DNA of 50,142 nucleotides from Candidatus Bathyarchaeota archaeon (GTDB lineage: Archaea > Thermoproteota > Bathyarchaeia > Bathyarchaeales > SOJC01): contig CP070730.1 in the NCBI GenBank assembly GCA_020351305.1, positions 665,153-715,294 on the forward strand, read 5' to 3'. Shown in pieces: positions 1 through 50,142 of the stretch. The notes beneath the pieces are model-generated. The model saw only the letters and a program-made list of their open reading frames with translations, made no database searches and was not told the origin of the DNA. The position numbers were made by a program, and so were the translations under genes. How positions within the stretch are numbered: the stretch's first letter is position 1; each line of letters opens with the position of its first letter.

Positions 1-513
1 ATTCAGATCCTTTCTTGATGATTCTTTGATTCTCTCTGGCACGCCGATTGGTAAGATAGCTATTACCCTCATCCTTTCTGGGATTTGCAATAGGCTTTTT
101 ATTTCCTCTTCAGCTGTTTTTTCTTCCTTTTCATTCTCAAAAATTACCAAATAGTAAGATTCATATCCCAAGCTGTGAGCCGCTAATGCCATGTTCTGAG
201 CTGCGATTGCGCCGTCTTCCACGTAGTGGTTTGGGTCACGCTCAGGATCGACTGCTATAACTATGATGACAGCGGCATCATCCATCCAATCGGCCTTTGA
301 GAAGTAGGTTTTTCGATTACCTATCTCGCCCATCTTACGTTTGAGCGTTCTGTCAGTAACAACAACAAAACTCCATGGTTGGCTGTTAATCCAAGATGGA
401 GCCCATCTGCCAGCTTCCAGAATTTTCTCTAAGATTTCTTTATCTAGCTCTGAAGGTAAAAATGAACGTACACTTCTCCTTTCGCGTATTGTCTTAAGAA
501 CTGGTGTATCCAT
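1..513 (-). CDS. Nitroreductase family protein (3' end cut by window)
   Basis: The reading frame runs from an ATG at 513 to the window edge with no stop, giving 171 residues, so only a short C-terminus is missing. The N-terminus has the family signature: IRERRSVRSF at residues 9-18, then a WAPSWINSQPWSFVVV stretch (about residues 38-53) that matches the flavin-binding 'APS..N.QPW.F' motif. A later segment with AAQNMALAAHSLGYES (about residues 105-120) is also typical. Such proteins are cytosolic FMN-dependent NAD(P)H oxidoreductases acting on nitro compounds, quinones or flavins. The substrate cannot be told from sequence. It lies on the same strand as the SIS gene, 89 bases downstream of that gene's stop. 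Confidence 0.9.
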   Translation of the reverse strand, partial: MDTPVLKTIRERRSVRSFLPSELDKEILEKILEAGRWAPSWINSQPWSFVVVTDRTLKRKMGEIGNRKTYFSKADWMDDAAVIIVIAVDPERDPNHYVEDGAIAAQNMALAAHSLGYESYYLVIFENEKEEKTAEEEIKSLLQIPERMRVIAILPIGVPERIKESSRKDLN

Positions 514-602
514 AAAAACCACCGTGTATTAATCGTAAGCTCAAAATATTACTCTTACTCTTCCCATCCTCATACACTACTCGCGCAAATTAGATAGAAG
601 TT

Positions 603-1850
603 TTATTGTGTGACTGAGTGATACCAGTTTATTATGAATTCTGGTAGTGTTAACCCTCGTTCTCGTAATCTTTCAGCCAGCTTAACTGGCAATGGGCTTA
701 ATACATATGCTGCTCTCATGTAAAACCTTCGAGGATGACCCGGTTTGACCGCCTCCTTAAGTATTAGCTGCAGGTCCGACTTCTTGGCAAGGGTTGAGTC
801 TTTATTCCCGGAGATTGATAGAACAGTCCCGTTTAGCCTTTTGAAGATTTCACACCAGCGAATAACAGGTTCCGTTTCCCCAGAAAATGACAATAGGATT
901 TCTAAATCTCCAGCTCTAGGACGTGGGGTATTCACACCTCGGGCTATATAGACGCTTTCTCCAAGAAAACTTTTGATGTGAAATAGCCTGACACCTGTCA
1001 TTTTAACTACTTCATTTACTGTGCCTTTTCCACCGAGAAATACGCTTGTCCGTTTTTCAAGCAGATCAACAAGGTGTGTGTAGGTTTTGGAGGCTACATT
1101 TGAGTCAATCATCTGTCCTAATTGGACAAGTTCTTGTTTGCAAAGCTGAAGCACTTCATCCATGGTAAGGTTTCGGAATATTGCTTCTGTCATGATACAT
1201 AGTAGGAGCAAGCTTCCTAGCTCGAACATATCTCCCATCATGCCTATCTCGCTATAGTCAAGAGAGGGAGTTGACTTTCCCCGACCTTTGAGCGCGACAG
1301 CATGCCCATATTTCCGAACTATCTCTCCTAATGGGGAGTTTAGGTTAGATGTTACGAGACCCATGGAAAATTTAGAGGATTTTTTATCCTCAATATATCT
1401 TGCCAAATCCTGTGCCATAATTAATGGATCCTCGGAGAGACCGCTCCCAGAGTTGATCAAAAGCAGAGTCTTTCTATAACGACGTTCTAACTCAGATGCT
1501 GCGTCATACATGTTTTTTCCAGGAAAGCCAGGATCATCGGGAGTCAGTATTACCTTAGTTCTCCATCCAATCTGGCTCATAGCAATTTGGCTCATTGCAG
1601 CGTTCAGAGAATACAGTGACCTTCCTGATCCACCACAGACAACACAGTTAGCAGATTTCAGGTCTTCGTATAAAGGCAACATCTTATTTTTTCTCAAATT
1701 CAGAAGGTTGTCCCTGATTCTGTTTACATATCCTAAATTGCTAATCTTGCTTCTGATCTTGCTCACACTCGCTTTCAGAAGTGGTGCGTTAAGTGATTTA
1801 AACTTTAAATTACTACATATCTCATTTGCCGTGAAGGCAACCATGTGCAT
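603..1850 (-). CDS. Double SIS-domain protein (sugar isomerase fold)
   Basis: 415 residues with two sugar-isomerase (SIS) type Rossmann units. The first begins near residue 69 with VVCGGSGRSLYSLNAA and continues through TLLLINSGSGLSEDP. The second begins near 270 with VFLGGKGTVNEVV and includes LLSFSGETEPVIRW. SIS domains bind phosphosugars, as in 6-phospho-3-hexuloisomerase, but tandem SIS proteins also include aminotransferase-like and regulatory proteins. A GATase domain is absent, so this is not glucosamine-6-phosphate synthase. A second Met at residue 3 (1844) is an equally possible start. Substrate unknown; the fold call is firm, the function is not. Confidence 0.75.
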   Translation of the reverse strand: MHMVAFTANEICSNLKFKSLNAPLLKASVSKIRSKISNLGYVNRIRDNLLNLRKNKMLPLYEDLKSANCVVCGGSGRSLYSLNAAMSQIAMSQIGWRTKVILTPDDPGFPGKNMYDAASELERRYRKTLLLINSGSGLSEDPLIMAQDLARYIEDKKSSKFSMGLVTSNLNSPLGEIVRKYGHAVALKGRGKSTPSLDYSEIGMMGDMFELGSLLLLCIMTEAIFRNLTMDEVLQLCKQELVQLGQMIDSNVASKTYTHLVDLLEKRTSVFLGGKGTVNEVVKMTGVRLFHIKSFLGESVYIARGVNTPRPRAGDLEILLSFSGETEPVIRWCEIFKRLNGTVLSISGNKDSTLAKKSDLQLILKEAVKPGHPRRFYMRAAYVLSPLPVKLAERLRERGLTLPEFIINWYHSVTQ

Positions 1851-1913
1851 ACATGTGTGTGATTACTACCCTAAAGATAATAAACCCCTGCTTCATAATT
1901 GTCTAGAAGAAGA

Positions 1914-3359
1914 ATGAAAAAGCCTGCTAACAGAGTATTGCTGGCACTGCAACTTTTGAGTTTTGTGATTATTGCATCAAATATGCATGTGATCAAATCA
2001 GTCGAGAATACCCGCTTAATGACAAATGGTAGTCCGTACATGACTGTAGTGAATCCTACGACCAGCGACGGCAACTTCACTTTCTTCACAGAGACGACAG
2101 AAGTTGGTGACACTTTCCTTGCCAACATTACAGTCTTCGATGTATCAGGATTAGAAGCATGGCAACTAAACTTAACATTTGATACAACTATGCTAGCAGT
2201 CAATAATATATCCGCCCCCGCAGACCATGTCTTTGTAGACCAGTTTTTCTTTGAAGGTTCAAAAAGCATTAACAACAATGTTGGCTACGCTACATGGTGG
2301 ATGGCTTTAGGAGTTGGCACCACTCCTGTTAATGTCAGCTCAGAAGGAGCTAGGCTCTGCCAACTTCAATTCAATATAACTGCGAGCCCAGCGATAAATG
2401 AGACACTATCATCACTTATTCACATAGTAGTAGCTGGTGAAAGCCTATTCTATAGTAAGCTGGAGCCTTCAATAGCTTTTACTACATTAGACGGACAATA
2501 TGACTACACTGATCTTGGTATTCATGATGTAGCGATCACTGGTATTACACTCTCTGAAACTTTAGTCCCGCAAGGGTATGGTGTGGGGATAAATATCACG
2601 GCTGAGAATAAAGGCAATTTTACAGAGCAAATTAATCTAACGCTCTACGCCAATACGACTATCATCAACACACAGAACGTTACTTTGGTCAGTGGAAGCA
2701 GTATCATCATTCCCGCTCATTGGAATACTTCAGGTTTTGATTTAGGCAACTATAGTATCACAGCTGTTGCAGCTCCTGTTGTGGATGAAATGAATACAAC
2801 TGATAACACCTACATAGATGGGGTGGTCACTCTACGCGCGCCCATTCGTGACATTAGCATTCTAGACATTCTACCAACAAAGACGGTGGTCGAAGAGGGC
2901 AATTTAATATACATAACTGTAACGGTTGAAAATCAAGGCGAGATTATGGAGACATTCAATATAACAGTCTATGCGAATACAACTTCTGTAAACCTTGTGG
3001 ATGTTGCACTGTCAAGTGGAAATGTTTCAAACCCAGCAATAGCATGGAATACTACTGGCTTCACCAAAGGCAACTACACTTTGAGTGCCTACGCTTGGCC
3101 CCTTTCTGGCGAGAATGATACTGCAGACAACATAATGCTCGATGGCTGGATTTTCCTAACGATCCTAGGTGATGTAAATAATGACAGAATAGTCGACATA
3201 ACAGACATAGTCATGACCATAACGGCTTTTGGAAAAAGTAGCGAAGATCCTGGATGGTTCGAACCAAATTGGTTCTCGAATATGGATGTTAACAACGATG
3301 ATCTAATTGACATAACAGACATAACAACAGTTATAGTAGAATTCGGCAACTCATGGTAA
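1914..3359 (+). CDS. Exported cohesin-like / CARDB / dockerin protein
   Basis: An N-terminal signal peptide (KK charge then LLALQLLSFVIIA) is followed by a cohesin-like beta domain at about residues 40-195 (VGDTFLANITVFDVSG, WQLNLTFD). Two CARDB-type domains follow at about 200-305 and 310-415. A C-terminal type I dockerin with two Ca-binding repeats (GDVNNDRIVDITDI and MDVNNDDLIDITDI) ends exactly in FGNSW. There are many N-x-S/T sequons. A TTG at 1899, five codons upstream in frame, is an alternative start; the ATG at 1914 gives the cleaner signal peptide. Cohesin and dockerin on one chain suggest surface assembly or self-association, which is an inference. Two other genes in the window carry the same CARDB-dockerin tail. 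Confidence 0.8.
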   Translation: MKKPANRVLLALQLLSFVIIASNMHVIKSVENTRLMTNGSPYMTVVNPTTSDGNFTFFTETTEVGDTFLANITVFDVSGLEAWQLNLTFDTTMLAVNNISAPADHVFVDQFFFEGSKSINNNVGYATWWMALGVGTTPVNVSSEGARLCQLQFNITASPAINETLSSLIHIVVAGESLFYSKLEPSIAFTTLDGQYDYTDLGIHDVAITGITLSETLVPQGYGVGINITAENKGNFTEQINLTLYANTTIINTQNVTLVSGSSIIIPAHWNTSGFDLGNYSITAVAAPVVDEMNTTDNTYIDGVVTLRAPIRDISILDILPTKTVVEEGNLIYITVTVENQGEIMETFNITVYANTTSVNLVDVALSSGNVSNPAIAWNTTGFTKGNYTLSAYAWPLSGENDTADNIMLDGWIFLTILGDVNNDRIVDITDIVMTITAFGKSSEDPGWFEPNWFSNMDVNNDDLIDITDITTVIVEFGNSW

Positions 3360-3433
3360 GCAATAAACGTAGGAGTCAGAAGAGGACTTGCATTTTCACA
3401 TTCTTTGGTTTTCACGATTACTTCAATGAAAAA

Positions 3434-4300
3434 CTAAAATTTGAACTTTTCTGGGTTGAAACTTTGGTTCAGATGAAGACCAAGCTCTTCCCGCCCAAGC
3501 TTGAGTGCAAGTCCCAAAAGCTGAGTGTAGTAGAACACTGAAAGTGAGATGTTTCCACCTATCATTGCGGCAGAATCCTTCTGCCTAGCATCGTATAAGG
3601 TATGGCAGTAAGGACAAGAGTCAACAAATCCATCTACATCATAATCTTGAAGAGCCTTTAATTTAGAGCCTGTAAGACTCAAGGCGGCATCTTCATGAGA
3701 GTACAGCAAAGCTGCCCCACAGCAGTCCAGCTTCTCCGGATAATCCAAAGTCTCAGCACCCAATGCTTCAACGAGAATGTCTAGTTTTCTAGGCTTTTCT
3801 GAGTGGTCTACCCGCTTGATTTCACTTGGCCTGATTATTTGACATCCAGGATGCACTGCAAACTTCAAGCCGCTGAGAGGTTTCTTAACCTTGGCTTTAA
3901 TAGAATCTACTTTAACCATATCATGGAGTAGGTCGATGACATGCCAAATTCTGACTCGAGGAGAAAACGCGAGGTCCTCCTTGCTGAGCAGCTCCTGCAT
4001 CTTTTCACGCATCACAGCGTCATTGTCGATTCTGTGTTTCGCTTCGCTTAGCATGAAATGGCACTCATTACAAGGAACGAGCAAATCCTCTGTGCCTGTT
4101 TGGTTTGAGAGAGCTAGGTTTCTAGCTGAGAGGAACAAGGCTGCAGTGGTGTTAACGCTTCTCACGGGACCGCCACAACAAGAGGTGTTTTTCAAGTCGA
4201 TAAGCTCGATGTCCAAATGAGGGAGAACTTGTCTAAGTGACATCTCATAAGCATATTGTGCTGTTGGTATCTTGCATCCCCAATAAACTGCAACTTTCAA
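3434..4300 (-). CDS. hdrB: Heterodisulfide reductase subunit B (HdrB-like)
   Basis: 288 residues with two complete CCG motifs, which in HdrB each bind a non-cubane [4Fe-4S] cluster. By direct count the first is C-x31-CC-x34-CxxC (CC at residues 41-42, ending CNEC) and the second C-x39-CC-x34-CxxC (ending CPYC). The N-terminus VAVYWGCKIP matches HdrB. In known systems HdrB reduces a disulfide such as CoM-S-S-CoB or a protein-bound equivalent with electrons from HdrC and HdrA. It is the last gene of the operon, starting 3 bases after hdrC ends. No methyl-CoM reductase lies in the window, so the physiological disulfide is unknown. Confidence 0.92.
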   Translation of the reverse strand: MKVAVYWGCKIPTAQYAYEMSLRQVLPHLDIELIDLKNTSCCGGPVRSVNTTAALFLSARNLALSNQTGTEDLLVPCNECHFMLSEAKHRIDNDAVMREKMQELLSKEDLAFSPRVRIWHVIDLLHDMVKVDSIKAKVKKPLSGLKFAVHPGCQIIRPSEIKRVDHSEKPRKLDILVEALGAETLDYPEKLDCCGAALLYSHEDAALSLTGSKLKALQDYDVDGFVDSCPYCHTLYDARQKDSAAMIGGNISLSVFYYTQLLGLALKLGREELGLHLNQSFNPEKFKF

Positions 4301-4303
4301 TGT

Positions 4304-4810
4304 CTAACCTCCGAGAACTTCAATGAAAACCGCTTGAAATTTGTCGTCGGGCCCACGCATTTCTGGCAGGCCAAGTGTTTCTCTGTTTAAGGGCTGATTG
4401 TCTTTAGAGGCAACCGTTTGCACCTGTTGCATCAAGCCGGTTTCCAAGATTTGGGATATGGCTCTCATATATGCTTCAGGGATCTGAGCCTCTCGCTCTA
4501 CTGCTAGATTTCTTAAAGCCATTATGGTGTTGTACGGTGAAGCCTTCTGAGGACATCTTTCTTTGCATTTCAAACATGAGGCACATGTCCAGATAATGTC
4601 AGAAGAAACAAGTTCTTCAATAAATCCTGAGTTGACAAGGAGCGTAATCTCGTGAGGTTTCAGCTCCAAGAGCTTAAGTGACGTGCATCCACTTGTACAA
4701 CGCATACATTGGTAACATTCGTCAGGATGAACCATCCATAATTGACCCAGAATCTTCCTTTGTAGCTTCTTATCGGATTTCGCCATTGTCATTAAGTCGG
4801 TTAGACTCAT
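4304..4810 (-). CDS. hdrC: Heterodisulfide reductase subunit C (HdrC-like)
   Basis: 168-residue ferredoxin-like protein with two [4Fe-4S] motifs: CYQCMRCTSGC (about residues 33-43) and CASCLKCKERCP (about 76-87). This is the standard HdrC arrangement, which passes electrons between HdrA and HdrB. Its ATG overlaps the hdrA stop by four bases (4807-4810), and hdrB starts 3 bases beyond its stop, so the three genes are translationally coupled. Length and layout match cytosolic HdrC rather than the membrane HdrE/HdrD type. No transmembrane segment is present. Confidence 0.92.
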   Translation of the reverse strand: MSLTDLMTMAKSDKKLQRKILGQLWMVHPDECYQCMRCTSGCTSLKLLELKPHEITLLVNSGFIEELVSSDIIWTCASCLKCKERCPQKASPYNTIMALRNLAVEREAQIPEAYMRAISQILETGLMQQVQTVASKDNQPLNRETLGLPEMRGPDDKFQAVFIEVLGG

Positions 4811-7800
4811 TCTCTTTTTCCTCCTTGAATAGCCGCTACTATTTGATCCAATATCTGTTCCTGTCTGTAATGTTGCATGTCAATGGCGCCAGTTGGGCAA
4901 GCAACAGAGCAAGCGCCACAGCCTTGGCAGACAGCTTCAAGAATTTTTGCAGTACTCTTTTCCTTACCTTCCATGGTTTTGTCTTCCATGTTAATAGCTT
5001 GGTAGGGACAGACGGATTCACAAATCCTGCAGCCACTGCATAGATTCTCGTCAATTACGGCAATTAGTGGTTCAATTTCAACCTCCCCAGTTGCAAGCAA
5101 TTCGGCAGCTTTCATTGCTGCTCCACTCGCTTGAGAAACTGTATCTGGAATGTCCTTGGGGCTCTGACAGGTTCCTGCTAGGAATATTCCTCGGGTCGGG
5201 GTTTCGAGTGGTCTTAGCTTAGGGTGAGTTTCTAGGAAGAAGCCGTCTGGGCTCCGTGGAATACGCAGGATTTTCTGCAATTCACCAAAGTCTGGTGAAG
5301 ACACAAGGCCGGAAGAGAGCACGACTATGTCGGCTTGAATTTCGAGAAGTTTGCTTGTGTTCGATTCAAAGACGTCAAAGTGCAGTGAGTTGTCAGGGTT
5401 TCGTTTCACTTCTGAAGGAAATCCCTTCACGAATTTGATATCCATGTGACGAGCTCGATCATAGAATTCCTCATAGGCTTTGCCAAAGGCTCGCATGTCG
5501 TTGTAGCAGATATAGACATCGACATCGTGACCAAGCTTCTCTTTCAGTAGAATCGCTTGTTTCAGGGTCACCATACACCCGATGCGACAGCAATGCTTGC
5601 AGAACCTTTTGTCTCTGCTTCCAACACATTGAATGAATGCTACACTCTTTGGTGGCTTTCCTGTGGTGGGACAGAGTACCTTTCCTCCGGATGGTCCTGC
5701 TGCATTAGACAATCTCTCAAACTCCAAGTTGCTGATAACATTCTTGTAGCGCTCATATCCTAATTCAGGAGTCAGAGAGGCGTCAAAAACTTCGCACCCC
5801 ACAGCTACAATTATCCCGCCAACCTCACGAGTAACTAATTCCTCTTTCTGTTGATGGTTGACCACGCCTGCAAGTTCACAAACTTTTTCACATTCTAAAC
5901 ATTCTGAACAACCACCGCAAGCAAGACATCTATTAGCCTCTTCTAAAACCATTTCTTCTGTGAACCCTAAGGATACTTCTTTATCGCTGGCTCTCTGGTC
6001 AAGCGAGAGCAGGGGCATGACTTGCCTTGGGCTCTTTTTGATCCCTTCTATTGGCACTTCTCCAACTTCCGAAACTACCTCTTCTCTGCCAGCATGTAGG
6101 TCTAAGCCTCTTAGGAAGCGATGAATAGATACAGCTGCTTTTTTTCCATGAGCAATAGCATCGATAACTGTGGCTTCTCCTCTAACCGCGTCCCCGCCAG
6201 CAAATATTCCTGACAAATTTGTTTGAAAGGTAATAGGGTCAACAGAAATTGTCCCGTTTTGGGAAAGTTTCAGGTTTCTTGGCAGAGGAGTAGTATCCAA
6301 GGCCTGCCCAATCGCTGATATCACCGTATCAACTTCTATGATGAACTCTGAGCCATCAATAGGGATTGGACGTCTGCGACCTGTTTTATCAGGCTCCCCT
6401 AATACCATTTTTATACATTCTAAAGCAACTGTGTTTTCATTATCACCCAAGATTCTCACTGGAGAAATTAAAAAGCGAAGTTTGATCCCTTCTTTCTCAG
6501 CTTCCTCCACCTCTACAGGGTAAGCAGGCATCTCTGCTCTTGATCGACGGTATAAAACTGTGACCTCTTTCGCTTTATGTCGAAGAGCTGATCTTGCCGC
6601 ATCGATAGCAACATTTCCACCACCGATTACTGCAACCTTATGACCAATCTTGATAGGGATATTCAGGTTTCTATGTTTCAAGTAATCTATTGCTGATATC
6701 ACACCGTTTAGTTCCTCCCCAGCGATCCTGAGTTTTCTAGCCTTTTGAACACCCACTGCAAAGAATATCGCTTGGTAACCTTGTTGCTGAAGTTCATCCA
6801 AAGTCAGGTCTTTGCCAATTGTCACGTTTGTTCTGATTTCAACGCCTATGCTTCTAATTAAATGGATCTCTTCCTCCAGCGTACTTTTAGGCAGTCGATA
6901 CTCCGGTATGCCCACTCTCAGCATTCCACCAGGTTTTGGTAAGGACTCAAAGACCGTTACTTGGTAGCCCATGCTGGTTAGCTCATAAGCAGCTGCTAGT
7001 CCTGCTGGTCCTGAACCGATTATAGCGACTCTTTCCGGAAATTCTTTGGGGATAGGTTTTTGGCTCTCCCTCTCTTGACCTAAGACATAGTCAGCTACAA
7101 ACCGTTTTATTGCGTTAATCGCCACTGGCTCGTCAAGTTTTCCACGTTCACACTCATTCTCACAGGGATGAAAGCAAACTCTTCCACAAACCGATGGGAA
7201 GGGGATGAATTTTTTAATAAGCTCATAAGCCTCTTTGAACTTGTTCTGACTTGCTAGGGCAACATATCCCTGAACATTAACTCCAGCAGGGCATGCCACT
7301 CTGCATGGAGGAGTGCCCTTTTTATCAATGGTAAAAACGTTGGGAACTGCCTGTGGAAAGGGTCTGTAAACAGCTTTTCTCGTATTTAAGCCTAGATCAA
7401 ACTCACTAGGCATAGAAACAGGACACACTTTTTCGCATTCGCTGCACCCAGTGCACTGGTCCTTGTCTACATATCGAGGCTTCTTTCGAATAGTCACCTC
7501 ATAATTCCCAACAAATCCGTTCACGTTCTCAACTTCAGCATACGCCAACAACTCAACGTTCGGATGCCTACCAACTTCTGCCATTTTTGGCGTAAGGATG
7601 CACGCACTGCAATCCAGTGTTGGAAAAGTCTTATCAAGCTGAGCCATCCTCCCGCCTATGCTGGGAGATTTCTCAACAAGGGATACTTTGAATCCATCAT
7701 TAGCTAAATCCAGAGCTGCTTGAATCCCAGCGATTCCACCCCCGATTACGAGAACACTTTTCTTGGCTTTTATCTTACCTCTTTTGAGGGGTTCCAAGCG

Positions 7801-8226
7801 AGATGCTCTGGCAACAGCCATAGCAAGGAGAGCTTGAGCTTTTTCAGTGGCTTTTTCTGGCTCATTTGTATGAACCCATGAATCCTGCTCACGAATGTTA
7901 ATCATTTCCAGCAGGTAAGGGTTTAATCCTGCCTCGCTGATTGCTTTCCGAAAAGTTTCTTCATGCATTCTAGGGGAGCAAGAGGCCACTACAATTCGGT
8001 TTAGTCTGTGTTTTTCAATATCCTCTTTGATTATCTTCTGTCCAGCATCAGAGCAGAGATATGTGTTATCTCTTGCAACTTTCACATTAGGAAGCTTTGA
8101 GGCGTATTCAGCAACACTCTTTGAGTCAACTACCCCAGCAATGTTCAATCCGCAATGGCACACATAAACACCTAGCCGAGTCAAGATCTGACGCCCTCTT
8201 ATTACAGAGTAGTTTAGGAATACCAT
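4807..8226 (-). CDS. hdrA: HdrA with inserted GltD/NfnB-like NAD(P)H oxidoreductase module
   Basis: 1139 residues, against roughly 650 for a methanogen HdrA. The N-terminus (GVYVCHCGLNI near 19-29), the FAD-binding GGGIAG near 162 and the CTGCSECEKVC cluster near 258-268 are canonical HdrA. At about residue 300 the HdrA sequence is interrupted by a GltD/NfnB-like block. That block has CRVACPAGVNVQGYVAL near 308, a second dinucleotide fold GSGPAGLAAAYEL near 404, a third (GGGNVAIDAAR) near 535 and AGGDAVRG near 676. HdrA sequence resumes by about 765-810 (CLACGGCSECLECEKVC, EVGGIIVAVG) and ends with two ferredoxin clusters (CSGCRICESVCP, CQGCGACSVACP). The design implies electron exchange between NAD(P)H, ferredoxin and HdrBC, possibly by flavin bifurcation (inference). 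An alternative TTG start at 8184 has an AGAGGG site upstream and removes 14 residues. Confidence 0.93.
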   Translation of the reverse strand: MVFLNYSVIRGRQILTRLGVYVCHCGLNIAGVVDSKSVAEYASKLPNVKVARDNTYLCSDAGQKIIKEDIEKHRLNRIVVASCSPRMHEETFRKAISEAGLNPYLLEMINIREQDSWVHTNEPEKATEKAQALLAMAVARASRLEPLKRGKIKAKKSVLVIGGGIAGIQAALDLANDGFKVSLVEKSPSIGGRMAQLDKTFPTLDCSACILTPKMAEVGRHPNVELLAYAEVENVNGFVGNYEVTIRKKPRYVDKDQCTGCSECEKVCPVSMPSEFDLGLNTRKAVYRPFPQAVPNVFTIDKKGTPPCRVACPAGVNVQGYVALASQNKFKEAYELIKKFIPFPSVCGRVCFHPCENECERGKLDEPVAINAIKRFVADYVLGQERESQKPIPKEFPERVAIIGSGPAGLAAAYELTSMGYQVTVFESLPKPGGMLRVGIPEYRLPKSTLEEEIHLIRSIGVEIRTNVTIGKDLTLDELQQQGYQAIFFAVGVQKARKLRIAGEELNGVISAIDYLKHRNLNIPIKIGHKVAVIGGGNVAIDAARSALRHKAKEVTVLYRRSRAEMPAYPVEVEEAEKEGIKLRFLISPVRILGDNENTVALECIKMVLGEPDKTGRRRPIPIDGSEFIIEVDTVISAIGQALDTTPLPRNLKLSQNGTISVDPITFQTNLSGIFAGGDAVRGEATVIDAIAHGKKAAVSIHRFLRGLDLHAGREEVVSEVGEVPIEGIKKSPRQVMPLLSLDQRASDKEVSLGFTEEMVLEEANRCLACGGCSECLECEKVCELAGVVNHQQKEELVTREVGGIIVAVGCEVFDASLTPELGYERYKNVISNLEFERLSNAAGPSGGKVLCPTTGKPPKSVAFIQCVGSRDKRFCKHCCRIGCMVTLKQAILLKEKLGHDVDVYICYNDMRAFGKAYEEFYDRARHMDIKFVKGFPSEVKRNPDNSLHFDVFESNTSKLLEIQADIVVLSSGLVSSPDFGELQKILRIPRSPDGFFLETHPKLRPLETPTRGIFLAGTCQSPKDIPDTVSQASGAAMKAAELLATGEVEIEPLIAVIDENLCSGCRICESVCPYQAINMEDKTMEGKEKSTAKILEAVCQGCGACSVACPTGAIDMQHYRQEQILDQIVAAIQGGKRE

Positions 8227-8572
8227 AGAACCATTTATCTATTACTAATGTGCTGCAGAATTCACGCATAGCCCTTATCTCAGCAACTCTATATGCAATA
8301 AGAATGAGCACATACGCGCTCATAATGTGCACTCGCAAAATGCACATGCATATTACTCCGTCGGTTTCGTCATTTCGTTGATTACGTCGTTTTCGTCGGA
8401 TTTGTCAAAAGCTGGTCACCACATACCTCTGATCGTGTTTACTTGTCTAAAAGAAAACAATGACCAACTGGAGTTCGCTGCGCGCGTATTAATACTGCGA
8501 AGTCACTTAAGAAGGCTCAACGTAATTTCTACACTCGAAAGAGTTAAGAGATTGCCCTGGTTACTAACACAT
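8227..8572. other. Intergenic region between hdrA and the PrcB-like gene
   Basis: About 350 bases separate these divergent genes. An open frame crosses the region in the frame of the downstream gene, but it is short of protein-like features and I treat it as non-coding. It holds TGCAC/GTGCAC-type palindromic sequence near 8318-8350, a degenerate roughly 9-base tandem pattern (TTTCGTC/TTTCGTT/TTTCGTCG) at about 8359-8405, and a CGCGCG tract at 8480-8486. Promoters for both genes are presumably here. Confidence 0.4.
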
Positions 8573-9226
8573 ATGGAACAGCAGAGAGCCCTAGCCATAC
8601 TCTCAATTCTAATGCTGGTAGCAGTTTGCTTAGTTGCGAATATTAGAATTTGCAGTTCCTCTGAAGAACTGGAACTAGAGTTTGAGGTTATGGATTTTGG
8701 GAGCATAAGTGGATACAGTGAAGAGTCATATCTTGTTGTTCGAACAGCAACTGAATGGATTGACATTTGGCAAAGGCATATGGGCTCTCGTCTCTCTCCG
8801 CCAGAAGCTCCGGATGTGGACTTCACTGAGAAGATGGTGATCTGCTGTTTTATGGGCGAGCGACCCACTGCAGGTTTCAGCATGTCCATTAGTAGAATAT
8901 ACGTTTACCAAGAATTGATGTATGTTGAAATTATTAAATCTGGTCCACCTGAGGATTTCTTTAGTGCAACTGTAATAACTTGTCCTTATGTATTTGTAAC
9001 GTTAGAGAAGACTGAATTAAATATCATTTTCAATGTTTCAGAGGAGGATGGTTCAGTCAACGAGCATGTTCTCCCTGAATTTCCTTTGATGGCGTTTCTG
9101 ATTTTTGGACTTTTGTCTATTTCAATAGTTGCTGGCATTCACCTTCAAAGAAAGAAGGATGCGCGTACAACCAATTATTTAGCTAAGCTAGCCTATGACC
9201 TCCCAATTCCCATTTTTTTCTTCTGA
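8573..9226 (+). CDS. Exported PrcB-like domain protein with C-terminal membrane anchor
   Basis: From the ATG at 8573 the protein is 217 residues. It has an N-terminal hydrophobic segment (ILSILMLVAVCLVANI). A middle domain resembles the PrcB C-terminal fold: a Trp-rich TEWIDIWQRH region, then VDFTEKMVICCFMGERPTAGFSMSI, where bacterial PrcB has a 'V.V.LG.RPTGGY.v.I' strand pair. Near the C-terminus is a second membrane helix (PLMAFLIFGLLSISIVAGI) with a short basic tail. The open frame extends upstream to 8327, but those 82 residues lack plausible protein features and start in low-complexity DNA. PrcB domains are linked to protease stability in bacteria; the archaeal role is unknown. Confidence 0.7.
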   Translation: MEQQRALAILSILMLVAVCLVANIRICSSSEELELEFEVMDFGSISGYSEESYLVVRTATEWIDIWQRHMGSRLSPPEAPDVDFTEKMVICCFMGERPTAGFSMSISRIYVYQELMYVEIIKSGPPEDFFSATVITCPYVFVTLEKTELNIIFNVSEEDGSVNEHVLPEFPLMAFLIFGLLSISIVAGIHLQRKKDARTTNYLAKLAYDLPIPIFFF

Positions 9227-9361
9227 AATGTGTATACGCAACATCCGTGAATGAGCTCGATATAAAAAGTTAAAGCTTAGCTATACTTCACACGCACGCG
9301 CGCGTTGAGGGTTTCAGGAGATAATCGTATAGTTAGTTGGCTTCTAAGCAAGTGCCTAGAT

Positions 9362-10003
9362 CTAGAGATTGATGAGAATTAATAGAATAAGAGACAGAAT
9401 TAGAATGGAAGCTAGAACATCGAGATATTTTCTTTTAGTCCTTAGGAAAGGAATAAGGAAGGGTGTTTGACTCTTGTAGTCATTAAAAGTTGTGCGATGC
9501 TTATTGCTTAAGAACATTTCTTCTACAAGAGCTAGGAGTACGTAGGCGGATAACTCAATGAACCAAGCAAGTATTGTTTGTGTTGAATTTAGAAAGCCAA
9601 CTCCACGAGTGTTGTTCAGAATCCAGACGCTCCAGCTTGTGAGACCCAATGTTGAGAGTATCATTCCCAAGTACTGAGGATGCCTGCTCAACTGGTATGG
9701 TCCAGAAGTAACCAAGCCCTCCCTTCTTTTAATTCTTAGATAAGCTATTGAGTAGATAAGAAGGAAAATGCCCATGACAATGAATATTCTTTCTAGAATG
9801 AAAAGAGGAGAAGGTGCAAAGAAGGAGGATAACACGTCCACAAGGCTTTCTGGAAGGTTTGCGAAAAACAAAAACAGATACGTGGCAAAGGGTAGGGTCA
9901 TCAAGCCTACCCAACCCCCAACAGCTGGTAGTGATTGAACAAAAGGAACAACGTAACCTGCAAATCTTAAGAACCATGATCTCAATCGATTCGCTAAGTT
10001 CAT
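9362..10003 (-). CDS. ICMT/PEMT-family membrane methyltransferase
   Basis: 213 residues with four or five hydrophobic segments (for example VVPFVQSLPAVGG, LMTLPFATYLFLFF, IFIVMGIFLLIYSIAYL, and a C-terminal VLASILILSLILLILI). The C-terminal half has the family motif: GPYQLSRHPQYLGMIL (about residues 101-116), then SNKHRTTFNDYKSQTPFLIPF. These are the SAM-binding signatures of isoprenylcysteine carboxyl methyltransferase and related phospholipid methyltransferases. The substrate is unknown; lipid, quinone or isoprenoid targets are possible. A palindrome-bearing element shared with another promoter region lies 46-66 bases upstream. Confidence 0.75.
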   Translation of the reverse strand: MNLANRLRSWFLRFAGYVVPFVQSLPAVGGWVGLMTLPFATYLFLFFANLPESLVDVLSSFFAPSPLFILERIFIVMGIFLLIYSIAYLRIKRREGLVTSGPYQLSRHPQYLGMILSTLGLTSWSVWILNNTRGVGFLNSTQTILAWFIELSAYVLLALVEEMFLSNKHRTTFNDYKSQTPFLIPFLRTKRKYLDVLASILILSLILLILINL

Positions 10004-10048
10004 GGCTTTCCCTAAGTCATAAGGCTGGCATGCGTATCTTAAAGCTAC

Positions 10049-10069
10049 GTTTTAGAACAGAGTGTTCAA
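10049..10069 (-). promoter_or_regulatory. Candidate operator upstream of the ICMT-like gene
   Basis: On the plus strand this is GTTTTAGAACA, four bases, GTTCAA; it contains an inverted repeat GAAC/GTTC. Almost the same block (GTTTTAGAACA, three bases, GTTCAA) occurs at 18408-18427, also 37-66 bases upstream of a minus-strand gene. On the coding strand both read TTGAAC, spacer, TGTTCTAAAAC, then R-TAGC. It may be a regulator site or an extended promoter. Confidence 0.4.
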
Positions 10070-10223
10070 CGCTTTCAAACAAATTCATTGCAAGTACATA
10101 GTTGTCACAAGGCTAATAATTTAGATCCACTCTTCACTTTGCCCTTTTTGCGCGCGCACACAACCTTAAGTTTAATTAACGTATTTCTTGTAACACTGTT
10201 GATCTCTGAAATCAGTTTGAGGC

Positions 10224-11336
10224 ATGGTAATTATGATTTCGATCAATAAGCCTTTATTGGATGAAAGAGAAGTTGAAGCTGTTGCCCGAGTTTTAAGAAG
10301 CGGTCGTTTGACAAGCCGCACTGAAAGCGGTTCAATGGTAGCCCAGTTTGAAACTGCCTTTGCAGAATTCGTGAGAACAAAACATGCTTTTGCTGTTAAT
10401 AATGGGACTGCTGCTCTTTATTTGTCGCTTTTAGCCTCGAAGGTGGGCCCTGGGAGTGAAGTGGTTTTGCCCAGCTTTACATTTGTTTCAACTGCTGAAG
10501 CTGTGGTGTTAGCAGATGCAACGCCTGTTTTTGTTGACATTGACCCAGAAACCTACAATACTGACCCAGAGGAAGTTGAGAAAGCAGTAACAGGGAAGAC
10601 TAGGGCGATTATACCTGTAGATCTTTATGGTCTACCTGTTGAAATGAAAACTTTCAATGAGGTCGCAGAGAAACATGGCCTAATAATTATTGAAGATGCA
10701 GCTCAAGCTCACGGTGCACAATATGCAGGGAAACCTGCTGGGAGTTTCGCGGATTTGGCATGTTGGAGCTTCTATGCCAGTAAAAACTTGACTACTGGCG
10801 AAGGAGGTATGATTACTACAAATAGCGATGAATTTGCTGAAAAACTGCCTTCCATGAGATCGCATGGCGAAAATGAGGAGTACATTTCAAGCATGGTGGG
10901 AGGAAATTTTCGCATGCCTGAAATGGAAGCAGCAATTGGCTCCGTTCAACTTCAGAAATTACCCGCTTTTCTGGAACGAAGACAGAGAAATGCAGAAAGA
11001 CTGGCTGCAAAGCTTCAAAAAGTCAAAGACTTGAAGTTGCCAATTGTGCCTGAGGGTTACATACATAGTTGGTATCTATTCACTGTGAGACTCAAAGATT
11101 CAACTGAAAAAAAGCGGGATGAAATTGTCGAGGAGCTAAGAAAGCTAGGCATTGGGGCTACAGTCTATTATCGTGTACCCATACACATGATGCCATTCTA
11201 CCGAAAATACTGCATAACCCATCTTCCAAACACCGAAAAAGCGGCAACACAAGTTTTCTCGTTGCCAATCCACCCTGCTGTAACAGCTAAACAAATAGAC
11301 TTCATAGCTGATTCGCTACAAAACCTTTTGCAATAG
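10224..11336 (+). CDS. DegT/DnrJ/EryC1/StrS-family PLP aminotransferase
   Basis: 370 residues, full length for the sugar aminotransferase family. The pattern is clear: INKPLLDEREVEAV at the N-terminus, VNNGTAALYLSLLA (about 58-71), EDAAQAHGA (about 157-165) for pyridoxal phosphate contact, and SFYASKNLTTGEGGM with Lys near residue 187 as the Schiff-base lysine. Such enzymes aminate keto-sugar nucleotides for glycans or surface polymers. No other nucleotide-sugar gene lies nearby, so the substrate is open. A Met four codons in (10233) is an alternative start. Two alternating CG tracts flank the gene (10149-10162 and 11341-11362). Confidence 0.92.
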   Translation: MVIMISINKPLLDEREVEAVARVLRSGRLTSRTESGSMVAQFETAFAEFVRTKHAFAVNNGTAALYLSLLASKVGPGSEVVLPSFTFVSTAEAVVLADATPVFVDIDPETYNTDPEEVEKAVTGKTRAIIPVDLYGLPVEMKTFNEVAEKHGLIIIEDAAQAHGAQYAGKPAGSFADLACWSFYASKNLTTGEGGMITTNSDEFAEKLPSMRSHGENEEYISSMVGGNFRMPEMEAAIGSVQLQKLPAFLERRQRNAERLAAKLQKVKDLKLPIVPEGYIHSWYLFTVRLKDSTEKKRDEIVEELRKLGIGATVYYRVPIHMMPFYRKYCITHLPNTEKAATQVFSLPIHPAVTAKQIDFIADSLQNLLQ

Positions 11337-11393
11337 CTATGCGATGCGCGCGCGTGCATACGTGCCACATAGGAAGACTGAAATTATTTGTGA

Positions 11394-12032
11394 ATGAATA
11401 TTATTTGGTTTTTCATGCGTCTGCTTCGATGTCTTTATCTTTTCGGCAAGTATAATTTAGAAGAGTTGCTCCGTCAAGCACCAATGTTTCCTGCTTATTT
11501 TGGTCCAAGGTTTGAATGCTCAGCCCGTTCTAAAGGACCGCTTAGGCTTAAGGATGGTGAGGTTCACAGGGAGTTTCACTGTCTATCAGCAAGCCATGTT
11601 GAATGTATCTTTTGGCGGATAAAAGAGGCGGGATTAAATTGGGAAAGTATTCACGAAGAGCTGCAATCAGATGAGTTTGAAGACCAAGATAGATTGGCAA
11701 CTATTGCCTCCTTTGAAGGAAAAACAATTGACGAGTTTCTTGGTTATCTAGTAAAAGAGAAGCAAGCTGAAAACAGATGTCCATCATGTGGGTCTACAGA
11801 TAAAAGAGAGTTTTGTAGCATGTGTGCAACAGAAGGTTGTCAAAGATGTATGCATGTAACTCATTTCATGATTTACGATCATCACGGGTCAACACCTTGC
11901 GGTTTTACGTGTTCCAGGAATTGCTATCGTGACTGGCGAAGTGGAAAGCCAACCTTGATTGAAAGGAGAATCCGCGAATGCTTCAATGACATTTCGGTAG
12001 AAGCCCTTCACCAATCCATTTCGCAATCCTGA
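11394..12032 (+). CDS. Cys-rich protein of unknown function
   Basis: 212 residues I do not recognise. The N-terminal part is basic and aromatic and includes NMLEELLRQ-like helices (residues about 20-45). The C-terminal third (about 130-190) is rich in Cys and His: CPSCGS, CSMCATEGCQRC, HHGSTPCGFTCSRNC. Eleven or so Cys in 60 residues suggest two or more structural zinc sites. It has neither a signal peptide nor a membrane segment. It follows the aminotransferase on the same strand after 57 bases and precedes a 60-residue basic protein by 47 bases, so the three may be co-transcribed. Confidence 0.65.
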   Translation: MNIIWFFMRLLRCLYLFGKYNLEELLRQAPMFPAYFGPRFECSARSKGPLRLKDGEVHREFHCLSASHVECIFWRIKEAGLNWESIHEELQSDEFEDQDRLATIASFEGKTIDEFLGYLVKEKQAENRCPSCGSTDKREFCSMCATEGCQRCMHVTHFMIYDHHGSTPCGFTCSRNCYRDWRSGKPTLIERRIRECFNDISVEALHQSISQS

Positions 12033-12079
12033 CTTCCTAGCAGGTATTCATTTATATCTTTTCCTACAATTGGGAATTC

Positions 12080-12262
12080 ATGAGAGCCTACATATTTACT
12101 GACCGTGAAAGAATGATTCTTGAAGCATTTCTTATAGGTAAGAAAGTTGACAAGACAAAACTCTCCAAAATCTTGCACCGAATTAGGAAGTATAGAACCC
12201 TATTCGACGACACCTACCTTTACCTTCGAGTTAGAAAAACGATAACAACTGACACAACATAA
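12080..12262 (+). CDS. Small basic archaeal protein, possibly helix-turn-helix
   Basis: 60 residues, MRAYIFTDRERMILEAFL at the start, then a Lys/Arg-rich middle (KVDKTKLSKILHRIRKYR) and a short strand-like tail (YLYLRVRK). The 'FTDRERMILEAFL' opening followed by helices resembles short winged-helix or transcription-associated proteins seen in archaea, but I cannot name the family. The gene starts with ATG after a TA-rich leader and stands 47 bases beyond the Cys-rich gene. Composition and frame look genuinely coding. Confidence 0.6.
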   Translation: MRAYIFTDRERMILEAFLIGKKVDKTKLSKILHRIRKYRTLFDDTYLYLRVRKTITTDTT

Positions 12263-12379
12263 GCGACTTTACGTCACAATGTCACTTTAATGTGTCCTGT
12301 CTCGAAAAATTTTTGCACATGCAATCCAGCGCTAATAATTAGGACTTCAGAAAACTAGTTGAGAAGCTAAGTTTTAGAG

Positions 12380-12395
12380 AGAAAAAAAAAGGGGA
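12380..12395 (-). terminator. T-run terminator after the minus-strand subtilase
   Basis: Read on the minus strand the sequence is CCCC followed by nine T and then CTCTC, about 25-40 bases beyond the stop at 12420. Archaeal terminators are typically such T-runs without a required hairpin. The plus-strand subtilase ends in a very similar CCCCC-T8 tract at 15361. Confidence 0.5.
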
Positions 12396-12419
12396 CGGAG
12401 TTTTAAGATTAGGATTGTT

Positions 12420-13736
12420 TTAACTTGGACCTCTGAAACGTCCGCCAGCAAAGACATCTGCCTTGAACATTGCTGCATCTGCTCGGATGAATCCTGAACC
12501 CCAGTCTATACCGTACCAAGTGAAATACCACATGTAATCTGGTGGAAAGTCGATAGCCCATGAACCATCACATGGCAAAGGTAGTGAAGCTGCAGCAGTT
12601 TTGAGGATAAACGCAACTTCGTCTTGCGTGAGGTCTGGATGTGATTGAAGGACTAAAGCAGCAGTTCCTGAGACGTGTGGCGCAGCCATACTTGTGCCCC
12701 AAAGGTAATAGTATCCAATGGAATAACTGAAATAGCTTTTATAGGGTCCTACAACTGCAGCACCAGGAGCAGTAACATCAAGATGGAAGGATTTTTGTCC
12801 AAGGTCTAAGTTTGGTCGAGAACTCAGGTAGTCAAGGAATAGTTGCCAGTTATTTCCCCAAAAGTCTGGGGTATTTAGATCTTCTGGCACATCAGCTACC
12901 CAACTGTGAAGGAATTGCTCAGTCCAGCCTGCCATTGCACAGGAAATGACTTGTGGGAATGCACCAGGCCAACCCATGCCATCATATCCTCTGTTGCCTG
13001 CTGAAGCAACTACAATGACACCTTTGCTTATTGCATAGTCGATAGCAGCTTCTTCGAGCGCACCAGGTGATGAACCTCCTAAGCTCATGCTTATAATTAC
13101 AGGGCCATCCAAACTTTCAGCTAGATCTGCAACATAGAAGATACCAGCTGCCACCATCTCTTCAGTGCCACCAGTCCATCTAGCTACTCCGCCAGGGTAA
13201 GGTATTTCCCACGCATCAAGAACAAGCACAGGAATTATGGTTGCTTTTGGTGCAACGCCTTTGATCCAGTAAATGTTGTTATAATTGAAACCTACGATGG
13301 TGCTTGTTACGTGGGTTCCGTGTCCAGAGCCTTCAAATGGTTTTGTGATGAATCCTCTGTCATCACGAAGCGGACCCATCCAGAAACCATCGTCCCACCA
13401 GATGTCGTGAGTGAAGCCTATCCCTAGCTCCCAAGCAATATCAGCTTGCGAGAAAAAGAAGGGCCACTCTTGAAGTAAGCCTGTGTCTAAGACTGCTACA
13501 TACACACCTTCACCATCGTTTGGAATCTCAGCATCGATAATATCGACATTCCAAGGTGTCAGTTCAGGAAGCCCGTTGCTTTCTACCATTCCAGCATCAT
13601 ATTCCGCTAGAAGATGTTCTTTCGCCAATGCAACATCATAGGTGATTGTGATATCATCAGTTGTTTGGGCCATCGGAATCATTGTGAACGCAAGCACTGA
13701 TAGCAAAGTTACTACAAATAGTGTTGTCTTATTCAT
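12420..13736 (-). CDS. Secreted subtilisin-like serine protease (S8)
   Basis: 438 residues from the ATG at 13736, which is preceded by AGGAGA at a proper distance and gives a clean signal peptide (MNKTTLFVVTLLSVLAFTMIPMAQ). The open frame reaches 13883, but the extra 49 residues spoil the signal. Catalytic motifs are complete: VAVLDTG (Asp) near residue 80, GSGHGTHV (His) near 142, SAGN (oxyanion Asn) near 250, and GTSMAAPHVSG (Ser) near 360. It is extracellular by prediction. It is divergent from a second subtilase, with 194 bases between the two starts. No dockerin or anchor is present. Confidence 0.92.
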   Translation of the reverse strand: MNKTTLFVVTLLSVLAFTMIPMAQTTDDITITYDVALAKEHLLAEYDAGMVESNGLPELTPWNVDIIDAEIPNDGEGVYVAVLDTGLLQEWPFFFSQADIAWELGIGFTHDIWWDDGFWMGPLRDDRGFITKPFEGSGHGTHVTSTIVGFNYNNIYWIKGVAPKATIIPVLVLDAWEIPYPGGVARWTGGTEEMVAAGIFYVADLAESLDGPVIISMSLGGSSPGALEEAAIDYAISKGVIVVASAGNRGYDGMGWPGAFPQVISCAMAGWTEQFLHSWVADVPEDLNTPDFWGNNWQLFLDYLSSRPNLDLGQKSFHLDVTAPGAAVVGPYKSYFSYSIGYYYLWGTSMAAPHVSGTAALVLQSHPDLTQDEVAFILKTAAASLPLPCDGSWAIDFPPDYMWYFTWYGIDWGSGFIRADAAMFKADVFAGGRFRGPS

Positions 13737-13889
13737 TGCATCTCTTCTCCTTTCTGCAACCATAGAATGCATTTTTCTACTTTTGAACTTTGTGGAGATA
13801 TCCTCTATTGATACCCCGCGCACGCTCAATGTAGACACGCATGATGCATGTGCGGGCATAGAATTTTTTACCATAAAATTCAAAAGCAG

Positions 13890-13912
13890 AGGTTTTGATA
13901 TATTTCACACTA
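13890..13912 (+). promoter_or_regulatory. Candidate TATA region in the divergent subtilase intergenic region
   Basis: An AT-rich stretch, GGTTTTGATATATTTCACAC, lies 20-40 bases before the ATG at 13931 and fits an archaeal BRE/TATA region with a short leader. Further toward the minus-strand gene are CGCGCACGC and a GATGCATGTGC stretch (13826-13855), including a TGATGCATG palindrome-like block. The call rests on position and composition only. Confidence 0.35.
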
Positions 13913-13930
13913 ATAAAAGAGAGGAGAAGG

Positions 13931-15337
13931 ATGAGAAAAATATCTATTGTTTCAGTGTTGTTGCTTGTTGTACTCGCTTTTTCAACCCTACCGTTTGTAT
14001 ACTCAGAAACGCCAACTATAGAAACGATGACAGAAGCTCCAGGTTACTTGGTTGAGTTCAAAGGATCTAAGCTTCCCAAGAATGCTGAAGCCATCATTGA
14101 AGGATGTGGGGGAGCTGTAACCTCAATGTTACCTGAGATAGCTGTAGTCGGGGCAATGCCAAATGGAAATCCAGCTGACTTTGAGGCAGCGCTTGCCAAT
14201 AACGATGCAATCAAATGCTTTGACCATGATTACATTGTAGAACTCCCTGACATTTCAATGACACCAGTCACGGAGGAATTACAATTCGAAAGCAACGGTC
14301 CATTGTTTACCGATCCCTATTATTGGGTTTACCAATGGCACCTATGGCACACAATTGAAGTCTCCCCATGGGCAGCGTGGACGATTACTACTGGTAGCCC
14401 TGACATAAGCGTAGCTGTTTTAGATACAGGCATTGATTGGAACCATGGTGACATTGCACCAAACTATGATTTTGGTGCGAGCGCGTCATTTGTGCCCTAC
14501 GAGGACGAGATGGACTACCATGGACATGGAACTTGGTGCGGTGGCCTAATAGCAGCAGCTGTGAACGATGACCCCAATGATTGGAAGGTTATCGGCATTG
14601 GTCCAAACCTGAACCTTGTTAACCTCAAGGTGATGGATTCCTCTGGTGGAGGGTATTTCTCATGGACATTCCAGGCAGTCTACCACGCAGTTGCCCACGG
14701 TGTAGATGTCATTTCAATGTCCTTTGGAGGCTACTTGCCTAGAGGTGTCGATCGCAGTTTCCTCAGCATCTGCAACAAAGTCTTCAATTATGCACAGCGG
14801 AATGGCATTGTCTGCGTTGCCTCAGCTGGAAACGCAGGAATACACATGGATGATTTCCATGCCTATTATGTTCACATCCCCAGTCAATGCGAGGGTGTTA
14901 TCGATGTCATTGCTACAGACATACATGATGGAAGAGCTCCATACAGCAATTATGGCTCTTCCTTGCACGGAATTTCAGCCCCAGGCGGATATTGGGAATT
15001 CAATGAACCATCCTGGTACGAACCCGTAATTCCTCCAGCATTTTGGGCACCACATTATGGCTTTACCTTCAGCACAACTACCACAGTCAGCGGATACAAG
15101 TATATGTGGGCATATGGCACAAGCATGGCTTGTCCACACGTAGCTGGTGTTGCTGGCTTAATTCTATCAGTCAATCCAAACCTTAGACCATCACAAGTGA
15201 GGCATCTCCTATTCACAGGCGCAGTAGATCACGGAGACCCTGGTTTTGACGAAATCTACAATTTCGGTCTGCTGAATGCATATAACTCTCTGCAACTCGC
15301 TTTGAAAACATTGCGTGCACCCACAGCTGGACCTTAA
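13931..15337 (+). CDS. Secreted subtilisin-like serine protease (S8) with N-terminal propeptide
   Basis: 468 residues from the ATG at 13931, directly after GAGGAGAAGG. The signal peptide is KISIVSVLLLVVLAFSTLPFVYSE. Residues about 35-100 (GYLVEFKGSKLPKNAEAIIEGCGG) look like an I9-type inhibitory propeptide. The catalytic domain shows VAVLDTGIDW (Asp), DYHGHGTWCGG (His), SAGN (Asn) and GTSMACPHVAGVAG (Ser). It differs from the neighbouring subtilase in carrying a recognisable propeptide, so this copy probably self-processes. The shared intergenic region suggests coordinate expression. Both probably degrade external protein. Confidence 0.92.
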   Translation: MRKISIVSVLLLVVLAFSTLPFVYSETPTIETMTEAPGYLVEFKGSKLPKNAEAIIEGCGGAVTSMLPEIAVVGAMPNGNPADFEAALANNDAIKCFDHDYIVELPDISMTPVTEELQFESNGPLFTDPYYWVYQWHLWHTIEVSPWAAWTITTGSPDISVAVLDTGIDWNHGDIAPNYDFGASASFVPYEDEMDYHGHGTWCGGLIAAAVNDDPNDWKVIGIGPNLNLVNLKVMDSSGGGYFSWTFQAVYHAVAHGVDVISMSFGGYLPRGVDRSFLSICNKVFNYAQRNGIVCVASAGNAGIHMDDFHAYYVHIPSQCEGVIDVIATDIHDGRAPYSNYGSSLHGISAPGGYWEFNEPSWYEPVIPPAFWAPHYGFTFSTTTTVSGYKYMWAYGTSMACPHVAGVAGLILSVNPNLRPSQVRHLLFTGAVDHGDPGFDEIYNFGLLNAYNSLQLALKTLRAPTAGP

Positions 15338-15354
15338 ACCTGATCGAAGACACC

Positions 15355-15380
15355 CTCTTTCCCCCTTTTTTTGCCCTTTC
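15355..15380 (+). terminator. T-run terminator after the plus-strand subtilase
   Basis: Eighteen bases past the stop at 15337 comes a pyrimidine tract with CCCCC followed by eight T and GCCCTTTC. This fits intrinsic archaeal termination and mirrors the tract after the minus-strand subtilase. Confidence 0.5.
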
Positions 15381-15483
15381 AGAATTTAAGAAGAGAATAG
15401 CTTGTACAGAACATTAATACACCAATCTGAAGAATGATAAAAGCCATATACTCAACCTTACAAAGCATGCCCAAGGGAGAATA

Positions 15484-16467
15484 TTGATTTCACTAAGGAC
15501 TCTAGCCCCCTCACTGACTAGAATCACTGCTGCAGCAGCAGTGGGTGCTGCTCTCCACATAGGGCAAGGGAATCCTAAGCTTGTTGACCAGCGAGCTGTT
15601 GATTTCTCAAGAGCTCTGTTAGCTCAAATGGAGGTTGATGGCGAAGTGATCTGCTGTGAAGGTCCAAAGGACAATGCTCCAGCCTTTTCTCGAAGAGAAA
15701 AAGTGGGAATCGGGCAGGGTCCTAAAGTAGAGTTTGTAATCGATCCTGTGGATGGCACAACAGCCACCTCAAAGGGAAGAAAGGACGCTATCAGCGCCTT
15801 AGCATGCGCCCCAAAAGGTTGTCTACAGGTTCTTCCAGATGACGGATACTACTTCAAAGTGACCACAGACTACCATGCGAAAGGGAAGATCTCACTTGAC
15901 ATGTCGATAGAAGAAATCGTTCAGGTAGTCGCTGAACAGAAAAAGAAACAGCCTGAAAACTTCACAGTGATAATGCTTGAACGTGAAAGACATCAAGAGA
16001 TCCTATCTAAACTAAGGAAGCTAGGAGTAAGAATCATCCTAATCGAGGATGGAGATATTGCAGCGTCTGTTGTCACATGTATCCCGAACTCTGGCATCGA
16101 TCTATTACTCGGAGCGGGAGCAGGTCCGGAGGCTACAATTGGGGCCACAGCTGTCAAGTGCCTTGGTGGCACAATGTTAGTCAAGGTGTGGAAAGGTAAG
16201 AAGGATCATGAAAAAAGGTTGGAAAGACTTGAGGCTGAAGGAATTGACATAGCAAAGACATATTCTGAGTCAGAACTTGCGAGGGGCAATGAACTTGTTT
16301 TTGCAGCATCTGGTGTTACAAAAGGGGAGCTTTTGGATGGGGTACGTTTCATTCCCAACGGAGCCGTAGTCAGCTCACTTTGCGCGAGGTTGCCAAGTGG
16401 AACTTTGGAGAAGTCGGAGTCAATGATGCGTTTTAAGGGGCATCCTGTATACGAACAGTTGACTTGA
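15484..16467 (+). CDS. glpX: GlpX-like class II fructose-1,6-bisphosphatase
   Basis: 327 residues from a TTG start with AAGGGAG just upstream. Family hallmarks are ITAAAAVGAALHIGQGN near the start, VEFVIDPVDGTTATSKG (about residues 81-97) with the metal-binding DPxDGT motif, IEDGDIAAS (about 185-193) and the GAGPEATIGATAVKCLGG region (about 215-232). Known GlpX enzymes hydrolyse fructose-1,6-bisphosphate in gluconeogenesis. The normally conserved GEGExDEAP segment reads CEGPKDNAP here, so the second Glu is Pro and the metal site may differ. Most archaea use the unrelated bifunctional aldolase/phosphatase, so the substrate needs testing. Sedoheptulose or inositol phosphates are alternatives. 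Confidence 0.75.
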   Translation: MISLRTLAPSLTRITAAAAVGAALHIGQGNPKLVDQRAVDFSRALLAQMEVDGEVICCEGPKDNAPAFSRREKVGIGQGPKVEFVIDPVDGTTATSKGRKDAISALACAPKGCLQVLPDDGYYFKVTTDYHAKGKISLDMSIEEIVQVVAEQKKKQPENFTVIMLERERHQEILSKLRKLGVRIILIEDGDIAASVVTCIPNSGIDLLLGAGAGPEATIGATAVKCLGGTMLVKVWKGKKDHEKRLERLEAEGIDIAKTYSESELARGNELVFAASGVTKGELLDGVRFIPNGAVVSSLCARLPSGTLEKSESMMRFKGHPVYEQLT

Positions 16468-16502
16468 CACCGATTTTCTCTTTTTAAGTGTTTCAAACAG
16501 CT

Positions 16503-18371
16503 TTATGGAAGCTCGATTTCCCCAATTTCCTCAAGGTTCTCTAGACTGTGAAGCTTTATCTTCATATCAGATATTGTGTAGAGTATGTTCCCTATGTAAA
16601 GGGCTCTTTTTACTGAGTATGGGGAGTAATGATAGTAACTGCTTTGCAAGCTGGTTCCATTCTCTATGTGAGTGATGTTTCCTCTGAGTTCTAGCGTTTC
16701 TGATGTGATGTTGTAGATGTAGGCTCCCTGCCAGATATAGTCACCATAGGCGTTTGGTGGGGGGTCGCCTGGGTATTTTGTCTCATCTATTTCTGCGACT
16801 AGAACAGGTATCACCAGCAGTTGTTTCTCCTTGTCGAACAGAAACGCTTTATGATCTCTTAGAACTGGCGAGTCGGTTCCTCTGTCGCCTATTTCATCTT
16901 TTGTTACCTCTGTAGGATTTAGAGGATCGCTGACGTCGAAGAGAGAGATTTTAACTCCTTGATACCATGCAAAATCTCCCGTTACTGCGGCTTCAGTTTC
17001 TTTTCCTATGCCTATGACAAGGTTTTCATCGTAGGGGTGAAGATAGTCTGAATAGCCAGTTACCTTCAGTGCACCAAGTACAATGGGTTTTTCGGGGTTT
17101 TGTAGGTCTATTACGAATAGCGGATCAACCTTTCTGAAGGTTACGAGGTAAAACTTGCTTCCCATGAACCTGGCTGAGTAGATTGTCTCTCCCTGAGCAA
17201 GGTCTTCCAGTCTTCCAACAATGCCAAGGCTGCTGTTTAAAACGTATACGTGATTCTGCGAATTTCCGCCCCAACCTGTTGTGGTGGCTATTCTGAAATG
17301 CCCATTATACTCATCCATCGAGAACTGGTTTAATACCCTGCCTGGAACTTCGCCATTTGCTTCACTCTCTATGATGCTGCCGTCGACATGAATTCTGTAG
17401 ATAAGCGTTTTTTCGACCCCAAGTGTGGCTGAATAGCCAAAGAGTGTTATGAAGATGTTGTTGAGAGAAACGTACATGTTGCCTGTATATCCCACCAGAA
17501 TTGTCATGTCGGTTGGTACTTCATCGTCGTTTTGTACATTTACTGCAATGATAGTTGTGAACACATAGCCATAATCAGTAACATTTGAATAATGAATATC
17601 GGTTGCAGGTACCTCACGAATTAGGTCATTATGATGTATTACTGGTAATTTTACTTCACTTCCATTAAGCCATGTAACCTCACTGATCACTGTATATGCG
17701 TAGTTGCCAATCATTCTAGAGCTGAAATAGGAGCCATCTAATGTAACATTTCGAGTTGAGATTGGATGTGTTTTGTTTGAGACATCATATACTTTGATGA
17801 AAGTTCTAGGTGTTGAGTAAGGCCAGCGGTAAGATCTGGCTATTTCCGGCATAATTCCCCATTCATAATAGCTAGATCCTAAAACAACAAGCTTGTCGTT
17901 GTTCAAGAACATTCCGTGTAAGGTTCCGTTTACTTTGATTTGAGCAAGGACTTCTGCTTCTTCAGAGGGATATGCCTTTAGAATGTAGATGCTTTGATTT
18001 GAAATTATGTAAATGTGTTCTCCATCAGTCTTCACTATGTCAGCTTCATCCACGCCCAGGACTTGAATATTTGTAGTGGAGTATTCAGGAGCTGTAGTCT
18101 CTGCGCCTTTGGCTGCGTCCAACGCCCAGAACTCGCCTTGCCTATAGTTAGTGTAACTTGAACTTGCGTTTAGGAAATTCACCAGCTCTTCATATGAGGA
18201 AAACTTTGACAGGGGTTGCCCAGAGGCGAAGTAGGGGGGCATTTGAACGAAATTTAGTATGAGCGCACCTAATAGCGCTCCCCCGAGGAAAGCCATCAAG
18301 CCACTAGCGAGGATTTTCCTTCTATTCACGAGCAAATTAGGTGTATAGTTGAGTAACTTCAAACTAATCAC
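16503..18371 (-). CDS. Membrane-anchored beta-propeller protein (COG4880-like)
   Basis: 622 residues. An N-terminal transmembrane segment (ILASGLMAFLGGALLGALILNFV, about 19-41) is followed by an extracellular region. Strand repeats such as ILGVDEADIVKTDGEHIYIISNQSIYI, FIKVYDVS and SLFDVSDPLNPTEV match the archaeal secreted 'C-terminal beta-propeller distantly related to WD-40' family. Residues near 100-115 (QVLGVDEADIVKTDG) are its most conserved motif. There are many sequons. Function unknown in the family. The upstream gene on the same strand, 52 bases away, is a membrane winged-helix protein; an operator-like sequence lies in between. Confidence 0.8.
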   Translation of the reverse strand: MISLKLLNYTPNLLVNRRKILASGLMAFLGGALLGALILNFVQMPPYFASGQPLSKFSSYEELVNFLNASSSYTNYRQGEFWALDAAKGAETTAPEYSTTNIQVLGVDEADIVKTDGEHIYIISNQSIYILKAYPSEEAEVLAQIKVNGTLHGMFLNNDKLVVLGSSYYEWGIMPEIARSYRWPYSTPRTFIKVYDVSNKTHPISTRNVTLDGSYFSSRMIGNYAYTVISEVTWLNGSEVKLPVIHHNDLIREVPATDIHYSNVTDYGYVFTTIIAVNVQNDDEVPTDMTILVGYTGNMYVSLNNIFITLFGYSATLGVEKTLIYRIHVDGSIIESEANGEVPGRVLNQFSMDEYNGHFRIATTTGWGGNSQNHVYVLNSSLGIVGRLEDLAQGETIYSARFMGSKFYLVTFRKVDPLFVIDLQNPEKPIVLGALKVTGYSDYLHPYDENLVIGIGKETEAAVTGDFAWYQGVKISLFDVSDPLNPTEVTKDEIGDRGTDSPVLRDHKAFLFDKEKQLLVIPVLVAEIDETKYPGDPPPNAYGDYIWQGAYIYNITSETLELRGNITHIENGTSLQSSYYHYSPYSVKRALYIGNILYTISDMKIKLHSLENLEEIGEIELP

Positions 18372-18407
18372 ACTAGAACAAGAGGTTTAAAGGACTCTTA
18401 ATGCTAT

Positions 18408-18427
18408 GTTTTAGAACAACCGTTCAA
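18408..18427 (-). promoter_or_regulatory. Candidate operator upstream of the beta-propeller gene
   Basis: GTTTTAGAACA, three bases, GTTCAA on the plus strand, 37-56 bases before the propeller start at 18371. It includes a GAAC/GTTC inverted repeat and matches the element at 10049-10069, apart from one base in the spacer length. It touches the end of the winged-helix gene (stop at 18424). Confidence 0.4.
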
Positions 18428-18870
18428 ACTTTTTGAACAGCTACCTTCAGGCTTCGATATTGATTGTAGGCCTCAAAGAAGAAGGCAAAGACACTGAAAG
18501 CAGATACAGCCACAATCACCACGTCTCTGTAATCCCATCGGAAAGGTTTGAATAACAAATATACCGAAAGAATGCCAGCAACTAGAGCTCCATAAAAAAC
18601 CAACCTAGGAATAAGCCTCCCTCTTAACAAGACAAAGCTTCTCAGAGTTTCTACCTGTTCTTTTTCTTTCACAGAATACTTGCCATCTCGTGTTTGACCC
18701 AGCAACTCCATGTCTAGAAGCTTGTTGATATGGTACTGAGCAAGACTAGGGCTGGAGAGGTTCAACGCTCTCCATACATCTCTTACACCCACGGGGTCAC
18801 TTGAGGTCAGAATGTAGAGATAAACATCCCAAGATGTACCAGAAATATGCTTCTTGCTTAGTTGACCCAC
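18424..18870 (-). CDS. Winged-helix protein with two membrane segments
   Basis: 148 residues. Residues about 5-75 form a winged helix (TSWDVYLYILTSSDPVGVRDVWRALNLSSPSLAQYHINKLLDMELL) of ArsR/MarR type, with a wing at TRDGKYSVK. Two hydrophobic stretches follow: LVFYGALVAGILSVYLLF (about 89-106) and VVIVAVSAFSVFAFFF (about 115-130). This is a DNA-binding domain tethered to the membrane. The downstream gene is the extracellular beta-propeller, so a sensor-regulator pair is possible (inference). The gene is divergent from the C39/dockerin gene, 71 bases apart. Confidence 0.75.
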   Translation of the reverse strand: MGQLSKKHISGTSWDVYLYILTSSDPVGVRDVWRALNLSSPSLAQYHINKLLDMELLGQTRDGKYSVKEKEQVETLRSFVLLRGRLIPRLVFYGALVAGILSVYLLFKPFRWDYRDVVIVAVSAFSVFAFFFEAYNQYRSLKVAVQKV

Positions 18871-18941
18871 TTGTGATCAGACCACCGAGAGGGAACAACT
18901 ACTCTTCCACATAAATATGTATCCCTATTGGATTTACGTGC

Positions 18942-20525
18942 ATGAACGCACAAAAGCTATTAGTTATTGTGGTAGATTTAAATTGGGATGGGATCTTGAA
19001 TAGAGTTTTTTCTACTTTTTTATTAGCATTTCTCACTATTACCATTCTTGCATCACTTGAGTTAGTTGTCGTTTTAGCGGCTGATGCTCACAATGAAATT
19101 GAAGTGCCTTTCCACTATCAAGCTACAGATTACTACTGCGGTCCAGCTTGTGCGGAAATGGTTTTTGACTATTATGGTGAGGACATAAGTCAGTTTGAAA
19201 TCGCAGATGTTGCAAGAACAGACCCAGAATATATGGGAACCTATACTGTTGACATGGTGCGAGCTGGACACTTCAGCAATCAAAGCACATCAGTTGGAAA
19301 TGAGCAACCAGGAAGCATTACAGGATATTCTCTACGCAAAATTGGCTATGCATCATTCGAAAGATGGGATCTAACTATAAATGATCTAAAAACACTCATT
19401 AATGGTGGATACCCAGTGATATTGCTCATGTGGTACGGACCCACACATGGCTCGGGACACTATCGAGTCGCTATTGACTACAATGAAACACACATGATTG
19501 TTCATGACCCATGGCCCGCTATAGGCTGGGGAGGCGAGATTGGGGGTCCTAACGTTGCCTTCAACTACTCAACCTTCTTGGATCTTTGGGAATATTCGGG
19601 ATATTGGGGCATGATTTCACTTCCTTGGAGCATAACGATAAGCCATGAACCCGAGATCTATCGGGATGAAGTCTTTTCTGTAACAGCTAATGCAACGTAT
19701 CCGTGTCCAAGTCCATTCTGGGATAGTGATTACCCTGCTTCAGCTGTTAATTTCACTATTGGACTTTCAGATGGTCTTAATCTAACGTTCGGTGAAAGCG
19801 CTAGAAAATCTGTAGGTAATTTGCAGGCTGGTCAAACAGCATCTGTGAGTTGGGATTTGGAAGCTGACACATCTGGAAACAAGACAATCAATATTGAAGT
19901 CGGGGGAATCGTTGAAGGATCAGTCTTTCCCAACCCACCGGTCTATCCAGGCTATGATTATGAAGACTTGATTGGTGCTTCTGCGAATTTCACATTGGAA
20001 ATAATTGGGTACATACATGATGTTGCAATAACAGATCTTAACTCAAAAACTTGCGTTGGAGAAGGCCTTGAATGCTCAATTCACCTATCTGTGATGAATG
20101 AAGGCGAATTCACTGAAGAAGTGAATATCACAGTCTACGCCAATTCAACGATAATCCAGTCACAGAACATCACGTTGAGGGTAGGTCAATTAATAATACT
20201 GGACATTACATGGGATACTACAAGTTGTATTATGGGTAATTATACTCTACTTGGCTACGCTTTGCCAGTTCCCAACGAAAACGATACTGCAGACAACACT
20301 CTAGAACAGGGTTGGATCCTCCTGACAGTAGCTGGCGATGTCAACGGTGATCAAATCACGGACATTACAGATATTACGATGACAGTTTCAAACTACGGCA
20401 AAACTAGTAATAGTCCTGGATGGCATGAACCAGACTGGTACGTAAACTGCGACATGAACAACGATAACATTATTGACATAACGGACCTTGTTCTAGTGAT
20501 TGGAGAATTCGGCAATTCATGGTAG
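18942..20525 (+). CDS. Exported C39-like peptidase / CARDB / dockerin protein
   Basis: 527 residues. A signal segment (FLLAFLTITILASLELVVVLA, about 27-47) is followed by a C39-like papain-fold domain at about 55-225. It has VPFHYQATDYYCGPACAEM, with the catalytic-type Cys of the YYCGPA motif, and GHYRVAIDY with His, then HDPW. Next come a beta-rich spacer (about 230-360), one CARDB domain (about 365-455) and a type I dockerin (GDVNGDQITDITDI; CDMNNDNIIDITDL) ending in FGNSW. It may cleave or bind peptides at the surface. Its tail is close to those of the genes at 1914 and 39037. A candidate TATA (ATAAATATG, 18911-18919) lies about 25-30 bases upstream of the start. Confidence 0.82.
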   Translation: MNAQKLLVIVVDLNWDGILNRVFSTFLLAFLTITILASLELVVVLAADAHNEIEVPFHYQATDYYCGPACAEMVFDYYGEDISQFEIADVARTDPEYMGTYTVDMVRAGHFSNQSTSVGNEQPGSITGYSLRKIGYASFERWDLTINDLKTLINGGYPVILLMWYGPTHGSGHYRVAIDYNETHMIVHDPWPAIGWGGEIGGPNVAFNYSTFLDLWEYSGYWGMISLPWSITISHEPEIYRDEVFSVTANATYPCPSPFWDSDYPASAVNFTIGLSDGLNLTFGESARKSVGNLQAGQTASVSWDLEADTSGNKTINIEVGGIVEGSVFPNPPVYPGYDYEDLIGASANFTLEIIGYIHDVAITDLNSKTCVGEGLECSIHLSVMNEGEFTEEVNITVYANSTIIQSQNITLRVGQLIILDITWDTTSCIMGNYTLLGYALPVPNENDTADNTLEQGWILLTVAGDVNGDQITDITDITMTVSNYGKTSNSPGWHEPDWYVNCDMNNDNIIDITDLVLVIGEFGNSW

Positions 20526-20736
20526 GCGCATTATATACAATCAGTACTTGTGAAATGCCTTCTATTCTTCAAACTCATTGGCGAAAACTCTGCACACGCA
20601 CTAATTACCATTTTCCCTTTGATCCCCCACCTCCGCGCGCGCATTAAACTTCGCCTATATGTTTTGAGCCGTCTGAGAGAGAAACAATAAAATGATTTCA
20701 CTCCATTCATATGGAAATGGAGGGAGACTTGTAAAG

Positions 20737-21591
20737 ATGGAGCTTCCAATCCCCTTCAGAGAAGTAACTATCCCAGCAGAACTTACTCCAACGAAACCTC
20801 AAGATATGGCGGAGTTTTTTGCTTCAGACACCGTGGTTAATTTCCTGGAATCTCGAACCAGTTTACCTAAATTCGATTATCTCGGATATGAGGTGAAGAC
20901 TGCGGATGAAGTTAATGCAATTTATTTAATGATAAACCCTGACCCGCGAAATTTTGCCCTTGTTCCACAGAACAGCCTTGTGATTTGCCATCATAAGGTT
21001 TCAACTCCTGATAACCGCATCCACACGGCTATGCTTCAACAGGTTCAAACCTCTCGCTTCAATCTCTACAACTTTCATCTGGGATGGGATACGATGGAAA
21101 AGGGAATCGGAGACTCCTTTCTGATGCATCTTGGTTTTTCGAAGAACCAAATCCGCAAGGTCGACCTCACATATAGAGAGCACAAGGTTAATCGCTTAGG
21201 AAACATTATCCTTCCTGAATTTTCTCTCGGGGAAATTGTGAAAAGATTGCATTCTATGAAGGTCTATCCATCAGTAATAATTAACCCTAGATGCCAGAAT
21301 TCTAAATGTGGGTATATATCAGGGGGAGGTTTTGTCGATACCATGGTCATTGAAATGGCTGATTATGGAGTTGATGTGTTGGTGTCTTCTGATCATAATT
21401 TTGTTGTTGAAGCAATTGCCAGTGAGCTTGGTTTGACCTTAGTAGAAATAAACCATTATATCAGCGAACGCTATGGATTGAGAACGATGCAAAAACTATT
21501 AACAGAAACATTTCCCCTAGTCCCAACATATATTTTAGAAGATCTTACCTCAATTCAATGCCCACCGAACGAGTGTTCCTGTTGCATCTAA
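20737..21591 (+). CDS. Nif3/DUF34-family protein
   Basis: The ATG at 20737 has GGAGGGAG ten bases upstream and is preferred over the ATG at 20692 (284 rather than 299 residues). Family motifs are LVICHHKVS (metal-binding His pair, about residues 82-90 from this start) and a C-terminal VLVSSDHNFVVEAIASELG stretch followed by LVEINHYISERYG with His and Glu. Both halves bracket the dimetal site of Nif3 proteins, once annotated as GTP cyclohydrolase type 2. The true reaction of the family is unsettled. An unusual Cys-rich tail (CPPNECSCCI) closes the protein. Confidence 0.8.
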   Translation: MELPIPFREVTIPAELTPTKPQDMAEFFASDTVVNFLESRTSLPKFDYLGYEVKTADEVNAIYLMINPDPRNFALVPQNSLVICHHKVSTPDNRIHTAMLQQVQTSRFNLYNFHLGWDTMEKGIGDSFLMHLGFSKNQIRKVDLTYREHKVNRLGNIILPEFSLGEIVKRLHSMKVYPSVIINPRCQNSKCGYISGGGFVDTMVIEMADYGVDVLVSSDHNFVVEAIASELGLTLVEINHYISERYGLRTMQKLLTETFPLVPTYILEDLTSIQCPPNECSCCI

Positions 21592-21607
21592 TCGTCGGAA
21601 AAGCTAC

Positions 21608-22096
21608 GTGCAAAAATATGAGATGGCACTGATGCCCAAAGCAAAAATAGTCGAAGCGAGCGAGCATGAAGATCTTGATACCTTTTACGAGATTGAAAAA
21701 GAATGTTTCACCATTGATGCTTACAGCAAGCGATTGCTACGCTTCCTTCTAACATCACAAAGTACGATTTGTCTTAAAGCGGTTCTGCAAGGACAAATCA
21801 TTGGTTTCACAATCGGAGATCTACGACGCTTTAGTGGAAGTTGGAAAAGCGAAGTCGTCACTATCGATGTCCTTCCTAGGTTCAGACGGATGGGCATCGC
21901 AACTCTTCTCCTTGAGACGCTAGAAAAGAAGTTCCAAACTCAGGGATGCTCTAATACCACGATTCATGTCCGGGTGGGCAACAAGGCGGCGATAAACCTA
22001 TTTCACAAGCTTGGGTATCAAGAGAAAAAGAAGGTTTCAGACTATTATGCTGATGAAATTGATGCATTTTTAATGGAAATAAATTATGGTGTTTGA
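21608..22096 (+). CDS. GNAT N-acetyltransferase (RimI-like)
   Basis: 162 residues from a GTG start 16 bases after the Nif3-like gene, with GGAAAAG upstream; ATGs at 21623 and 21632 are alternatives. The acetyl-CoA signature R-x-x-G-x-G/A is present in VLPRFRRMGIATLLLETLE (about 92-110). The closing strand pattern, HVRVGNKAAINLFHKLGYQEKKKVSDYY, is the RimI/NAT type. The substrate is probably a protein N-terminus or small amine. Tight spacing to the upstream gene suggests co-transcription. Confidence 0.85.
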   Translation: MQKYEMALMPKAKIVEASEHEDLDTFYEIEKECFTIDAYSKRLLRFLLTSQSTICLKAVLQGQIIGFTIGDLRRFSGSWKSEVVTIDVLPRFRRMGIATLLLETLEKKFQTQGCSNTTIHVRVGNKAAINLFHKLGYQEKKKVSDYYADEIDAFLMEINYGV

Positions 22097-22349
22097 AGAA
22101 AGCTTCAGGGAATGAAAGGTAAAGTATCATAACTAAGGCACATGCATGAAAAAGATCATACTGCATTATACACAAATGTGTTAAGGCAATTACGCTGACA
22201 TGGTAGACATTGCTTCGAAGCCATGTTTTGCAATCCCACCTTTAGCTTTTTTCTATCAAGCGAATCCTCTTTGAATATATCTCATGCCATAAGCTTGACA
22301 CACAAAATTTTAAGCCAACAATATTTCAATCTGTACTAATGAGAGCACG

Positions 22350-23300
22350 ATGGGAAAACTTACAGTAATCGGCATAATCTGGCTTCTACTCTTTGCTGCA
22401 ACTCTGATTGTAATCGATGAACAATTAAGTGCAAATAAAGCCTTACAGCCATCAAACGGCGCACAAAAGCCCCAAGATCCTGAAGTCCCCGATACTTCAG
22501 GCTTCGTAGCATTGCATATTGACGGTTGTTTGATAGATGATTTCTGGGAGCGGGGAGGAAACGATTTACCTGTGCTCAATGTTGCACTCAACTACACCGT
22601 TTCAAACACTGGGAATATCTCAGCTAACATTGTGATTGTTGAAATTTCTGTGGACTCCGTTTACCACTCCACTGAGACTATTAATCAGCTAATGCCAAAC
22701 TCTGAAATCGTTGCTACAGCCTTTTTCTCCGTAGACTATGACCAAACAAGAATTGTTAAAATAGAAGCAAGCTACAAGAACCTGACAAATTCATGGAATT
22801 ATACAATAGATGCTAAACTACCTCGGCATCCTTATTGGAGCATGTCAAAACTCTTCATAACCCCAAACGAACAAAATCTGCAGTCAACTTATGAAGAAAT
22901 AATGAGTGGGGTGGTTTTCGTACACTGGATAACAATTCGAGACTGGGTAGGAAGAAGCATTGAATACACTAAGGACGAAGATGTTTACGGAGTAGACGAA
23001 TATTGGCAACTGGCAAGAGAAACCCTAGAAAGCAGAAGAGGTGACTGCGAAGACCTCGCTATACTGCTTTGCTCACTTTTGCGAGCTGATGGATGGAACG
23101 CACAAGACGTTTACGTTGTTATTGGACAAAACAAAGCAGGAGACTACCATGCATGGGTAAAGATAAAAATCCCTCTAGTCGGGTGGTACAACATTGATCC
23201 CCAACTTGAAGGCTGGTACACATTGTTTGGCGATTTTGTTTCATTGCATGGCTATGAAGCTATCTGCAATTTCAACGACCAATTTTTCATAGAACTCTAG
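22350..23300 (+). CDS. Exported transglutaminase-like protein
   Basis: 316 residues. A signal or anchor segment (VIGIIWLLLFAATLIVIDEQL) is followed by an Ig-like/CARDB-type domain at about 60-145 (LNVALNYTVSNTGNISANI). A transglutaminase-like domain at about 170-310 has RRGDCEDLAILLCSLLR with the catalytic-type Cys, DYHAWVKI with His, and NIDPQLEGW with Asp. This Cys-His-Asp order is the transglutaminase/protease superfamily triad. In archaea such domains are often secreted proteases or amide hydrolases rather than cross-linkers. It is a stand-alone gene with a TATA-like AAAATTTTAAG near 22306. Confidence 0.82.
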   Translation: MGKLTVIGIIWLLLFAATLIVIDEQLSANKALQPSNGAQKPQDPEVPDTSGFVALHIDGCLIDDFWERGGNDLPVLNVALNYTVSNTGNISANIVIVEISVDSVYHSTETINQLMPNSEIVATAFFSVDYDQTRIVKIEASYKNLTNSWNYTIDAKLPRHPYWSMSKLFITPNEQNLQSTYEEIMSGVVFVHWITIRDWVGRSIEYTKDEDVYGVDEYWQLARETLESRRGDCEDLAILLCSLLRADGWNAQDVYVVIGQNKAGDYHAWVKIKIPLVGWYNIDPQLEGWYTLFGDFVSLHGYEAICNFNDQFFIEL

Positions 23301-23431
23301 TATAGTTATTTTCATATCGAAGCCACTCGTGCTTAGCGAAAAAAGTTCAAGTATCTTCTAATTCTGACTAAGATCGCTTCAGAAGATCTTTCCTAAAAAC
23401 GGTTCTCACCCTGCATGTATTACTGGATAGT

Positions 23432-23505
23432 GGGGCTGCCCGGATTTGAACCGGGGTCCCTAACGCCCGAGGCTAAGAGCCTAGACCAAGCTAGCCGACA
23501 GCCCC
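23432..23505 (-). tRNA. tRNA-Pro (CGG)
   Basis: The minus strand folds as a 74-base cloverleaf. The acceptor stem GGGGCUG pairs with CAGCCCC, and A follows as discriminator base. The D-stem GGCU pairs with GGCU through wobble pairs, with the loop AGCUUGGUCUA typical of archaeal tRNA-Pro. The anticodon loop is CUCGGGC, giving CGG. The T-arm is CCCGG-UUCAAAU-CCGGG. CCA is not encoded. A CUU (Lys) reading needs a mismatched anticodon stem and an abnormal D-stem, and the A73 discriminator and D-loop favour Pro. The anticodon stem has two G-U pairs. Confidence 0.85.
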
Positions 23506-24082
23506 AAAACCCCAACCCACACACCCAGAGTGAGGAGTTTGGGCTAATATTCAAGACTTATGCGAAAATCCAGCATTTAAGTGAAACTAATCAGAAAGCA
23601 GCAGTTCAAAGTCTCAAGTAAATGCATGTGTCCCCTCATGCGCGCACCTAAACTCCCTCATTCCCAACCGCAAAAACATAGAAATTTTACATAATTCAAA
23701 GCAATTCCTATAAGCCCTTTAGTATAAAGATCACAGACTGTTGCAGCGCCACAATATGCTAAATGAATTAAATTGCATTATTTGATGCAATATTAATAAT
23801 GCCACACGCATGGAATCTTCCTCCGCAAAACTTTTATTGTATAATTAACTTAATTATATTCTCTGAAAAAAGAAGGAATGCATGCATAGCAGATCTGTTG
23901 CATTGACATTACTCGCATAAGTCGGAATTGAAGAGACTGTCTGCAAACCTTCTCCTTTCTCCCCTTATAAAAGGATGCATAGGCATTTCTCAGACTTGTT
24001 TTATTTCACTCGACTCTCTGAGCTTCGACAATTGGTGTTTCTTCAAAACAATTAAATGGTCAAACGAGTGGATCACTGAAAC
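23506..24082. other. Gene-poor intergenic region
   Basis: About 580 bases without a convincing gene. It contains the upstream region of tRNA-Pro, an alternating tract CATGCGCGCACC at 23638-23649, a TTGCAT/ATGCAA inverted repeat at 23773-23790 and AT-rich sequence at 23760-23870. A 74-residue frame on the minus strand (23990-24214) shows no protein-like features. Confidence 0.4.
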
Positions 24083-24190
24083 ATGGTTTATCGTAGGTCT
24101 TTGACAAGTCTTTGGCATTGCAGCTGGTGCCACTTCAAGGACAAAGACGTGGAGAAAGTAGTTGAACATGAACGCATAGAACATGGCTGA
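24083..24190 (+). CDS. Possible 35-residue C2H2-type zinc finger protein
   Basis: A short frame with HCSWCHFKDKDVEKVVEHERIEHG: Cys-x2-Cys, then His-x4-His, with the spacing of a small zinc finger. Several archaeal genomes encode tiny proteins of this pattern. There is no clear ribosome binding site, and the frame could be a remnant. The alternative minus-strand frame over the same bases is less protein-like. Confidence 0.3.
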   Translation: MVYRRSLTSLWHCSWCHFKDKDVEKVVEHERIEHG

Positions 24191-24248
24191 TGAAATGTTA
24201 GGTCTCTTTATCATGTCACGACTTAGGCGACAAGAGCTACTGAACTGA

Positions 24249-24467
24249 CTACCTAGAACTCTTGCGATGACACTTACACTTGTTGTCCTCTATGGAGAGC
24301 TCTAGATCTATGAGTATGTCTTCAAGTTCCTCCATAGATTTCTGATTTCCCTTCTTTCTAACTTCTTTCAGCAGAAGCTGAGTTTCATCCTTAAGTGCCA
24401 ACGCATCTCCCTCTCCTTTTTCAAGGGTTTGATATTTCTTTTTTAAGCTCTCAATCCTTTCTTCCAC
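24249..24467 (-). CDS. Small coiled-coil protein with C-terminal Cys motif
   Basis: 72 residues from a GTG start. It is nearly all charged helix (EERIESLKKKYQTLEKGEGD, then EELEDILIDLELSIED) and ends in KCKCHRKSSR. Heptad-like hydrophobic spacing suggests a coiled coil, and the CKCH end could bind metal. It lies 35 bases downstream of a 38-residue Cys-rich gene on the same strand, which raises confidence that it is real. Function unknown. No strong ribosome binding site is visible. Confidence 0.45.
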   Translation of the reverse strand: MEERIESLKKKYQTLEKGEGDALALKDETQLLLKEVRKKGNQKSMEELEDILIDLELSIEDNKCKCHRKSSR

Positions 24468-24502
24468 AGGTAATCAATTCCAAACACAGTTGTTCGAAAA
24501 GG

Positions 24503-24619
24503 CTATTTTTCACATGGGTGCCCTTCAGCTTCAGGGTGGCATTCAGCTATTTGATCAGAAGAACACTTCTTAGGATCTTTGACTTTCTTCTCGGGGTTTG
24601 TGCAACTACACTCACGCAA
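24503..24619 (-). CDS. 38-residue Cys-rich small protein
   Basis: A TTG start at 24619 has GAGG nine bases upstream. The product contains ECSCTNPEKKVKDPKKC, then SSDQIAECHPEAEGHPCEK: five Cys and two His in a compact pattern. It resembles short archaeal proteins with 'CxC...KCS..QI..CH....HPC' spacing that probably bind metal, but I cannot name a family. It likely forms a two-gene unit with the coiled-coil gene at 24249-24467. It is too short for routine gene callers. Confidence 0.55.
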   Translation of the reverse strand: MRECSCTNPEKKVKDPKKCSSDQIAECHPEAEGHPCEK

Positions 24620-24958
24620 TTAGATATGCCTCAACGAGCAAACAACCAAGTAGATCTATTAAATCTTTCACCCTGCTTCTCCTGCAAGCTACTAAGTCAA
24701 AGGAAAATGAATTGTTTTGGTCCAACATACATACATAAGCAGAAAAATGGAGGAATTGGAATTGTCAAGATGGATTCATAATCCTGAAGTCTTAAATCAA
24801 GACCATCCCAATATCACAAATATACAATCCGATGTTTGAGTTGCAGAAGTAGTTGGGAAGCTTCAACCTAGGCGGTTCTAGGTACTTAATGATGATTGCA
24901 CCCAACTTGCGGTGATAAGGTGGGGTCATGGAAGGAAGCTGTATCCAGGTAGAGAATA
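24620..24958. other. Intergenic region with a possible gene remnant
   Basis: On the minus strand a TTTAATAG box (about 24656-24665) could serve the small Cys-rich gene. On the plus strand the frame from ATG 24747 to the TAA at 24957-24959 reads protein-like at its end (DDCTQLAVIRWGHGRKLYPG) but is broken by TGA at 24837 and TAG at 24879. It may be a decayed gene or chance. Confidence 0.25.
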
Positions 24959-25963
24959 ATGTCAGATCTTAAGAAACGGGAGAGAACAGAACTCTACAAA
25001 GATCATCTAGTTCAAGCACTTATTAGCAAGCTTGTAAGCGGAGAAATCTCAAGATTAGAGCCATCTTTTAATTCGAAACACGAATATAGATACCCTTTAG
25101 TCGAAACAATCGTCGGAGACCAAGCGAAGGTTGAAAAACTCTTGAATGAGTTAACCAGTGCGGGGATTCTGACGAGAGAGTTACATGATAAAGTCCTGTT
25201 TTGCCCCCATTGCAGCTCCCCGAAGATTTCAACACATTATAATTGTCCCCACTGCAAATCGTTTAATATATCAAAGAGTGCTTTGATAGAACACATACCG
25301 TGTGGATATATCGATACAGAAGATCATTTTGAAAAAAAAGGGAAGCTCCTGTGCCCAAGGTGCCGAAAAGAACTGGTCAAGCCAGATGCTGATTATCGAA
25401 AAGCAGGTATTTGGTGCACCTGCAATGATTGTAATAAAAGCTTTGATATACCGGTTCCTTCACACCTTTGCCGAGATTGCAACAAAAGGTTCACTTTTGA
25501 AGATGCACACTATCGAACTACTTATTCTTACGAGTTAGGAGCTAAGGCAAAGCAAGAGGCTCCTCTTGACTGGGTTCTAACAACACCTATTAGAGAGTTC
25601 CTGGAAAACCATGGATTTGAAGTGGAAGCACCTGGCTTTCTAAAAGGGAAGTCTGGTGCGAAACACGTATTCGATATTGTAGCCTTTAAATCTGAGGATT
25701 CTAAATGCACAACAGTCATAGACTTGGCTACCTCTCCCGAGGATGCTGTCTCTGAACAGCCAATTATTGCAATGTTTGCGAAAACCTACGATGTATCCCC
25801 CAAAAAGGCGTGTCTAATTGCTATCCCTAAGATTACAGCGAATGGGAAGAAGATGGCGAAGCTCTATAACATCGGTGTGATTGAAGCGAAAAACCCGGAA
25901 GATGCAATAGACGTGTTGGAAAACGCATACATAAGAAAAGAAAAACGGGTTTCGTGTAAGTAA
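24959..25963 (+). CDS. TackOD1-like zinc-ribbon protein with nuclease-like C-terminal domain
   Basis: 334 residues. Residues about 1-80 are helical and may be a winged helix (LLNELTSAGILTRE). Residues 85-195 carry paired zinc ribbons: CPHCSS, CPHCKS, then HIPCGYIDTEDHF, CPRCRKEL, CTCNDC, CRDC. This pattern matches the thaumarchaeal output domain TackOD1. The C-terminal 130 residues (FLENHGFEVEAPG, VFDIVAFKSED, VIDLATSPEDAV, KACLIAIPKI) resemble a PD-(D/E)XK nuclease fold, with the likely catalytic Asp near 240-260. TackOD1 usually sits in signalling proteins, so the pairing is informative. The start overlaps TAATG after the remnant frame. Confidence 0.7.
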   Translation: MSDLKKRERTELYKDHLVQALISKLVSGEISRLEPSFNSKHEYRYPLVETIVGDQAKVEKLLNELTSAGILTRELHDKVLFCPHCSSPKISTHYNCPHCKSFNISKSALIEHIPCGYIDTEDHFEKKGKLLCPRCRKELVKPDADYRKAGIWCTCNDCNKSFDIPVPSHLCRDCNKRFTFEDAHYRTTYSYELGAKAKQEAPLDWVLTTPIREFLENHGFEVEAPGFLKGKSGAKHVFDIVAFKSEDSKCTTVIDLATSPEDAVSEQPIIAMFAKTYDVSPKKACLIAIPKITANGKKMAKLYNIGVIEAKNPEDAIDVLENAYIRKEKRVSCK

Positions 25964-26015
25964 AGCGCGAATTAAATTTTATTTCTTAACTGCTTTCAGA
26001 GCTTACACAAGTATC

Positions 26016-27359
26016 CTAGCCTTCAGAATATGTTGCAGTGTTTCCTCTCTCTGTGACTACTCTAATGATGAAGTTACTTGGTAGACTTATGTCTGTCCTA
26101 GTGTATGCTATTGTGTCTGCTGCATTGACATACAAATCTATGTTGTATCTTCTGTGGGCAGTCGAATTATTTATCCATAAAGAAACGAGATGGCAAGTAA
26201 AAGATCCATCATTGTAGAACACAAACTGCGTCATTTCGCGCGCGTGCACCCTTACTGCTAGAAAATCAATGTCAAGAACCGTTTGAACACTATCTCCTCC
26301 TTCGTCGACGGTCCTCACATATATTGCCCCGTTATTGTATACATAGCTATTCCATTGGTTAGTGAGGTTTACAGCATAATAGTCCCAACCTGTTGTTGGT
26401 GTGTGACCTGCGGTGGAATTGAAACCGTCATCATTGAATGTTCCAGATGTCCAATTGTAAGCTTTTAGGAACCATTTTTCACCTGTGTCATTGGCCATAT
26501 ATCTCAATAGTATTTCGACAGTCTGAATAGAACCTGAAGGATATGCAGATAGGTCTATGTTAAACATTCCGTCCAAATCAAGTTGGTACACCTGTGATTC
26601 CCTTTTTACCGTGACATAATCAATCCAAGCGTTTTCTGGCGGATTAACAGAGACTGCTGACCATCGTATCCTGAAATTTGACACAAAATATTGGCTGTCC
26701 GTAATATTTTGTTGATAATGGAGCCACTGGCCTTCCTGCGTTGTGGATCCTAGGTCGGAAATTGTATCCCAGGTGCCCCCGTCATAATATCTAAGAAGAA
26801 GATCATCTGTATCAAGACCATCATCTCTATACCAGAAATCCACATAAATCACGCTCGCATTTGAGCAATCTAGATCAGGAGTTGTTAAATCCCCAAACTC
26901 TAATCCGGAACAGTCAAAGTCCGCGGAGTAGATTCCATCATATGCCTGTTGGCTCTCTCTGTCCCATCTTCCAGTTTCAGTCCAATTTGTCGGAGGCCAA
27001 GTACCCTCAAACGATTCTGCGTTAATGAGCGTCGTATTAGTCGTCTCACTAAATCTCTCATAAGTGCCATCAACGACTTGTGTGTCTTCATATGTACCGG
27101 CTATTTGGTTGCCTGCCCACACCGTGTATTCGCTTTGAGCGGTAAACCAAGAAGACCATTCATTTACACTGGCAACATCTGTAATCGTGATGTCTTCGTT
27201 AATTTTCTCCCAATCAAGCTGATTCATCTGATAGCTCCAAAGAATTATGTTGGATGCAATGATAACTAATATCACAAGACTTAGCACCATGACTATGACG
27301 TTACTCACACCACGTTTGTTCCGCCTAAACTTAGACAGGTGCTCTGTAATAATCCACAA
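26016..27359 (-). CDS. Large type IV pilin with adhesin-like ectodomain
   Basis: 447 residues. The start (FRRNKRGVSNVIVMVLSLVILVII) is a class III signal peptide with cleavage expected after KRG, followed by the archaeal pilin hydrophobic helix. Residues about 110-240 are a MAM/concanavalin-like beta sandwich: AESFEGTWPPTNWTETGRWDRES, VDFWYRDDG, LLRYYDGGTWDTISD. A second beta-rich region follows, so this is far larger than a standard pilin (100-150 residues). It is last in the pilus operon and its start lies inside the previous gene by 29 bases. It probably acts as the tip or adhesive subunit. A CGCGCGCGTG tract occurs in the reading frame near 26237. Confidence 0.72.
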   Translation of the reverse strand: MWIITEHLSKFRRNKRGVSNVIVMVLSLVILVIIASNIILWSYQMNQLDWEKINEDITITDVASVNEWSSWFTAQSEYTVWAGNQIAGTYEDTQVVDGTYERFSETTNTTLINAESFEGTWPPTNWTETGRWDRESQQAYDGIYSADFDCSGLEFGDLTTPDLDCSNASVIYVDFWYRDDGLDTDDLLLRYYDGGTWDTISDLGSTTQEGQWLHYQQNITDSQYFVSNFRIRWSAVSVNPPENAWIDYVTVKRESQVYQLDLDGMFNIDLSAYPSGSIQTVEILLRYMANDTGEKWFLKAYNWTSGTFNDDGFNSTAGHTPTTGWDYYAVNLTNQWNSYVYNNGAIYVRTVDEGGDSVQTVLDIDFLAVRVHAREMTQFVFYNDGSFTCHLVSLWINNSTAHRRYNIDLYVNAADTIAYTRTDISLPSNFIIRVVTERGNTATYSEG

Positions 27360-27744
27360 TTTTTGTCCCTCTACTAGTTACAATGTTTATGTGATACAAA
27401 CCTCCAGCTGTCCAGCTGAAAGTAATGTTTAACCATCCATGTTCCTCAGCTTCCAATGTAAATGGTGTGAAAGACTGGCTCGTGAAGTTCAAATACACTG
27501 AAGATACTTCGATGCTAACCTTTCCCACATTGCGCAAGTAGATCGAGATACCGTCTTGTGTGAACCAGACATCCTCAGCAATAACCCGTTCTCCCATGAT
27601 TTGACGGAGGTTGTCAGTTATTACATATGTTGCTGAAGCGGCTAAAGACATTGCTGCAACCGCTACAACTGTAAGTAGAACATTACTTAGAACCGGCGTA
27701 ACACCACGTTTATTTTTAAATAATCTCCTTAACACAGCCCTCAA
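27331..27744 (-). CDS. Type IV pilin-like minor subunit
   Basis: 137 residues with the class III motif NKRGVTPVLSNVLLTVVAVAAMSLAASATYV near residues 11-40. Cleavage is expected after KRG, before a typical archaeal pilin helix (PF07790-like). A small beta domain follows (WFTQDGISIYLRNVGKVSIEVSSVYLNF). The start overlaps the upstream TadC gene by four bases, and its end overlaps the large pilin by 29. It is a structural or minor pilin processed by a prepilin peptidase not in the window. Confidence 0.82.
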   Translation of the reverse strand: MRAVLRRLFKNKRGVTPVLSNVLLTVVAVAAMSLAASATYVITDNLRQIMGERVIAEDVWFTQDGISIYLRNVGKVSIEVSSVYLNFTSQSFTPFTLEAEEHGWLNITFSWTAGGLYHINIVTSRGTKIVDYYRAPV

Positions 27745-28565
27745 CCAACCAGCATTAGAGCAATGTATCCGCTAACCATGAGAATTATGCTGTGCTTTAA
27801 GCCAGCCCCAACCGTGCCTTCACCCATTTTTCCAGAAACTAACCCGCCAAAGAAGGCTTGTAAAATGCTCATGTGAAAGAAAAATTGCCTTGCTTCCTCG
27901 GGAGTCAACGCAACAAAGCCCATTGAAGGGAGATTTTCCATTTCTACAAAGAATGTTCTAAAAAGTAGGATAATAGTAAACACGAAGACAAAAAATGCTA
28001 CATAGACTATTGCGATGTAAGGTCTTGTCTGAGCTTTGCGTTCCTTTTCCATCGTAAGATTGGATTGAATGAAGCCTCCTAGTGGAGCAAGGACTTTTTC
28101 TACGTGCCCACCAGAATGACTAGCCTCAATGATCAGAGGTACAGTTCTCTGAACCAAAGCGGTATCAACACGCTTACCAAATTCTTGAAGTGCTCTTTCA
28201 AAAGACAGCCCCCAAGACATTTGGTTCACAATCTTTTTAAACTCCTCAGTTAAGGGACCATAATTTCGTTTAGTGGCTTCTTCCAAAGCTTGGGGCAATG
28301 TCATGCCTGCTTGTTGAGCCTGAACAATGCTTCTAAACAAGTCTGGCAAATGCTTGTCAATAGATTTTTTCCAACGATAGTCAGCATAGTCTAAGACCGC
28401 TGCAGGAAAGACAGCGACTATGATAGCAAAGAAGAGATAATCCTCAAAAAGGGGCTTACCTCTTAACGTTAAGACCGCTGTGGCAATTATGATCCCGGAG
28501 AGACCAATAGGGACTATCCAAGCAATTTTCTTTTCCCATCTGCTAATTTTTCTCACTTTCACCAC
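27741..28565 (-). CDS. Pilus assembly membrane protein, TadC/FlaJ-like (second copy)
   Basis: 274 residues with a T2SSF-type core: cytosolic helices FRSIVQAQQAGMTLPQALEEATK, LVQRTVPLIIEASHSGGHVEKVL, and hydrophobic helices IVPIGLSGIIIATAVL, YLFFAIIVAVFPAAVLDY, AIVYVAFFVFVFTIILLF and a C-terminal HSIILMVSGYIALML. The IEASHSGG motif is typical of archaeal TadC. It overlaps the preceding TadC-like gene by seven bases. Together the two form the inner platform that the ATPase drives. Confidence 0.88.
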   Translation of the reverse strand: MVKVRKISRWEKKIAWIVPIGLSGIIIATAVLTLRGKPLFEDYLFFAIIVAVFPAAVLDYADYRWKKSIDKHLPDLFRSIVQAQQAGMTLPQALEEATKRNYGPLTEEFKKIVNQMSWGLSFERALQEFGKRVDTALVQRTVPLIIEASHSGGHVEKVLAPLGGFIQSNLTMEKERKAQTRPYIAIVYVAFFVFVFTIILLFRTFFVEMENLPSMGFVALTPEEARQFFFHMSILQAFFGGLVSGKMGEGTVGAGLKHSIILMVSGYIALMLVG

Positions 28566-29533
28566 CGAGGAGCAAGAGTATCCAATATTATTATGAAAAT
28601 AATCGAACCGACAGGAATGCCAATGTATGTCAAAAGCATGATTAGTAGTGTGGGACTGAGTATACCAAACCCTACATCTCCAAGCATGGCCATGACAATC
28701 AACATCACAATGAAAATGAGCGGTCCTGCCACAAGCAATGTTACATAGAACTCCGAGACAATTCCTAGGTTGTCAGAAAACTTTCTGAGGGCGATTCGTT
28801 TAAGCTTCATGTGTTGCCGCGAGATATCGAGTAAATAGGACATTAGGTTGCTGCCAGAATGAATAGTGGCTATGAATCCCTCTAGTAATCCCCTGAACTT
28901 CTCAGAGGAGGTTCGCTTCGACGCGTTCTCCAGAGAGGTAATTATGTCTGCACCAAAAAGCTCCACATCTCGAACAATAATTCTCGACTCATCAACAACA
29001 GCTAATTTCTGAGGAATCTTTGAAAGAGAACGAAACATTCTGTCAGGAGGAACACCAGCACCAGCTAAAATTGCTAAATAACCTGCTGTGAAGGACATGT
29101 TGTCATCTAGATTTTTTTTTCTGTTATCTGCTTGGTAAAGTGGATAAATATAGAAGAAAACGACTGTTAATGCACCAGCTAACAAACTGCCCCCAAACCC
29201 AAAGAGAATTGATGGGAAAAGAGCAATCTGCATAGCAATATGCATCACTGGAGGTACAAAGAGTAAAGCGGAAACAGCAACAGCCAAGCTTGTTAAGAGA
29301 GTTAGGCTGACATAGGGCTTGAAGCTTGTTCTCATTCCTGATTTATTCAATGCGGTATCCATGTCTCTGAAAAGAGGTAAAACCATATTTGCTCGCTTTC
29401 CTAGAAGCCGGTAAGCAAAAAGCTGGGGCTTCCACTTCGTTTGCCCCATGCCTCCTAATGATCTGTTAAAACGATTCAATATCAGGAGAAGCTTCGAGCG
29501 AGTTTTTTCTTTCGGCTGATGCTTTTTGTTCAC
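28559..29533 (-). CDS. Pilus assembly membrane protein, TadC/FlaJ-like (first copy)
   Basis: 324 residues. It has several membrane helices (SLTLLTSLAVAVSALLFVPPV, FGGSLLAGALTVVFFYIYPLY, FYVTLLVAGPLIFIVMLIVMAML, LIMLLTYIGIPVGSIIFIIIL) and a T2SSF-like cytosolic domain (AGYLAILAGAGVPPDRMFRSLSK). Its start overlaps the ATPase gene by four bases. Two unequal T2SSF-type subunits per operon is the usual archaeal Tad/pilus arrangement. Confidence 0.86.
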   Translation of the reverse strand: MNKKHQPKEKTRSKLLLILNRFNRSLGGMGQTKWKPQLFAYRLLGKRANMVLPLFRDMDTALNKSGMRTSFKPYVSLTLLTSLAVAVSALLFVPPVMHIAMQIALFPSILFGFGGSLLAGALTVVFFYIYPLYQADNRKKNLDDNMSFTAGYLAILAGAGVPPDRMFRSLSKIPQKLAVVDESRIIVRDVELFGADIITSLENASKRTSSEKFRGLLEGFIATIHSGSNLMSYLLDISRQHMKLKRIALRKFSDNLGIVSEFYVTLLVAGPLIFIVMLIVMAMLGDVGFGILSPTLLIMLLTYIGIPVGSIIFIIILDTLAPRW

Positions 29534-31056
29534 CTGCTTCCCATCCGTGCTTTTCGATAGACCCGTTCAGGATTTGCGTAGTACTCCCGAATTATACGGG
29601 CAACTTCTGTGTGTCTTCGTATGTTTTTTCTAGCCATCCATTCCAAAATGCTCTTTCTTTTACCAAGCTCAACTCCAACTTCTACTTCACTGACTCCCAT
29701 CTTTTTCATGCTTCTCTCCAAAATGTGACTACGCCCAGTGAATTCAAAGGAGTCATTTCTACGGTTCCAGTTGAACACGTTTTTTGTGGTCAATTCATTT
29801 GTCTTTGCATTGAGAGCTGTGACTTCAGTTACAGCTGACATTCGCCTCGCAGGTTTTCCATCAATCTCAGTTCTCACCTGAATTGTCACAACATCAATCA
29901 TAGCCAATAGAGGTTTAGGTATATTCATAGGCTCTGACTCTAATCTATTAAGAACCGAATTCACTGATTCTGCATGAATTGTACTCATGCCTAAATGCCC
30001 TGTTGCCATGGCCTGAAATAGGGTATAAGCTTCCTCACCTCTAACTTCACCCACTATAATGAAATCGGGACGTTGACGCACAGCAGCCTTTAGAAGGTCA
30101 AACAGTGTTATGGCGCCTGATCCTTTTTTCTCGTGCACAAAACTTGTTCTTACGACTGAGGGAATCCAATTTTCATGGGGCAAGTTAAGTTCCGCTGTGT
30201 CTTCAACGCTCACAATTTTAAGCTCCGGTTTAACAAACATGGAGAGACAGTTCAGTGTCGTAGTTTTTCCCGAAGCCACACCTCCAGCAACTAAAACAGA
30301 AGCTCTGTTTTCTATAACATACCAAAAATATGCCGCAATCTCTGGCGATAATGTATTTAAACTTATCAGGTCTGAAATTGTAAGCGGATCAACACGAAAG
30401 CGACGTATTGTGAAGGTGGAGCCGCGTCTCGTTATCTCATTTCCATAGGTTATCTGAATACGACTCCCATCTGGAAGGGATGAGTCCAACAACGGAGAAG
30501 CCTTAGAGACATTCTTACTAGAAAGGTACGCTAAACGGACAATGAAAGAATTCAGCTCATCTTCATCTGTGAAGATAATGTTGGTTGGCAAGGATTCATA
30601 TTCTCGATGCCAGACATAGACAGGGATGTTAACACCATCTTCAGATATATCTTCAACCATACGATCGTTCATTAGAGGATTGATTTTTCCATAATAGACA
30701 AAGTCTCGCACAATGTAATACATCAACTTGTCTACAGCTTCGTCAGCTATTTCTAAGCGATAATTCTTAATAACCTCCTTGATTTTCTGCCTTAAATATT
30801 CCGCTGCCTTCTCCCGAGTGTCAATTTCATTTAAATTGACATCGATTTCTTCCATCAAAATTTTTTTAATCTCTTCAAGCATTTGGGTTTCTTCTTTGCG
30901 TAGTGTTGGCTCGATTACTTCATAACGAATTTTCTGAGTTTCAGGATCTTTTACGATAGCAGCGTATACATAGGGTTCTTGAATAGGGTAAACTTCTCTG
31001 AACACTGAAAGTGCCTTTCTTCTCATTTCTTGAGTTGTCTTTGCCACTTTACCCAC
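29530..31056 (-). CDS. Type II/IV secretion ATPase, TadA/FlaI-like
   Basis: 508 residues. Walker A is VLVAGGVASGKTTTLNCL (about residues 255-272), followed by an Asp box (KIVSVEDTAELNL), Walker B (RPDFIIVGEVRGEEAYTLFQAM) and the HIS box (GHLGMSTIHAES). The N-terminal domain (about 1-180) has the archaeal form (VDKLMYYIVRDFVYYGKINPLMND, DGVNIPVYVWHREY). It powers assembly and is the first gene of a five-gene operon; the four overlapping junctions point to one transcript. Retraction by a second ATPase is not encoded here. Confidence 0.93.
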   Translation of the reverse strand: MGKVAKTTQEMRRKALSVFREVYPIQEPYVYAAIVKDPETQKIRYEVIEPTLRKEETQMLEEIKKILMEEIDVNLNEIDTREKAAEYLRQKIKEVIKNYRLEIADEAVDKLMYYIVRDFVYYGKINPLMNDRMVEDISEDGVNIPVYVWHREYESLPTNIIFTDEDELNSFIVRLAYLSSKNVSKASPLLDSSLPDGSRIQITYGNEITRRGSTFTIRRFRVDPLTISDLISLNTLSPEIAAYFWYVIENRASVLVAGGVASGKTTTLNCLSMFVKPELKIVSVEDTAELNLPHENWIPSVVRTSFVHEKKGSGAITLFDLLKAAVRQRPDFIIVGEVRGEEAYTLFQAMATGHLGMSTIHAESVNSVLNRLESEPMNIPKPLLAMIDVVTIQVRTEIDGKPARRMSAVTEVTALNAKTNELTTKNVFNWNRRNDSFEFTGRSHILERSMKKMGVSEVEVGVELGKRKSILEWMARKNIRRHTEVARIIREYYANPERVYRKARMGSR

Positions 31057-31284
31057 CTTTTAGCGAGTGTTCTGCTTGAAGGAGCGAATTCTTTTCTAAT
31101 GCGCATGCATCCGAATTATATAGCGTAGCAAGTCTTAATAAATTCTATGAATTAACGGTAACCCGCCATTTTAAAATTTAACAACAATGAAAAAACCAAA
31201 TTGGAGGGCAAGTTTTACTTGCATTCATTTCAGAAATGTTCTCATGGGCTATAAAAACGCTGATAAATCCTTCTACGCTTTAGG

Positions 31285-33741
31285 TCATACGCCAACGAAA
31301 CTTATCTCTTTATATCCTTCAACCTGTACACCCTCACCTTGACCTGGAAGTACTGTAAGCTTTTCAATATTGCAGGTCCCTGCGATGTCCATTGAAGAAC
31401 CAGTCAACGTCTGTGCGTTTTCTTTAGTTCCAGAGTAGACTGTCAGCCTTTTAATGGGAGCATTAAGCGGTATCCTTTGTCTCGCCTTCTCTCGTCTAAT
31501 TTCCCCAATCACCGCTATTATTAAGTCGCCTTTCTTGATGGCTTCGCTGTCAACCGCCCCTACTTCTACCTGTGGCCATCTAGATGTGTGTATACTTCGA
31601 TCTTTCATTTCTTCAGCGAACATGGTTTGATATATCTCCTCTGTTGCGTGAGGGGCAATCGGAGCGAATAGTTTGAGGGTGCGATAAAGAGCGATGTAGA
31701 GTGTATTTTGTGCCGCCTTACGTTCTTCTTCCCCATAAACTTCTCCTTTGTAAAGCCTGTGTTTCACCGCTTCAATGTAATTATCACAGAGATCGCGCCA
31801 TGCGAAGTTCCTGATCTCTTCTAAAGCTATGTTAAATTGACACTTTTCCAATGCCTTAGTAATTTTCAGTGTTGCTCGATCCATTCTCGCAAGAAGCCAC
31901 TTGTCCAAAAGCGTCAGGTTCGGAGCTTTTGAAGGTTTGTAGTCCTTCAATAGAAGACTAGTGAATCTTGACGCATTCCACAGTTTAATGAGAAAGCGCC
32001 ATGCATATTCTACATCTGGCCATCGGAAAGGTATGTCCGAACCTGTTGTACCCCCACCTGCAGCCCACTGCCTACTCGTATCTACACCGTACTTTTTAAA
32101 CACCTCCGGCGTAGCGATGTAATTGCCAAGGCTCTTACTCATTTTGCGCCCATCACTGCCCAAAACCATGCCATTGATCAGGCAAGCACTATAAGGGGTT
32201 TCATTGAAAAGCGCTAAGTGACGCACCATAAGGTAATAAGCCCATGTGCGGATAATGTCAGTTCCTGAGGGATGAAGATCAGCTGGAAAGAGCCTACGCC
32301 ATTCTTCTTCAGATTTATCTGGCCAACCACCATGCACCGCACAGGTTATTGATGAATCCATCCAAGTATCAAACACATCTCTTTCCGGTACAAATTTTCC
32401 ATGGTCACATTTAGGGCATTTAATAATTTTGGGATTTGTCTGTTTAGGATCTATTGGAGGCCAGTCTTCCTCCGCTAATATTACCTCGTTGCATTTTTGA
32501 CAATACCAGATTGGAATTGGAGTGCCAAAGACACGTTGGCGACTAATGACCCAGTCCCAGTCAAGTGATTTCGCCCAGTCAATAAGGCGCGTTTTCATGT
32601 AGTTGGGGTACCATTTGAGACTGTTTGTTGTTTTCTCTACTTGATCAGTTAGTTGACGAGTTTTCATGAACCATTGCTTTGTCTCTCGAATTTCGATAGG
32701 GGTATCACAACGGCCACAGAGCCCGATTTCTTGCTGAATAGTCTCAGTCTTAACCAGTAAACCTTGCTTCTTTAGATCGTCGACAATGGCTTTTTTCGCT
32801 TCTTGTATTGTTAAACCTTCATATGCACCAGATTCTTGGCTCATTTTCCCATCTTTTGTGATAATTGGAATTTTTGGGAGCTTGTGTTTAGCAACCGTCT
32901 TTACATCTGCCTTATCGCCATAGGTGCATATCATGACTACACCAGTGCCAAATTCGGGATCAACTATGGTATCTGGGATTATTTTGACGGAGCGTTTAGT
33001 GGTTGGGATGTGTATTTTATCACCAATGAATTGCGTGTGCCGTTCGTTCTTTGGATTGACAGCGACTGTAACACATGCTGGTATGAGTTCGGGGCGTGTC
33101 GTAGCGATTGTGAAATGACCATCTTTCACCAAGGGAAATTTTATGTAGTAGAGTGAGCCCTGCCTCGTTTCGTAGTTCACCTCAGCATCTGCTATTGCGG
33201 TTTCGCAGCTAGGGCACCAATTCACAGGATGGGTGCCTTGATAGATGAAACCCTTTTTATACAGTTGTATAAAGCTCAGCTGGGTACGACGCCAATAATC
33301 AGGATCCATGGTCTTGTATTCAGTTGACCAATCATTGCTACATCCTAACTGTTTAATGGCAGATCTCATTATGCCAATGTATTTATCTACGAATCTTTTA
33401 CAGAAACCAATGAATTCTCTAGTTGAAGATTCAGATTTGCTGAGTCCATACTCTTCTTCAACTCTTCTTTCAATCTGCAGACCATGGCAATCCCAGCCTT
33501 GAGGGAAATATACATTGAAGCCTTGCATACGTTTAAAGCGAGCCACAATATCGAAGTAGGTCCAATTAAGAACATTCCCCATGTGAAACTCGCCGCTTGG
33601 ATAAGGTGGAGGAGTGTCAATGCTAAAGGTGGGCGAATCCCGGTCATCCCAGTTGAAACGATAAATTCCCCACTCTTCCCATTTTTCACGCCACTTCTCT
33701 TCAATAGCAAGGAAATCGACTTTCTTTGGCAAAGGCTTCAT
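31285..33741 (-). CDS. valS: Valyl-tRNA synthetase
   Basis: 818 residues, the length expected for archaeal ValRS. The class I HIGH site reads HMGN (PYPSGEFHMGNVLNWTYFD, about residues 43-61). The KMSKS loop is SDGRKMSKSLGNYI (about 527-540). The editing domain lies between (about 170-340, with IATTRPELIPACVTVAVNP). RNFAWRDLCDNYIEAVKHRLY (about 660-680) is the Val-specific anticodon-domain signature. HMGN in place of HIGH is known in archaeal-type class I enzymes. It charges tRNA-Val in the cytosol. No close partner; the gap to the pilus operon is 228 bases. Confidence 0.95.
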   Translation of the reverse strand: MKPLPKKVDFLAIEEKWREKWEEWGIYRFNWDDRDSPTFSIDTPPPYPSGEFHMGNVLNWTYFDIVARFKRMQGFNVYFPQGWDCHGLQIERRVEEEYGLSKSESSTREFIGFCKRFVDKYIGIMRSAIKQLGCSNDWSTEYKTMDPDYWRRTQLSFIQLYKKGFIYQGTHPVNWCPSCETAIADAEVNYETRQGSLYYIKFPLVKDGHFTIATTRPELIPACVTVAVNPKNERHTQFIGDKIHIPTTKRSVKIIPDTIVDPEFGTGVVMICTYGDKADVKTVAKHKLPKIPIITKDGKMSQESGAYEGLTIQEAKKAIVDDLKKQGLLVKTETIQQEIGLCGRCDTPIEIRETKQWFMKTRQLTDQVEKTTNSLKWYPNYMKTRLIDWAKSLDWDWVISRQRVFGTPIPIWYCQKCNEVILAEEDWPPIDPKQTNPKIIKCPKCDHGKFVPERDVFDTWMDSSITCAVHGGWPDKSEEEWRRLFPADLHPSGTDIIRTWAYYLMVRHLALFNETPYSACLINGMVLGSDGRKMSKSLGNYIATPEVFKKYGVDTSRQWAAGGGTTGSDIPFRWPDVEYAWRFLIKLWNASRFTSLLLKDYKPSKAPNLTLLDKWLLARMDRATLKITKALEKCQFNIALEEIRNFAWRDLCDNYIEAVKHRLYKGEVYGEEERKAAQNTLYIALYRTLKLFAPIAPHATEEIYQTMFAEEMKDRSIHTSRWPQVEVGAVDSEAIKKGDLIIAVIGEIRREKARQRIPLNAPIKRLTVYSGTKENAQTLTGSSMDIAGTCNIEKLTVLPGQGEGVQVEGYKEISFVGV

Positions 33742-33894
33742 AGTCTAGCTCCCATAAGCACTCAGACTTCTATGCACATAGACAAGTGAGATAAATAACG
33801 ATTATCATTTCTCCCCAGAAGGTGTGCACATCCAGCAGCGAAAAAGAATGCTGACTCTATTGTATGAAATAAATGCGCGACTAATTTTGTGTAT

Positions 33895-34086
33895 TTAGGT
33901 CTCTTCTTTTGCGATCGAATATCGACGACCTTTAGTGTCTATTTGACCTTTCTCAAAGAGTCTTTTCAAGGTTTTGAATACTGTTTTCTCTGGTTTGCTG
34001 AGCTTTTCAGCTAATTCAGCTAAAGCTAAAGGCTCTGGAGAGCCTCGCAGCAGTTCCAAGACAGACTTATCAAGCTTGCCCAACAA
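33895..34086 (-). CDS. Small winged-helix protein
   Basis: 63 residues forming one compact winged helix: LDKSVLELLRGSPEPLALAELAEKL, KPEKTVFKTLKRLFEKGQI, DTKGRRYSI. The order is helix, helix-turn-helix, then wing strands, as in ArsR/TrmB-like minimal regulators. It is divergent from a HAD phosphatase gene, with 113 bases between them, so it may regulate that gene or itself. DNA binding is inferred. Confidence 0.75.
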   Translation of the reverse strand: MLGKLDKSVLELLRGSPEPLALAELAEKLSKPEKTVFKTLKRLFEKGQIDTKGRRYSIAKEET

Positions 34087-34199
34087 TCATCACCACTTAA
34101 CTGGGTATTTCCTATTCTTAGCCTAAATCTATTTATAACTTACTCAGTATTCCAGAAAGCAAAAACTCTTTTCAAGCCACTATACAGAATACCTCCAAT

Positions 34200-34838
34200 A
34201 TGCCGATTGAACTTGTGATCTTCGACATCGACGGCACAATCCTTCAAGCCTACAGCTGGCAATGCATACACAAAAGCTTAAACACATGGAAGCAGGCCAA
34301 GAAATACCATACTCAATTCTACAAAAACCAGATCACTTATGAAGATTGGGCAAGATTAGAAGCTGCTCTATGGAAAAACCAACCCTTGTCAAAAATCAAG
34401 CGCATCATCAACCAAATATCTTACACAAAAGGAGTCAAAGAAACCTTTGACATCTTAAGACAAAAAGGAATTAAGATCTATCTATTGAGTGCCGGCCTTA
34501 CCCAAGCTGCAGAAAGAATCCAAGAGGAATTAGGCACAGATGGTTATGCAGCAAACACTCTCCTAGCTAAGAACGGAAAGGTCACTGGTCAAGTAAAAGT
34601 AAACGTTGCCTTCCATCAAAAAGACAAACATTTACCCACCATACTTCGAAAATTCAACCTTACACATTATGAATGCGCAGCAATAGGTGACGATCCTACT
34701 CTCATACCTCTCTTTAAAAAAGTTGCTCTTGCCATAGCCTTTAACCCAACTGACAAAGCTATAGAAAGGCACGCCAACGCAATAATTAGAAGCAAGGATC
34801 TCAGAAGCATTCTCCCTTACATCCTTAATAAACGCTAA
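34200..34838 (+). CDS. HAD-superfamily phosphatase (phosphoserine phosphatase-like)
   Basis: 212 residues. Motif I is VIFDIDGTI (about residues 6-14), with the nucleophile Asp. A helical cap follows at about 20-80. Motif II is IYLLSAGLTQAA (about 92-103), motif III has a Lys region near QKDKHLP, and motif IV is AAIGDDPTLIPLF (about 160-172). The order fits HAD subclass IB, which includes phosphoserine phosphatase. Exact substrate not visible. A BRE/TATA-like region sits in the divergent gap. Confidence 0.85.
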   Translation: MPIELVIFDIDGTILQAYSWQCIHKSLNTWKQAKKYHTQFYKNQITYEDWARLEAALWKNQPLSKIKRIINQISYTKGVKETFDILRQKGIKIYLLSAGLTQAAERIQEELGTDGYAANTLLAKNGKVTGQVKVNVAFHQKDKHLPTILRKFNLTHYECAAIGDDPTLIPLFKKVALAIAFNPTDKAIERHANAIIRSKDLRSILPYILNKR

Positions 34839-34873
34839 ACCTAAAAATCACCTTCTATAATCATAAAATAACA

Positions 34874-34986
34874 GCGGGGGTTCCCAAGCCAGGTCTAAAT
34901 ATGGGGCTTAAACCTTAGGACATGGGGGAGGACTTAAGATCCTCTGGCGAAGGCCTTCGCGGGTTCGAATCCCGCCCCCCGCACCA
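34874..34986 (+). tRNA. tRNA-Leu (UAA) with D-arm insertion
   Basis: The acceptor stem GCGGGGG pairs with CCCCCGC, followed by A and an encoded CCA (34984-34986). The anticodon stem GAGGA/UCCUC (34928-34932, 34940-34944) frames the seven-base loop CUUAAGA, giving UAA for Leu. A long variable arm (UGGCGAAGGCCUUC) and T-arm GCGGG/CCCGC with UUCGAAU complete a type II tRNA. The D-stem CCCA pairs with UGGG at 34923-34926, but 36 bases fill its loop where 9-12 are usual. An intron of about 21-25 bases is inferred. Confidence 0.9.
34896..34921 (+). other. Candidate non-canonical tRNA intron (boundaries approximate)
   Basis: Extra sequence lies between the D-loop GG (34892-34893) and the second D-stem strand. 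A UAUGGGG block at 34900-34906 and an ACAUGGGG block at 34920-34927 form a direct repeat, so the exact splice points are ambiguous. The part GGGG-CUUAAA-CCUU can form a small hairpin flanked by UAA and AGG, as in a relaxed bulge-helix-bulge. The anticodon loop itself is normal, so the insertion is not at position 37/38. Confidence 0.6.
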
Positions 34987-35129
34987 GCGACAATTCTGCG
35001 CGTGTAATTTCGATGTCAATTGTTAAAAAGATCTTTGAAATAGGCAGATATATGTGCACTTGTATGAAATATCTCACATCTATCTAGGAAGAGCACTCAT
35101 ATCTTAGAATAAGAGCCTTTCAGTAACAT

Positions 35130-35477
35130 TCATGTGCTTGCTCGCGCTCGTTCTCGCATATACTCAGTGAAGTATAACTGGTCCCCTTTTGCGCAAAATA
35201 TAGCACCATTCCCAGCTTTCTCATGGAGTCGCTGCATTATGTGAATCTCGAGCAGTACAGCTCCTTCACCAAATATATGTTCAATAGCAGCAGCAAACTC
35301 CTCGATTTTCTCTGGGATCTCCCTTTTGCTTAGTTTGAAAGACTTCTCAAGGTGGTAGTATATTGCTTGTTTTCCCGAATCCCCTAAAGCAGAAAGCCCT
35401 TCATCTATAGCTTCCAATAGAAGATGCTCCAATTTTGTTCGTGAATTCGTGTTGTAGTTTTGTTGAACTGTTTTCAT
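35130..35477 (-). CDS. NitrOD5-like domain protein
   Basis: From the ATG at 35477 the product is 115 residues; the frame opens upstream to 35531, but those 18 residues are less plausible. The core LEHLLLEAIDEGLSALGDSGKQAIYYHLEKSF, then IPEKIEEFAAAIEHIFGEGAVLLEIHIMQRLHEK, matches the all-helical output domain known from thaumarchaeal signalling proteins (NitrOD5/DUF3227 type). Here it stands alone with a short tail. Role unknown; possibly a ligand-binding or protein-interaction module. Confidence 0.6.
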   Translation of the reverse strand: MKTVQQNYNTNSRTKLEHLLLEAIDEGLSALGDSGKQAIYYHLEKSFKLSKREIPEKIEEFAAAIEHIFGEGAVLLEIHIMQRLHEKAGNGAIFCAKGDQLYFTEYMRERARAST

Positions 35478-35721
35478 GGAGTACCCACATACATATCCTA
35501 TCGCAAGATTTGATATATAGCTTCGCTCCATGTTCGATATATTTCAAAACAGGATATATGTACGTGAGCTGACTTATCAGCCGACCGCAATAACCTAGCA
35601 TAAGAACGCGTCTATTATCATCCAACACAACACATAATCCTGATGTCAACTAAGTTTCTCCAGCTGCATTAGGCTTTTAAGCGAATGGCAGCTCTATCGG
35701 TCTTAATGGTGAAGAAGAATC

Positions 35722-36453
35722 TTGAGTTTTGCTGTAGAGGCTGAGGACCTTGCGAAGTCTTTTGGCAATATCAAAGCACTCGACGGTTTAAGCTTTCGGA
35801 TCAATCCAGGCGAGATTTATGGGCTTATTGGTCCTAATGGTGCTGGAAAAACAACAGCCCTCAGGATCATTTCAACACTCATTCTTCCTACTTCTGGATA
35901 TGTAAAAGTGCATGATCACGATGTGGTGGACGAAGCCTCAGTAGTTCGCAAACTGATAGCTTATCTTCCAGAAGAAGCAGGGGCTTACAAGAACCTCTCT
36001 GGCGAAGAGTATCTAAGATTCATGGCTTCGTTTAGCTTAAGAGAAAATGGTTCACTTGAAGAAATGGTTGCAATTGCAGCGCAAATTTCTGGACTTGGCA
36101 ACCGTTTGCGCGACAAAGTGAAAACTTACAGCAAAGGAATGAAAAGACGGCTTCTTGTTGCCAGAGCACTGATGACAAGACCAAAGTTGGCAGTGTTAGA
36201 TGAACCAACTAGTGGATTGGACGTTCTGCATTCCGTTCATGTCAGAGAAATAATTAAGCAACAAGTGAAGAAGTATGACGTCACTGTTTTGATCTCCAGC
36301 CACAACATGCTTGAAGTAGAATACTTGTGTGAAAAAGTTGCATTGATCAATCACGGGAAGATTATCGCAGAGGGAACACCTGATAAGCTGAAGATCGACA
36401 ATGATGTTGAAAATTTGGAGGAAGCTTTTGCTAAGGTGGTTGGTCTTGCTTAG
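35722..36453 (+). CDS. ABC transporter ATP-binding protein
   Basis: 243 residues from a TTG start after GAAGAAG. Walker A is GLIGPNGAGKTTALRI (about residues 34-49), the signature YSKGMKRRLLVARALM (about 138-153) is a relaxed LSGGQ, Walker B is KLAVLDEPTSGLD (about 158-170), and the switch His is in ISSHNM. The type is the NatA-like exporter class. It overlaps its permease gene, so the pair is translationally coupled. Substrate unknown. Confidence 0.93.
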   Translation: MSFAVEAEDLAKSFGNIKALDGLSFRINPGEIYGLIGPNGAGKTTALRIISTLILPTSGYVKVHDHDVVDEASVVRKLIAYLPEEAGAYKNLSGEEYLRFMASFSLRENGSLEEMVAIAAQISGLGNRLRDKVKTYSKGMKRRLLVARALMTRPKLAVLDEPTSGLDVLHSVHVREIIKQQVKKYDVTVLISSHNMLEVEYLCEKVALINHGKIIAEGTPDKLKIDNDVENLEEAFAKVVGLA

Positions 36454-37732
36454 AGGTCTAGGAAACGTAGTTGTGAAGGAGCTTAAGGAACTACTGCGTG
36501 ATCCGAAAATTCTGATTGGGATGATTGTTGTCCCATTAATAATGTTTCCAATCCTAGGATTTGCCATTAGAGGTTCAATAGAATCAGTAGAAGAACGCCT
36601 GCAGATGCTGCAGATAGGCGTTGTAGATTTTGATCGGCAGAGCGCTTCTGAAGACTTGAAAGCCTTCCTTCAGAATAACCTCACCGTGACACTCGTTAGT
36701 ATCAATGCTTCCGATATAGGTGAGGCTGTTAGGCTCCTTCAAACAGACACAAACGCGACAGATCTTATAATAATTCCTTCAGGATTCACACAAAATATCT
36801 CACAAGGAAATCCTGCATATGTTGAGATTTACAGCGTTTTTTCTGGTACAAGAGGGATAGCTGAGATAGCGAGCTCTTCAATTGTCAGTGAGTACCTTGA
36901 GTTTTATAGAAGAGATTTAGCTCCTGAACCCTTTAATACAATCTCAAAATCAATCGTTAAGGGAAAGCCCACTGATGTTCCACCAAGCACGCTTTTTACT
37001 ATAATGTCCTCTCAAGTTTTTGTCTTACCAACCACAATTAGCATATTACTGGTTTTCTCTATGCAAATCGCTGCAACTTCTGTAGCTTCAGAAAAGGAAG
37101 AAAAGACTTTGGAGACCCTTCTTAGTTTGCCCATAAGTCGATTCACTATCTTGGCTGGCAAGCTTGTGGGATCAATTATTGTGGCTGCTGTAGGCGCAGT
37201 TACCATAATGATAGGATTCAATTATTATATGGGATCTTTCATGCTTATGGGAGACGTTGGCAGTGGACCTGTGGATCTTGCAGCGATTGGTTTGGCTCCA
37301 ACGCCTTTGGGGTATGTTATCTTAGGTGCATCAATCTTCATGGCTTTGCTTTCAGCTCTTGCCTTGGCAATAATCATCTCAGCTTTTGCTCAGGATGTCA
37401 GAGGCGCACAATCGATCGTTGGGTATTTATATGTCCTAATCATGTTGCCAATGATCATCATAATGTTTACGGACTTCAACGCTCTGCCTTTAACAGCCAA
37501 AATTATTCTACTAGCGGTTCCTTATTCTCACCCAATGCTAGCAGCACAAGACATTATCACTGGAAACTATTTAGCAGCCGTTTCTGGCGTTATCTATGTT
37601 GGCCTATTCACAGTTGCCTTGCTCTATGCAGCTTCTAGATTATTTTCTACGGAGAAAATTCTGACTGCAAAGCTAAAATTTAGAGGATTGAAGTTTAAGA
37701 GAAAGAAGATTCAGAATTCTGAAAATCCATAA
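36446..37732 (+). CDS. ABC-2-type permease
   Basis: From the TTG at 36446, which has AAGGTGG six bases before it, the protein is 428 residues. An earlier ATG at 36401 would overlap the ATPase by 53 bases. The first helix (ILIGMIVVPLIMFPILGFAI) follows a basic VVKELKELLRDPK stretch typical of this family. A large extracytoplasmic loop follows (about residues 45-190). Then come helices VLPTTISILLVFSMQIAATSV, LVGSIIVAAVGAVTIMIGF, LGASIFMALLSALALAIII, YLYVLIMLPMIIIMF and GVIYVGLFTVALLYAA. It pairs with the ATPase as a NatAB-like exporter. Confidence 0.88.
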   Translation: MLRGLGNVVVKELKELLRDPKILIGMIVVPLIMFPILGFAIRGSIESVEERLQMLQIGVVDFDRQSASEDLKAFLQNNLTVTLVSINASDIGEAVRLLQTDTNATDLIIIPSGFTQNISQGNPAYVEIYSVFSGTRGIAEIASSSIVSEYLEFYRRDLAPEPFNTISKSIVKGKPTDVPPSTLFTIMSSQVFVLPTTISILLVFSMQIAATSVASEKEEKTLETLLSLPISRFTILAGKLVGSIIVAAVGAVTIMIGFNYYMGSFMLMGDVGSGPVDLAAIGLAPTPLGYVILGASIFMALLSALALAIIISAFAQDVRGAQSIVGYLYVLIMLPMIIIMFTDFNALPLTAKIILLAVPYSHPMLAAQDIITGNYLAAVSGVIYVGLFTVALLYAASRLFSTEKILTAKLKFRGLKFKRKKIQNSENP

Positions 37733-37864
37733 TAGGAGAGAAGATCTGGCAGAAAATGTTTTGAGCTCCGAATGCATGCGTAATTAATAGGCCCACTTTA
37801 ACCAATTTTGTGCTTTATTTGGAACTCTTAAGGTTTAAGAGGATCGATTGCTATCCTATTTTTT

Positions 37865-38175
37865 GCTGGTGAGCTGGCGGATGGCTCCGAGCTTACAAAA
37901 AGCTTGAGGAAACTCCGCCCACAGTACAGACTTGCAGCATCTGTAAAGGTGTAGGGCGAGAGCCTTGGCAACAGAGCAGAAACGAAACGTCCATCCAGCA
38001 TGTGGCGATGATTCATGTTAAGTTGTCGAGGACGCTGGTTGTGAAGCGTTGAAACGGCTGTCCTGCAAGGTGTAAGGGCAAATAGGCGCTTGTGAAGAGC
38101 TGTATGAAGCGCGGGTTGCCCGATTAGCTGAATGCCATCTTTGAACAAAAGGCGGGTTATGTCCAGCACACCAGC
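37865..38175 (+). ncRNA. rnpB: RNase P RNA (archaeal)
   Basis: About 311 bases. Ends pair as P1 (GCUGGUG at 37865-37871 with CACCAGC at 38169-38175) and P2 (GCUGG at 37873-37877 with CCAGC at 38163-38167). The conserved core is present: GAGGAAACUCCGCCC (37906-37920, CR-I), ACAGAGCAGAAACGAAAC (37971-37988, CR-IV region) and GGCGGGUUAUGUCC (38151-38164, CR-V), the partner of CR-I in P4. It removes 5' leaders from pre-tRNAs. The UUUU tract after 38176 may end it. No protein frame over the region is credible. Confidence 0.9.
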
Positions 38176-38334
38176 CTTTTATTAAACAATAAGCTTTTTG
38201 CACGAGCGCATCGCAGACGACAACTACATTTGTAAGTGGCTCAAGACGCGGAACAAGCCACCGAACTCTAGAAAACGGATTCGAATACGAAACAGAAATG
38301 GACGGAATGAAATTATTCAGAAAACGCGAATAAC

Positions 38335-38358
38335 TTCTCTTTTTTTTCTCTTTTTTTC
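38335..38358 (+). terminator. Pyrimidine-rich tract, possible terminator
   Basis: TTCTC, eight T, CTC, seven T and CC occur in tandem, about 160 bases past the RNase P RNA end and 50 before the Lrp-like gene. T-rich tracts act as archaeal terminators, so this may stop read-through. Confidence 0.35.
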
Positions 38359-38404
38359 CGCAAATCATATAGATGAAGCACATAAAGTATACTTATGATG
38401 CAAA

Positions 38405-38911
38405 ATGTCAAGAATAAGAGACATTGATTACAAAATTCTTTTTGAGTTAATGAAAAACTCAAAGATAAGTGATAGGAAATTATCTAAGAAGATTGGTGTT
38501 TCTCAGCCTACTATTACCAGAAGGAGAACAAGACTTGAAAAGAACATAATTGACACTTACACTGTCATCCCATCGTGGGAGGGAATAGGATATGAAATAT
38601 TCGCAATCACACTTGTCAAGGTTAAACCAGAAGTTGCAACAAAAAACAAGTCAAAGATTGCTCGAAAAAGAGGACTAGAATTTCTAATGAGTCAACCGAA
38701 TATTATTATGGGCGGCGGTTGCAGAGGAATGGGAATGAGTGTCTTTCATATCTCCCTCCATAAAAACTACTCAGACTATGATGACTGGATGCTACGCTTA
38801 AGAAGCGAAATGGGAGACCTAATAGAAGATGCTCAATCAATTCTAGTGAATTTACGTGGAAAAGAGCTCTTAAAGCCTCTAAATTTAAAATACTTAGCAG
38901 GAACAAAATAA
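38405..38911 (+). CDS. Lrp/AsnC-like transcriptional regulator
   Basis: 168 residues. Residues about 5-65 form an AsnC-type helix-turn-helix: IDYKILFELMKNSKISDRKLSKKIGVSQPTITRRRTRLEKNIID. The C-terminal half (FAITLVKVKP, GGGCRGMGMSVFHISLHKN, DWMLRLRSEMG) has the beta-alpha-beta plan of the ligand-sensing RAM domain, though with weak identity to it. It lies between the RNase P RNA and the PQQ/dockerin gene and could regulate that gene (inference). An alternating CGCGCGCGC tract follows its stop at 38918-38928. Confidence 0.8.
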   Translation: MSRIRDIDYKILFELMKNSKISDRKLSKKIGVSQPTITRRRTRLEKNIIDTYTVIPSWEGIGYEIFAITLVKVKPEVATKNKSKIARKRGLEFLMSQPNIIMGGGCRGMGMSVFHISLHKNYSDYDDWMLRLRSEMGDLIEDAQSILVNLRGKELLKPLNLKYLAGTK

Positions 38912-39036
38912 TTCCCTCGCGCGCGCATTATTATACATTAAGATGCGCTTGCTACTTAATAGAAAATTCTTTCACAAATCATAAATGCACTCGCGAAATA
39001 ATAATGTACGATATCCTTTAAGGAGAAAGGAGAAGA

Positions 39037-41604
39037 TTGAATCAACTTAAAATAGTGAGTATGAGGGCTGTAATACCATTCAGCCTTGTTTTAATTTTAT
39101 TGACTTGTATTACTTCAGTACCTGTGAATGTGAGGGCACACTATCCTAGTGCTGTGATAACCAGCTCGGGTGCGACTATCACACCAAATATAGATGGACA
39201 GTTTTCCGCAGGCGAGTGGGATGACGCGACCCCTTATCCTTTAGTCGACGCTTACACAGCTTACGGCTATTTCAAGAACAGCTGGGACTATCTCTATATC
39301 TTAATTGACGTCCCAACTACTATGCCCCAATATTCCTTCTTTCGTATGAGCTTTGACACTGGACATGATGAGGTTTATACCGCGGGCCACGATGATGATT
39401 TTCTTATTACCTCAGATGGGACAACATACCACTATGTCTCTAACGGAACTATAACACCAACAGGAGGGGATGAGTTTTGGGCTGACTATCATGAACACTG
39501 TTCGCCCTTCAACCCGTCCTACCTTCACCATGATGGCTTAGAGGGAGCCACGGGATTCAGCACCAGCCCAAATGACGCGGAGAGTCACAGGATATATGAG
39601 TTTTGCATTCCGTTGGATCTGCTTGGCCTCAACTCTTGGGCTGCGGAAAGAACGATCGGTTTCGCCCTCAGTGGCCCTCAGCGAGATGGAATGGGCGCGT
39701 GGCAATGGCCGGCTCACCAAACTGCAGGAGGATCCCGACCTCTAAGTGACTATGGCAACCTTGAGCTGGCATACTTCGGGGTCTTGGAGGGCGATCCTTT
39801 CACTCTGCTGGGGAACTTCCACGTTCGCTTTCTTGTCAATCCGCCAGTGCTCAATGTTACCGTAAGGAAGAGCAGCAACATAGACATGGAGTCGCTTCAG
39901 ATCAGTTATGGATCGCCAATTGACGTCTCCGGACAGCTGATCGACCCGGGTCTGGGGGGCATTCTCCTCTTGGAAGTTGAGACCGAGTACATCATCAACG
40001 ACGAATTCTATGAACTCACTGTTCACCCTCATACGCGAGCCGATGATTGGCCGATGTTCCGGCATGACCCAAGCAACAACGCGTTCTCCACGTCCCCCGC
40101 GCCTGGCACAAATCGAACATCGTGGGCTACTCCCATCGGTGTGAGTCCCCATGGAGTGTGTGTAGCCGGCGAAAACACCTACATATCAACGAGCGAGGGT
40201 ATGATCGTCGCGCTCGACGCTTTGAGCGGAGATTCGATTTGGCAGTACCAAACCGTGGGTCAAGCCCCCGGAACCCCTGCGGTCTCGAATGGAGTCGTTT
40301 ACATCGGCGCATCCAATCTGACCTCCCTTGACTACAGGCTCTACGCGCTGAACGCGTCGACAGGCCTCCCTATCTGGAACTACACCACTGGCGGACCGAT
40401 CGCTTCATCACCGACGGTAGCAAACGGCACCATCTACGTTGGCGCCAACGATGGGCTGCTCTATGCGCTGCAAGATTCTGGAGCGCTGCTATGGACGTAT
40501 AGCACCGGCGCCCCGATTGGCATGTCCAGTCCCACCGTCAGCGACATCGGCGTCGTGTTCATCGGGAACCTCGGAGGAAAGGTCTTCGCCCTGAACGCGA
40601 AGAATGGCGCCCACATCTGGAACTTCACCACTGGCGGCGGTATAACGACCTCCCCGGCGACCGCTCATGGCATGGTCTACGCGGGATCCGCCGACAACAA
40701 CGTCTACGGCCTGAACGCGTCTACTGGCGTGAAGATCTGGAACTATACAACCGGTGACGGAGTGCCATTCTCGAGTCCCGCCCTCGGCTACGGCAACGTC
40801 TACGTAGGCTCCTTGGATCACAACCTCTATGCGCTGGATGCCACCACCGGCAGCCATGTCTGGAACTACACAACGAAGGGGGATATCCTCTCATCCCCAG
40901 CAGTTGCTGACGGCAAAGTCTACCTGGGAACCAGCTTGGACGATGATACGGTCTACGCTTTCAACGCCTCCACGGGCGAAGTTCTGTGGACCTATGCGAC
41001 CGGCCTATCGTCATATAGAGCCAGCCCCGCCGTCGCCTATGGAAACGTCTACTTGGGCACGTTCAACAAGAGGGTCTACTGCTTCGGCCCCGAGCATGAC
41101 GTGGCCGTCCTCGACGTGCAACTCTCTAAAACAGTTGTCGGACAAGGGTACCCTGTGAACATCGACATCGCTCTTCGAAATAACGGCGACGTCAACGAAA
41201 TCATCCACACTCAGGTCCATTACAACGGACTCATTGACATATATCAAATGGCTGTCTGTGCAGAATGCACTGCAACATCAATAATCGAATGGAACACAAC
41301 TGAGGTGCCAAAAGGTAACTACACCATAACCGCAACCGCTCTTCCTATACCCGGAGAATTCCAAATAAGCGACAATACTGTAGTTGATGGCTGGGTTTTC
41401 TTAACCATTCTTGGAGATGTTAACGGTGACGAAATAGTGGACATCTCAGACATTACAATGACCATTGCTGTCTTTGGGAAGACTAATAGCAGCTATGGAT
41501 GGCTCGCACCTACATGGATCGTAAACATGGATGTTAATGACGATGGCATAATCGACATCACAGACATCGTCGCAGTCATCGGGCAATTCGGCAGTTCATG
41601 GTGA
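39037..41604 (+). CDS. Exported CBM9-like / PQQ-propeller / CARDB / dockerin protein
   Basis: 855 residues from a TTG start behind AGGAGAAAGGAG; ATG 39061 is the alternative. A signal peptide (SLVLILLTCITSV) leads to a CBM9/DOMON-like domain (about 50-260; IDGQFSAGEWDDA). A linker follows, then a PQQ-type beta-propeller at about 345-690 with repeats such as VYIGASN..LYALNASTG..IWNYTTGG. A CARDB domain (about 695-785) and dockerin (GDVNGDEIVDISDI; MDVNDDGIIDITDI) end in FGSSW. The propeller region is GC-rich (40501-40560 holds 40 G/C of 60) while the 5' end and the CARDB-dockerin end are AT-rich (41221-41280: 25 of 60). It may bind carbohydrate at the cell surface. Confidence 0.85.
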   Translation: MNQLKIVSMRAVIPFSLVLILLTCITSVPVNVRAHYPSAVITSSGATITPNIDGQFSAGEWDDATPYPLVDAYTAYGYFKNSWDYLYILIDVPTTMPQYSFFRMSFDTGHDEVYTAGHDDDFLITSDGTTYHYVSNGTITPTGGDEFWADYHEHCSPFNPSYLHHDGLEGATGFSTSPNDAESHRIYEFCIPLDLLGLNSWAAERTIGFALSGPQRDGMGAWQWPAHQTAGGSRPLSDYGNLELAYFGVLEGDPFTLLGNFHVRFLVNPPVLNVTVRKSSNIDMESLQISYGSPIDVSGQLIDPGLGGILLLEVETEYIINDEFYELTVHPHTRADDWPMFRHDPSNNAFSTSPAPGTNRTSWATPIGVSPHGVCVAGENTYISTSEGMIVALDALSGDSIWQYQTVGQAPGTPAVSNGVVYIGASNLTSLDYRLYALNASTGLPIWNYTTGGPIASSPTVANGTIYVGANDGLLYALQDSGALLWTYSTGAPIGMSSPTVSDIGVVFIGNLGGKVFALNAKNGAHIWNFTTGGGITTSPATAHGMVYAGSADNNVYGLNASTGVKIWNYTTGDGVPFSSPALGYGNVYVGSLDHNLYALDATTGSHVWNYTTKGDILSSPAVADGKVYLGTSLDDDTVYAFNASTGEVLWTYATGLSSYRASPAVAYGNVYLGTFNKRVYCFGPEHDVAVLDVQLSKTVVGQGYPVNIDIALRNNGDVNEIIHTQVHYNGLIDIYQMAVCAECTATSIIEWNTTEVPKGNYTITATALPIPGEFQISDNTVVDGWVFLTILGDVNGDEIVDISDITMTIAVFGKTNSSYGWLAPTWIVNMDVNDDGIIDITDIVAVIGQFGSSW

Positions 41605-41752
41605 TATGCACAATATTGGAAGTGGTAGATGGATTGATGCAAAACCTGTCTAGCCCTAACATCTCCTTCTGAACATCAAAGCGAGCGCGAATTTACAGCT
41701 GTAACTTACCTATTGGTCTCTTCAAGCAGGGCATTTTCACTACCCTTTTTTC

Positions 41753-42217
41753 TCACTTGAGCTCCTCTTGTCTGCCCATTTTGTTTTTAGCGGAATTATC
41801 GCGCATTTTGCCAGCGACTTTGTTTATTTCTTGATTTGCTAGATTGTCCATTCTCTCAATGAACCTATCTGTTCTTGGAACATGAATGAAGGAGATTTTT
41901 TTAAATCTCTCTTTGATAGCAATTGCCTCTCTCCACAGGTGGCGCATATTAGGATGCTTGACTTTCCATTCTCCATTCATCTGCTTCACAACAAGCTTAC
42001 TATCTGAGTAGCAGGCAGCTTCAACACCAAAATTAAGTGCGGATTTAAGAGAAAGAATCAAAGCTTTATACTCAGCTTGATTGTTGGTCCAAACTCCAAT
42101 ATACTCAGAGTGTTCTCTTAACACCCTGTCTTGCTCATCTAAAATCATAAACGCTATCGCTGAATGACCAGGATTTCCCCAACAAGCCCCATCTGAATAA
42201 ATCTTAAGTCTAAACAT
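41753..42217 (-). CDS. rnhA: Ribonuclease HI
   Basis: 154 residues from the ATG at 42217. Active-site residues are in IYSDGACWGNPG (Asp), NNQAEYKAL (Glu), CYSDSKLVVKQ (Asp) and the terminal MDNLANQEINK region (Asp). It lacks the basic protrusion of the E. coli enzyme, as is usual for archaeal forms. The frame extends to 42265, but the extra 16 residues precede the conserved MFRLKIYSDGA start. It cleaves RNA in RNA-DNA hybrids. Convergent with the dockerin gene. Confidence 0.92.
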   Translation of the reverse strand: MFRLKIYSDGACWGNPGHSAIAFMILDEQDRVLREHSEYIGVWTNNQAEYKALILSLKSALNFGVEAACYSDSKLVVKQMNGEWKVKHPNMRHLWREAIAIKERFKKISFIHVPRTDRFIERMDNLANQEINKVAGKMRDNSAKNKMGRQEELK

Positions 42218-42356
42218 CAAAACCCCATGGTGAAGAAGTGTCTGCAGCTTCAGATGTTCTTTCAACCATTTTAAGCTTATTCACCACAATGTGACATAAC
42301 TTTTCGTTCCTTATGGAGGAATTGTCATCACAGCGCGCCTTTGTGAAAGGATTTTA

Positions 42357-43439
42357 ATGTTATTTCTTAATTTGTATGGGGCTAAGAATAAGGTGCCAAC
42401 GTCTTTCAACATGAACAAGCAATTAAATAAGATGAAAAAGTTAGCTTGGAAAATAGCGAGGGAGAGAAAGAAGGAGAGAGATGTGGTTGCCATCCTCCTT
42501 TTTGGCTCTGTGGCTAAGCGCACTCCACATCCTGAAAGCGATATCGACCTTGTCCTCATAAAAGATTCACAGGAAAACTCTATTGAGAGAGAGCAAGTCG
42601 TTGAGGAAAAAATAAAAATTGACCTATGGAAACACTCATCCTCTTTCTATGAACAACTGTTTGAAAAGAATTGGTCTCCTGAAAAAATGTTCCAATACTC
42701 ACTATTCTTAAACATCCTTCAAGAATGTGAAATACTTTACGATAAAGATTCGAGATTCAATAGATACAAGAAAGATGCTCTGAAATGGAAATGGTCAACA
42801 AAATGTAAATAATTTGTTAGAAATGATGTAAAGCAAGCTTTTAATGACTTCAAGCATGGTCACTATAATAGATTTGAAAAACTAGTTTGCATGAGGAAAA
42901 TTTTCCTACTCCTCACCTGCATGGGACTTTTAAAAATTGATAAACCTGTGAGTATCAGGAATAAAGACTATTACCTGAAATGCAAAGAATACTTTTCCAC
43001 AGAAGACTATGAAAAAATATTTGGTAAGATTCAGAAGAGACAGGAGATAGGGTCGCTGATTAACAAAACAATACAAGTTTTTTATAATGAAGTAAAGAAT
43101 CGAGAGCCCTGGACAGAATTAAAAGATGCAGAAAATCATTTTTTAAATAAGGAGGATTTCTTGGCTACAATATCACTGCAAAATGGTGCATATTATCTCG
43201 GATATGTAGGACTATCAAATAGGGGCTGCAAAGCGAAAAATCGAGGATTTTTATATCCAGAATCTGAGATAGGATTGATAAGGAAAACGAACGAGTGTTG
43301 GAAAGAATATCATGACCTTTACAGCAAGATACATAATGTTGAAGCATGGGATGATAGGGAGATAAATTCTGCATTCAATTATCTTTTAAATCTCTCAAGA
43401 GAAAAAGACATAGGCGCGCCACCATTTTTAGATTTATGA
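42357..43439 (+). pseudogene. Nucleotidyltransferase with C-terminal helical domain, broken by an in-frame TAA
   Basis: One frame runs from ATG 42357 (AAAGG upstream) to the stop at 43437-43439, interrupted only by TAA at 42810-42812 (codon 152). The first part is a minimal nucleotidyltransferase: LLFGSVAKRTPHPESDIDLVL (GS..DxD) and KIDLW as the third carboxylate. After the stop the frame continues as FVRNDVKQAFNDFKHGHYNRFEKL, then the 182-residue part that starts with an internal ATG at 42891. The downstream part is helical (EDYEKIFGKIQKRQEIGSLI). This looks like a nonsense mutation in a two-domain protein, or two proteins made separately. A sequencing error cannot be excluded. Confidence 0.7.
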
Positions 43440-43542
43440 AAAAATGCGCGCGCACAAACTCTTTTGGTTTCACTATTCTCTCTACTTCATTGGATTTCTC
43501 TACTTCAATTGCTCTAAATAGTCCTTAGGAGGATTTTTGTGT

Positions 43543-43716
43543 GTGTTGGGTATGCCTTTGAAGATTCATTGTGACGCATGCAGGGCTGTGCTCTATGAGG
43601 GCAAGTATGTGAAGTCTCCCCATGAGATTATAGTAAGTTGCGAAGGTAAATGCCCCAACTGTCACAGAAAACTCTCTCATATTCCAAAGACTGTTGAAGT
43701 GATGCCAGTTGAATAG
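43543..43716 (+). CDS. Small zinc-ribbon protein
   Basis: 57 residues from GTG 43543, ten bases after AGGAGG (43527-43532); ATG 43552 would be 19 bases away. Sequence features are HCDACRAVLYEG, then SCEGKCPNCHRKL, giving Cys-x2-Cys and Cys-x2-Cys ligands for one zinc. It belongs to the group of short archaeal zinc ribbons of unknown role. MazG follows after 94 bases on the same strand. Confidence 0.72.
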   Translation: MLGMPLKIHCDACRAVLYEGKYVKSPHEIIVSCEGKCPNCHRKLSHIPKTVEVMPVE

Positions 43717-43810
43717 GCATGCCCGACATAAATCAGTAGCTTATTTTCATCTCTGTTTCTTGGAAAAATCATAAAATAGTCTTGCGACACTTCTATGTTG
43801 GTGAGTTGCT

Positions 43811-44137
43811 TTGTCAGTGACTATGAGAGATGCTCAACATCTTTGTTGGAAGAACTTCAGGAAAATTAATGACAAGCTTGATCCTGAGAGAGGGAGAGGT
43901 TGGACTCCTTTTGTGATGGTTACTGATCTGCTTGAAGAAGCTGGTGAGGTAGCTGGCGTTGTAAAGGGTTTGGAAGGTTTCAAACCGCCTGATAAGCGCA
44001 AAACAAAAGAAATGTTAGCCACAGAGCTCTCAGACATGTTGTATATAATTTTCGTTCTTGCAGAGAACTACGGTGTAAACCTTGAAGAGGTATTTCTACA
44101 GACTGTAAACGATTACATACTGAGATTCATCAAGTGA
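43811..44137 (+). CDS. MazG-like nucleotide pyrophosphohydrolase
   Basis: 108 residues from a TTG start at 43811 (ATG at 43823 is also possible). The MazG fold signature is VTDLLEEAGEVAGVVKGLEG (about residues 38-57), with its EExxE metal ligands, followed by TELSDMLYIIFVLAENYGVNLEEVF carrying the E..D motif. MazG proteins hydrolyse aberrant NTPs. Length suits the stand-alone archaeal form. Confidence 0.85.
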   Translation: MSVTMRDAQHLCWKNFRKINDKLDPERGRGWTPFVMVTDLLEEAGEVAGVVKGLEGFKPPDKRKTKEMLATELSDMLYIIFVLAENYGVNLEEVFLQTVNDYILRFIK

Positions 44138-44225
44138 CCCATCGCTGTTGTGCATGAATTCTCACTAAAGCTTCAATCACTTCCATTTTTATATGGCAAA
44201 TCAGTATACGGTTTTAGGTTTCCAC

Positions 44226-44795
44226 ATGTTTGTTGGAAAAATGGTGAGACTGCGAAGCTTTGAGCTCTCAGATTTGGATGAGATCATGAAACATTGGAAT
44301 GTTAGAGATCTCAGGCAATTGCTTGGAAGTATAGATAGGGGAGCAGTGAGTAGCCATGAAGAAGAAGAGTGGATAAGAAATACTTGGAAAAGAAGACAAG
44401 AGAGAGAAGCATTTACCATGGCTATTGAAGACATCGCCAAAGGTAAGCTTATTGGAGGTTTAGGTATCTTCAATATTGACTGGACAAGCAGGTCTGCTGA
44501 AATAGGTATAAGCATCCATAATCCCAAATATTGGGGTAAGGGGTATGGAAAGGAAGCTCTGAGTTTGTTGATTGAATTTGCCTTCCGAGATCTGAATTTT
44601 AACAGACTCGGACTGGAGGTATTCGAGTTCAATTTGAGAGCTAAGAAATGTTACATTAATGTTGGTTTCCAAGAAGTTGGGAGATGGAGAAAAAAGAAGT
44701 ACATTAATGGAAAATATCATGACAGCATTTTGATGGATATCTTAAAGAATGAATGGAAAAAGCATCTCACTAATCGCTCGCGCATAGGAAAATGA
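44226..44795 (+). CDS. GNAT acetyltransferase (RimJ/RimL-like)
   Basis: 189 residues from ATG 44226; the frame extends to 44193, but MFVGKMVRLRSFELSDLDEI is the conventional family start. Features are a GIFNIDWTSRSAEIGISI strand, KYWGKGYGKEALSLLIEFAF with the acetyl-CoA loop, and LEVFEFNLRAKKCYINVGFQEVGR near the end. The substrate is probably a protein N-terminus or small metabolite. Convergent with Tsr3, 15 bases apart. Confidence 0.88.
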   Translation: MFVGKMVRLRSFELSDLDEIMKHWNVRDLRQLLGSIDRGAVSSHEEEEWIRNTWKRRQEREAFTMAIEDIAKGKLIGGLGIFNIDWTSRSAEIGISIHNPKYWGKGYGKEALSLLIEFAFRDLNFNRLGLEVFEFNLRAKKCYINVGFQEVGRWRKKKYINGKYHDSILMDILKNEWKKHLTNRSRIGK

Positions 44796-44810
44796 AGATT
44801 GATAAAATTG

Positions 44811-45335
44811 TCACTTGCAATAATCAATAAACTGCTTCTGCAACTCAACAATTTCCTTACTATCATGAGCTTGTCTATAAGTCTCCAATAGCGCTTTGTT
44901 CAGGGTCAAAAACGCGGATCCCCATTTGAAAACTGAGAGCAGTCTATCTGCTTCAAAACCTGCGATAAAAAGTGCTGCCACCAGAGCTTCAGCTGTACAA
45001 AGCTTTGTCGGCTTTCCATAATTAACAGGATTTGCTGCAATCAAATAAGGTAAACAACGTGATGCTCCCCGCAGATTAACGAGCTTCGCCATATCATAAG
45101 CATGCTTCCAACTCAAGTCTAGTGCCACAAGGCCTTTCTGTTCAATTCGTTCACGATCTGCAGGTGAAAACGCTCTCTTAGAAAACGGGTTTAGAATGAC
45201 TGCTCCTCTAGGCAACTCCCGCAGCCGATGGACAATCCAAACAAGATTATGCCGCTTCAGCTTAAGCGATGAGCATTTTCGAGGATCACACTGTTTGGCA
45301 TGGTAGACAACGATCTTAACAGCTTTATGATCCAA
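44811..45335 (-). CDS. Tsr3-like rRNA aminocarboxypropyltransferase (DUF367)
   Basis: Start chosen at TTG 45335, preceded by AAGGTGG, giving 174 residues, the normal family length. A frame up to 45452 overlaps Nnr and is not needed. Family features are VVYHAKQCDPRKCSSLKL at the start, GAVILNPFSKRAFSP, LDLSWKH and LRGASRCLPYLIAANPVNYGKPTKLCTAEALVAAL. Tsr3 attaches the acp group to a modified small-subunit rRNA uridine. The start overlaps the Nnr gene's end by 11 bases, so they are coupled. Confidence 0.9.
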   Translation of the reverse strand: MDHKAVKIVVYHAKQCDPRKCSSLKLKRHNLVWIVHRLRELPRGAVILNPFSKRAFSPADRERIEQKGLVALDLSWKHAYDMAKLVNLRGASRCLPYLIAANPVNYGKPTKLCTAEALVAALFIAGFEADRLLSVFKWGSAFLTLNKALLETYRQAHDSKEIVELQKQFIDYCK

Positions 45336-46854
45336 TCTTCGCCACCTTTGAATGCATCGTCGGGTTGTCCATAATCCGCGGTATCCAATCGAGAAGGTCT
45401 GTAGCCACCATGTGATAACCTCTTTCGTCCTTAACAAAGTCTCCAGCAGCACCGTTTACGAAGGCCCCAGCCACTGCAGCTTCAAATGGGTTAATCTTCT
45501 GACTCATAAATGCCCCAACTACTCCTGAAAGTACATCACCAGTTCCACCCACAGTCATACCAGGATTGCCTGTCAAGTTTAATTTCACCCTTTCCCCATC
45601 AGAAACTATGTCAGTACTTCCCTTCAGCAACACTACTGCGCCAAGTTTTTGAGCTACCTTCTTCACCTTTTCCACTCTATCTTCCTGGCTTGATGGCAAT
45701 TCTTTGCCTGTCAGGACGGAATACTCTCTGGCGTGGGGTGTCAGAACTAGAGGAACCTGAAGTGGGCGTTTGAATTCAGCAAAAGCCCTTAACCCATCAG
45801 CGTCCAATAATAATGGAAGCCCTGCTTCTTCCACAGACGTCACAATTTCCTCAGCAGTCTTCTTAGTTTCTTCATGTAACCCAAGACCAGGCCCCATGAC
45901 AACAGCTGTAACCTTCCCTAGAAACTGATTAATTTTAGTAATGTTAGCGCGATTAAGGTGAGAGCCTTCAAGTTTGATTGTAACCATGTTAGGTGTGAAG
46001 GAAGAAATGGCATAGGCGACCTTCTCAGGAGTTGCAGTGTAGACGAGGTCCACGCCAGTGCGGAGGGCTGCAAGTGTGACTAGAGCTGGAGCCCCAGAAT
46101 ACACTTCGCTCCCACCAACAACCAATAGCTTGCCAAAATCACCTTTGTGTGATTCAGCTGGGCGAGGTTTGGTTGCTAGAATGACATCTCCAGGTCCTGT
46201 AAACTTTTCTAAGGTTTCGGGCAGCCCAATGTTTCTTATTACTAATTCGCCTACATGTTCTCTTGAACTGCGTAAGCCTGGTTTTGCTTTGTAGAATGTC
46301 ACTGTTAGATCAGCCTTGGTAGCTTCTTCTAATACTTCTCCAGAGTCTGAATTGAGACCGCTTGGTGTATCAACAGCTAAGCAAAAGGTTTCCATACTAT
46401 TTATTGTCTTAATCAACTGCAGGATCGGTTGACGTGGAACTCCTTTCAAACCAATGCCTAGCAAAGAGTCGACAATTACATCTGCCCTAATAGTGGGAAC
46501 TTGAGAAGTGTCACTGACCTCATGAATTAATAAGGAATTCCGGAAGGGCTGTAGCGCAAGCCAGTTTTTGAGTGTTGCTTCATGCATTATGTCTGAGGCT
46601 TTGCCTGCTACAACAACTTCTACCATGTACCCTGATGAAAGAAGGTGGCGTGTCGCGACAAAACCATCACCACCATTCCCACCCAAGCCACAGAAAACTG
46701 CAATTCGTGTTTTCTTGGAGGGGAATCGAGCAGAAATCTCAGAAGCAATAGCGTGACCAGCGTTCTCCATGAGCTGTAATCGTGAAATCCCAAAATATTC
46801 AGCGTTAACCTCGAGAGAACGCATTTCGCGGCTGGTGATTACGCCAAGTTCCAT
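45325..46854 (-). CDS. nnr: Bifunctional NAD(P)HX epimerase/dehydratase
   Basis: 509 residues. The N-terminal half is YjeF_N-type epimerase (VFCGLGGNGGDGFVATRHL, about residues 53-71; ADVIVDSLLGIGLKG). The C-terminal half is the ADP/ATP-dependent dehydratase of the carbohydrate-kinase fold (AVVMGPGLGLHEET; LLLDADGLRAFA; GNPGMTVGGTGDVLSGVVGAF). It repairs hydrated NADH and NADPH. The fused form is normal in archaea. It ends 11 bases inside Tsr3. Confidence 0.95.
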   Translation of the reverse strand: MELGVITSREMRSLEVNAEYFGISRLQLMENAGHAIASEISARFPSKKTRIAVFCGLGGNGGDGFVATRHLLSSGYMVEVVVAGKASDIMHEATLKNWLALQPFRNSLLIHEVSDTSQVPTIRADVIVDSLLGIGLKGVPRQPILQLIKTINSMETFCLAVDTPSGLNSDSGEVLEEATKADLTVTFYKAKPGLRSSREHVGELVIRNIGLPETLEKFTGPGDVILATKPRPAESHKGDFGKLLVVGGSEVYSGAPALVTLAALRTGVDLVYTATPEKVAYAISSFTPNMVTIKLEGSHLNRANITKINQFLGKVTAVVMGPGLGLHEETKKTAEEIVTSVEEAGLPLLLDADGLRAFAEFKRPLQVPLVLTPHAREYSVLTGKELPSSQEDRVEKVKKVAQKLGAVVLLKGSTDIVSDGERVKLNLTGNPGMTVGGTGDVLSGVVGAFMSQKINPFEAAVAGAFVNGAAGDFVKDERGYHMVATDLLDWIPRIMDNPTMHSKVAKIGS

Positions 46855-46941
46855 GATCTACACAATTGATAATATGCGATTTGTCTCTTTAAATAGATAA
46901 TTGAAGGTAGCTGACTTATTACAACTATCGATGTTGCTGGC

Positions 46942-47910
46942 TTAGCATTGGCTATCAATGATATCTTTTGGTCGTCGCACGTCATATCTTTGAATGCAAG
47001 TATAAACCTGAACCTCTAGCAGATTCTCATCCTGAGCTGTTGATTCTTCCACAAGAACTTCACTGGGTTGTTTAGCTTGTATTTTTGCTTCCTTTTCCTG
47101 AGATTGCTTGATGAGTTTATGTTGTTCCTTAGTCTCTTCGGGTTCACAGGTTGAAGACTGTTTTTGAATGTTTGCTAGGTTAAATCCCAAGCCAAGCATA
47201 ACAACTCCTAGGATTATGAGCATTGCAGCAAAGGTGAATCTGTAAGCTGTTGGTAAGAGGGTGCTCGATACTCCGTCACCAAACCATAAGATAAAGAATA
47301 CGAGGAGAAAGCATATTGCAGATGTGCCATGGAGGAAATTTATTCGCCCACTTTTTCGTTGGCTCTCTTTGTAACTGACATTGTTGTGATTGTGTGTCAT
47401 TGTTATCACATACTGCTGTGCTTGGTCTGGTTCCATAAGGCATGTTGTTTCTGTTTCCTCAATGTTCTGATTCTCTTTGGTCTCTTTACTCGTTTTCCTT
47501 AGTCGAATATCCATGAAAAGCATGAAGAGGTAGGGTGCAGACAAGTAAAGCCCAGCAATTAATGGATTCTGAAACCACAGAGATAGAGCTTGAATTTGAA
47601 CTGTTGGCTCTGCACCTAACATGAGAGTGAGGATGTTTTCAACTGAAACCGCTACAAATGCGATAGTTAAACATAGACAAAATTGAAGAAGGATACTTCT
47701 TTCTTTCCCAAGAATAGCTGATGGTATGACTGAAGAAAGGACGAAAATCCATGCAAATGCATGTATAAAGGCGATCATTCCTATGTTAGGAATTAGCAAC
47801 TCACCTAAGGTGACCCACAAGCCTTCAATAAAGGTTGCAATGGAAAAGACAGCGGTCTGAGTGAATAACTGATAACTGATTATCAAGCTCCATGCAATGG
47901 AGATGTACAA
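46942..47910 (-). CDS. Multi-span membrane protein of unknown function
   Basis: 322 residues. Hydrophobic segments at about 5-30 (ISIAWSLIISYQLF), 42-65 (IPNIGMIAFIHAFAWIFVL), 75-100 (ILLQFCLCLTIAFVAV), 115-135 (LIAGLYLSAPYLFMLFM), 195-215 (SAICFLLVFFILWF) and 225-245 (FTFAAMLIILGVVMLGLGFN) indicate six spans. Two charged cytosolic-type linkers follow: a middle one (KTSKETKENQNIEE) and a C-terminal tail rich in Glu, Lys and Gln. I recognise no family. Confidence 0.6.
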   Translation of the reverse strand: MYISIAWSLIISYQLFTQTAVFSIATFIEGLWVTLGELLIPNIGMIAFIHAFAWIFVLSSVIPSAILGKERSILLQFCLCLTIAFVAVSVENILTLMLGAEPTVQIQALSLWFQNPLIAGLYLSAPYLFMLFMDIRLRKTSKETKENQNIEETETTCLMEPDQAQQYVITMTHNHNNVSYKESQRKSGRINFLHGTSAICFLLVFFILWFGDGVSSTLLPTAYRFTFAAMLIILGVVMLGLGFNLANIQKQSSTCEPEETKEQHKLIKQSQEKEAKIQAKQPSEVLVEESTAQDENLLEVQVYTCIQRYDVRRPKDIIDSQC

Positions 47911-48099
47911 GGGCGCTGTTACTGCTGTCTTTCCCAGCTTTGCACACCTAGAGCTATTTCATGAAAAGATGGAACAAAACTGTTATGAAATCTGAATCAA
48001 GAGCCAAAATAGACAAGGATAAGCCTAGCACCTTTCCATGCGCACGTGTGCTTTAAGAAAGCTCTACAAGCGAGACAACATTAAATCCACTAACTGGAA

Positions 48100-48114
48100 A
48101 ATTATTAAATACTA
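48100..48114 (+). promoter_or_regulatory. Candidate TATA region for the zinc-ribbon/VOC pair
   Basis: AAATTATTAAATACTA ends about 45 bases before ATG 48159, at the distance expected for an archaeal TATA box and a short leader. The intergenic gap before it (47911-48095) has only a GCGCACGTGTGC tract (48039-48050). Confidence 0.35.
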
Positions 48115-48158
48115 TGATTCATCATCAATGGGACCTGAATAGATAGAGGGTATATGAG

Positions 48159-48269
48159 ATGCCAACATGGGTTTGTTCTGAATGTAAGACTGAGTATACA
48201 AGTAGATGTCGGCAGGCAACATGTTCAAACTGTGGAACGCCCAAGGAAAAGCACTCCAAGAAAGCATAA
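48159..48269 (+). CDS. 36-residue zinc-ribbon protein
   Basis: Sequence features are WVCSECKTEY, then CRQATCSNCGTPKEKH: Cys-x2-Cys, then Cys-x4-Cys-x2-Cys within 36 residues. GAGG lies nine bases before the ATG, and the VOC gene starts 19 bases past the stop, so the two are likely co-transcribed. It is too short for a standard gene caller. The longer frame that starts at 48154 crosses this gene in another frame and is not credible before 48289. Confidence 0.6.
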   Translation: MPTWVCSECKTEYTSRCRQATCSNCGTPKEKHSKKA

Positions 48270-48288
48270 CCTGGTCGCAGTGTTTAAA

Positions 48289-48669
48289 ATGGTAGATCAT
48301 ACAATCGTTCATTTTGAAATTCCGGCTGACGATGTCGAGAAACTGAGAAGATTCTACACGAAGCTGTTCGGATGGAAGATTGAGAAGATGCAAGGCTTTG
48401 AGGACTATTGGAACATTGAAACAGTGCCGGTTGGTGACAAGGGTATTCCGCTTCGACCAGGGGTCAATGGAGGGCTGATGAAAAAGCAGAATCTAGAACA
48501 TAAGCCAGTGACCTACATCGCAGTTGAATCTGTAGATGAATACAGCAAGAAGATCAAGGAGCTGGGTGGAACTATTACAGTCACAAAACAAGAGATTCCT
48601 GGAATAGGCTGGTGGGCTTTTGCCTTAGATCCTGAAGGGAACCAATTCGGTATCTTTCAGAGTAAATAA
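48289..48669 (+). CDS. VOC-family protein (glyoxalase-like)
   Basis: 126 residues from ATG 48289, the conventional family start (MVDHTIVHFEIPADDVEKLRRFYTKLFGW). The later half has TYIAVESVDEYSKKIKELGGTI and ALDPEGNQFGIFQ, the closing strand of the second beta-alpha-beta unit. Metal ligands could be His 8 and Glu in the second half. Typical of small archaeal VOC proteins of unknown substrate. Confidence 0.88.
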   Translation: MVDHTIVHFEIPADDVEKLRRFYTKLFGWKIEKMQGFEDYWNIETVPVGDKGIPLRPGVNGGLMKKQNLEHKPVTYIAVESVDEYSKKIKELGGTITVTKQEIPGIGWWAFALDPEGNQFGIFQSK

Positions 48670-48687
48670 GCTCCCTATATCGATACC

Positions 48688-48717
48688 TCTTTTTTCTTAA
48701 TAGTAAAAAAGAAGAGT
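48688..48717 (+). terminator. Hairpin-like terminator after the VOC gene
   Basis: CTCTTTTTTC, a short AATAG loop, then AAAAAAGAAGAG form an imperfect inverted repeat 18-47 bases past the stop at 48669. The T-run on the transcript strand fits archaeal termination. Confidence 0.4.
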
Positions 48718-48757
48718 TACAATAGTCATTATTCGCGATTATGCACTAGGTGAGAAT

Positions 48758-49486
48758 TTGGACTTCTCAAATGTTTATGAGGATGCTAGGCGTGCAGAAG
48801 CCTATTCTAAGCTAGAGTTTCCTGGTACTTATTATCTAGCATACAGAGATCTACCTGGAATCATATCAGATCATATTGAAGGGTTTGACGCGTTAGATTT
48901 TGGGTGTGGCACAGGGCGCTCAACAAGGTTTCTGCAAAGGCTTGGGTTTAATGTTGTTGGAGTGGATATATCTGAAGAGATGTTGAGAAAAGCAAGAGAA
49001 ATAGATCCAGAAGGAAATTATCATCTCATAGTAGATGGTGATTTTAGTCAACTCAAAAGAAAATCCTTTGATCTTGTGCTCTCAGCATTTACATTTGATA
49101 ACATCCCAACCATGAAAAAGAAAGCAGAGATATTCAAAGGAATCAGAAGGATACTCAAAAATCAAGGTCATTTAATTAATCTAGTCTCGTCACCCGAAAT
49201 ATACTTCCACGAATGGGCGTCATTCTCTACCAAAGATTTCCCGGAGAACAAACATGCGAAGAGTGGCGATGAAGTAAGGATAATCCAAATAGATACAGAG
49301 GATAAAAGACCTGTAATAGATATTCTCTGGACACCTGATTATTATCAAGCAACCTATGAAAAATCCGGATTGAACATAATTGAAACCTATAAGCCACTAG
49401 CAAAAACGAGTGAACCCTACAGGTGGGTCAACGAAACAAGAATTGCGCCCTGGACTATATATGTACTTGGGCGTACGAGTGAATAA
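48758..49486 (+). CDS. Class I SAM-dependent methyltransferase
   Basis: 242 residues from a TTG start with AGGTGAG just upstream. Motif I is LDFGCGTGRSTRFL (about residues 47-60), then VVGVDISEEMLRKARE (motif II), LVLSAFTFDNIP (motif IV) and RRILKNQGHLINLV (motif VI-like). The C-terminal half, with its ILWTPDYYQATYEKSGL segment, is typical of small-molecule type methyltransferases. Substrate unknown. It faces the DUF362 gene convergently. Confidence 0.9.
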   Translation: MDFSNVYEDARRAEAYSKLEFPGTYYLAYRDLPGIISDHIEGFDALDFGCGTGRSTRFLQRLGFNVVGVDISEEMLRKAREIDPEGNYHLIVDGDFSQLKRKSFDLVLSAFTFDNIPTMKKKAEIFKGIRRILKNQGHLINLVSSPEIYFHEWASFSTKDFPENKHAKSGDEVRIIQIDTEDKRPVIDILWTPDYYQATYEKSGLNIIETYKPLAKTSEPYRWVNETRIAPWTIYVLGRTSE

Positions 49487-49535
49487 AAACACTAGAGATA
49501 ATAAGTTATTGCTATGAAAATATTCTTGTAAGTGC

Positions 49536-50142
49536 TTAGAGCTTCTGGAATCTTTCCATTACCATTTCTATCGGTGCTCCCAAGATCTCAATATTGTCCA
49601 TGCTGCCCTCCCCTAGTCCCCTTTTCATGGCTTCTTTTATTATGGGCATTTTTCCAGGATCTGAGCCCATTAGGGTAGCACCAACAGCTTCAACAGCAAC
49701 CGCATCCTCCCCAACTATGATTACATTCGTTTCTTTTGACCTTCTAGCGGCTGGTCCTGAATAAGTTCGCGTTGCATCGATAACAGCTAGGTCCACACCA
49801 CCGATAGCTTCGAAGATATCCAAGATGACCGGCACTAGATTTTTGTGGTAGACAGCTTTCTTTCTGATGGGAACTAAACCAAAGAGATTCTTTAAAATAG
49901 TCCCCCTTTTGTATCGCCGAAGCGCATGGGTGCTTATCAGGATTCTAGGTTGGAAAAGTAGGCTGGATAGTTCCATCGTTTCTCCTGCTATCACAACCTG
50001 TCTCGTATTCTCGTCTTCTGTTAGATTGAAAGAAGCGACCTTTTGAGAAAAGAGCTCCCTCCATACTTGAAGACGCTCAGAGCCTGTTCCCTTGTAATTG
50101 TCAGATTCTACTAAGTAGATTTTTTCAGCTTCTTTGAAAGCA
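49536..50142 (-). CDS. DUF362-family protein (5' end cut by window)
   Basis: The frame is open to the window edge, and 202 codons are seen. Features are VESDNYKGTG near the start of the visible part, ILISTHALRRYKRGTILKNLFGLVP, VDLAVIDATRTYSGPA and VIIVGEDAVAVEAVGATLMG near the end. This is the DUF362 fold, often linked to iron-sulfur or metal handling. The part from the internal GTG 49994 alone is not the gene start. Function of the family is unsettled. Confidence 0.8.
   Translation of the reverse strand, partial: AFKEAEKIYLVESDNYKGTGSERLQVWRELFSQKVASFNLTEDENTRQVVIAGETMELSSLLFQPRILISTHALRRYKRGTILKNLFGLVPIRKKAVYHKNLVPVILDIFEAIGGVDLAVIDATRTYSGPAARRSKETNVIIVGEDAVAVEAVGATLMGSDPGKMPIIKEAMKRGLGEGSMDNIEILGAPIEMVMERFQKL

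Follow-up and report, generated by a model that had tools for sequence, protein, structure and literature searches.

Our best model of the DNA analysed here is that three of its genes encode components of a surface assembly built from cohesins and dockerins, with the binding itself deduced from the genes. We place the archaeon as Bathyarchaeia-like on its gene content and on the best named match, a Bathyarchaeota MAG. The window, by which we mean the whole analysed stretch of 50,142 nucleotides, corresponds to positions 665153-715294 of a 1.87-Mb genome. The last two modules of the three genes are a CARDB domain and a two-repeat type I dockerin (Dockerin_1), and we consider it likely (probability roughly 0.7) that this tail is a calcium-binding dockerin plug which docks secreted proteins into cohesins at the cell surface by means of lineage-specific contact residues. 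A surface plug is the most likely function since the dockerin is shared by 11 secreted proteins of a genome that also encodes cohesins of its own, including a seemingly membrane-anchored one.

The three open reading frames named in a preliminary description of the window are present at 1899 (TTG start, first ATG at 1914), 18942 and 39037, and they are the only genes in the window with dockerin tails. CARDB and dockerin fill approximately the last 170 residues of each, and the dockerin of 71-72 residues stops at the stop codon. The reading frames end in ...DGWVFLTILGDVN...FGSSW (the 39037 gene), ...DGWIFLTILGDVN...FGNSW and ...QGWILLTVAGDVN...FGNSW. Their parts are as follows, in window positions:

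1899..3359, plus strand: 1899 gene, 486 aa (ATG at 1914); signal peptide, cohesin-like domain, two CARDBs, dockerin
2034..2516, plus strand: cohesin-like domain of the 1899 gene; weak PF00963 match, 42-55% identity to domains of the cohesin cluster in the same genome
2880..3095, plus strand: final CARDB of the 1899 gene (Pfam stretch); PF07705, 4e-12
3141..3356, plus strand: dockerin of the 1899 gene, ending in FGNSW
18942..20525, plus strand: 18942 gene, 527 aa; signal peptide, C39-like peptidase, CARDB, dockerin
19101..19514, plus strand: Peptidase_C39_2 of the 18942 gene; PF13529, 1e-16
20043..20249, plus strand: CARDB of the 18942 gene (Pfam stretch); PF07705, 8e-4, under the gathering score, aligning with the other final CARDBs
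20310..20522, plus strand: dockerin of the 18942 gene, ending in FGNSW
39037..41604, plus strand: 39037 gene, 855 aa, TTG start; signal peptide, N-terminal domain, PQQ/BamB-like beta-propeller, CARDB, dockerin
40027..41091, plus strand: PQQ/BamB-like beta-propeller repeats of the 39037 gene; Pfam PF13570 7e-56 and PF13360 2e-50, matches to PDB propellers
41098..41385, plus strand: CARDB of the 39037 gene; below Pfam detection, assigned by an AF2 model (pLDDT 92.5) and a Foldseek match
41386..41601, plus strand: type I dockerin of the 39037 gene, 72 aa; Pfam PF00404, 8.6e-5
41416-41481, plus strand: dockerin repeat 1 of the 39037 gene
41530-41595, plus strand: dockerin repeat 2 of the 39037 gene
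41587-41601, plus strand: terminal FGSSW of the 39037 gene

The N-termini of the three proteins had been described as unrelated, and this holds: they are a cohesin-like domain, a Peptidase_C39_2 domain (E=1e-16) and a PQQ/BamB-like propeller (E=1e-50 to 1e-56). The CBM9 label given to the 39037 N-terminus is not supported, with neither a Pfam match at E<=1 nor a PDB match. The 39037 protein has a hydrophobic N-terminal segment (residues 3-34) and lacks a C-terminal membrane segment. The cohesin-like domain of the 1899 gene is 42% identical to one domain called Cohesin by Pfam. The ten best Foldseek matches of its AF2 model were all cohesins (E about 0.01-0.06), which is suggestive of a cohesin fold; this model is not counted as evidence, because its pLDDT of 57 is too low.

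The penultimate module was recognised as CARDB by Pfam in the 1899 gene and in a further tail gene with an SBP_5 domain, and by its fold in the 39037 gene, where the model matched 3idu/2kl6, the CARDB of PF1109, with E values of 3e-6 to 7e-6 and a target TM of 0.70-0.76. In each of the 11 dockerin tails of the genome the repeat occurs twice in tandem, and loop positions 1, 3, 5, 9 and 12 hold D/N-type residues, apart from an S at position 3 in one repeat. Three of the 11 genes exceed the PF00404 gathering cut-off of 22.9 bits (23.1 for the 39037 gene; the 1899 and 18942 genes, with 21.7 and 19.7, are slightly under it), and a profile of the 11 tails matched solved cellulosomal dockerins (2y3n_B at 4e-7, 2b59_B at 9e-6, 3kcp and 5g5d). 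The three tails in the window had been called near-identical, which overstates their similarity: the dockerins share 62-65% protein identity (63-69% at the DNA level) and the CARDBs 31-39%, and we therefore regard them as old paralogues and not as recent copies. Among all tails of the genome DNA identity is 50-72%, which rules out that the tail was duplicated or gene-converted recently.

Nine of the 11 tails have a terminal W at or adjoining the stop codon in the form of [FY]GxSW, FGSRW or FGSTW, one of them with a VAP extension, and the other two end in YGDSL and YGDEWQ. The preliminary description saw in this terminus a common surface-attachment or sorting signal. Since [FY]GxSW stands exactly at the stop codon and is conserved between proteins that are otherwise unrelated as well as between genera of the family, it could be conceived as a signal that is recognised and processed by an archaeosortase-like enzyme. 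However, repeat 2 (D-V-N-x-D-x-x-I-D-I-T-D-I-...-F-G-x-S-W) aligns with repeat 1 (D-V-N-G-D-x-I-V-D-I-T-D-I-...-F-G-K-...), so that FGxSW mirrors the end of repeat 1, and the terminus is predicted to be ordered in the AF2 model of CARDB and dockerin (mean pLDDT 92.5, last block 95). DSSP on this model places bridge residues at 129 and 167, matching positions behind repeats 1 and 2. Furthermore, every tail gene lacks a C-terminal hydrophobic segment, neither a membrane helix nor a basic tail follows FGxSW, and the PGF-CTERM-type layout of a short motif, a membrane helix and basic residues at the C-terminus is not found in the tail genes. NCBIfam sorting-signal models gave no match in the six tail proteins scanned, and some tails extend beyond the W (VAP, Q, EP, QP) or have SL instead. 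FGxSW is thus better explained as the edge of a folded docking module, and its processing as a sorting signal appears highly improbable; common surface attachment is plausible, but through dockerin-cohesin docking. The terminus probably helps to close the dockerin domain. A clasp between head and tail has been described for cellulosomal dockerins (PMC4728124), and the conserved GW at the head together with SW at the tail would fit a clasp that closes the domain.

The re-use of the tail as a module, proposed from the three genes in the window, extends through the genome. Counts for this genome come from sequence searches and the genome stretches around the matches and are not those of an exhaustive proteome. 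The tail search returned 25 places, 11 of which were strong (E<=5e-16) and C-terminal. These 11 genes are dispersed, with eight of them outside the window (low genome coordinates 297112, 337669, 487835, 617650, 747014, 870101, 1653672 and 1863077), and about ten more dockerins are of other types. The exact FGxSW-stop DNA pattern occurs four times in the genome, each time in frame at the end of a tail gene, compared with one match for the reversed pattern. Eight identifiable N-terminal types carry the tail (cohesin-like, C39, PQQ propeller, SBP_5, NosD, M14, M6 with NosD, and rhodanese), and two of the 11 proteins have an N-terminus without Pfam assignment. A NosD-type beta-helix segment is common to three of the genes. 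The number of CARDBs varies: the SBP_bac_5 gene at 1653672 has six, whereas the gene with a rhodanese and a beta-helix-like region has none; CARDB is absent from the 297112 gene. All nine tail genes with an intact 5' end have a signal-peptide-like start; the remaining two are the 337669 gene, which is interrupted by an assembly gap, and the SBP_bac_5 gene, in which a single in-frame TGA lies upstream of the reading frame start (L052, genome position 1653318) and reflects either a pseudogene or a sequencing error. Other arrangements of dockerins were also observed, namely 83-86-aa proteins that consist of a signal peptide and a dockerin and nothing else (L061:5010-5261 and L065:3650-3910), and proteins with a dockerin near the N-terminus, just behind the signal peptide, followed by more than 100 residues (L062:5228-5911 and L063:2634-3302).

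Cohesins are encoded in the same genome. PF00963 matches over the cut-off were found in three genes, accompanied by related domains, and the PF00963 cohesins lie in one cluster at 1249.6-1257.4 kb on the minus strand. From low to high coordinate, the cluster comprises a gene with two cohesins that is truncated by a gap, a gene for a membrane-helix cohesin-like protein, a scaffoldin-like gene, genes for a PKD-dockerin protein, for a cohesin protein and for an SBP_5 protein that ends in a dockerin, and a divergent ABC permease. Two of these genes lie next to each other at the following genome positions:

1250950-1251609, minus strand: membrane-helix cohesin-like protein, 219 aa; signal peptide, one cohesin-like domain
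1251697-1253643, minus strand: scaffoldin-like protein, 648 aa; N-terminal cohesin-like domain, two Pfam cohesins, CARDB, dockerin

The 219-aa protein has no Pfam match; its cohesin-like domain is 42% identical over 106 aa to that of the 1899 gene and is followed by a C-terminal membrane helix (residues 186-214) and then RRRYLALK. Single-cohesin proteins with a C-terminal helix were found in seven related genomes, and the small cohesins examined in the relatives G006, G012, G001, G010, G011 and G003 had no helix. The scaffoldin-like protein (L060:4698-6644, minus strand) and its orthologues (L214, L215, L216 and L217) have a conserved Cys at or adjoining the stop codon, their ends being FGNHC, FGQTC, YGQTCP, YGQSC and YGESC, and the cargo dockerins end in Trp. 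As a general rule for telling scaffold from cargo this fails outside the family, where a subtilase (L221) and a NosD protein (L220) carry the Cys.

In the mechanism that we propose, the dockerin tail, usually set on a CARDB spacer, is joined to many unrelated secreted proteins, and these would be held non-covalently, with the help of calcium, by cohesins on the cell surface, for which the 219-aa membrane-helix protein may be the final anchor. The cargo (C39, M14 and M6 peptidases, SBP_5, PQQ propeller and NosD proteins) might thereby cooperate at the surface, and all dockerins of one genome would co-evolve with a common cohesin set, giving rise to residues at positions 11 and 17 that are the lineage's own. 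A different function has to be weighed, in which the repeats are a calcium-binding structural cap or an S-layer or glycan adhesin that docks to no cohesin, with adhesion provided by CARDB. Dockerin-like repeats do exist outside cellulosomes, where their function is stated as unknown, and CARDB has been tied to adhesion (PMC5244752). Against such a cap or adhesin, PF00963 cohesins occurred in 20 of 20 tail-positive genomes versus 14 of 41 tail-negative ones (61 genomes, Fisher p=2e-7, a comparison confounded by phylogeny), the multi-cohesin scaffoldin-like gene adjoins that of the membrane-helix cohesin, and the genome-specific signal described below peaks at cohesin-contact positions. We therefore consider it improbable.

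Comparison with relatives indicated that the dockerin is not simply inherited together with its N-terminus. Same-family genomes of other genera contain 0-11 comparable tails each (E<=1e-10), on cargo that is partly different (ASST, PKD, M14, PQQ, NosD, SBP_5 and GHL10 among others), and a scan of the whole collection with the tail returned mainly distant bacterial dockerins, with a Bathyarchaeota MAG as the best match. The tails group by genome or group of genera and not by orthologous N-terminus; in the dockerin tree, which has few columns and many weak forks, the 14 dockerins of this genome need 2 changes compared with 12.7 for shuffled labels. The dockerins of the PQQ, M14 and NosD genes are 44-48% identical to that of the orthologue versus a mean of 58-62% to unrelated paralogues in their own genome, and for these three a single family inherited vertically with its N-terminus is rejected. 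In contrast, the CARDB follows the gene in the NosD pair and in the scaffoldin-like gene (46-49% to the orthologue versus 32-37% to paralogues), while the CARDBs of the PQQ, M14 and 747014 genes gave no gene-versus-genome signal.

The genome-wise grouping is most pronounced at two positions of the dockerin. In this genome all 22 repeats of the 11 tails carry T/S at position 11, and in four related genomes 56 of 58 repeats carry F/Y there; between the dockerins of the two sets this position reaches a divergence of 1.00 in both repeats (T/S, rarely E/I, versus F/Y, rarely L/V). Position 17 follows with a divergence of 0.91 (I versus A). In a wider tally of position 11, with dockerins collected from 20 genomes, T/S accounted for 32 of 39 repeats in this genome, F for 20/21 in G009, F/Y for 12/12 in G006 and 16/17 in G012, Y for 9/10 in G008, R/K for 15/15 in G021, K/R for 11/20 in G004 and K for 11/22 in G005; G013, G027 and G048 were mixed without a uniform code. 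Among 18 loop and helix positions in 16 genomes, positions 11 and 17 ranked first and second for genome-specific information, and the ranking was unchanged with one genome per lineage. In cellulosomal dockerins the contacts to the cohesin include positions 10 and 17 (PMC5590126) and residues 11, 12, 18 and 19 (PMC4728124), the latter being loop positions 10, 11, 17 and 18 by our count. As a caveat, two top-ranked positions out of 16 variable ones would land among four contact positions with a chance of about 1 in 20 by itself. Positions 11 and 17 are by analogy probable cohesin contacts in these tails as well, and a signal that is strongest there is what co-evolution with a genome's own cohesins predicts.

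The residue code, taken by itself and compatibly with docking, could also stem from the copying of a founder tail in each lineage, or from old gene conversion, with no part played by the cohesins. The tree is what copying would give, with tails grouped by genome and the dockerins of orthologous genes unpaired, and for many tails founder copying within each lineage is possible. The DNA identities within this genome speak against copying or conversion of recent date, and in the NosD pair the CARDB follows the gene (49% to the orthologue versus a mean of 37% to paralogues) and the dockerin the genome. Moreover, the dockerin of the scaffoldin-like protein shares the position-11 class of its genome's cargo in five genomes (G000, G009, G012, G008 and G021), yet retains features of its own, namely a VKIK-like lead-in and the C-terminal Cys. 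Taking both sides into account, we lean towards co-evolution as the origin of the code and regard founder copying as a serious but somewhat less favoured explanation.

Cohesin-dockerin systems are already known from archaea. In ANME archaea an extensive, non-cellulosomal set of cohesin-dockerin proteins has been described, among them scaffoldin-like proteins and cargo of the OppA type (PMC9012536; PMC5244752). The system described here resembles them in its varied dockerin cargo with NikA/OppA-type solute-binding proteins, in scaffoldin-like proteins that combine several cohesins with a dockerin and in the abundance of CARDB domains. It differs by its occurrence in another archaeal lineage, by the use of CARDB-dockerin as a common C-terminal cassette and by a cargo that includes C39, M14 and M6 peptidases, and while ANME-2c has S-layer domains joined to dockerins, here a membrane-helix cohesin adjoins the scaffoldin-like gene. 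With the bacterial cellulosomes of Clostridium thermocellum and others it shares a two-repeat, calcium-binding C-terminal dockerin on many secreted enzymes, and, as predicted, species-specific recognition residues and the logic of scaffoldin and anchoring cohesin. It differs from them in the CARDB linker, the putative anchoring by a membrane helix and the absence of cellulases and of a CBM scaffold among the tail genes. As Pfam detected neither a glycoside hydrolase nor a CBM among the tail genes of this genome, we do not class the system as a cellulosome. The penultimate module agrees in sequence and fold with the CARDB family (PF07705; PF1109 of Pyrococcus furiosus, 3idu), with the difference that it sits directly ahead of a dockerin.

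Bathyarchaeia occur in abundance in anoxic sediments. They are believed to feed in part on detrital protein, and pure cultures of them are hardly available. In the literature searched we found no description of the means by which they retain enzymes and uptake proteins outside the cell, nor of a cohesin-dockerin system in this group. Cohesins and dockerins, together with an encoded membrane anchor, would be a testable answer to how such proteins are retained. New are a CARDB-dockerin cassette that is carried by peptidases and uptake proteins, the adjoining membrane-helix cohesin and the genome-specific residue code. One could go further and envisage a surface "peptidosome", in which peptidases and oligopeptide-binding proteins sit on membrane-anchored cohesins and the dockerins of cargo and scaffold have switched their contacts jointly between T/S, F/Y and K/R during the divergence of the lineages, which would leave each genome with a docking code of its own, an idea that we put forward as speculative and rather unlikely in this full form. 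A lineage-specific code that is apparently genome-wide would allow the co-evolution of a one-to-many protein interface to be followed as a natural experiment, and docking specificity might perhaps be predictable from two positions.

Several other genes in the window deserve mention. On the minus strand, 4807-8226 encodes an HdrA-like protein of 1139 aa into which a GltD-like module (Fer4_20 and Pyr_redox_2) is inserted, and it is adjoined by genes at 3434-4810 that by eye resemble HdrB/HdrC. A divergent pair at 12420-13883 (minus) and 13895-15337 (plus) has by eye the look of secreted subtilisin-type proteases and carries no dockerin tail. Finally, 26016-31056 on the minus strand appears by eye to be a pilus- or archaellum-type operon that consists of genes for a secretion ATPase, for two membrane proteins and for a pair of pilin-like proteins.
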